The notes under the pieces were generated by a model that worked only from the letters and a program-made list of their open reading frames with translations, ran no database searches and was not told the DNA's origin. The position numbers and the translations under genes are program-made. Below are positions 1 through 32,003 of a DNA stretch of 32,003 nucleotides, piece after piece. Each line of letters begins with the position of its first letter. Positions within the stretch are counted from its first letter, which is position 1. Source of the stretch: Melioribacteraceae bacterium (GTDB lineage: Bacteria > Bacteroidota > Ignavibacteria > Ignavibacteriales > Melioribacteraceae); assembly GCA_021647785.1 (NCBI GenBank), contig JAKIUC010000055.1, positions 1 through 32,003 of the forward strand, read 5' to 3'.

Positions 1-357
1 TTTAATGTGTGCATCCAACCAAATTTTTAGAAATTTACCAACCTCATCTTCTTCAACACTAAGCCCAACCTTTACTTTTGAGTTTAGGTCCTTAATTTTT
101 GCAGTTATAATTTTGTGTTCTTGTTTGTGTGCCGCTAAATCTTCATAATTATTTTGTACAAGCAACCTCTCTTCTGTACCAAAATGAACTGCAACATATT
201 CAACAAGTTCATCAAGTAATTTTCTAAGTGCACTCTCTGATTTGCCATTTCTTGCTGCTTCGTGGTATGCGTTACAATGGCTAAAAAGTTTTTGATGCTG
301 CCTATCAATTAGGTGTACATTAACACTATAACTTTCATCCCATTCTATTAAAGCCAT
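1..357 (-). CDS. Bacteriohemerythrin, 3' end cut by window edge
   Basis: The frame is open from an ATG at 357 to the window edge and gives 119 residues. It carries the di-iron ligand pattern of single-domain bacteriohemerythrins: H21 in DRQHQKLF, H58 and E62 in VHFGTEE, H77 and H81 in AAHKQEH, and H117 in WLDAHIK. The last ligand, an Asp expected about five residues later, would lie outside the window. These proteins bind O2 reversibly and serve in oxygen storage, delivery or sensing in the cytoplasm. A clear ribosome site (AAGGAG, 362-367 on the minus strand) precedes the ATG. The gene lies 35 nt after the PAS histidine kinase and is probably co-transcribed with it, which hints at oxygen-linked signalling or aerotaxis. 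That link is inference; the family call is solid. Confidence 0.92.
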   Translation of the reverse strand, partial: MALIEWDESYSVNVHLIDRQHQKLFSHCNAYHEAARNGKSESALRKLLDELVEYVAVHFGTEERLLVQNNYEDLAAHKQEHKIITAKIKDLNSKVKVGLSVEEDEVGKFLKIWLDAHIK

Positions 358-392
358 CTTAACTCCTTAAATTATTTATTAAAATATTATGT

Positions 393-2219
393 TTATTCTA
401 TCTCAACAGGGAAATTTAAAAATATCTTTGTACCTTCGTTTTTCTTACTTTCAATTCTCATATCTCCCTTCATTAGTTTTGTATATTCGCAGGCAATAGT
501 TAGTCCAAGTCCTGCACCTTCGTAATTTCTTGAATGTCCATCAGGTTCTTCTTGCACAAATGGTTCTAATAAGTGAGAGATAATTTTTTCATTAATTCCA
601 AGACCAGTATCTGCAATTGTAATAATTATATGGTCTTCCATTTTTTTTGAAGTTATTTTAATCTTCCCACTATCAGTATATTTAATTGCATTTTCAACAA
701 GATTTAAAATAATTTTTTCAAATTTTATCCAGTCAACAGAACACAAATATTCACTATTATCTAAATCAAGTTCAAACTCTAAACCTCGTCTTTCTGCATC
801 TTCAAGTTTTTTATTGTAAACAGCTTTCAGTATCTGGTTGCAATTAATTGAGACTGGCTCAAGAGTAACCTCGCCTGCCTCAATTTCAGAGACTTCAATA
901 ATATTTTCAAATAAATTAACTACTCTATTTAAAACATGTTTTAGCGAATCGGTTATTTCAACAACAGTTTCATAATCTCCTTCTTCAATACAATCAACCA
1001 TTATATCGGAGTATCCTAAAATTGCTGTAAATGGCGTTCTAATTTCGTGCGACATATTTTGAAGAAATGTGGTTTTTAATCTATTAAGCTCCATCTCTTT
1101 TTTATAGAGTTCCTTTAATTGATCTTTCTTCATCTTTTCAATTGTGATATCTTTAAGGCTTACTATATAGAGCAGTTCGCTTTCATTTGTTTTCTCAATT
1201 GATGTTATTTTACCAGAGTAGATATTCTCCTTTTCTTGAAATTCAAATTCACAAACCCCAGTGGGAGAAATATTTAGTTCTAAAATTGATTCCTCAATTT
1301 TATTAATGAGAGGATTAGGGAGGAAATCTTCATATCTCTTTTGGTAGCAATAGTCTTTATCAACATTAAATATTGTAAGAAAATTATCATTCGCATTTTC
1401 GAAACAGATTAAATTATTACTCTTTTTTAGAATAATCAGTAAATCTGAAATATTATTAATTATCGATTTTAATCGTTTTTCTGATTTCTTTGTAATCTCA
1501 TTTTTTAAAACATAGTATGATATATCATGAACAGTAAGTACAAAATTTAAAATCTTTCCTTCATCATTTAGAATAGGATTAAGCTTTAGTTCAAAGTAGA
1601 GCGGCTGCCCTTCAACAAACGAGAGCAAAATAGTTTCGCTCCACTCTTTCCCACTCTCTATTGAAGATAGAAGATTTTCCAATTTATCGGGTTGTAAGTA
1701 TGGTGAAAAAAGGGATGAGATATGACTATTATATATATCATCTAACGTACAGCTAAATATTTTTTCGAACGAATTTGTAGCAAAGGAGATAATTCCTTTA
1801 TAATCAAATATCATAACAGGAATTTTTCCATATTCCAAAGCAAAGTGGAGATTGCTAATTTTGTCTTCTATATATTTTTCATCTTTCTGGGCATTAAAAA
1901 CAATTACAAAATAAGGGGAATTAAAAAGTATCACTTTTTCAATTTCAATCTGAAAATTAAAAACTTGTTCCTCTGTTTCATAAATAAATGAACTGTTAAA
2001 CTCGGTTAATTCATTTTCGGATAGCTTTACAATTACACTTTGCAAGTTAGGCAATAACCCAAGTTTGCTAAGGTTTTCTTCTTTGTTAAGGTGAAATATC
2101 TCTGTGAATATTTGATTACTATATTTAATGTTCCCAACGCTATCAACAATAAGCCAGGCTTTTCTATTTGTGAGTTCAATTTTTTCTGGAGAATAATTTT
2201 GAGAATTTAGATCCATCAT
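393..2219 (-). CDS. PAS-domain sensor histidine kinase
   Basis: A cytoplasmic sensor kinase of about 608 residues with no membrane segment. Numbered from the TTG codon at 2228, it has three PAS-like segments (about 20-115, 130-240 and 250-365), then a HisKA dimerisation domain with the phospho-accepting H394 in NMSHEIRTPF, then an HATPase with N513 (NLVENAIKY), the DTGLGI G1 box at 540 and the GAGLGL G2 box at 571. All catalytic boxes are intact, so it should be active. The frame extends to the TTG at 2228, but AGGA is then only 1 nt away; from the ATG at 2219 the spacing is 10 nt, so I take 2219. There is no output domain, so the partner must be a separate receiver, possibly one of the response regulators upstream at 3.1-4.2 kb. 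Its ligand is unknown. Confidence 0.9.
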   Translation of the reverse strand: MMDLNSQNYSPEKIELTNRKAWLIVDSVGNIKYSNQIFTEIFHLNKEENLSKLGLLPNLQSVIVKLSENELTEFNSSFIYETEEQVFNFQIEIEKVILFNSPYFVIVFNAQKDEKYIEDKISNLHFALEYGKIPVMIFDYKGIISFATNSFEKIFSCTLDDIYNSHISSLFSPYLQPDKLENLLSSIESGKEWSETILLSFVEGQPLYFELKLNPILNDEGKILNFVLTVHDISYYVLKNEITKKSEKRLKSIINNISDLLIILKKSNNLICFENANDNFLTIFNVDKDYCYQKRYEDFLPNPLINKIEESILELNISPTGVCEFEFQEKENIYSGKITSIEKTNESELLYIVSLKDITIEKMKKDQLKELYKKEMELNRLKTTFLQNMSHEIRTPFTAILGYSDIMVDCIEEGDYETVVEITDSLKHVLNRVVNLFENIIEVSEIEAGEVTLEPVSINCNQILKAVYNKKLEDAERRGLEFELDLDNSEYLCSVDWIKFEKIILNLVENAIKYTDSGKIKITSKKMEDHIIITIADTGLGINEKIISHLLEPFVQEEPDGHSRNYEGAGLGLTIACEYTKLMKGDMRIESKKNEGTKIFLNFPVEIE

Positions 2220-2231
2220 TAATTTCAATTC

Positions 2232-2888
2232 CTATATAGCACTAAGTGGTTTAATTTTTTGTAAAGAAATTTCAGTTGATTCGTTACGAAACTTTGCTGT
2301 TAAAGAGCCAGCATTTTTATTGGTTTGTTTCTCTATAAATTGTAGTAAAGTATTATTCAAATATTCAAAATCGTTTTGCAGTAGTTGGTACATACCTTCA
2401 AGTAATGTATCAATTAATTCGTAATTATATATGTTAAGTTCATTATTTAAATTAAGTGTGCCGAACCTATTAAATAGCATCTCTAAACCTCGCAATTCTT
2501 TTTGAAGGGGAAGTTTTTGAGAACTCTCTCCTATCGATATTTTAAATGTTGCTGAAATATCTTTCTCTAGCGAATTTTGAACCCCATCTTTAGAGATTCT
2601 ATACACTAAGGAGTTTATTGTACTTAGTGTTTCTATATCCAAACTAACTTCAAAACAAAACCCATCGTAATTAAATTCAACAATTATTTTACCTTCGTTC
2701 GATTGATGATATTCCTTTAGCAACCAATTGGCTTGAGATAAATATTTTGATGCCGGTGAAAAAGAGATAGAATCATTTATATCAAATGATGAACCTGCAT
2801 ATGCACTTCCCTTATAACTGCCATACTTGCGCCGTTTCTGTTTATTGAAATCAGCTTCAAACGATATGTTTCCTATTCGCTCTAACAT
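2232..2888 (-). CDS. Unknown protein with a FlgM-like motif
   Basis: 218 residues with no recognised domain, no signal peptide and no membrane segment. The N-terminus is basic (residues 16-25, rich in Lys, Arg, Tyr, Gly). It is followed by DINDSISFSPASKYLSQA (about 36-53), which resembles the short D-x-v-x-i/l-S-x-x-A-K/S-x-L segment of FlgM-type anti-sigma factors and of several flagella-associated proteins. The remainder alternates strands and helices, with a long C-terminal helical part at about 125-190. The start is an ATG with GGAG about 8 nt upstream. It sits 3 nt before the kinase frame and after the flagellar operon, separated from it by a structured spacer. A role in motility or as a partner of the kinase is a guess from context. 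The gene is convincing, the function is not known. Confidence 0.75.
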   Translation of the reverse strand: MLERIGNISFEADFNKQKRRKYGSYKGSAYAGSSFDINDSISFSPASKYLSQANWLLKEYHQSNEGKIIVEFNYDGFCFEVSLDIETLSTINSLVYRISKDGVQNSLEKDISATFKISIGESSQKLPLQKELRGLEMLFNRFGTLNLNNELNIYNYELIDTLLEGMYQLLQNDFEYLNNTLLQFIEKQTNKNAGSLTAKFRNESTEISLQKIKPLSAI

Positions 2889-2903
2889 AATATAACTCCA
2901 CGC

Positions 2904-2980
2904 TATACCGACAATGAAGTGGTGTTCAGAAATTCAAATATGATTATTGTACTTCAGCAAGTTCAGCAACCATCGGTATA
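2904..2980. repeat. Inverted repeat TATACCGA / TCGGTATA
   Basis: Perfect 8-bp arms at 2904-2911 and 2973-2980 enclose 61 nt, with a shorter inner pair TGAAGT (2915-2920) and ACTTCA (2951-2956). It lies directly next to the larger hairpin at 2977-3029, with which it shares TATA. Together they fill most of the spacer between the receiver gene and the 218-residue gene. I cannot tell whether it acts as RNA or as DNA. Confidence 0.6.
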
Positions 2981-3029
2981 TAACAACACAAATTGTCCCC
3001 GCAACGAGGCAATTTGTGTTGTGTATATA
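2977..3029 (-). repeat. Long intergenic hairpin without a U-tract
   Basis: A perfect 13-bp stem, ACAACACAAATTG (2983-2995) and CAATTTGTGTTGT (3010-3022), is extended outward by TATATA pairs (2977-2982 and 3024-3029, one bulged base) and inward by CCCCG/CGAGG around a CAA loop. One inner pair is C against A on the plus strand but a G-U wobble in a minus-strand transcript, which fits a function in the RNA made with the operon. No run of T follows on the minus strand, so it is not a standard intrinsic terminator. It could be a processing or stability hairpin at the end of the motility operon, or a mobile palindrome. Confidence 0.7.
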
Positions 3030-3093
3030 TTATCGCAAATTTTCGTAAAAATTTTAGTTGTTAATTTGGATTAAAGTGAAAGGATTAGAGTTC

Positions 3094-3756
3094 CTAACTC
3101 AACTTAATCATTTTTGTATCTGGGGTATAATTTTCTGTTGTTGGGTCTTTAAGTTTTGATAAATCAGATGCTAAATCGCTAATTCTTTTAATTGCCTCCT
3201 CAATCAATTCAAAATCTTCTTTATAATTATTTTTGCTATCTTCTAAAATTTCTGATTTCAGATCTTCAACAAATAATTTAAGACTCCCAAGAGGATTGTT
3301 AAGATTATGCCCAATTGTGGCTGCCATATGTAAAAGTGCTTTTTCACGTTCGGAATGTTTTAACTCGGCTTGTAGATTATAGATTCTAACCCCAGATCTA
3401 ATTCGTGCAAGTAATTCTTGATTTTCAGTAGGTTTTAATAAAAAATCATCTGCACCAACATCCAAGCCTTTAACTCTATCTTTAACAGCGGAGCGTGCAG
3501 TAAGCATTATAAAATAAATAGATTTATATTTTTCATTCTGTTTAATTATATCACAAAGTTCAAGTCCATCCATCTGGGGCATTGTCCAATCGGCAATAAT
3601 TACTTTGGGTTTATAATCTTGAAGTTTTTCTAAAGCTGCAATACCATTACTAACGGAGACTACTTCGTAGTTATCTTTAGTTAATAATTTACTAAGAATA
3701 AATCTTGTATCTGGTTCATCTTCTACAATTAAAATTTTCTCTTTTACGTCTTCCAT
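3094..3756 (-). CDS. Receiver domain with HisKA-like helical domain, no ATPase
   Basis: 220 residues. Residues 6-125 are a complete receiver domain: acidic pair in VEDE, phospho-acceptor D56 in IIADWTMP, T86 in MLTA and K108 in LLKP. A linker helix follows, then residues 137-200 look like a HisKA dimerisation and phosphotransfer domain with H150 in ATIGHNLNNPLGSLKL. The protein ends soon after, so the HATPase domain is absent. It may act as a phospho-relay protein that moves phosphate between the receiver and H150, or as an adaptor for another kinase. It is the last gene of the motility operon, 10 nt after another receiver gene. The domain calls are firm; the relay role is inference. Confidence 0.88.
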   Translation of the reverse strand: MEDVKEKILIVEDEPDTRFILSKLLTKDNYEVVSVSNGIAALEKLQDYKPKVIIADWTMPQMDGLELCDIIKQNEKYKSIYFIMLTARSAVKDRVKGLDVGADDFLLKPTENQELLARIRSGVRIYNLQAELKHSEREKALLHMAATIGHNLNNPLGSLKLFVEDLKSEILEDSKNNYKEDFELIEEAIKRISDLASDLSKLKDPTTENYTPDTKMIKLS

Positions 3757-3766
3757 AATTAAACTT

Positions 3767-4177
3767 TTAGTAATGATTAGAATATTGTTCCATCATTGAA
3801 TCAATTTTGTTAATAAATAGTTTTACGTCACTAATAGGCTTTATAATATAATCATCTGCAAGGCTTTCATCAAATAAATGTTTCGATTGATAATCTACTG
3901 AATGTGCAGTAACCAACACAATTGGGGTCTCTTTTAGCGATTCAGTATTTTTAACTATTTGCGATAACACCACTCCATTTACTTTTTTGCCATTATAATA
4001 AGTGTTTTTTAAACTCAAATCCATAATAATTAAATCATATTTTTTCGAGTTTAACTTTTGGAAAAACATATCACCATCTTCTAATAAATCGGCTGCATAG
4101 CCCATTTTATTAAAAACAAATGAGTAAAATTCTTTCAAGAAAACATCGTCTTCCATTACAATTATGTTTTTCTTCAT
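3767..4177 (-). CDS. Single-domain response regulator
   Basis: 136 residues forming one receiver domain and nothing else. It has the acidic pair in VMEDDVF, phospho-acceptor D53 in LIIMDLSL, a Thr at the LVTAHS switch position and the Lys of DDYIIKPIS near residue 118. It has no DNA-binding or enzymatic output, as in CheY-like proteins, but its sequence is not close enough to CheY to name it so. It lies 13 nt downstream of motB and 10 nt upstream of the receiver-HisKA gene, so it is part of the motility operon. A role in motor control or in the relay with its neighbours is likely but not shown. Confidence 0.88.
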   Translation of the reverse strand: MKKNIIVMEDDVFLKEFYSFVFNKMGYAADLLEDGDMFFQKLNSKKYDLIIMDLSLKNTYYNGKKVNGVVLSQIVKNTESLKETPIVLVTAHSVDYQSKHLFDESLADDYIIKPISDVKLFINKIDSMMEQYSNHY

Positions 4178-4190
4178 TTCACAAAAAGTT

Positions 4191-4961
4191 TTATTTATTG
4201 ATATATTTAACTATTATACTAATTCTTCTATTTACAACACTAAAAGGATTATCTTTATCTTTTAAGCGTTTATCGGCGTAACCTCTTATTTCATCAACCT
4301 GACCTTCACCTAAACCGCCAGCTATTAGCGCTCTCCTTGCACTATTTGCCCTATCGGTACTAAGTTCATAGTTTGTATAACTTCCACCTTTATTAAGTGG
4401 ACGAGCATCTGTGTGCCCTTCAATTGCAATTTTATTTGGAATTTTTGCTAATTTTTCCCCAACTTTTTGAAGAAAGCTATTTGCTTTTCCACTTAGTTTA
4501 GAACTACCAAGTTCAAAAAAAACATCCTCTGCAGATTCTAACATTTCAATTCTCATTCCATCATCAATCATTGTAATTTCCATCTGATCAAGTAATGGAA
4601 GAAAACTTGCATCCTCACTAAGACCATGAGTTAAATCTTCTTTCATTTCATCAAAACGTCTCTCTTCTTCCTCTTTGTTTATTCTATCTAAATCTTCCTG
4701 ATTTATAGAATTAATTTGTACACCTAAATTCTTTTGGTCAATCATTGCTCTGCTTTTTAATGTGAAGCCAACAGGGTCTCTAAAATATCCGGCAACAGCA
4801 TCTTGAATTTCGCCATCCTGACCTAAAATCCATAGAACTATAAATAGTGCCATCATAGCAGTTACAAAATCGGCATAAGCAACCTTCCAAGCACCACCGT
4901 GATGCCCACCACCTTTCTTTATTATTTTCTTTATTATTATGGGTTGTTTTTCATCAGCCAT
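4191..4961 (-). CDS. motB: Flagellar motor stator protein MotB (first set)
   Basis: 256 residues, the usual length for MotB. A short basic cytoplasmic tail leads to the single membrane helix at about 25-46, with the ion-binding D31 in WKVAYADFVTAMMAL. A plug and linker region follows, then a C-terminal OmpA/MotB peptidoglycan-binding domain at about 130-256 with GHTDARP and the closing VVNRRISIIV. It forms the A5B2 stator with the MotA encoded 5 nt upstream and anchors it to the cell wall. The sequence around the Asp (GAWKVAYADFVTAMMAL) resembles the proteobacterial type, unlike the second MotB at 7171-8007. The coupling ion cannot be read with certainty from sequence alone. Confidence 0.93.
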   Translation of the reverse strand: MADEKQPIIIKKIIKKGGGHHGGAWKVAYADFVTAMMALFIVLWILGQDGEIQDAVAGYFRDPVGFTLKSRAMIDQKNLGVQINSINQEDLDRINKEEEERRFDEMKEDLTHGLSEDASFLPLLDQMEITMIDDGMRIEMLESAEDVFFELGSSKLSGKANSFLQKVGEKLAKIPNKIAIEGHTDARPLNKGGSYTNYELSTDRANSARRALIAGGLGEGQVDEIRGYADKRLKDKDNPFSVVNRRISIIVKYINK

Positions 4962-4966
4962 AATTA

Positions 4967-5815
4967 CTAACTCTTTCCTCTTAAGAAGTTCTCTAGCTCT
5001 TCAAAGGTTGGGCGGTTATCTGTAAATATTGTTCTTCTTGCTATTTCCAAAGCTATCATTGGCGGGTTACCTTTTGCGTAGGCTAACACTGCTGTTTTAA
5101 TTGTTTCTAAATGTCTATGTTTATCGTCAATATCATGATGTATTTTTGTTGCAATAGGTCCAACAGCACCATAGGCTAAAAGAATTCCGAGAAATGTTCC
5201 AACAAGTGCGGCTGCAACTAATTTTCCTACAACCTCTGCTCCTTCATTAATTGATGACATTGTAACAATAATTCCGAGAACAGCAGCAACAATCCCAATT
5301 GCGGGTAGCCCATCACCCAGTGTAGCCATACTTCCGGCAATAGGGGCGTTTTCTAATTCAAAGGTTTCAATTTCGGATTCCATTAGTTCTGCTAAATCGT
5401 GAGGAGGAACAGAGCCAGTAAGCATAACTTTCATAGAATCGCAAAAGAAATCGACCATAAAATCATCTTCAATAAACATTTTATTTTGTGTTAATATTTT
5501 ACTCTCTTTGGGGTTTTCAATGTGTGATTCAATTGAAAGCAATCCATCTCTTTGAGCAACAAGAAAAAGTTCATTAAACGATTTAAAAAGTTCTAAATAA
5601 TCTTTTTTAGAGACATGATAGCCCTTAATGGCTGCAATAGTAGCAGATATCATTTTTTTTATTAGTGGCATTGGTGTACTAATAAGAACACTACCTACAG
5701 CAGTACCACCAATTACTATAAACTCTGCAATTTGCACCAAAAGGATTAATTTACCACCGGCTATCATAAAACCGCCTAAAACAGAGACTATTACAACTAT
5801 CAATCCTACTATCAT
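4967..5815 (-). CDS. motA: Flagellar motor stator protein MotA (first set)
   Basis: 282 residues, typical for the longer MotA type. It has an N-terminal pair of membrane helices (about 1-20 and 27-50), a large cytoplasmic loop, and a C-terminal helix pair at about 160-215 with the conserved GSMATLGDGLPAIGIVAAVL and VGTFLGILLAYG stretches, then the cytoplasmic tail. MotA forms the ion-conducting ring of the stator and its cytoplasmic loop pushes against FliG in the rotor. The gene precedes motB by 5 nt and follows the receiver-Hpt gene by 9 nt. A purine-rich ribosome site (AGGAAT) lies before the ATG. Confidence 0.93.
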   Translation of the reverse strand: MIVGLIVVIVSVLGGFMIAGGKLILLVQIAEFIVIGGTAVGSVLISTPMPLIKKMISATIAAIKGYHVSKKDYLELFKSFNELFLVAQRDGLLSIESHIENPKESKILTQNKMFIEDDFMVDFFCDSMKVMLTGSVPPHDLAELMESEIETFELENAPIAGSMATLGDGLPAIGIVAAVLGIIVTMSSINEGAEVVGKLVAAALVGTFLGILLAYGAVGPIATKIHHDIDDKHRHLETIKTAVLAYAKGNPPMIALEIARRTIFTDNRPTFEELENFLRGKS

Positions 5816-5824
5816 AACATATTC

Positions 5825-6520
5825 CTATTTTGAAATTTTCATTTTATTTACTATCGTAAAGATTTCCTCAAACTTAAGTTCAATTAATTCCCAATTTATT
5901 TTTGGTTCAAGCAGTCTTCCATAAATCTCACCACCCATAATTGTTAATTCAGGATAACCAACGGCTCCGCCAGTACCCTTAATTTCATGGGTAATCAATT
6001 TTAATAATTCAATATTTTTTGTTTTTAACGATTCAATTATTCCACGTTCCTTTTCAGGAAAACTATTTAAGAAGAAGTTCCGTAGCTGCAAAGTAAGTTC
6101 TTTATCTTCTTTGTGCGAAAACCGTGTATCTCCTTTTGTTTTAACAAGAAAATCCTTCCCAAGAACTTCATTTACAGCAAGTATAATTATTTCCTTTTTC
6201 AACGGTTTAGAAATTACTCTTTCAGCACCGGCTTCAATAGCAGCAAGAACATTTCTTTTATTTGTATTTCCGCTAATAATAATAACTGGAATATGCTTTA
6301 GCTCATCCATCACCTTTATTACTTGAAGCATTTTAACACCATTTAAGTTTGGCATCAATAAATCGAGAAATATAATTACCGGCTTATACTCTAAAGCTTT
6401 TTGAACTCCTTCTAAGCCATCGTTGCTGGTAATTACATTGAGATTGCAATCGACAAAAAAACTTTGCAGTGCGTGTCTTGTAATCTCCGAATCATCAACT
6501 ATTAAAACTGTTTTCTGCAT
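5825..6520 (-). CDS. Response regulator with C-terminal Hpt domain
   Basis: 231 residues. Residues 3-122 are a receiver domain with the acidic pair D9-D10, phospho-acceptor D53 in IIFLDLLMP and K105 in VISKPLKK. Residues about 135-231 form a helical bundle with the histidine phosphotransfer signature HEIKG, H178, followed by GTGGAVGYPEL. The protein can therefore receive phosphate on Asp and pass it through His, as in branches of a phospho-relay. It is encoded 2 nt after csrA and 9 nt before motA, inside the motility operon. Likely partners are the receiver proteins at 3.1-4.2 kb and the intact kinase at 0.4-2.2 kb; this pairing is inference. Confidence 0.9.
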   Translation of the reverse strand: MQKTVLIVDDSEITRHALQSFFVDCNLNVITSNDGLEGVQKALEYKPVIIFLDLLMPNLNGVKMLQVIKVMDELKHIPVIIISGNTNKRNVLAAIEAGAERVISKPLKKEIIILAVNEVLGKDFLVKTKGDTRFSHKEDKELTLQLRNFFLNSFPEKERGIIESLKTKNIELLKLITHEIKGTGGAVGYPELTIMGGEIYGRLLEPKINWELIELKFEEIFTIVNKMKISK

Positions 6521-6522
6521 TC

Positions 6523-6780
6523 TTATTTATCCATTTTATTTATGTTGGGTAATTTATTAATTTTGAGAGTAGGTATTTCAGCAACTCCCTCTTTGCTCTT
6601 TTCAGAAGCCATTTTTAGATTAGCTTTTACTTTTTCGTAAACTTCACCTCTAAAAATTTCTACCTCCAAAGGTGCTTCAATTCCAATTTTCACTTGGCTA
6701 TCTGTAACAGAGAGAATTTTTATCTTAACATTAGAGTTTATTATTATTTCTTCATTAATTTTTCTTTTAAGTACCAGCAT
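6523..6780 (-). CDS. csrA: Carbon storage regulator CsrA
   Basis: 85 residues, slightly longer than the usual 60-75 because of a Lys-rich C-terminal tail. The N-terminus MLVLKRKINEEIII and the core VKIKILSVTDSQVKIGIEAP with the following VEIFRGEVYEKV are diagnostic. CsrA is a homodimeric RNA-binding protein that binds GGA motifs in mRNA leaders and blocks or alters translation; in flagellated bacteria it often represses flagellin. It sits 8 nt after fliW, whose product binds and inactivates CsrA in Bacillus and related systems, so this pair should couple flagellin export to translation. The ATG has GGAGA just upstream, itself a possible CsrA target. Confidence 0.96.
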   Translation of the reverse strand: MLVLKRKINEEIIINSNVKIKILSVTDSQVKIGIEAPLEVEIFRGEVYEKVKANLKMASEKSKEGVAEIPTLKINKLPNINKMDK

Positions 6781-6788
6781 ATTATCTC

Positions 6789-7169
6789 CTATTCAACAAA
6801 AAGTTTATAATTTACCGAATACTTATCTCTGTCCAAAATTTTCTGTTTTCCCTTCTTCTTATCTTGGTCAATATAGAGTGGGGCTTTTGTATTAACAGTT
6901 ATTTTTAGTGGATCTTTGTCCAATGTTACAATTCCAAATGGTTCGTAATTTCCCTCCTGCGGATATGTGTCATCAAGCAGGTTAATTCCTACCATCGGAA
7001 ATGATACTGCTGGTTCATCAACAGCATTTAACCAATAAAATAAAGTGTTCTCGGTTTGAATAAGAAGGTATCTCTTAAGATGTTCAAACCCGAAAAGTCC
7101 TTTTTCAATATTGATTACGTTTTCTTCAGCAAATTCTACTTCGCCAAATTGTTCTGTTTGTAGTTTCAT
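6789..7169 (-). CDS. fliW: Flagellar assembly factor FliW, CsrA antagonist
   Basis: 126 residues, close to the usual 130-150. Recognised by F8GEVEF, the INIEKGLFGFEHLKRYLLI stretch at about 19-37, the FYWLNAVDEPAVSFPM segment and the later GIVTLDKDPLKITVNTKAPL. FliW is a small cytoplasmic beta-rich protein that binds flagellin and CsrA alternately. When free flagellin falls, FliW is released and sequesters CsrA, which lets flagellin be translated. Placement directly before csrA (8 nt) and one base after motB is as in other fliW-csrA operons. Confidence 0.95.
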   Translation of the reverse strand: MKLQTEQFGEVEFAEENVINIEKGLFGFEHLKRYLLIQTENTLFYWLNAVDEPAVSFPMVGINLLDDTYPQEGNYEPFGIVTLDKDPLKITVNTKAPLYIDQDKKKGKQKILDRDKYSVNYKLFVE

Positions 7170-7170
7170 A

Positions 7171-8007
7171 TTACTCTGTGTTTTTTATTACAATTATATC
7201 TACTCTTCTATTTTTTGCTCTACCTTCGGGTGTCGAGTTATCATCAATAGGGTTATACTCGGCATACCCAACTACTGATACCTTATCCGGGTCAATATTT
7301 TCTGTCTCTATTAAATAGTAAGCAGTATTTAATGCACGTGATATAGAGAGGTGCCAATTTGATGGAAACTGTGCAGTATGTATCTGCACATTATCAGTAT
7401 GTCCTTCCACTCTAATATCATTTGGTATTTTTTTTATGATACTAGCTACTAAACTTAATACTTCTTTAGCTCTTATGCTCAAATCAGCAGCACCCGAAAC
7501 AAATAAAATATCATCAAGAATCCGAATTGTAACTCCACGCTGATTGTCTTCAATTGATACTGATCTATCTAATTCATTAATATTAATAATTTCATTTAAT
7601 TCACTCTTTAAAAATTCCATCGGGTTTATAGCTACTTCCTTACCCCTTTTAAGTTGAGTAGGAATATTAACATCAATTTTAAATTTCTCACTTCCAAAAA
7701 TGCTACCCATTGCTGTTGTCATTTTTTCATATTTTGCTGCATCAATATTAGAGATTGCATACAATATAATAAATAGAGCTAATAGCAGTGTAATTAAATC
7801 TGCATAAGTTATTAGATATCTATCAGCACCAGATTCATCATCATCTTCTAATTCCGAGAAATCTACAGTTCTAACATTTCTTTTTGTTCTTGTTGCGGAA
7901 GTAAGCTTACTAATCTCGTCTTCACGACCAGAGGTATTTCCCCGCTCATCATCCCGAGGGTTCCTTCCAGTGCTACTTCCATCATCTGTTTTTCGTTTAA
8001 GTGGCAT
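7171..8007 (-). CDS. motB: Second MotB-type stator protein
   Basis: 278 residues with a MotB architecture: membrane helix at about 63-85 with ion-binding D70 in YLITYADLITLLLALF, then a C-terminal OmpA-like peptidoglycan-binding domain (about 150-278; VEGHTDNVQ, the SISRALNTAYYL helix and NRRVDIIV). It resembles the Bacillus-type MotB more than the first set does. The cytoplasmic tail before the helix is about 62 residues, long for MotB and rich in Asp, Glu, Arg, Ser and Thr. Residues 1-48 of that tail are encoded within the 3' end of the upstream motA in another frame. No in-frame ATG, GTG or TTG lies between the first ATG and the membrane helix, so the long overlap seems unavoidable. The ribosome site is weak (A-rich), as expected for coupled translation. 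Confidence 0.88.
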   Translation of the reverse strand: MPLKRKTDDGSSTGRNPRDDERGNTSGREDEISKLTSATRTKRNVRTVDFSELEDDDESGADRYLITYADLITLLLALFIILYAISNIDAAKYEKMTTAMGSIFGSEKFKIDVNIPTQLKRGKEVAINPMEFLKSELNEIININELDRSVSIEDNQRGVTIRILDDILFVSGAADLSIRAKEVLSLVASIIKKIPNDIRVEGHTDNVQIHTAQFPSNWHLSISRALNTAYYLIETENIDPDKVSVVGYAEYNPIDDNSTPEGRAKNRRVDIIVIKNTE

Positions 8008-8642
8008 TTTTTTAATTTATCGCTAATTGGTAACCAAAGTAAATTTGCACTTAACACACCCCAAAGAGTAGCAATAAATGCAGTTGCAATATTTCTTATT
8101 AATATATTTGGGTCGGAGCCAACATTTGCCAATGTTAATATCAAAGCCATTACTGTTCCGAGAATTCCCATTGTGGGGGCATAACCTCCCATCTTAGAAA
8201 AAATAGAAGCATTACTATAATGCCTCTCCTTCATAATTTTCATCTCTAAAAGAGCTATACTTTCAATTGTTTCAACTGTTGCACCATCAATTAAAAAGCG
8301 GATTAGTTTTTTAGGAAAAATATAGTCCAGCTTGTACATATCTTCTTCAATTGAAAGCAAACCTTTTTTTCTAGTTTTAACAGATAAATCATAATAAATA
8401 GTTATCAATTTTCTGGTGTCAAACTTTGCTGGAAAATATGCTACTTTCATAAGTTTGAAAATTTTTAAGAACTCATCCAAACCAAAACCAATAATTATAG
8501 CTGCAAAAGTTCCGCCAAAAACAATTAGTATTGGGGCAATAAGGAAAAGAGCTTCACTACTTCCTCCTTCCAATAAGTAGGAACCAAAAACTACACCAAT
8601 ACCGAGAACGAGTCCAAATAAAGCACCGTACTTTCTCATCAT
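7863..8642 (-). CDS. motA: Second MotA-type stator protein
   Basis: 259 residues, the usual length of the shorter MotA class. Two N-terminal helices (about 8-24 and 32-53), a cytoplasmic loop, then the conserved MGGYAPTMGILGTVMALI (about 151-168) and the fourth helix ending in the ANLLWLPISDKLKK stretch. The C-terminal tail EGTLGMMSGEIPLVVKTRL matches the typical MotA ending, so the stop at 7863 is real even though it lies 145 nt inside motB. The start overlaps the flgL stop in an ATGATGA arrangement (ATG at 8642 or 8639). With the second MotB it forms an alternative stator, perhaps for another ion or load. Confidence 0.92.
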   Translation of the reverse strand: MMRKYGALFGLVLGIGVVFGSYLLEGGSSEALFLIAPILIVFGGTFAAIIIGFGLDEFLKIFKLMKVAYFPAKFDTRKLITIYYDLSVKTRKKGLLSIEEDMYKLDYIFPKKLIRFLIDGATVETIESIALLEMKIMKERHYSNASIFSKMGGYAPTMGILGTVMALILTLANVGSDPNILIRNIATAFIATLWGVLSANLLWLPISDKLKKCHLNEKQMMEVALEGTLGMMSGEIPLVVKTRLVSLLPQQEQKEMLEL

Positions 8643-9532
8643 AAGAAATCCAACAACGACCTTGTTAAAAACATTGAAGACATTTTGTAAGAGAGCTGCA
8701 AACTGTAATCATAATTTTGCAGTTCAATAGTTGCTGCAGCCAAATCAATTTCACTCTCTTTAGAAATTAAACTTTCCAATGTTAAAATTTGATTTGCAGA
8801 AATCACTTTTGTATCAATTAGTTTGTTAGAAATATTACCAGCCTCAGAGAGATAATCGCGAACATTATTCCCAAAATTTTCCACAAAGGAAACATCTGCA
8901 TCTGTTGGTTTAGTTCCACTATTTAAATTGTCTCTTATTTCAATTAACTTATTAAAAATATCTGTTCCATCAATAGCACCAAATAAATCGGAGCCAGAAA
9001 CATTTAATTTCTGCGTTATATTTTTTGAAATTTTCACACGTCTATCACCAGAAACATCGGTTGCTTTTAACTCAATTGCCGATAAATCTGTTGTAAAACC
9101 ATAAGGAACAGTAGAATCATCTGTACCTCCAAAAACAAACTGTCCATTAAATTCAATATTTGCCGCTTCAAGAATAATATTTAGTGAAGTATCAATTTGA
9201 TTTGCAAAAGATTTCAAATTTCCATCATTACTCGGATTTTTAGTTTCAGCTAAATTTACAAGTATCTTTGTTGTTTCATCTAAAATATATTCTAAGCCTC
9301 TCATGCTTTCTTCTATAAAGGCAAGACTATTATCGGCATTTCCTATGAAATCTTTAGTTTGAGTAATGGTACTTCTGAACCGCATAATTTTAGCAGTACC
9401 AGAAGGTGAATCGGACGGACTATTAATTTTATTATTACTCGCTATTTGAGTTTGAAGTCTTTCCATTTGTGTTTTGGAATTATTCAAATTGCGAAGAAAA
9501 TTACTCTGTAACATAGAATCTGAAATACGCAT
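8639..9532 (-). CDS. flgL: Flagellar hook-associated protein 3 (FlgL)
   Basis: 297 residues, typical for FlgL. The N-terminal coiled-coil segment MRISDSMLQSNFLRNLN and the following NSKTQMERLQTQIASNNKI with SPSDSPSGTAK are the flagellin-like D0/D1 helices of HAP3. The C-terminal helix closes with LQNYDYSLQLSYKMSSMFLTR. FlgL forms the second ring of the hook-filament junction, distal to FlgK, and is exported by the flagellar type III system, consistent with no signal peptide. It is 3 nt after flgK and overlaps the following motA start by 4 nt. Confidence 0.94.
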   Translation of the reverse strand: MRISDSMLQSNFLRNLNNSKTQMERLQTQIASNNKINSPSDSPSGTAKIMRFRSTITQTKDFIGNADNSLAFIEESMRGLEYILDETTKILVNLAETKNPSNDGNLKSFANQIDTSLNIILEAANIEFNGQFVFGGTDDSTVPYGFTTDLSAIELKATDVSGDRRVKISKNITQKLNVSGSDLFGAIDGTDIFNKLIEIRDNLNSGTKPTDADVSFVENFGNNVRDYLSEAGNISNKLIDTKVISANQILTLESLISKESEIDLAAATIELQNYDYSLQLSYKMSSMFLTRSLLDFL

Positions 9533-9535
9533 AAT

Positions 9536-10894
9536 TTACACCAGTGTCATTAATGTATCTAACATTTCATCTGCCATTCTAATAAGTTTTGCAGATGCTT
9601 CATAAGCTTTTTGATATTTAAGTACATTCATCATCTCTTCATCAACCGATACTGCCGAAATTGAATCTTTTTGATTATTTAGCTGTTGTAAAACCAACGA
9701 CCCCGATTCGGCTAATCGATCCACATTTTGTTTTTCGCTTCCTACTTCACTAATTAGTGTTGAATAGACATCTATTAGCCTTGCTCCATCTAAAACATCT
9801 TCATTGCCAATTTCAAAAAGCTGAATAGCCATATCTCCATTACCAGAAGTACCATCACTTGAAACGGCAATTTTATTATTATCATTTAAAATTTCATCTG
9901 TTATTTTAAGTTCGCCATTTTCATAACTCTCAAAAAAGTTAAATCCCGTTAGCGGGGTATCATCCAAATTATAACCTGTACTATGTACTGCATTTACAGA
10001 TGTCATAAGCTGATTGATTATGGAATCTAACTTAGTCTGGTATGCTGGTATTTTGTTCGAGAAAACATCAACCAAAGCACCCATTTCACCGCTATTTAAC
10101 GCAACCTCTTTTCCCCCTTCAATAGAAACCATAGCAATGTTACCTTCAGTGGTACTCATTTCAAATTGAGTAACACTTCCTTTATCTACAGCAAACACAC
10201 CACCAATTGAAATGTTTACAGTCTCATCCTGTTCATAGTTTACAGATATATTTACAAGTTTACTTAAGTCATCCACTAAGCTGTCTCGCTTATCCATCAA
10301 GTCATTTGCATTCTGACCAATTGCGCGTGCTTCCGATATTTGCTTATTAATGCTCTGAATTCCACTCAGGTTATTATTAACTTCTCTTACTTTATCTCTA
10401 AATTCATTATAAATTGAGCCTCTAATAATTTGAAAGCTTTCATTAATATCTCCTACTTTGGAAGCCAAATTTTGAGCAGAATAAACTACATTGCCTCTTA
10501 GGGCAGATGAAGTTGGGTTAGCCGATAGTTCACTCCAGGAACTAAAGAACTGCCCCATAAGATTAGAAATTCCAAGATCTGATGGTTCATTAAATACGTT
10601 TTCTACTTGACTTAAAAGAAATGAACTTCTCTCATTAAAAGCAAATTTTTGGTTATTACTTGTTATTTGGCTTTCGGTGAGGGAGTTTCTAATTCTCTCT
10701 ATGTCGTCCATCTTTACTCCGCTGCCCCACGTTATACCTGCATATTGTTGAGTTCTTGAAGTTGATATAATTGCCCGCTGCCTTCTGTAATCGGGGTTTC
10801 CAACATTGGCAATATTATTAGCAGCTACATCCATTGACTTTTGGTATGTTTGCATGCTTCTTCGCGATATGTCAAATAATCTACTAATTGCCAT
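9536..10894 (-). CDS. flgK: Flagellar hook-associated protein 1 (FlgK)
   Basis: 452 residues, within the usual range of about 450-550. The N-terminus has the rod/hook family motif, here SMDVAANNIANVGNPDYRRQ (about 19-38). The C-terminal D0 helix VSVDEEMMNVLKYQKAYEAS is diagnostic for FlgK. A central segment (about 140-330) carries the variable domain. FlgK is the first hook-associated ring at the hook-filament junction and is exported by the flagellar type III system with FlgN as chaperone, encoded directly upstream with a one-base overlap. Confidence 0.95.
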   Translation of the reverse strand: MAISRLFDISRRSMQTYQKSMDVAANNIANVGNPDYRRQRAIISTSRTQQYAGITWGSGVKMDDIERIRNSLTESQITSNNQKFAFNERSSFLLSQVENVFNEPSDLGISNLMGQFFSSWSELSANPTSSALRGNVVYSAQNLASKVGDINESFQIIRGSIYNEFRDKVREVNNNLSGIQSINKQISEARAIGQNANDLMDKRDSLVDDLSKLVNISVNYEQDETVNISIGGVFAVDKGSVTQFEMSTTEGNIAMVSIEGGKEVALNSGEMGALVDVFSNKIPAYQTKLDSIINQLMTSVNAVHSTGYNLDDTPLTGFNFFESYENGELKITDEILNDNNKIAVSSDGTSGNGDMAIQLFEIGNEDVLDGARLIDVYSTLISEVGSEKQNVDRLAESGSLVLQQLNNQKDSISAVSVDEEMMNVLKYQKAYEASAKLIRMADEMLDTLMTLV

Positions 10895-11355
10895 TATATT
10901 TTTCTATCTATTAATGATGTTTTTCGTGATTTAAGCAGCAGTGAAATTGTCTCTTTAACCAAACTACTTGCGTGTTCAATCAAAAACCGATTTTGGTGGT
11001 TCAATCCAGTCAATTCCTTAACTCGATTTCTAACCTTTAATCTTAACTCATTTATTTTTTTCAGCTTATCGGGGTTAAACAATTCTTTATACTCATTTAC
11101 TAATATTGATAGTATTCTTGGTTTGCCATTCTCTTTTAATGAGTTAATTTCAAATAATCTGCTAACTAATTTTTGCTGACTTCTACTAATTTTATCTAAG
11201 TTTGAAAGAAGTGTAGATTCATTTGCATTAACTCTCTCGAGACCACCAAAATCGTTTTGTACAATTACTTTCTGTTTAAACTTTGCTGCACTAATTAAGG
11301 ATAGAATTATTTTATCTTCCTTCTGCAACATATCATATAATTCTTTTTCCATCAT
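10894..11355 (-). CDS. flgN: FlgN-like export chaperone
   Basis: About 153 residues, nearly all helical and charged, the size and character of FlgN, the chaperone of FlgK and FlgL. Segments such as LYDMLQKEDKIILSLISAA (about 5-23) and the heptad-like LLSNLDKISRSQQKLVSRLF fit the coiled-coil FlgN fold. Sequence conservation in this family is low, so the call leans on size, helices and position directly before flgK. An open frame reaches a TTG at 11370, but GGGAGG lies over that codon. The ATG at 11355, overlapping the flgJ stop as ATGA and about 7 nt after the ribosome site, is the better start; ATG 11352 is also possible. Confidence 0.75.
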   Translation of the reverse strand: MMEKELYDMLQKEDKIILSLISAAKFKQKVIVQNDFGGLERVNANESTLLSNLDKISRSQQKLVSRLFEINSLKENGKPRILSILVNEYKELFNPDKLKKINELRLKVRNRVKELTGLNHQNRFLIEHASSLVKETISLLLKSRKTSLIDRKI

Positions 11356-12164
11356 GATTCTTCCTCCCAATATTTTAAATAACCTTTAACTCTATTGATG
11401 TAATTTTTTGTCTCCTCAAATGGAGGAATACCATTGTACTTTTTAACATTTCCAGGACCAGCATTATAAGCGGCAAGCGATAACTCGAGATCACCTTCAA
11501 AATTTTTCAACATTTTTGATAAATATTTTGCCCCGCCAAAAATATTATCTCTGGGGTTCCAAACATCTTTTACATTCATATCAGAAGCTGTTGAATCGAT
11601 TAATTGCATTAGCCCCTTTGCATTAGCACTCGATATGGCTTTCGGGTTAGCCGCTGATTCAGTTAAAATAACTGAGCGAATTAAATTTTCATCAATATTA
11701 AATGTTTTAGAAGCATTGCTAATTATATTATCGTATTTCTTTAATCTATCTATCGAGCCTTTGCTTGGTGATATCGATTCTGAAGTATTGTTAAAATCTC
11801 TTTTAATTTTTCCTATCCCTTCGCTCTTAATTTCTTGTTTTATTTTATTCATATCTAAATTTTCGCCGATAACATTTTTGTAAATCATATCAGCCAAACC
11901 AAGCGATTTACTCTTACTAATATATGATGCTAATTCAGTTTCAAATATTGTATCAAAATAATCTCCGCCAAAACTCTCTTCGCCAAACATTCCGCCGGTA
12001 GTTTTATTCATACTCTTTAACATCATCGAGGTTAGCATACTCTCAAAATCTTGTGCAGCTTTAGCGAGTTTTGCTTTCTCTCTTGGTGTATGGGTAGTTT
12101 CAATAACCGGAGTTTCAGTAAAATGCTTTACGTTGTTCGTTATTTTTAATCCAATGTTGCTCAT
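11352..12164 (-). CDS. flgJ: FlgJ rod-cap domain fused to SLT lytic transglycosylase
   Basis: 270 residues in two parts. Residues about 28-100 are the FlgJ N-terminal rod-binding domain (KAAQDFESMLTSMMLKSM, then GGDYFDTIFETELASYIS and GLADMIY). Residues about 140-270 are a Slt-type (GH23) lytic transglycosylase: catalytic E169 in ILTESAANPKAIS, GLMQL at 184, AAYNAGPGNV at 231 and NYINRV at 254. The enterobacterial FlgJ carries a glucosaminidase instead, and many bacteria split the two functions. The protein would scaffold rod assembly in the periplasm and open peptidoglycan for the rod. There is no Sec signal, in keeping with export through the flagellar apparatus. The start overlaps the flgI stop by one base. 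Confidence 0.92.
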   Translation of the reverse strand: MSNIGLKITNNVKHFTETPVIETTHTPREKAKLAKAAQDFESMLTSMMLKSMNKTTGGMFGEESFGGDYFDTIFETELASYISKSKSLGLADMIYKNVIGENLDMNKIKQEIKSEGIGKIKRDFNNTSESISPSKGSIDRLKKYDNIISNASKTFNIDENLIRSVILTESAANPKAISSANAKGLMQLIDSTASDMNVKDVWNPRDNIFGGAKYLSKMLKNFEGDLELSLAAYNAGPGNVKKYNGIPPFEETKNYINRVKGYLKYWEEES

Positions 12165-13264
12165 TATATAATCACCAATTCTGCTACTAATGCACCCGAT
12201 TCTTTTAGAGCCTGAAATATTGAAATAATATCCTGCGGTGAAACTTTTAATGAATTTAATGCTGCTGCAACTTCCTGAACATTTGATGCACCATTTATAG
12301 CAATTGTTCTAGCAGTATCTTCAGTAACTTTAGGTACAAGATTATTAAAGAATACTGTTCTTCCCGTTCTTGCAAAAGCTCCAGGCTGCGATATTACCGG
12401 CATCGATTTTACATCAATATTTAGGTTTCCGTGAGTAATGCTAACCGGCATAATTTTAACGTGTGCACCGGCAACAACTGTACCTGTTCTTTCGTTCAGC
12501 ACAACTTTTGCAATATAATCTATCATCACTTCCAGAGATTCAAGTTCTGATAAAAATTGAATCACATTCTCCTGTCTATCTGCTGGAATTGCAACAACAA
12601 TCTCCGAGGCATCATTCGCTTTTGCTGTGCTTGTTCCAAAAGTAGAATTAATAATATTAATAACATTATTTGCCGTTGTTAAATCCGGAGTCTTTAGAAA
12701 CAGACTTAGTCCGCTTGAGTAATCTACTGCCGGATTCATATCTCTTTTTAATATACCCCCTCTTGGAATTCTACCAGCAGCCGTATGGTTCTTTCCAACT
12801 CTACCACCAGAAGATGTTTGAACATCATAACCACCAACAGACATAGGACCTTGAGCAAAGCCATATACTTCACCATTCAATCCGGAGAGTGGAGTCATTA
12901 GCAGCGTGCCGCCTGCTAAACTTTTTGAATCGCCTAAGGATGATACATTGATATCGAACTTAGCCCCAGCTTTTAAGAATGAATTTAATGTTGCTGTAAT
13001 CATAACTGCTGCTACATTTTTAGTTTTTAATTGTTCTTGAGAAACAGTTATTCCAAATCGTTTTAACATACTGGTTACTGACTGTATGGTAAATGTTGAA
13101 CGATAGCTATCGCCAGTACCAGCAAGACCAACAACTAAACCGTAACCAATAATTTGTTCTTCTTCACTACCAGAGAGATAAGCAATATCCTTTATCCGTT
13201 GTGCTGACAAACTAACTTGCCAAAACAAAATCATCGTGAATATGTATAAAATTATCTTTTTCAT
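12164..13264 (-). CDS. flgI: Flagellar P-ring protein FlgI
   Basis: 366 residues, the standard length. A Sec signal peptide (about 1-21, ending VSLSAQ) is followed by RIKDIAYLSG and the highly conserved GYGLVVGLAGTGDS (about 41-54). Other family stretches are AAVMITATL, DINVSSLGDSKSLAGGTLL and VVAGAHVKIMPVSITHGNL. FlgI assembles into the P ring around the distal rod in the periplasm, with FlgA as chaperone and FlgH forming the L ring above it. It follows flgH by 34 nt, one of the longest gaps within the operon. Confidence 0.97.
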   Translation of the reverse strand: MKKIILYIFTMILFWQVSLSAQRIKDIAYLSGSEEEQIIGYGLVVGLAGTGDSYRSTFTIQSVTSMLKRFGITVSQEQLKTKNVAAVMITATLNSFLKAGAKFDINVSSLGDSKSLAGGTLLMTPLSGLNGEVYGFAQGPMSVGGYDVQTSSGGRVGKNHTAAGRIPRGGILKRDMNPAVDYSSGLSLFLKTPDLTTANNVINIINSTFGTSTAKANDASEIVVAIPADRQENVIQFLSELESLEVMIDYIAKVVLNERTGTVVAGAHVKIMPVSITHGNLNIDVKSMPVISQPGAFARTGRTVFFNNLVPKVTEDTARTIAINGASNVQEVAAALNSLKVSPQDIISIFQALKESGALVAELVII

Positions 13265-13298
13265 TTTATTAACCTTTTATACTTTTTAGCTTTCTCTT

Positions 13299-13868
13299 TT
13301 AAAATAACCAGTGAAATAATTTTGTTACCCAACCAGGGGACTGTACTCTATCAATCTGTCCACTTCCTTCAAGAATAATTTCTGCATCAGAGATGTTGTA
13401 AGAAAGCACAGAATTATCAGCCTGAATATCAGATGGACGAACAATTCCACTAATTGAAATTAGTTGTTCTTCCCCGTTAATAGATATTTTTCGTTTACCA
13501 GTAATTCTCATATTACCATTTGAAAAAACAGTATCGATGGTTGCACTAATTTTTGTTTTAAATATACCTCTGCTTGATGTTGCTCCTCTTCCTTCAAAAT
13601 CACTTGTAGTACCTAAATCCACAGTACCACCAGGTAGGGGATTACCAAACGCATCACCCGAAAAACTTGCACCAATTTCACTATCTCTCGAAGTAGTAGT
13701 ACGTGCATCGTTTGTTGCTTGCGATGATTCAACAACTACTATTGTTATTGCATCACCAACTTGATTAGCCTTTTCATCCGAAAAAAGAGAATTGAAAGAA
13801 TTCATTCTCATATCTTGTGCAGATAGAGTTATTGTAAATAGCAGTAATAATATTATTGTCTTATTCAT
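13299..13868 (-). CDS. flgH: Flagellar L-ring protein FlgH without lipobox
   Basis: 189 residues from the ATG at 13868, which has AAGGATAT just upstream; an open frame reaches 13913 but has no such site. Family signatures are SLFSDEKANQVGDAITIVV (about 28-46), SSRGIFKTKISATI, NGNMRITGKRKISINGEEQ, ISGIVRPSDIQADNSVLS and the close GWVTKLFHWLF. FlgH forms the L ring in the outer membrane. The protein is shorter than the usual 220-240, and its signal peptide (MNKTIILLLLFTITLSAQD) has no Cys after the hydrophobic core, whereas well-studied FlgH proteins are lipoproteins. The upstream extension contains a Cys but not in lipobox context. Confidence 0.93.
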   Translation of the reverse strand: MNKTIILLLLFTITLSAQDMRMNSFNSLFSDEKANQVGDAITIVVVESSQATNDARTTTSRDSEIGASFSGDAFGNPLPGGTVDLGTTSDFEGRGATSSRGIFKTKISATIDTVFSNGNMRITGKRKISINGEEQLISISGIVRPSDIQADNSVLSYNISDAEIILEGSGQIDRVQSPGWVTKLFHWLF

Positions 13869-13916
13869 TTGTATATCCTTTCCGCCTTTTGCGAAATTGT
13901 TGCATTGTTTCATAAT

Positions 13917-14564
13917 TCACTCAATTATTAAAACATTTTTATAATCAATTACTTCCGCTTTATAAATATCATTATCCTTTGTGCGTATTCTTATAACATC
14001 GCCTATGCTTCCTTCTTGTCGCGAAAAAGCACTAAATGATATTAGAACATTCCCAATAATTGATGCAGCCCTAACTTTATCGCCAGGGAAAATAACAGGC
14101 ATATTTTCTATACTCTCGGTAGTTAAAATATCACCCTTCCTTATATTGCGTCCGGCTCTTGCACCAATTACTTCTCCTAACGAGGCTACAATATTTCCAC
14201 GTAATGCAGTAATCTCTTTTTCAACTAACTTAAAATCACTAACATTTATTGGGTCTCTTTTTTTTGTATCTTTTGTTGAGATATAAACTTTTTCGTAAAT
14301 TTTTATCCTAACTGATATTGTTGTTCGTTTCTTATTCCCCTTTTTATCAATTAAGTAAGCCGAAATATATGCAGTACTTCCAATTACATTTATACCATCA
14401 TCTTCATTAAAGTAAAGTTTATTTAATTCTTTTGGAGCTTTTACAACTTTGTATTCTACTCTTGAGTATTTACTAAACTCCTGTTCCAATCTGTTTTTAA
14501 TCTCCTTTGGAAGATCATCAACCGAAGTAATAAACGATAATATGTATATAAATAACATTAACAT
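13917..14564 (-). CDS. flgA: Flagellar P-ring assembly chaperone FlgA
   Basis: 215 residues, the usual size. A short hydrophobic N-terminus (MLMLFIYILSFITS) acts as signal peptide. The C-terminal half is an SAF-type domain: DPINVSDFKLVEKEI (about 104-118), VIGARAGRNIRKGDILT and the later SIGDVIRIRTKDNDIYKAEV. FlgA is a periplasmic chaperone for FlgI during P-ring assembly. It lies between flgG and flgH with gaps of 4 nt on the 5' side, next to its client flgI one gene on. The N-terminal half is poorly conserved, as usual. Confidence 0.92.
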   Translation of the reverse strand: MLMLFIYILSFITSVDDLPKEIKNRLEQEFSKYSRVEYKVVKAPKELNKLYFNEDDGINVIGSTAYISAYLIDKKGNKKRTTISVRIKIYEKVYISTKDTKKRDPINVSDFKLVEKEITALRGNIVASLGEVIGARAGRNIRKGDILTTESIENMPVIFPGDKVRAASIIGNVLISFSAFSRQEGSIGDVIRIRTKDNDIYKAEVIDYKNVLIIE

Positions 14565-14568
14565 TTTT

Positions 14569-15366
14569 TTATCTCTTAAGATTATTAGCCATTGTCATCA
14601 TCTCCTCAACCGTCTTCACAGTTTTGGAATTAATTTCGTAAGCTCTTTGTGCACTAATCATTGCAATCATCTCTTCAACAATATCCACGTTTGATGATTC
14701 TAAATACCCTTGGTGTATCTCACCAAATCCATTTTCTCCTCCAGTTCCAAAAATTGGAATACCAGAAGACTCAGTCTCCTCATAGAGATTATCACCAAGT
14801 GCTTTTAATCCGCCAGGGTTCATAAATCTAATTAATTCTATATCTCCCATTGAAAAAGACTTACCATCGGCTTCGGTAAGTTCTACTAGCCCATCTCTGC
14901 TTATACTTATAGATATTGTATCTTCCGAAAGTGATATTTCCGGTTCTAATGCATACCCCATCGAGGTTACTAATTGTCCATTAGCATTTACTTTAAAAGA
15001 GCCATCACGGGTATAAAGAAATGTTCCGTCCGATTTCCTAATCTGGAAAAAGCCCTCACCATTTATTGCTAAATCAAACTGGTTATATGTGGGCTGTATA
15101 TCACCCTGCTTAAATATCTTTTGAGTTGAAACTGGCTGCACACCATTTCCAATTTGAATTCTACTTTCATTTGTTTGCCCTTGAGGATTGGAAGAAGATG
15201 AAATAGTATTTGTTGGAACTTCCTGATACATTAAATCAGAAAATTCTGCTTTATTCTTTTTGAAAGCAGTTGTGTTCATATTTGCAATATTGTTTGAAAT
15301 AACTTCAATATTGTATTGCTGGGCAAACATCCCAGAAGCTGCTGTTCTTAATGATCTTGTTGACAT
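14569..15366 (-). CDS. flgG: Flagellar distal rod protein FlgG
   Basis: 265 residues, typical for FlgG (260-262). The N-terminal motif SLRTAASGMFAQQYNIEVIS and NNIANMNTTAFKKNKAEF, the specific FSDLMYQEV, then GNGVQPVSTQKIFKQGD (about 73-89) and DLAINGEGFF are strong family marks. It ends with ESSNVDIVEEMIAMISAQRA and YEINSKTVKTVEEMM, the C-terminal coiled coil. FlgG builds the distal rod that crosses the periplasm. The gene follows flgF by 12 nt. Confidence 0.97.
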   Translation of the reverse strand: MSTRSLRTAASGMFAQQYNIEVISNNIANMNTTAFKKNKAEFSDLMYQEVPTNTISSSSNPQGQTNESRIQIGNGVQPVSTQKIFKQGDIQPTYNQFDLAINGEGFFQIRKSDGTFLYTRDGSFKVNANGQLVTSMGYALEPEISLSEDTISISISRDGLVELTEADGKSFSMGDIELIRFMNPGGLKALGDNLYEETESSGIPIFGTGGENGFGEIHQGYLESSNVDIVEEMIAMISAQRAYEINSKTVKTVEEMMTMANNLKR

Positions 15367-15378
15367 AAATTCCTCCCC

Positions 15379-16086
15379 TTAAAAAACCTTTCCAATTTGA
15401 TTTGCTTTTTCTAACGATTCGTCGAGATACGACAGAATATTTTTGGCTGACTCATAATTTTTGGATAACGAAATCATACTTTCCATCTCTTCAATAGGGC
15501 TTACATTAGAGCTTTCCAAAAACCCTTGAGAAACTTCAAATTCACCATCGTTTACTTGAACAAAATCCTCATCACTTTTAAAATAAACTTCATAATCTTT
15601 AATTAGTTGTGTATCCTCTGCTCCTCTCATTATCATTAACTTATCAACTATTTTTTCCCCAACCTTTATCACCCCATCAGCAGAAATAGTAATTCTATTA
15701 TCTTCATTATTCATTACATCTTTAAGATTAATCAACCCGCCCTCACCAATAACTTTATCGCCTTTTCTATTAGTCAAAAATCCTTCCTGCGAAATTGAGA
15801 ACTTTCCATCGCGGGTTAATCTTTCACCACTCTCAGTTTCAACAGTAAAATAGGCATCTCCTTTTAACGCCAAGTCTAACGGATTACTTGTAAACAGATG
15901 TTCGCCAGCAGCAAAATCAGTTACTTGTTTGGTAACCATATTACCTTGCTCCATAAGTATTTGATAAAACGGCAAAGTTTTCTTATATCCGGAAGTCCCC
16001 ATATTTGCTAAGTTATTTGCAATAACTCCTATCTGTTTCTCTCCAACTTGCAGATTTTGTCCTGCTTGGAATATTCCTTTTATCAT
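15379..16086 (-). CDS. flgF: Flagellar rod protein FlgF
   Basis: 235 residues, a little shorter than usual. It belongs to the rod/hook family: VIANNLANMGTSGYKK (about 21-36), the LDLALKGDAYFTVET stretch and the C-terminal ESSNVSPIEEMESMISLSKN. Compared with FlgG it lacks the full AASGM motif and has a divergent start MIKGIFQAGQNLQVGEKQIG, which together with its place before flgG suggests FlgF of the proximal/distal rod. It overlaps the stop of the preceding gene by 4 nt (ATGA). FlgF is the best fit, but another FlgG-like rod protein is possible. Confidence 0.87.
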   Translation of the reverse strand: MIKGIFQAGQNLQVGEKQIGVIANNLANMGTSGYKKTLPFYQILMEQGNMVTKQVTDFAAGEHLFTSNPLDLALKGDAYFTVETESGERLTRDGKFSISQEGFLTNRKGDKVIGEGGLINLKDVMNNEDNRITISADGVIKVGEKIVDKLMIMRGAEDTQLIKDYEVYFKSDEDFVQVNDGEFEVSQGFLESSNVSPIEEMESMISLSKNYESAKNILSYLDESLEKANQIGKVF

Positions 16087-16613
16087 GCTTGGTTCCTCGC
16101 TATGTTTGTTTCTGAACCGTAACTTTTAATATTATTAACTAAAAGGATTTCACCTTTTGCAATTTTTAATTTACGTGCTAAGGCAGTAATATTTTGTTCT
16201 CCAAAACAATTCTCAATTTTTTCCAGTAGCCCCATTCGTACTGGTGTTAATGAGTGATCTATTGGTTTACGTAAATTCTCTTCTCTCAGTAAACGAATAT
16301 TTTCTTTGAATTGTTTCGATATTATTTTTTGCTGAATTTTTACTCTTCGCAAGAATACAAGAGATAGTACAATGGTTGCACTTAACATTAAAATTAAAAT
16401 ATTAAAAACTCCTGACGAAATATTTGGGAATGCTGCAATTCGTGAGTTTTTTTCTACTGATTCTTTTGTTATCATTTGGCTGCCGCCTTGGGCTTCAAGC
16501 ATTTGAGCCTTAACAATTGCACGTACATCAACATTGCTTGAGTTTTGAGCTACAGCTGCAATGTTAATTAAGAAGATTGTTAGAATTAATATTTGTAAAA
16601 ATCTTTTTATCAT
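16083..16613 (-). CDS. Membrane protein with SwrB/DUF6115-like C-terminus
   Basis: 176 residues. There is a signal peptide or first helix (about 4-22), a short outside segment of some 45 residues, a second hydrophobic helix (about 68-88), then a charged, helical cytoplasmic part (about 90-130), and a C-terminal motif ALARKLKIAKGEILLVNNI (about 144-162). From memory this ending resembles the L-x-k/g-G-E-I/V-x-L-x-L motif of DUF6115 proteins, which I associate with SwrB of Bacillus, an activator of flagellar export at FliP encoded just after sigD. Here too the gene follows the fliA group. The gene is certain from its 4-nt overlaps on both sides; the SwrB comparison is inference. Confidence 0.7.
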   Translation of the reverse strand: MIKRFLQILILTIFLINIAAVAQNSSNVDVRAIVKAQMLEAQGGSQMITKESVEKNSRIAAFPNISSGVFNILILMLSATIVLSLVFLRRVKIQQKIISKQFKENIRLLREENLRKPIDHSLTPVRMGLLEKIENCFGEQNITALARKLKIAKGEILLVNNIKSYGSETNIARNQA

Positions 16614-17908
16614 TTTTGCAATTTCCTTTTAAGTGGGAACTGTAGTGAAAAGGATGTTCCGCTTTCTTCGCTACTATTGTAAAAAACTTTCCCTTCATGT
16701 TTTCTCATTAAATTATTCATAATTGAAAGTGAAAGTTCAAACGAATCTCTTTTTTTACTATTCATGTTTCCAAAATTATCTGTTGTAAATACATTTATTA
16801 AAACCAAACCACTCTGAAAGCGAGTCTGTATCAAAATTCCGCCAGTTTCTGAATATCCATTTTTTATTAAGCTAAATAGATTTGAAAATATTTGATTCAG
16901 CAAATTTGAATTACTAAGTATTGGAGGAATGTTCTCTCCCAAATCAAGAATACACTCATAATTGTTATTCTTAATTGATGACATTAAAACGTCCACATAT
17001 TCCGAGACTTCATCATTTAAGTTGCAAGGGGTTGTAACTGTTGCATCATTATTAACACTTGCAAATTTGGATAAACGGTTCATTACAGTTTCAATCTTTT
17101 TTACTTGGTTATTAATGGTTTGTAATACATCTTTATCAACATTTGAATGTTCGTTTTTAATAAAATCGGAGCAACTCATTATAACTTGAGTTGGCTTCAT
17201 TATATCTTCAACTATTCCATTTGTTAATTCACCAACCGCAGCAAGTTTTGAATCGTTAGATAATTTACTTTTGTAAGTAAGAGATTCTTTTATAGCTTCA
17301 TTTATTTTTTCTTGATTAATAATCATCGAAACTTTTGGATAAATTAAACCTGTTAATAAATGAACTGCCTTCATTTCAAACGAATCATCTTTTAATTCAC
17401 TTAATGGAGTCTGCACAACCAAAATGCCTTTTTTCTGGTTTCGTTCAATTATCGGAATTATTAGATAATTTAGATTTGGAGCATGTTTTTCATTTCTACT
17501 TAAGTTAGGAAGTATTACAGCTTTCTTTTTTTCAAAAACCCAACTAATTATTCCATTTTTTAATGATGTTTCAACTGTATGCCTAATTCTTCTATCGCAT
17601 CTTTCTGTTACAGGAAGTAGTTCGTATTCATTATCATTAAAAAGAAAAAGATGAGCTTCTTCAACCGTAAAAAGTGTACGAAGATTTTTTACAAAAAGAT
17701 TAATTATTAATTGTACATCATTCAAGTTTCTTATTTGAGTATTTACATTGCTAATGGTAGTAAAAAATGACTCGAACCTATTTTTGTTACCCATTGCAGA
17801 AGTATTAATAAAACGTAACGCAGTTTCATTAGTTTTGCTTAATGACTCTTCTTCTAATGTTTTATAGAGTGTGTCATACATATGGGCGCTATTTTTAATT
17901 ACTTTCAT
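16610..17908 (-). CDS. GAF-domain sensor kinase homologue lacking catalytic residues
   Basis: 432 residues. Residues about 45-195 are a GAF sensor domain (EEAHLFLFNDNEYELLPV). Residues 215-285 match a HisKA helix pair, LAAVGELTNGIVEDIMKPTQ, but in the alignment GIAHEINNP the His is E234. The HATPase-like end (about 325-425) keeps the N-box start (NLFSLIKNG) and D377, but the G1 box reads TTDNFGNM and the G2 box GxGLGL is replaced by FELSLSI. The protein is therefore probably a pseudokinase: a scaffold or a GAF-controlled regulator of a partner. It sits 12 nt after an HDOD gene and overlaps the SwrB-like gene by 4 nt, inside the fliA-flgF block. Confidence 0.85.
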   Translation of the reverse strand: MKVIKNSAHMYDTLYKTLEEESLSKTNETALRFINTSAMGNKNRFESFFTTISNVNTQIRNLNDVQLIINLFVKNLRTLFTVEEAHLFLFNDNEYELLPVTERCDRRIRHTVETSLKNGIISWVFEKKKAVILPNLSRNEKHAPNLNYLIIPIIERNQKKGILVVQTPLSELKDDSFEMKAVHLLTGLIYPKVSMIINQEKINEAIKESLTYKSKLSNDSKLAAVGELTNGIVEDIMKPTQVIMSCSDFIKNEHSNVDKDVLQTINNQVKKIETVMNRLSKFASVNNDATVTTPCNLNDEVSEYVDVLMSSIKNNNYECILDLGENIPPILSNSNLLNQIFSNLFSLIKNGYSETGGILIQTRFQSGLVLINVFTTDNFGNMNSKKRDSFELSLSIMNNLMRKHEGKVFYNSSEESGTSFSLQFPLKRKLQK

Positions 17909-17920
17909 CTGTTAGATATT

Positions 17921-18787
17921 TTATATTAAACTTCTAATTGATTCAATCTGTTCTTTAATAAATTCGTTATAAGATTCTATGAATTCTTCCAAACTCTCTT
18001 TGCTTGAAAATCCTAATGTCTCTATAATAGATTCATCTAAAACCAAGTCTGTTTCCCAATCTACCATCCCAATTTTCTGAACAGTAGTTATATAATCTGC
18101 TAAGTGTATAACAGAAGTTAATGCTTTATCCATATTTGCCACAGATGGTGTATGATGGAATTTAACTGCATCAACAATTATTTTTGGAAGTCCCCAATTT
18201 TCCAAAACTAACTCAGCAACTTCGGCATGAGTTAAAGTTAAAATCTCTTTTTCAGCAATAGTATGATTAATTCCAGTAGATGCTAATTCATATATTTCGT
18301 CAAATTCTGACTTAAAATCTCTGTGAATTATTGAAATAGCAAAATCGTGCAAAAACCCTACTACAAAAGCTTCGCCACAATTTGTAATATCTAAATCCAT
18401 TGCAATTTTACGAGATAAATTTGCAGTAATAAATGAGTGTAGCCAAAAATCATCAGGATTAAAATATTTACTCCGTTCCATTTTGAATGACTGCATAAAC
18501 GCAATTGCAAAAACAACTTTTTTAATCTCTTTTAACCCAAGAACAAAAACAGCAAAACTCATAGTAGAGACTTCTCGTCTTAAACCATAAATTGGAGAGT
18601 TAGCGATGGTTAAAATTTTGGATATAAAACTTTGATCTTTCGAAATAATTTTAACCAAATCTGATTTGCTGCTATTTGGATCATTCAATATTCGCAATGC
18701 TTCATCTGCAATTTGCGGTAAAGCAGGTAGAGTGTTAATCTTCTCTAAAATTTTTTCTATGTTCTCTTGATTTTTCACTAACATCAT
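17921..18787 (-). CDS. HDOD-domain regulatory protein (second copy)
   Basis: 288 residues consisting of one HDOD domain (about 12-215). Marks are LPALPQIADEALRILND, SDLVKIISKDQSFISKIL, ANSPIYGL and AVFVLGLKEIKK, then GFLHDFAISI and the VKFHHTP region. HDOD proteins are HD-like folds that usually lack the metal-dependent phosphodiesterase activity and act as signalling scaffolds. It is clearly paralogous to the neighbour at 18799-19665, 11 nt upstream, and precedes the pseudokinase by 12 nt. Two HDOD proteins, a pseudokinase and FliA next to each other suggest a module that tunes flagellar gene expression or assembly; that role is inferred. Confidence 0.9.
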   Translation of the reverse strand: MMLVKNQENIEKILEKINTLPALPQIADEALRILNDPNSSKSDLVKIISKDQSFISKILTIANSPIYGLRREVSTMSFAVFVLGLKEIKKVVFAIAFMQSFKMERSKYFNPDDFWLHSFITANLSRKIAMDLDITNCGEAFVVGFLHDFAISIIHRDFKSEFDEIYELASTGINHTIAEKEILTLTHAEVAELVLENWGLPKIIVDAVKFHHTPSVANMDKALTSVIHLADYITTVQKIGMVDWETDLVLDESIIETLGFSSKESLEEFIESYNEFIKEQIESIRSLI

Positions 18788-18798
18788 AATAATAACTC

Positions 18799-19665
18799 CT
18801 AAAATGGAAGAGATTCCAACTGGTTTTGAAGATGTTCTTTATAGCTTTCTATAAAACTATCAACATATTCTTTACTGCCAAGCCCAAGAATCTCAATTGC
18901 CTTTTCATCTATTTCTAATCCGGAATCCCATCTGAACGCACCGCATTCCAAAACATTTGTTGTATAATCGGCTAAATGGATTATAGTTGATAATAGAATA
19001 TTATCACTATTTTCTGATGGGTTGTGGTGGAAATAAATTGCCTCACCAAGATTTGCAGGAAGGTGCCATTTATCGCAAAGTATTTTGCCAATTTCCTGAT
19101 GTGTTAAATCCATAACTTCTTGTTCAGCAAATTTGTAACTAACCGATTTGTTTGTAACTAAATCACAGATTTTAATAAAATCTTTGTTGAAATATTTCTG
19201 AGTTACAACAATACCTAAATCATGCAATAAGCCAGCAGTAAATGCCTCACTTGTTTTTTGATATCCCAAATCATCTGCAATTGCTTTTGCAGCCATAGCT
19301 GTCATAAACGAATGTTCCCAAAATTCCCTTCTGTCCCAATATTCCGAATCCTCATTTTTAAATGTATCGAACATTGAAAGAGCAATAACTATTTGGCGAA
19401 CTTGGTCGAAACCAAGTACAAGAACTGCAAAATCGATACTCGGTACTTTTCTTGGTAATCCATATAGGGGTGAGTTTGCAACTGTTAAAATTCTTGCTAC
19501 AAGAGCTTGGTCTTTATTAATTAAACTACTAATATCTGTAGTGCTAGTCATAGGATCATCCAAAAGGTCTAAAACATGCTTTGTAATTGAAGGAATAGAG
19601 GGTAGGTTTCTAATACTAAGCAAATAATTTTTTCTACGACTATCTTTAATTTCAATTTCGTTCAT
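18799..19665 (-). CDS. HDOD-domain regulatory protein (first copy)
   Basis: 288 residues with one HDOD domain: LPSIPSITKHVLDLLDD, SSLINKDQALVARILTVANS (about 50-69), PLYGLPRK, AVLVLGFDQVRQI, the AGLLHDLGIVV segment and IYFHHNPSE. It aligns with the second HDOD protein over its whole length, so the two arose by tandem duplication. The frame is open to a TTG at 19677 inside fliA, but the ATG at 19665, one base after the fliA stop, is the more likely start and would be translationally coupled. The exact output is unknown; its place directly after fliA argues for a role in motility. Confidence 0.9.
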   Translation of the reverse strand: MNEIEIKDSRRKNYLLSIRNLPSIPSITKHVLDLLDDPMTSTTDISSLINKDQALVARILTVANSPLYGLPRKVPSIDFAVLVLGFDQVRQIVIALSMFDTFKNEDSEYWDRREFWEHSFMTAMAAKAIADDLGYQKTSEAFTAGLLHDLGIVVTQKYFNKDFIKICDLVTNKSVSYKFAEQEVMDLTHQEIGKILCDKWHLPANLGEAIYFHHNPSENSDNILLSTIIHLADYTTNVLECGAFRWDSGLEIDEKAIEILGLGSKEYVDSFIESYKEHLQNQLESLPF

Positions 19666-19666
19666 T

Positions 19667-20296
19667 TTAAACGCCAACTTCTTGTAACTTCCCTTTTAGG
19701 GAATCTAAAATTCGTGAGTGAATCTGTGATATTCGCGAGACTGTAATATCTAAAACTTCTGATATTTCTCGATAGTTTAGGTGCTCAAAGTAATAAAGAG
19801 TAATTATCAATCTATCCCTTTCAGATAAATCCTTAATACATTCCATCAATCTCTCTTTAGCTTCATTTTTTTCAGCTGTTTCTTCAGGAAGCTCAACATC
19901 TGATGGAATTACTTCGTGCAGTGTTCCGCTATCATCATTTCCAGAAGTTCTATCCAAAGATACATTTAGAAAATAAGGTTCACCAGGTTCATCAAATGGT
20001 GAAAATCTTGGTTTAATTTGAGCTTTCCTAAGCTCATCTATTATTTTTCCTCTAATTCTCTGTATGGCATAAGTTTCAAATTTTGTTCCAAACTCTGGGT
20101 CAAAGCGTTCAACTGCTTCGCTTAAACCTTCAATTCCAAACTGGAAATAATCTCTACTATCAAAGATGTTGAGATTAACAAATTTGGAATGGTGAATTAC
20201 ATAGTGGACTAAATTTGTGTAACACAATAACAATTGCTTCTTAAGTACCTCTGTAGGAGCTTGTTTGTATTGTGTCCAAAGTGTTGTGGTCTCCAT
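19667..20296 (-). CDS. fliA: Flagellar sigma factor FliA (sigma-28 family) lacking region 3
   Basis: 209 residues against about 239 in Escherichia coli. Region 2 is intact (LVHYVIHHSKF, YFQFGIEGLSEAVERFDP, FETYAIQRIRGKIIDELR, about 29-90). Region 4 is intact with the helix-turn-helix LNYREISEVLDITVSRISQI (about 173-192). Between them region 3, normally some 60 residues starting DWVPRSVR, is absent; RKAQIKPRFSP runs straight into NVSLDRTSGNDDSG and an acidic linker. It should direct RNA polymerase to late flagellar promoters. The ATG has GGGAAG upstream and lies 4 nt after the small membrane protein gene. Confidence 0.9.
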   Translation of the reverse strand: METTTLWTQYKQAPTEVLKKQLLLCYTNLVHYVIHHSKFVNLNIFDSRDYFQFGIEGLSEAVERFDPEFGTKFETYAIQRIRGKIIDELRKAQIKPRFSPFDEPGEPYFLNVSLDRTSGNDDSGTLHEVIPSDVELPEETAEKNEAKERLMECIKDLSERDRLIITLYYFEHLNYREISEVLDITVSRISQIHSRILDSLKGKLQEVGV

Positions 20297-20300
20297 TTTT

Positions 20301-20525
20301 TCACTTCCCGCTTAAGTTTTCTGATAATTCATTCCCTTTCTCAAAGGTTTTTTTATTTATCGAGCGGATAAAGACTATTGCAAGAACGCCTAGCATACTG
20401 GTAAGAAATAAAAATATTGCAAATGAACGAATAAGAACATCAACCAACGATAAATTCATCTGGCTAAAAAAGATTATCGATAAAAAGAAAAATAACATTC
20501 CTACATTCATTACTATCTTGTTCAT
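20301..20525 (-). CDS. Small two-helix membrane protein
   Basis: 74 residues with two hydrophobic helices (about 6-23 and 32-53) and a charged C-terminal tail of some 20 residues (RSINKKTFEKGNELSENLSGK region). No family recognised. I believe the gene is real: GAGGAA lies 5 nt before its ATG, it is the first gene of the operon, and its stop is 4 nt from the fliA start. In many flagellar clusters a small unnamed membrane protein sits between flhG and fliA, which may be the same thing, but I cannot show homology. It might be made to couple membrane state to sigma factor expression; that is speculation. Confidence 0.7.
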   Translation of the reverse strand: MNKIVMNVGMLFFFLSIIFFSQMNLSLVDVLIRSFAIFLFLTSMLGVLAIVFIRSINKKTFEKGNELSENLSGK

Positions 20526-20561
20526 ACATTTCCTCGATTTATTTACACATTTTATGCAAAG

Positions 20562-20567
20562 ACTATA
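20562..20567 (-). promoter_or_regulatory. Candidate -10 box of the motility operon
   Basis: On the minus strand TATAGT lies about 37 nt before the first ATG of the operon (20525) and is followed by CTTTG, so the same bases also approximate a Bacteroidetes-type -7 box (TA-n-TTTG, one base longer than the usual spacing). I see no convincing -35 element at 17-18 nt. This is the only good candidate upstream of a block of about 24 genes with no internal gap over 35 nt. No sigma-28 or sigma-54 site was recognised. Confidence 0.3.
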
Positions 20568-20775
20568 CCAAATTATTTTTGTAATTTATCTTTGTTTTTT
20601 TGATGTAAATCAACTATGTAAATAATTTCAGTGAATTGATTGGTTATTATTAGCCATGTGATGAATTCATGATATTTCCTAACGAGGCAAAATATTTGGA
20701 GTTAGAGGTATTTATTAATAAAAGATAGTGATTAATATTTTGTTGTTAGTGATTAGTATTTTAGGCTAAGTTCTC

Positions 20776-20851
20776 CTACAAGGATGCCATTGGCATAATT
20801 ATCTCAGCAAATAATGTCGTGCCGATGGCACTAATTACGTCTATCTTGTAG
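20776..20851. repeat. Palindromic element 1, three-way-junction shape
   Basis: Outer arms CTACAAG (20776-20782) and CTTGTAG (20845-20851) enclose two hairpins: ATGCCA-T-TGGCAT (20784-20796) and GTGCC-GAT-GGCAC (20819-20831). The two inner hairpins are also direct repeats of each other with their flanks (TGCCATTGGCAT-AATTA and TGCCGATGGCAC-TAATTA). It lies in the gene-free region upstream of the motility operon. Confidence 0.65.
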
Positions 20852-20856
20852 TGATA

Positions 20857-20913
20857 TTACCATAATGTCACTCCTCTGGAGTTTTTAGTATCGTAGATAC
20901 GAAATTATGGTAA
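20857..20913. repeat. Palindromic element 2, three-way-junction shape
   Basis: Outer arms TTACCATAAT (20857-20866) and ATTATGGTAA (20904-20913) are perfect over 10 bp. They enclose two perfect 5-bp hairpins with 3-nt loops, ACTCC-TCT-GGAGT (20870-20882) and GTATC-GTA-GATAC (20888-20900). The plan is the same as in element 1, six bases away, although the sequences differ. Confidence 0.7.
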
Positions 20914-20938
20914 ACAAACATCTAAGCCAATAAAACAA

Positions 20939-20975
20939 GTACCATTCCGCAAAAAGAGACGGAACAGGTAGGTAC
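20939..20975. repeat. Palindromic element 3, nested hairpin
   Basis: Outer arms GTACC (20939-20943) and GGTAC (20971-20975), inner arms TTCCG (20945-20949) and CGGAA (20960-20964). The ATTCCGC core reappears in the hairpin at 21204-21222, so it may belong to the same repeat family. Confidence 0.5.
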
Positions 20976-21158
20976 GATACTTCTCTATTTATACATTGTT
21001 GTCATAATTAGAACTTAGCCGTATTTTATAACTAATAAATTATTTAGGCGGGAGAGTGAAGTATCTGTTTTTGTATGTTGCTCTTAAAGACAATAAGCAA
21101 GTTTAACAACAAATAATTTGTAGTGCCTATCGTTTTTCATTTTAAAACACCGAATTCT
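20976..21158. other. Gene-free AT-rich spacer
   Basis: No open frame of useful length and no RNA gene seen on either strand. This is part of the 1.4-kb gap between the motility operon (from 20525) and the surface-protein gene ending at 21938; the rest of the gap is described in the repeat entries on both sides. Confidence 0.5.
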
Positions 21159-21262
21159 TTTTACCCACCCCTAAATCCCCTCCCAGTAGGGGACTTTTTG
21201 CACCATTCCGCAAAGCGGAATGAATCTTTCCCCTCTTAAGAGGGGATTAAGGGGTGTGTCCT
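21159..21262. repeat. C-rich palindromic repeat, copy 1
   Basis: CACCCCTAAATCCCCTCC near 21167-21184 pairs with GAGGGGATTAAGGGGTG near 21240-21256. Inside are the hairpin CATTCCGC-AAA-GCGGAATG (21204-21222) and the perfect 16-nt palindrome CCCCTCTTAAGAGGGG (21230-21245). Its GC-rich arms stand out in this AT-rich DNA. Similar C-rich palindromes are scattered in Bacteroidetes/Chlorobi-group genomes, as far as I recall; a second copy lies at 21531-21561. Confidence 0.7.
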
Positions 21263-21445
21263 GTTTTCATTTATGCAACACCCATATTTCTAAATTATCT
21301 AGCTTTTTGACCCAAAATAAAAGTATTTCACAAAAGTCAAATTAATTCGCTTTTTAGGCTATTATCAATGCTTTCTCAAATAGTGCAGCAAACAGGTAAA
21401 TATTTTTGTGAATTAAGAGAGCAGTAAGATTTATCTTGGTGTATA

Positions 21446-21504
21446 AACCAGTAAACTGGTTACAATTTCTTTATTCTTTTATTTCCCACTGATGAATCTG
21501 TGGG
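21446..21504. repeat. Two short hairpins
   Basis: AACCAGT-AA-ACTGGTT (21446-21461) is a perfect inverted repeat, followed by CCCAC (about 21485-21489) and GTGGG (about 21500-21504) around a 10-nt loop. Function unknown; they add to the high palindrome density of this spacer. Confidence 0.4.
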
Positions 21505-21530
21505 TTAATGAGAATGATTGTTTTTATCCG

Positions 21531-21561
21531 CCCCTAAATCCCCTCCTCGGAGGGGATTTAG
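21531..21561. repeat. C-rich palindromic repeat, copy 2
   Basis: CTAAATCCCCTCC (21534-21546) and GGAGGGGATTTAG (21549-21561) form a perfect 13-bp stem around a 2-nt loop. The left half repeats the left arm of copy 1 at 21159-21262 (CCCCTAAATCCCCTCC), so the family is present at least twice in 400 bp. Confidence 0.75.
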
Positions 21562-21598
21562 TATCTTATCAGTAATATTCGTGTTATTTTTGGCAGAA

Positions 21599-21736
21599 AA
21601 TTACAAATGACAACATTCAAATAGCAAATAAATCCCAAATATCAATATCAATATCAAAATTCCAAAAAACGAGACACATTAACACAAATTTCTTGTTTGG
21701 AATTTGAATTTTATAAATTGAAATTTATTTGTAATT
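21599..21736. repeat. Long imperfect AT-rich hairpin with hexamer repeat
   Basis: Nested pairs: AATTACAAAT (21599-21608) with ATTTGTAATT (21727-21736), AAATAAAT (21626-21633) with ATTTATTT (21723-21730, partly sharing bases with the first pair), and AAATTCCAAA (21657-21666) with TTTGGAATTT (21696-21705). Three tandem ATATCA units occupy 21639-21656. No coding frame crosses it. Confidence 0.55.
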
Positions 21737-21871
21737 TATCTTTTTGAGATTTGTCTTTTCCAGTTCATCTGGGTTAGGGGTGGGTAAAAGTAAAAGTTGA
21801 TTTGTTCTTTAGAATTCTCAACAATTTAATCGAATATAAAGATAACAAGGCTCCTAAACTATTTGTAAATC

Positions 21872-21907
21872 AAAAAAAAACCACAGCATAAAATGTCTGT
21901 GGTTTTT
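21872..21907 (-). terminator. Intrinsic terminator of the 775-residue surface protein gene
   Basis: On the minus strand AAAAACCACAG (21907-21897) pairs with CTGTGGTTTTT (21886-21876) around a 10-nt loop and runs into nine T. It begins 31 nt after the stop codon at 21938. Confidence 0.9.
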
Positions 21908-21937
21908 ATCAAATATCTGATATTTATTGCTTCTAAA

Positions 21938-24265
21938 TTATTTTATCAGCAGCATCTTTTTTGTGTTTATAAAATTTAAACCATTACTATTTGTAGCTAT
22001 AATTCTGTATAAATAAACACCACCGGCTAATTTTGAAGCATCAAAAGAAATTTCATGAAAGCCAGCACTTATTTCTGAATTCAAAAGAGTTACAATTTCT
22101 TGTCCTGTAATATCAAAAATAGTTAAATTTACCATTGCACTTTCGGGTAAGCTATAATTAATTATTGTAGATGGATTGAACGGATTTGGATAATTTTGAC
22201 TGAGTGAAAACTCTTTTGGTATTGCAGGCGATAAATCGTCAATATCTGTTAAAATTGAAACCTCTGCAGTATCAAATACTGTTTCTACTTGATCTGTTAA
22301 GGAAACAATAATTGTTGCGTTAATATCTTCATTAGTTGCTGGTGTCCAAGCAAATGCTCCATCACTACTTATTGTTGCTCCAGTTGGTGCAGAGTGTATA
22401 ACAAACGTTAAGGGATCATCATTTGGATCTTCTCCAGCATATTGAAAACTTAAAAGATTCCCTTCTGTTATTGTTGTATCTGGCATTGTCTTTGTAAAAT
22501 ATGGAGCTTCATTTGCAGAGATTACTGTAATACTTGTAGTATCATAAACCATTATTTGTCCATCACTAAGTCCTGCAATAACTAAATCATATATTCCAGC
22601 TTGCCCTCTCGTTGGAGTCCAGCTAAAATTTCCAATTGAATCTATTTCAACGCCTACAGGACCAGAATCTAATGAAAAAGTTAAAGGGTCATCATCAGGG
22701 TCAACTCCTGTATATAAATAATCGAGTGTTTCCAACTCTACTATTGTGGTATCTGGTAATGTATTAGTGAAATATGGGTTTCTGTTACTTTCTGTTACAG
22801 TTATTTGAGTTGTGTCATAAACAGTATCCATACCATCGGTTAAGCTAACTATTACTTCATATTCTCCTGCTTCATCATAAGTTGGAGTCCAGGCAAAATC
22901 ACCACCTGCATCCAAAATTGCTCCACCAGGTCCTGAAACAAGTGCAAATGTTAACGAGTCATTATCCGGATCATTTCCTGTGTATAAATAAGTTAAATAC
23001 TCATTTTCAGCAATTGTTGTATCGGGTAATGTATTTACAAATGAAGGTGGTTGATTAGGTAATTCAGTTACACTGCCATCATAAAATAAAACCGCAACTT
23101 GTGCAAATGATGTTGTTCGAACATCGGCAGTAGCCTTATTAAAAGTTAAATCTGAATTCCCTCCAGTATAACTAAATTCTATATCTGCAATTAAAATATC
23201 ACTGGCGGTTACACCTGCTGCATTAATGTATCCTAATTTTAGAACTCCGCTTACAACATTTGAAGTAAAAGTTCCTCCAATAGTATAATCATGTACTGCA
23301 ACAAATGTTAATGATGTTTCATCAAAATCTATATCCAAATTAAAAGAGCCAACATCTGTAAGATTTCTTGCACTAAATGGTATATTAATATTCTGATTTG
23401 CTCTTTCCACTACATCACTAAGATACATTTCAGAATCACTTATAGTTATACTTCCATCAGTATATTCAACACTAATAGGATTCAAATCTTTATCACCAAC
23501 TTGACTACTGGGTTGAAATGCTAATGAAGTATTTCCAGTTAGTAATTCAAATTCTAAATCAGCCATAGCTCCAAAAACATGATTAAACCCTAAACTATTG
23601 AACATGCCGAGACTTACAATTCCATTTGCCGCATTGGAAATAAAACCTGGTAAGTTTAGAGTACCAATTCCAATAAATTTAGCAACTGTAGTATCATAAG
23701 CTATATATAAATTCATTGAACCGATATCAACTAAATCTAAACCTGATAGTTCAACAGAGACCGTATCTCCAGGAACTCCATTTACATCATTTAATTCAAT
23801 TTTAACAGGTGCTACTACACCTTCTGAAATACTGCCATTTATGAAAGGTACATTATAAACCTGATAGGGATTACTTCTAGAAAATTCAACAAAATCAAAT
23901 TCAATAGAGGTGGATCCACCAAAATAGTTAAATTTTAAATCAAATATTTTACCATTAGCTAAATCAATTGGGGGACTACCAAACCAGGATACTATTACTA
24001 AAGTATCTCCATTAGAGTTTGCTTGAAAAAACCCACTAGTAATACTGTTATTTTCAACAACTCCTGTATATGACATCACAGCTGGGTCAAATCTAATTTC
24101 TAATGTTATAGCCCCAACTGTATTAAGCGTGGTAATATTTACTGGTACAAGTACTTCGGTACCACCCACTTCAATCAAATCAGGAATGGATATAGTTGCA
24201 TCCTGTGCAAAGAAATTTGCAAAAGAAAAGATTAACAATACGCTAACTAAAAGTACTTTTTTCAT
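21938..24265 (-). CDS. Secreted triple-cohesin protein with Ig-like repeats and T9SS sorting domain
   Basis: 775 residues. A Sec signal peptide (1-21, ending FFAQD) is followed by three cohesin-like modules (about 22-147, 153-275 and 278-402). They are recognised by the D-x-V/N-x-V-P-V-N opening strand, the VGAITLEIRFDPAVMSYTGV-type strand pair and the GG-x-S/T-x-L/I-x-F closing strands. Three cadherin/Ig-like repeats follow (about 404-492, 494-589, 590-683), each opening FVNTLPDTTI-like and carrying DPDNDSLTF-type acidic loops. The end (about 687-775) is a T9SS type A sorting domain: SQNYPNPFNPSTIINYSLP to GVYLYRI and the basic KKMLLIK. It should be moved across the outer membrane and kept on or released from the surface. 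GAGGTATT precedes the ATG. The natural partner would be a dockerin; see 28663-32003. Confidence 0.88.
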   Translation of the reverse strand: MKKVLLVSVLLIFSFANFFAQDATISIPDLIEVGGTEVLVPVNITTLNTVGAITLEIRFDPAVMSYTGVVENNSITSGFFQANSNGDTLVIVSWFGSPPIDLANGKIFDLKFNYFGGSTSIEFDFVEFSRSNPYQVYNVPFINGSISEGVVAPVKIELNDVNGVPGDTVSVELSGLDLVDIGSMNLYIAYDTTVAKFIGIGTLNLPGFISNAANGIVSLGMFNSLGFNHVFGAMADLEFELLTGNTSLAFQPSSQVGDKDLNPISVEYTDGSITISDSEMYLSDVVERANQNINIPFSARNLTDVGSFNLDIDFDETSLTFVAVHDYTIGGTFTSNVVSGVLKLGYINAAGVTASDILIADIEFSYTGGNSDLTFNKATADVRTTSFAQVAVLFYDGSVTELPNQPPSFVNTLPDTTIAENEYLTYLYTGNDPDNDSLTFALVSGPGGAILDAGGDFAWTPTYDEAGEYEVIVSLTDGMDTVYDTTQITVTESNRNPYFTNTLPDTTIVELETLDYLYTGVDPDDDPLTFSLDSGPVGVEIDSIGNFSWTPTRGQAGIYDLVIAGLSDGQIMVYDTTSITVISANEAPYFTKTMPDTTITEGNLLSFQYAGEDPNDDPLTFVIHSAPTGATISSDGAFAWTPATNEDINATIIVSLTDQVETVFDTAEVSILTDIDDLSPAIPKEFSLSQNYPNPFNPSTIINYSLPESAMVNLTIFDITGQEIVTLLNSEISAGFHEISFDASKLAGGVYLYRIIATNSNGLNFINTKKMLLIK

Positions 24266-24730
24266 TTTAATACCTCATACTTATTATATAATTATTTTAA
24301 ACAATCCTTAGTCTCATTTAGCTCTTAAAGCACCTCATATGTAGTGCCAAGTTTAAATTATATCTTAATTACATTAAGTTTCATTACTAAGTTCTAATGT
24401 TTTGTACACAGGACACTTTTACAACATTTACAAAAGCCCAACTTTTGTTTTGTTAGATAGCTCTTCGTCCCTCAAATTTTTGTGCATTCACAAAACACTA
24501 TGCAATGAAAAAGTTGGGCTTTTCCATTATAATTGTTGTTCTAATTACACCAAAGGTATCCCTCTGGGAGAACTTAACTGTATTTACTAAAAAACCATTC
24601 AAAGACTATTAACAAAGTCTGTAAGTAATAAGTAAATACCAGTAAAATATCATTCAAATAATGCTATTACACAATATTATAGATACAATGTAAAACTATT
24701 TTTTAAATAAAAGAATTAGTTTAAATATAC
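24266..24730. other. Intergenic region, no gene seen
   Basis: The leader and upstream spacer of the 775-residue gene, very AT-rich. A short open frame on the plus strand (24402-24590) has no ribosome site and lies over the inverted repeat at 24432-24523, so I do not call it. Apart from that repeat I see no structure and no convincing promoter. Confidence 0.5.
24432..24523. repeat. 15-bp inverted repeat with attC-like ends
   Basis: AAAAGCCCAACTTTT (24432-24446) and AAAAGTTGGGCTTTT (24509-24523) are perfect inverted copies 62 nt apart, with an inner hairpin TTTTGTG-CATT-CACAAAA (24477-24494). The inner parts GCCCAAC (24436-24442) and GTTGGGC (24513-24519) fit the integron attC R'' (RYYYAAC) and R' (GTTRRRY) boxes, 84 nt overall, but no clear L boxes and no integrase are seen. 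It is about 170 nt upstream of the 775-residue gene and could equally be a leader structure. Confidence 0.5.
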
Positions 24731-24760
24731 AAAAAGAGCCACATAAATGTGGCTCTTTTT
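24731..24760 (-). terminator. Intrinsic terminator of the 1263-residue surface protein gene
   Basis: AAAAAGAGCCACA (24731-24743) and TGTGGCTCTTTTT (24748-24760) form a perfect 13-bp stem with a TTTA loop on the minus strand, closed by a T run. It starts 24 nt after the stop codon at 24784. The stem is A/T-flanked on both sides, so it could also work on the plus strand. Confidence 0.92.
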
Positions 24761-24783
24761 AGGGGTAAAAATTGAGGTGTGAT

Positions 24784-27700
24784 TTACTTCACAAGCATCA
24801 TTTTCTTAACAATTTGGAAGTTTTTGCTTCCATCAATTGATTCAGCTTGAATACTATAGAAATAAACACCACTTGATAGGTTTGCAGCATTAAATTGGAC
24901 TTCATGATAACCTGCGGTTAAATCAGAATCGACCAATTTAGTAACTAACTGACCTAATGTGTTATATACATTTATTTTTACGCTACTTTGTAATGGTAAT
25001 GCATATTGAATAATTGTTGAAGGATTAAAAGGATTTGGATAGTTCTGAGATATTTCATAATTCACAGGAATTTCCAAACCAACTTTAACATCAACAACCC
25101 TATCTGTGAAATCAGCGAGTTTACCAAGAACAAATGCATTATTAGCGTTGTCACGGATACCTTGTAAATCATCACCAGCAACAATTGCAAATGTTTTAAT
25201 TACAGTTCCACCGTCAGATATTGTTCCAACATTTGTACCAATCCACAATCTTTGGTCACCAACACCAGGTTCATCATTTTCATCAAATGTAGTGATGAAT
25301 CCATATCCAGCTTGTCTAAGGGAAGCTACATCAGCTTCATTAGAAGGAGCAACTTTTGCACCATCCATATTATCAATAGCTACAACACCAAAGTATGGTC
25401 CATTTGTACCATCAGCATAAACATATGCTAATTCTTCAGCTTTAGAATATCCGCCAGTATTAGTTGTATAAGGATCAGCATCATAATCCATAAAGATACC
25501 AGCACTGAAACCTTCAATGTCGGAACCTGTATTATTACTAAAAGCATATTCAATGTAAACAACTTCATCGCCTGTTTTAGAATATGTTTTTTGAGTAATA
25601 TCTAATCCATAAGGATTAGCAGCTAAACCGTCAGTGAAAATAGCATCCGATACTTGATCAAAATCAACAGTACCTTGTGTTTCTGCATAAAATCCTGATG
25701 TAAAATCTGAATCAATATTTGTTAAATCAAAGAAGTTTGCAGGATTATTATTGTTTGCTTGTCCATTAACTGAACCTCTTGCAGAAGTACCAAATACAGG
25801 ACCGCCTCTCCAAAGACCATTAGCACCTTTCCAAACAACACCAACACCATAATTAATGCCGTCAAATTTATTTGCTCCTATTGTACCATTATTGAATACA
25901 GAAACACTTAAATCTCCTGGAGTATGATCTAATGTCATTATACCTTCTTCCCAGAAAAATACATCACTAGAATCACGAGGTAGTATTTTGTAATTACTAA
26001 ATGAGTAATCACCAACACCAGTAACAGTTACAATAGCACCACTATCAGGAGTTGATTTATAGAAAACATCATCAGTTCTTACAGAACCTGTAGAATCGGT
26101 TAATTCCCATTCTCCATATCCTAAATCAGCATCAGTAACCATAGCTTGTTCTATTCTAACTAATACACCTTCATAAGGTTCACCGAACTCAGATGCTGTA
26201 ATAACAACAGGAGCAGGTAATGTATTACCAGAACTATTGACATTAAATTCATAAATATCAACTAATTCGGTTTTGCCCCAATACTCTTTTACAAAAGCAG
26301 TAACTGTAACTTCATCACCAACAGTAGGAGCATTATCTCTATCATAAACAAAAACACCATTCCATGCACCAGTAGAATCTTGCAAGAAATATGTATTAGT
26401 TTTAGCAGCAGTAACAATACCAGTAGTTTTAATAGCTAAACCATTGTATTTAGAATCACCACCACCTTCTTGTATCTCTTTAATAGAAACAACTTTTTGT
26501 TCAGGAACAGAAGTAGCTCTTACTTCGAAATTATCAAACATAACTTCGCCATAGCCACCATTGTATTTATAAATTCCTGGATATCCAATTGCTAAAAATG
26601 GATCTGAATCAGTATATGGTCCACCAGGAAGAAGTTGTCCATCCATAAAGGCTTCAAATTCGCCTTCGTGAACTCGTACTTTAAAGTTATGGAAACCTGT
26701 TTCGAGTGCAGGAAAATCTACACCTGGATCCCATCTTTTAAGCGTATGCCAAACACCATTATAGCCTTGCATTCTTAACTGACCATTATTAGAAGAAGAT
26801 GAATTTCTATAAACGAATCTATAAAATTCAAATTCACTACCAGCCATTCTAATAGCTAATCCAGTATATAATGAAGCAGTTGCATCAGCAGGTCCTACAA
26901 TATAAATATCAGCTTGTACAGTATAATTACTTAAAGCTAATGATTGAGGATGTATCATTCCAGTATATGCAGAGTCGCCAAAAACAACTACATGGCTACC
27001 CCATGCACTACCAGTTGAGTCAACTACATTAATAGTTCCAGCAGCAGATAAATAATTATACAACCAATCATTATCTAAACTTCCATCAGTTGCGTACTCG
27101 TTTATTTCATAAACAAAAACAGTACCATCAGTAACAGTAACAACAGCTGTATCATATACCATTGTTGTACCGTCACTTAAACCAGCGATAACATCATAAA
27201 TACCAGATTGACCATTTACTGGAGTAAAGCTAAACTGACCAGCAGAATCGATTGAAGCACCAGTTGGTCCAGATACAAGTGAAAAAGTTATAGCTGCATT
27301 ACCTGAGTGAGTTCCAGTATAAAGGAAATCAAGAGTATTAGTAGCTTCAACTGTTGTATCAGGTAAAGTATTAACAAAAGATGGAATCATTAATTCAACA
27401 ATTGAACCATCTTCAAATACAAGAGCTACAGGGTTAAAATCAGTATCTTGAACATCTGCAGAAGCAGCATCAAAAGTAATAGCAGAGCTACCGCCAGAAT
27501 AGTTAAAAACTATATCAGCAATATCTCCGTCAACTAAATCTAAACCAGAAGCATTAAAATAACCTAATGATAATGTTCCACCAACTTCATTTCCAACAAG
27601 TGAACCACTAATTACATTATCAAATCTGACAAATTCTAAAACAGAATCGTCATACATTACATCGATATTGAATGAACCAATATTAGTAAGTTTCAATGCA

Positions 27701-28575
27701 GATAAAGGTACACTAACTTCTGTACCTGCAACTGCAGAAACATCACCTAAAAGCATTGATTCTAAAATAATAAGCTCACCAACAGAACCACCAGTTAGTA
27801 GAGCAGGTATGTTATTAAAACTAACATCTTGTACAAAACTTGATGCATCAAATTCCAAATCAGTATTTCCAGCAATAACAACAAATTTTAATGTTGCTAA
27901 AACACCAGAGCTATGATCAAAACCATTTGCATCAAACATACCAAGATTAACTCTATTAGCCACACCATTAGCTGTAAAGTCAGCTAAATTTATGTTACCC
28001 ATTCCAACAAAAGTTGCTTTCGAATCATCATAATTAATGTAGAGATTCATAGCACCTATGTTTTCAAGGTTAACAGCCGTCATTTCAACTTCAACTGTAT
28101 CTCCGGGTAAACCAGTTTCATCACTTAAGTCAATTGATATTGGTTCTGCCCCAACTGAACCATCATTGAATACTGAATTAATAGGGTTAGAGAGAGCATC
28201 AGCAAGTTGATTAGTTCCCACGAAACTAACAGCACTTGTTCCACCATTGTAAACAAACTTTAAGTCCAATATCTTTGCAGCAATATCAACAGGAGTTGTG
28301 TTAAACCAAGCAATACTAATAGTATTACCTTGCGGATTAACAACAAAAGAGCCTCCGATTAGATTGTTATTTGCTACTTCAACAAATGTTAAAACAGATG
28401 TATCATATTCAACATTTAGATTAACACTTCCTAAATCGTTAACGGTAGCATTGATAGGAACCAATACTTCATCACCAGTAGGAGAAGTAACATTAGGTAT
28501 TGAAACTTCAGTTTGACCCAATAGCGAATAAGTGAGCAATACGAGAAAACTTAATATTGGGATAATTTTATTCAT
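24784..28575 (-). CDS. Secreted triple-cohesin protein with LamG-like, OB-fold and T9SS domains
   Basis: 1263 residues. The signal peptide (1-21, ending LLGQ) is followed by three cohesin-like modules (about 22-142, 145-265, 272-390) and one Ig-like repeat (about 393-482). Next come a concanavalin/LamG-like jelly-roll module (about 485-690; FYRFVYRN, GFHNFKVRVHEGEFEAFMDG), an OB-fold of the YhcR/nucleic-acid-binding type (about 692-870; YNGLAIKTTGIVTAA, VFVYDRDNAPTVGDEVTV, EPYEGVLVRIE) and a large unassigned module (about 880-1165; FMDYDADPY, LRQAGYGFITTFDE). A T9SS sorting domain closes it (about 1172-1263, SQNYPNPFNPSTIIQY). The first half is a clear paralogue of the 775-residue protein, module for module. 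A carbohydrate-binding or adhesive role is plausible; no catalytic site was found. AGAGG precedes the ATG. Confidence 0.87.
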   Translation of the reverse strand: MNKIIPILSFLVLLTYSLLGQTEVSIPNVTSPTGDEVLVPINATVNDLGSVNLNVEYDTSVLTFVEVANNNLIGGSFVVNPQGNTISIAWFNTTPVDIAAKILDLKFVYNGGTSAVSFVGTNQLADALSNPINSVFNDGSVGAEPISIDLSDETGLPGDTVEVEMTAVNLENIGAMNLYINYDDSKATFVGMGNINLADFTANGVANRVNLGMFDANGFDHSSGVLATLKFVVIAGNTDLEFDASSFVQDVSFNNIPALLTGGSVGELIILESMLLGDVSAVAGTEVSVPLSALKLTNIGSFNIDVMYDDSVLEFVRFDNVISGSLVGNEVGGTLSLGYFNASGLDLVDGDIADIVFNYSGGSSAITFDAASADVQDTDFNPVALVFEDGSIVELMIPSFVNTLPDTTVEATNTLDFLYTGTHSGNAAITFSLVSGPTGASIDSAGQFSFTPVNGQSGIYDVIAGLSDGTTMVYDTAVVTVTDGTVFVYEINEYATDGSLDNDWLYNYLSAAGTINVVDSTGSAWGSHVVVFGDSAYTGMIHPQSLALSNYTVQADIYIVGPADATASLYTGLAIRMAGSEFEFYRFVYRNSSSSNNGQLRMQGYNGVWHTLKRWDPGVDFPALETGFHNFKVRVHEGEFEAFMDGQLLPGGPYTDSDPFLAIGYPGIYKYNGGYGEVMFDNFEVRATSVPEQKVVSIKEIQEGGGDSKYNGLAIKTTGIVTAAKTNTYFLQDSTGAWNGVFVYDRDNAPTVGDEVTVTAFVKEYWGKTELVDIYEFNVNSSGNTLPAPVVITASEFGEPYEGVLVRIEQAMVTDADLGYGEWELTDSTGSVRTDDVFYKSTPDSGAIVTVTGVGDYSFSNYKILPRDSSDVFFWEEGIMTLDHTPGDLSVSVFNNGTIGANKFDGINYGVGVVWKGANGLWRGGPVFGTSARGSVNGQANNNNPANFFDLTNIDSDFTSGFYAETQGTVDFDQVSDAIFTDGLAANPYGLDITQKTYSKTGDEVVYIEYAFSNNTGSDIEGFSAGIFMDYDADPYTTNTGGYSKAEELAYVYADGTNGPYFGVVAIDNMDGAKVAPSNEADVASLRQAGYGFITTFDENDEPGVGDQRLWIGTNVGTISDGGTVIKTFAIVAGDDLQGIRDNANNAFVLGKLADFTDRVVDVKVGLEIPVNYEISQNYPNPFNPSTIIQYALPLQSSVKINVYNTLGQLVTKLVDSDLTAGYHEVQFNAANLSSGVYFYSIQAESIDGSKNFQIVKKMMLVK

Positions 28576-28614
28576 TGATAATACCTCTTAATTAAAAAAT
28601 GGTCTTTGTTAATT

Positions 28615-28643
28615 AAAAGAAGACCTACGATGTAGGTCTTCTT
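28615..28643 (-). terminator. Intrinsic terminator of the dockerin-cohesin gene
   Basis: AAGAAGACCTAC (28617-28628) and GTAGGTCTTCTT (28632-28643) form a perfect 12-bp stem with a 3-nt loop on the minus strand, followed by TTAATTAAC. It separates the gene ending at 28663 from the gene starting at 28575, so the latter needs its own promoter in an 87-nt gap. Confidence 0.85.
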
Positions 28644-28662
28644 GAAATAACATCTAATTAAA

Positions 28663-31600
28663 TTACTTCATTAGAATCATTTTCTTAGTCATTACGAAGT
28701 TTTTGCTACCTTCAACAGTAACTCTGTAAAGGTAAACACCACTTGCCAAGTTAGAAGCGTTGAAGTTAACTTCGTAAGCTCCAGCAACTTGTTTAGTATT
28801 AACAAGTGTTCCAACTCTTTGACCTAATGAATTGTAAACAGTTAAAGTAACTTTACCATTTTCTGGTAAATCATACTGAATAGTAGTAGATGGGTTGAAT
28901 GGGTTAGGATAGTTTTGTCTTAATGCAAAAACATCAGGAATACCAATAGCAACTACAGGTATCTTGATTCCAGCATTAATGTTTTTAGCCATTCTATCAG
29001 TCATTTCAGCACCATCTAATAATTCAAGGCTAACTTCATCAGCTTTGCCAAATTTATCAGTAGCTTTGAATTTAAGTGTTGCTAACGCATCACCATCTTT
29101 AACGTTTATATCTTTAGAACCTAAGTTAACCCATGCAATTGAAATTACATCTTCAACAACATTAGCTACTAAAGTACCACCGTTTTCAGTAGAAATTCCA
29201 AGGAACTCTACTTTTTCGAGGTCATATTTTAGTTTGAATGTAAATGAACCAATTTCTGTTAATTCAGTTATAGAAATAGGTAATTCAAATTCAGATTCTT
29301 TTTTAATATTTAATACTTCGTCGCTGTTAACAGCAATGTTAGAGACTTTCGCTAATCCTAATGCAGGACTATAATCGCTTCTAGCATCACCAGCAGCAAT
29401 TCCCATAAGATTTTGTGTTATGTCTTGTGTTCCAGCAGTAACTGCAGCAGTTTCAAATTGCCAGTCATCTATTTGGAAATCATCAATACCAACAGATCTG
29501 TTAAGAATTGCAAGAGCATCTGAAGAAGTGATGTTTCCAACACCTACAACATCTGCAGCAACTTTTTGTAAATCACTATTTAAGAAATTACTATCAGGGT
29601 TAACAACATATAGTTGTGTTTCAAGAGCGTCAGACGCTAAAGCACCACCCCATTGGGTCGTTTTCGCAGCAGTAATTGTATATTCACCAGACGTAACATC
29701 TGTAAATGAATAAGCACCAGTTGCGTCAGTTACATCTGTCCATTGGTTAACACCATCAGAAAGTGTAACAGTAACAGCATCTAATAGTTCTGCACTAACG
29801 TTGTAAGATACAACACCATTTATATCAACTGTAGTAACTTGAACTACAACAATTGCAGTAGTAGTATCCCACGCTTGGTTATCTGTAACAAACATGCGAA
29901 GAATATAAACTGCTGTATCTGTAACAACAGGAGTCCATCCAATTGTTGCACTTGTATCATCTTGTGAAACGATAGATAAAGTTTGTGGATTAGGAGTAGC
30001 AAGTGAGAATGTTAATGCATCCATATCCAAATCTTCAGCAACATATTTAAATGTTAATTGGTCGCCAACAAATATTGTTGTATCAGGTAACACAACAGTA
30101 AATACTGGAGGAGAATTAACATCATTTACAACAACAGTTACAGAATCATCTGCACTTAAATCACCATCAGATACATTAGCAACTAATACATAAGTACCAG
30201 CTTGTGTAAATGAAGGAGTCCAAGTATAAACACCAGTAGCAGTCATTGCACCATGATCAGCAGAATCAACAACTACACCACCCATTAATAATGTGTGTGT
30301 AAATGTTAAAGGATCTCCATCTGGGTCAGATGCATTAGGACCAAAGTCTAATGTTAATAATGAATTTTCAGCAACAGTTGTATCTGGCATTGGAGTATCA
30401 ACAACTGGAGCTCTATTTACATCACCTACAGTGAATGTACTTAAAGTATCTGTAGTACCACCTTCACCATCAGTAACTCTAACAGTTAAATCAAATGTAT
30501 CTCCCATTTGACCAAATGAAGGAATCATTACTAATTCGCCAGTAACAGCATCAAGTGAGATACTATCAGGAGCAGTACCTACATTTGATAATATTACATA
30601 TCTTAATGAATCATTGTCAACATCATCATCAGCTGCAACATATGTAAAGTTGTATTCTTGACCTTCACCAATCTCTACAGAATCTGCAGGAGCAGCTGTA
30701 AAGTAAGGAAGTTGATTTGTATTTGTAACTGTTACTGTAAGTGTATCTATAGTAGATTGTGCATAAGTATCAGTAGCAGTAATAATAATTAAATGATCAC
30801 CTTCATCTGCGAATCCAGGTGTCCAAGTAACAGTTTGAGCTACATCATCCCATACAGCACCAGTAGGAACAACTGCTGTAACATCATCAGCATTATCACC
30901 AATATCAGGATCTGTTATTGTATAGTCAACAACTAATGTATCAACATCTTCTGCTATTGTAATAGCGTCAGCAACTATTGGAGTTGAAACACTGTTAACT
31001 TCAGCAACTTTATCAACCACTGGAGGTTTGTTTGATTGACTGTATGTAAATAATGCACCTTGTGATGTAATACCACCAGTAGCATCAATAACTTTTACTA
31101 AAGGATGATCTGCAGCTATTGTAGAGTTATCATAATTAGCTTCTAAACCTTGTAAAACCCAAGGATTAGCAGTATTACCATGACCTCTTCTAATCAATCT
31201 AACATTACCAATTCCGTCCAATACGTAATCTGAATAACCTTCAGCTTGGAATTCAACATCAAATTTGTATGATGGTGCTAAAGAGAGATCAGATAAAACT
31301 TTCCATGAGAAATCAGGATAGTTTGTAATTGTTTGGCTTGCTAATGTCATTGGTAAACCAGTTGTTCCACCAGGTGAAGCATCATCTGGATTAACCAATA
31401 AGTTAATAGAGGATTGAGGAGAAGTTTTGAAGTAGAATATTGCTGGTCTGTAATTACCAGAAGCATCACCAGTTGGATATTCAACTTTACTGATATCTAT
31501 TGTTGTTGTCTTATCAATAAATTTCTCAACATTTCCTGCAATAACACCACTTACTCTTGAATAACCTTGAGTTGGTTGATTTGATAAATTCAAGCTTTGC

Positions 31601-32003
31601 TTAAGAATAATTTTGCTTGTAGCATCTGTTTCAAAAACACCTTTAGTAAGCGTTAAATCAATAGGGGTTGTAGCAAAGTCTAAGTTAGCACCAACAAGTG
31701 TTACAACACTGTTGTCGTTTGTTTTATTTAATGTAATCTTAGAATTAGCATCAACTATTTGATTAGTTGACAACTTAAATTCTGCATTATTAGCACCACC
31801 AAGTACTACAGTACCTGCAGCAGTTGTGAACCATTCACCAGCTTTTTCTTCGAAATCGCCTAATAATGTTACTTGATTACCAACAGCTGACATAACAATA
31901 TTACCACCATTAAGAGTTAGTTTTCCATCAACTGTAATCTGGAAATTAAGAGTTAAGTTTCCTTTAACAGTAATGTTACCTGTAACATTAGGAGATTCTG
32001 TTG
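28663..32003 (-). CDS. Secreted dockerin/cohesin protein with cadherin-like repeats and T9SS domain, 5' end missing
   Basis: The frame stays open past the first Met at 31893 to the window edge (1112 residues visible), and the sequence upstream (GNITVKGNLTLNFQITV) continues the repetitive beta-helix style, so the real start is outside. Numbering from that Met: beta-solenoid-like part (to about 285), four cadherin/Ig-like repeats (about 290-690, each with an acidic DPD-type loop and WTP), a carboxypeptidase-regulatory-like module (about 690-765, DATGAYSFTDVTSGEYTI), a dockerin-like module (about 780-850), one cohesin-like module (about 855-985; IGSFTFKLKYDLEKVEFLGI) and the T9SS sorting domain (about 988-1076; RQNYPNPFNPSTTIQY). 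In the dockerin the first calcium loop reads DVVGVGNITSSD, keeping only the first and last acidic residues. The combination of dockerin and cohesin in one chain would allow self-assembly or capture by the neighbours. Confidence 0.87.
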   Translation of the reverse strand, partial: TESPNVTGNITVKGNLTLNFQITVDGKLTLNGGNIVMSAVGNQVTLLGDFEEKAGEWFTTAAGTVVLGGANNAEFKLSTNQIVDANSKITLNKTNDNSVVTLVGANLDFATTPIDLTLTKGVFETDATSKIILKQSLNLSNQPTQGYSRVSGVIAGNVEKFIDKTTTIDISKVEYPTGDASGNYRPAIFYFKTSPQSSINLLVNPDDASPGGTTGLPMTLASQTITNYPDFSWKVLSDLSLAPSYKFDVEFQAEGYSDYVLDGIGNVRLIRRGHGNTANPWVLQGLEANYDNSTIAADHPLVKVIDATGGITSQGALFTYSQSNKPPVVDKVAEVNSVSTPIVADAITIAEDVDTLVVDYTITDPDIGDNADDVTAVVPTGAVWDDVAQTVTWTPGFADEGDHLIIITATDTYAQSTIDTLTVTVTNTNQLPYFTAAPADSVEIGEGQEYNFTYVAADDDVDNDSLRYVILSNVGTAPDSISLDAVTGELVMIPSFGQMGDTFDLTVRVTDGEGGTTDTLSTFTVGDVNRAPVVDTPMPDTTVAENSLLTLDFGPNASDPDGDPLTFTHTLLMGGVVVDSADHGAMTATGVYTWTPSFTQAGTYVLVANVSDGDLSADDSVTVVVNDVNSPPVFTVVLPDTTIFVGDQLTFKYVAEDLDMDALTFSLATPNPQTLSIVSQDDTSATIGWTPVVTDTAVYILRMFVTDNQAWDTTTAIVVVQVTTVDINGVVSYNVSAELLDAVTVTLSDGVNQWTDVTDATGAYSFTDVTSGEYTITAAKTTQWGGALASDALETQLYVVNPDSNFLNSDLQKVAADVVGVGNITSSDALAILNRSVGIDDFQIDDWQFETAAVTAGTQDITQNLMGIAAGDARSDYSPALGLAKVSNIAVNSDEVLNIKKESEFELPISITELTEIGSFTFKLKYDLEKVEFLGISTENGGTLVANVVEDVISIAWVNLGSKDINVKDGDALATLKFKATDKFGKADEVSLELLDGAEMTDRMAKNINAGIKIPVVAIGIPDVFALRQNYPNPFNPSTTIQYDLPENGKVTLTVYNSLGQRVGTLVNTKQVAGAYEVNFNASNLASGVYLYRVTVEGSKNFVMTKKMILMK

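Follow-up and report, generated by a model that had tools for sequence, protein, structure and literature searches.

A putative T9SS-exported cohesin-dockerin assembly of surface proteins in a Melioribacteraceae bacterium

Do three adjacent genes for surface proteins with cohesin and dockerin-like modules encode a scaffold that gathers enzymes, or an assembly of the surface proteins themselves? The window analysed here, a stretch of 32,003 nucleotides, is the whole of contig C6 of genome G000, and three of its ORFs were taken up; these and all features given below lie on the minus strand. P0003 (28663..32001) is a large surface protein of at least 1112 aa with a dockerin-like module, a cohesin and a T9SS tail, P0002 (24784..28575, 1263 aa) has three N-terminal cohesins, further domains and a T9SS tail, and P0001 (21938..24265, 775 aa) has three N-terminal cohesins, three Ig/cadherin-like repeats and a T9SS tail. 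The 5' end of P0003 is lost at the contig end; the orthologous frame in genome G004 is 2596 aa long. When part of this orthologue was used as query, the rest of the P0003 N-terminus was not found in the assembly, the query giving a single match, of 82 residues and 59% identity, on contig C67. The gap between P0002 and P0003 is 87 nt, and a terminator-like hairpin (24730..24761) lies just 3' of P0002, ahead of P0001. Sites found in a promoter scan did not exceed those in shuffled sequences (50 as compared to 58.8), and a scan of P0003 against viral sequences gave no match.

The initial annotation described all three proteins as T9SS-sorted, and each of them indeed passed the TIGR04183 cut-off at its C-terminus (28675..28911 in P0003, of type A; 24802..25041 in P0002; 21986..22192 in P0001). 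Search for the T9SS machinery, which covered SprA and PorU, found both in the genome (SprA_N, E 2.7e-53; PorU model, 963.6 bits against a cut-off of 420). From these matches we infer that P0001, P0002 and P0003 probably cross the outer membrane via T9SS and remain at the surface. P0003 also carries Ig/cadherin-like repeats (Big_9, Cadherin_4 and He_PIG; 29842..30744, limits approximate), which suggest that it may be adhesive, and, ahead of the dockerin, a CarboxypepD_reg/SdrD_B-like stalk domain (29662..29823) that stays under the Pfam cut-offs. A Pfam scan of the three proteins found no enzyme domain, in agreement with the annotation, which had recognised no enzymes; a stretch of P0002 (26131..26424) resembling the N-terminal part of the ExeM/NucH model (positions 2-116 of 546) scored far under the cut-off.

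PF00963 gave nine matches in the genome, all nine above the curated cut-off, two of them in one gene on contig C97 and seven in the window; in the control genomes, matches were present in 2 of 14 and exceeded the cut-off in 1 of 14. Two triple-cohesin proteins and a single cohesin in the third had been proposed from the sequence, and all seven modules were placed in just this layout above the cut-off: three in P0002 (28144..28512, 27772..28140 and 27391..27759), three in P0001 (23819..24199, 23438..23806 and 23060..23428) and one in P0003 (28942..29346), directly 3' of the dockerin module and seen by PF00963, profile and AlphaFold. Whole-protein E-values of the triple-cohesin proteins were 1.9e-15 and 1.6e-19, and the P0003 cohesin, unreported in the whole-protein scan, reached 32 bits (cut-off 24.1) when its own stretch was scanned. 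Structure modelling covered two of the seven window cohesins, the third one of P0002 (pLDDT 96.4) and that of P0003, and the models gave Z values of 17.9 and 14.2, respectively, with solved cohesins. The 50 matches listed for each model were all cohesin entries. Homology to cohesins and dockerins in the PDB was found with profiles, single sequences being insufficient: P0002 alone gave no matches in a PDB sequence search, and P0003 alone gave four weak ones, cohesins and dockerins absent among them.

The dockerin-like module of P0003 (29368..29664) was recognised by profile homology. Profile A1, built from the module and its relatives with the window row included, matched the solved dockerins 4fl4, 2ccl and 1ohz with E-values from 1.3e-9 to 1.2e-7. 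With PF00404, a threshold as loose as E<=10 gave no match anywhere in the genome, the window copy included; relatives of the module matched it in 18 of 20 cases at E<=1 and in 48 of 52 at E<=0.01. As read from the sequence, the two parts of the first calcium loop lie at opposite ends of the module, like in a circular permutation, with its positions 6-12 in the N-terminal segment (GGALASD, 29629..29649) and its positions 1-5 in the C-terminal segment (DARSD, 29374..29388; mostly DVN(G/A)S in relatives), while the second loop (29518..29553) is continuous and 12 residues long. We take the calcium ligand positions of a dockerin loop to be 1, 3, 5, 9 and 12. The window copy has Arg at position 3 and Leu at position 9 of loop 1, and Val at ligand positions 3 and 5 of loop 2; it thus lacks calcium ligands that nearly all alignment rows keep, and does not have the two intact calcium loops of dockerin type I. 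The module appears to be a divergent dockerin derivative, and is called dockerin-like or dockerin-derived here because PF00404 is unmatched and calcium ligands are lost. The dockerin-like module of the initial annotation is thus real, but the window copy has neither a PF00404 match nor intact calcium loops. Loss of the ligands suggests that the contact would be less calcium-switched than in cellulosomes, and, since ligands kept in nearly all rows are missing, the window dockerin may no longer dock at all.

Two dockerin copies were found in the genome with the module's own profile at E<=10, that of P0003 and a paralogue on contig C16, and both sit just ahead of a cohesin and a T9SS sorting tail; the C16 paralogue has no adjoining cohesin gene. 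Enzymes bearing a dockerin were not found in the genome by the same profile at E<=10 or by PF00404. An enzyme scaffold in this genome was rejected on this census, since either of the two dockerins found shares its protein with a cohesin and a sorting tail. The annotation had left the choice between a structural or adhesive surface network and a scaffold for enzymes encoded elsewhere; the former fits best and the latter is unsupported in this genome. Our best explanation, to which we give close to an even chance, is that surface proteins of the bacterium are exported by T9SS and form among themselves a self-matched cohesin-dockerin assembly, and no cellulosome. It is favoured because the genome's only dockerins found adjoin a cohesin, which makes it more likely that the modules join these surface proteins to one another than that they collect enzymes. 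In such an assembly, the P0003 dockerin would dock into a cohesin of its own type, either in cis, so that the tail unit is locked, or in trans, linking copies of P0003. It might also dock into the cohesins at the N-termini of P0002 and P0001, and these would in that case gather proteins of the P0003 type into a layer with an adhesive or structural role.

AlphaFold predicted that the dockerin and cohesin of P0003 pack confidently as one unit (pLDDT 92.5, pTM 0.89), with three helices in the dockerin part (32-43, 53-59 and 69-78); structural matches covered residues 130-263 only, i.e. the cohesin part. The pair that covaried best between the two domains, residue 79 in the dockerin and residue 164 in the cohesin, ranked 2 of 20,411 and was reached by none of 300 shuffles, and the strongest inter-domain covariation maps onto the canonical binding face. 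With the own family removed, the best pair was reached by 4 of 200 shuffles, and under a tree-based control for relatedness significance was lost (3-4 independent pairs, median p 0.5). Pair 82-161 led in two of three random subsets and pair 51-162 led when outlier rows were kept. Of the covariation results only the best pair is relied on; the count of top-20 pairs in the patch, which was picked post hoc, fell from 10 to 3 when 11 outliers among the 72 rows were removed.

Related loci, 66 in all, were found by two short patterns from a four-row alignment and confirmed against an own-family relative, and form an uneven sample. Dockerin-cohesin pairs were present in 51 of the 66, with a T9SS tail in 41 of these 51 by profile count (29 by text pattern). 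In 49 of 51 loci the dockerin and the cohesin were 2-5 profile residues apart; by profile limits this gap is 11 in the window copy and 6 in the C16 copy, both exceeding those 49. Within the own family, eight of nine strong dockerin copies were followed by cohesin genes, and for six of these the very next gene encodes three N-terminal cohesins, where strong means >89 bits (the next copy had 49 bits), a line set after the scores were seen. The gene-order test gave Fisher p values of 0.03 and 0.04, for loci that are not independent and with downstream cohesin genes that include other dockerin-cohesin genes. Counted for the assembly were the cohesin fold of two modules, dockerin homology, the census, the almost constant linker in relatives, the AlphaFold unit, covariation, gene order and T9SS; counted against it were the relatedness-controlled covariation, the longer gaps of the window and C16 copies, ligand loss, the C16 copy without a cohesin neighbour and the missing P0003 N-terminus.

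The same packing may be read otherwise. The dockerin-cohesin pair could be structural only, a rigid piece that acts as a spacer ahead of the sorting tail and undergoes no intermolecular docking, with the cohesins of P0002 and P0001 serving as stalk modules or binding something else; this is doubtful, though it survives best among the alternatives. The short and almost constant linker in relatives, the confidently packed model, the degenerate calcium loops of the window copy and the C16 copy without an adjoining cohesin gene are all consistent with it. However, relatives, for the most part from outside the own family, have enzymes that lack a sorting tail and carry a similar dockerin alone at the C-terminus, so the module exists without a cohesin in cis, and the recurrence of cohesin genes after the unit in the strong family copies also argues against a mere spacer. 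Improbable, in our estimate, is that cohesin-fold modules have lost dockerin recognition and bind carbohydrate or other surface ligands; identity of the P0002 cohesin model to the solved cohesins listed is at most 25%, and Ig-like repeats occur on the surface proteins, but the listed matches, cohesins throughout and with Z up to 17.9, and the recurrent linkage to dockerin-bearing genes speak against it, even if a shared fold shows no function. A cellulosome-like scaffold gathering dockerin-bearing enzymes from elsewhere in this genome is largely refuted and very improbable, for although GH18, polysaccharide deacetylase, M14 peptidase and other enzymes of relatives end in such a dockerin, one relative with dockerin-ended enzymes (G056) has a six-cohesin gene beside a dockerin-cohesin gene, and an own-family genome (G016) has a differently built protein, L075, with a terminal dockerin and no sorting tail (a weak profile match, E 2.2e-6), the genome itself holds only the two fused dockerins at E<=10 and none by PF00404, and the extent of a dockerin-only tail was seen in 0 of 15 own-family genomes matched at 1e-8 as against 11 genomes of the order's two other families (the range of the match was the yardstick, and 4 of these 11 genomes were read).

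Taken beyond this genome, the self-matched surface assembly could belong to a cohesin-dockerin system of Bacteroidota's own, a wider proposal that we consider rather unlikely as a whole. It would combine a split-loop, circularly permuted dockerin with a self-docking dockerin-cohesin-T9SS unit, which would act as a surface anchor, or even as a T9SS piggyback carrier, where enzymes end in tail-less dockerins, and as an enzyme-free adhesive network in the family of the window (probably Melioribacteraceae). The recurrent unit, with dockerin-bearing enzymes in some lineages, would give T9SS bacteria a defined route to multi-protein surface complexes; the P0003-type pair would offer a coupling possibly less dependent on calcium, and the split loop would be a natural test of cutting a calcium loop in two.

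Clostridial cellulosomes are anchored at the S-layer. Their type I pairs (1ohz, 2ccl, 1g1k and 2vn5) share the cohesin fold and dockerin homology with the present modules, but here no dockerin-bearing enzymes were found in the genome, the proteins end in T9SS tails and the first calcium loop appears split. The GH84/GH33 cohesins of Clostridium perfringens (2jh2, 2w1n and 2vo8) are cohesins outside cellulosomes and have dockerin partners; 2jh2 and 2w1n were among the hits of the dockerin-cohesin profile, and structural Z was 10.9-14.9, although those modules sit on glycosidases and the present ones on proteins in which no enzyme domain was recognised. The non-cellulosomal cohesin of the archaeon Archaeoglobus fulgidus (2xdh) is among the closest matches listed, both in fold (Z 17.7) and in sequence. 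PF00404 dockerins have been reported in some Bacteroidota single cells (PMC10266427). T9SS combined with cohesin scaffolding is not wholly new either, since a 2021 report on Ca. Stygibacter (Cloacimonadota) proposes a T9SS-linked scaffoldin in a cellulosome-like system (PMC8542988). The likeness lies in a scaffoldin-like protein, predicted from sequence, that bears cohesins in tandem and ends in a surface-attachment domain, for which a T9SS review is cited. C-terminal dockerins are also predicted there, on enzymes, whereas in the present genome either dockerin found shares its protein with a cohesin and a sorting tail, and no enzyme was found to carry one.

Three minus-strand genes at the right end of the contig follow one another in the order P0003 (28663-32001), P0002 (24784-28575) and P0001 (21938-24265), separated by 87 nt and 518 nt, respectively. 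In P0003, Ig-like repeats and a carboxypeptidase-regulatory-like stalk precede a dockerin-like module, which is followed by a cohesin and the T9SS tail. P0002 opens with three cohesins, continues with further domains and likewise ends in a T9SS tail, as does P0001, in which three Ig/cadherin-like repeats lie behind three cohesins. The description of the trio as cohesin/dockerin-like and T9SS-tailed in the initial annotation was borne out by matches to Pfam cohesin (PF00963), by dockerin-family profile matches and by three sorting tails. The window is one entire contig of a 4.25 Mb genome (G000) in 99 contigs, and P0003 is truncated by its end; the open frame of the orthologue in genome G004 is 2596 aa. 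A terminator-like hairpin lies 3' of P0002. An inverted repeat with a flanking T-run on the minus strand (21878-21910), directly 3' of P0001, looks like a terminator by eye, although the scan did not call it. At 21160-21560, several short inverted repeats rich in G/C (CCCCTCC...GGAGGGG types) occur in the long intergenic stretch towards a flagellar/motility cluster (4191-20296) that makes up most of the remaining contig. The latter encodes MotA, two MotB-like proteins, a flagellin-like protein, FlgK, a rod-binding/transglycosylase protein, FlgI, FlgH and FlgA, together with rod/hook proteins, HDOD proteins, a sigma-70-type factor and response regulators. The T9SS cargo set of the genome is very large, with no fewer than 150 type A sorting tails (150 of 201 candidates scored).

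All nine PF00963 matches in G000 were above the cut-off, and a profile built from the seven window cohesins matched the solved cohesins 1g1k and 2vn5 at 2e-9. The AlphaFold model of the third cohesin of P0002 (pLDDT 96.4) retrieved cohesin entries in all 50 structural matches listed, the best among them aligning over 122 residues at 1.5 A with Z 17.9. Only 15 of 52 dockerin-cohesin relatives matched PF00963 at E<=0.01; therefore, Pfam overlooks most cohesins of these relatives. A T9SS protein on contig C97 of G000 (L002, 3772-8508) has, set among other repeats, two cohesins that each share 76% identity with cohesins 1 and 3 of P0002, an apparent module exchange inside this genome.

The dockerin-like module of P0003 gave no match to PF00404, the Pfam dockerin, itself; its relatives matched in 18/20 cases at E<=1 and in 48/52 at E<=0.01, and profiles of the dockerin and dockerin-cohesin relatives match solved dockerins and cohesins. 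Across 52 aligned rows, the N-terminus holds calcium-loop positions 6-12, mostly G-G-V-N-x-T-D (D in 51), one complete calcium loop lies inside (D1 in 52, N/D3 in 51, D12 in 52), and the C-terminus is mostly D-V-N-(G/A)-S, that is, loop positions 1-5 (D in 52, N/D in 48, S/T in 47). In proteins that end with the dockerin, the PF00404 match begins at profile position 8-11 of 57 in all 16 matches (9/10 and 7/8 proteins matched in the two sets scanned). From these alignments, the module reads as a circular permutation cut within loop 1. The window copy departs from its relatives: loop 1 has Arg and Leu at positions 3 and 9, respectively, and loop 2 has Val at both position 3 and position 5.

The dockerin-cohesin unit of P0003 (263 aa, 52-row alignment) was modelled by AlphaFold with pLDDT 92.5 and pTM 0.89, its second half giving cohesin matches up to Z 14.2 among those listed. 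Covariation was determined on 61 non-redundant rows, 11 of 72 having been left out as outliers. The strongest inter-domain pair, dockerin 79/cohesin 164, ranked 2 of 20,411 and was reached in 0/300 shuffles; with the window's own family removed, it was reached in 4/200. At this pair, 37 rows combine F/Y/W with S and 17 combine V/T/I/S with T. Among three random three-quarter subsets of rows, 79-164 was top once and 82-161 twice, and with the outliers kept 51-162 was top and 79-164 second. When the tree was accounted for, the covariation was not significant, with only 3-4 independent supported pairs and almost none opposed (median p 0.5). Cohesin positions 162 and 164 presumably correspond to Asn37 and Asp39 of the C. 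thermocellum cohesin, as judged by eye from a shared YD motif. These two residues touch the dockerin Ser/Thr motif, according to two reports (PMC5772552, PMC4728124). As a sign of dockerin-cohesin contact, the covariation is suggestive only. The linker between the two modules measures 2-5 profile residues in 49/51 loci; the window has 11 and the copy on contig C16 of G000 has 6.

The C16 gene, 78% identical to P0003 over the 167-aa stretch first searched and likewise bearing a cohesin and T9SS tail, holds the only other dockerin found by the dockerin profile in the whole genome at E<=10, giving known totals of two dockerins and ten cohesins (nine by Pfam and the C16 cohesin). Among 66 loci, 51 have dockerin and cohesin followed by a C-terminal stretch (327-385 aa from match start to stop), with a T9SS tail in 41 of the 51 (TIGR04183, E<=0.001); 13 are dockerin-ended, stopping 111-157 aa after the match start, and the remaining two are partial. 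A cohesin gene starts within 1.5 kb downstream at 21/48 dockerin-cohesin loci, as against 6/31 upstream and 1/12 at dockerin-only loci (Fisher p 0.03 and 0.04, the loci being non-independent). The own family has nine copies above 89 bits (window, C16, G004, G009, G017, G018, G031, G082 and G083). In six (window, G004, G009, G017, G082, G083), the next gene downstream encodes a protein with three tandem cohesins at its N-terminus, G018 and G031 have a one-cohesin gene and then one with no fewer than five spaced cohesin stretches, and the C16 copy has no cohesin gene downstream. Three weaker own-family copies (G030, and G080 twice) had no adjacent cohesin gene in the stretch examined, one of which stops at a contig edge.

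Domain scans of 18 dockerin-ended proteins, ten taken from the 13 above and eight from another set, found an enzyme-type domain in 11: five polysaccharide deacetylases, two GH18, and one each of beta-lactamase-type hydrolase, M14, CotH and DMFA2_C. At 1e-8, dockerin matches occurred in 33 of 133 genomes of the order, those whose extent fits a dockerin-only tail in 11 (4/11 checked by reading), and no own-family genome among the 133 had a match of that size. A dockerin-ended protein of other make, lacking a sorting tail, in the own-family genome G016 (L075; weaker match, 2.2e-6) counts against the absence of such tails from the family. In a phylum sample, 14 of 296 genomes drawn matched at 1e-20. 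In genome G056, a dockerin-cohesin gene is immediately followed by one for a 1093-aa protein with six cohesins in tandem (G056:C23:311138-313471; L090 7144-10422). This protein, in a genome that also encodes dockerin-ended polysaccharide deacetylases, is the best candidate seen for a true T9SS-linked enzyme scaffold. Single proteins at L114 8203-11334 and L145 7166-9880 have a dockerin and one more cohesin besides their four or three tandem cohesins, and could chain head to tail.

For the window, we tentatively favour a self-matched, T9SS-exported cohesin-dockerin assembly of own surface proteins rather than a cellulosome, a reading we place just short of evenly balanced; our confidence is slightly lowered because the window linker is longer than those of relatives and the top covarying pair shifts with the row set. 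A partial literature search, covering few subscription journals, returned no earlier description of the dockerin-cohesin-T9SS unit, nor did a title-level search of the dockerin, permutation and calcium-loop literature, with similar coverage, return one of the split-loop dockerin. Ca. Stygibacter (PMC8542988) provides one close precedent, a proposed combination of cohesin/dockerin with T9SS. We regard the window cluster as a novel variant among non-cellulosomal cohesin-dockerin systems.
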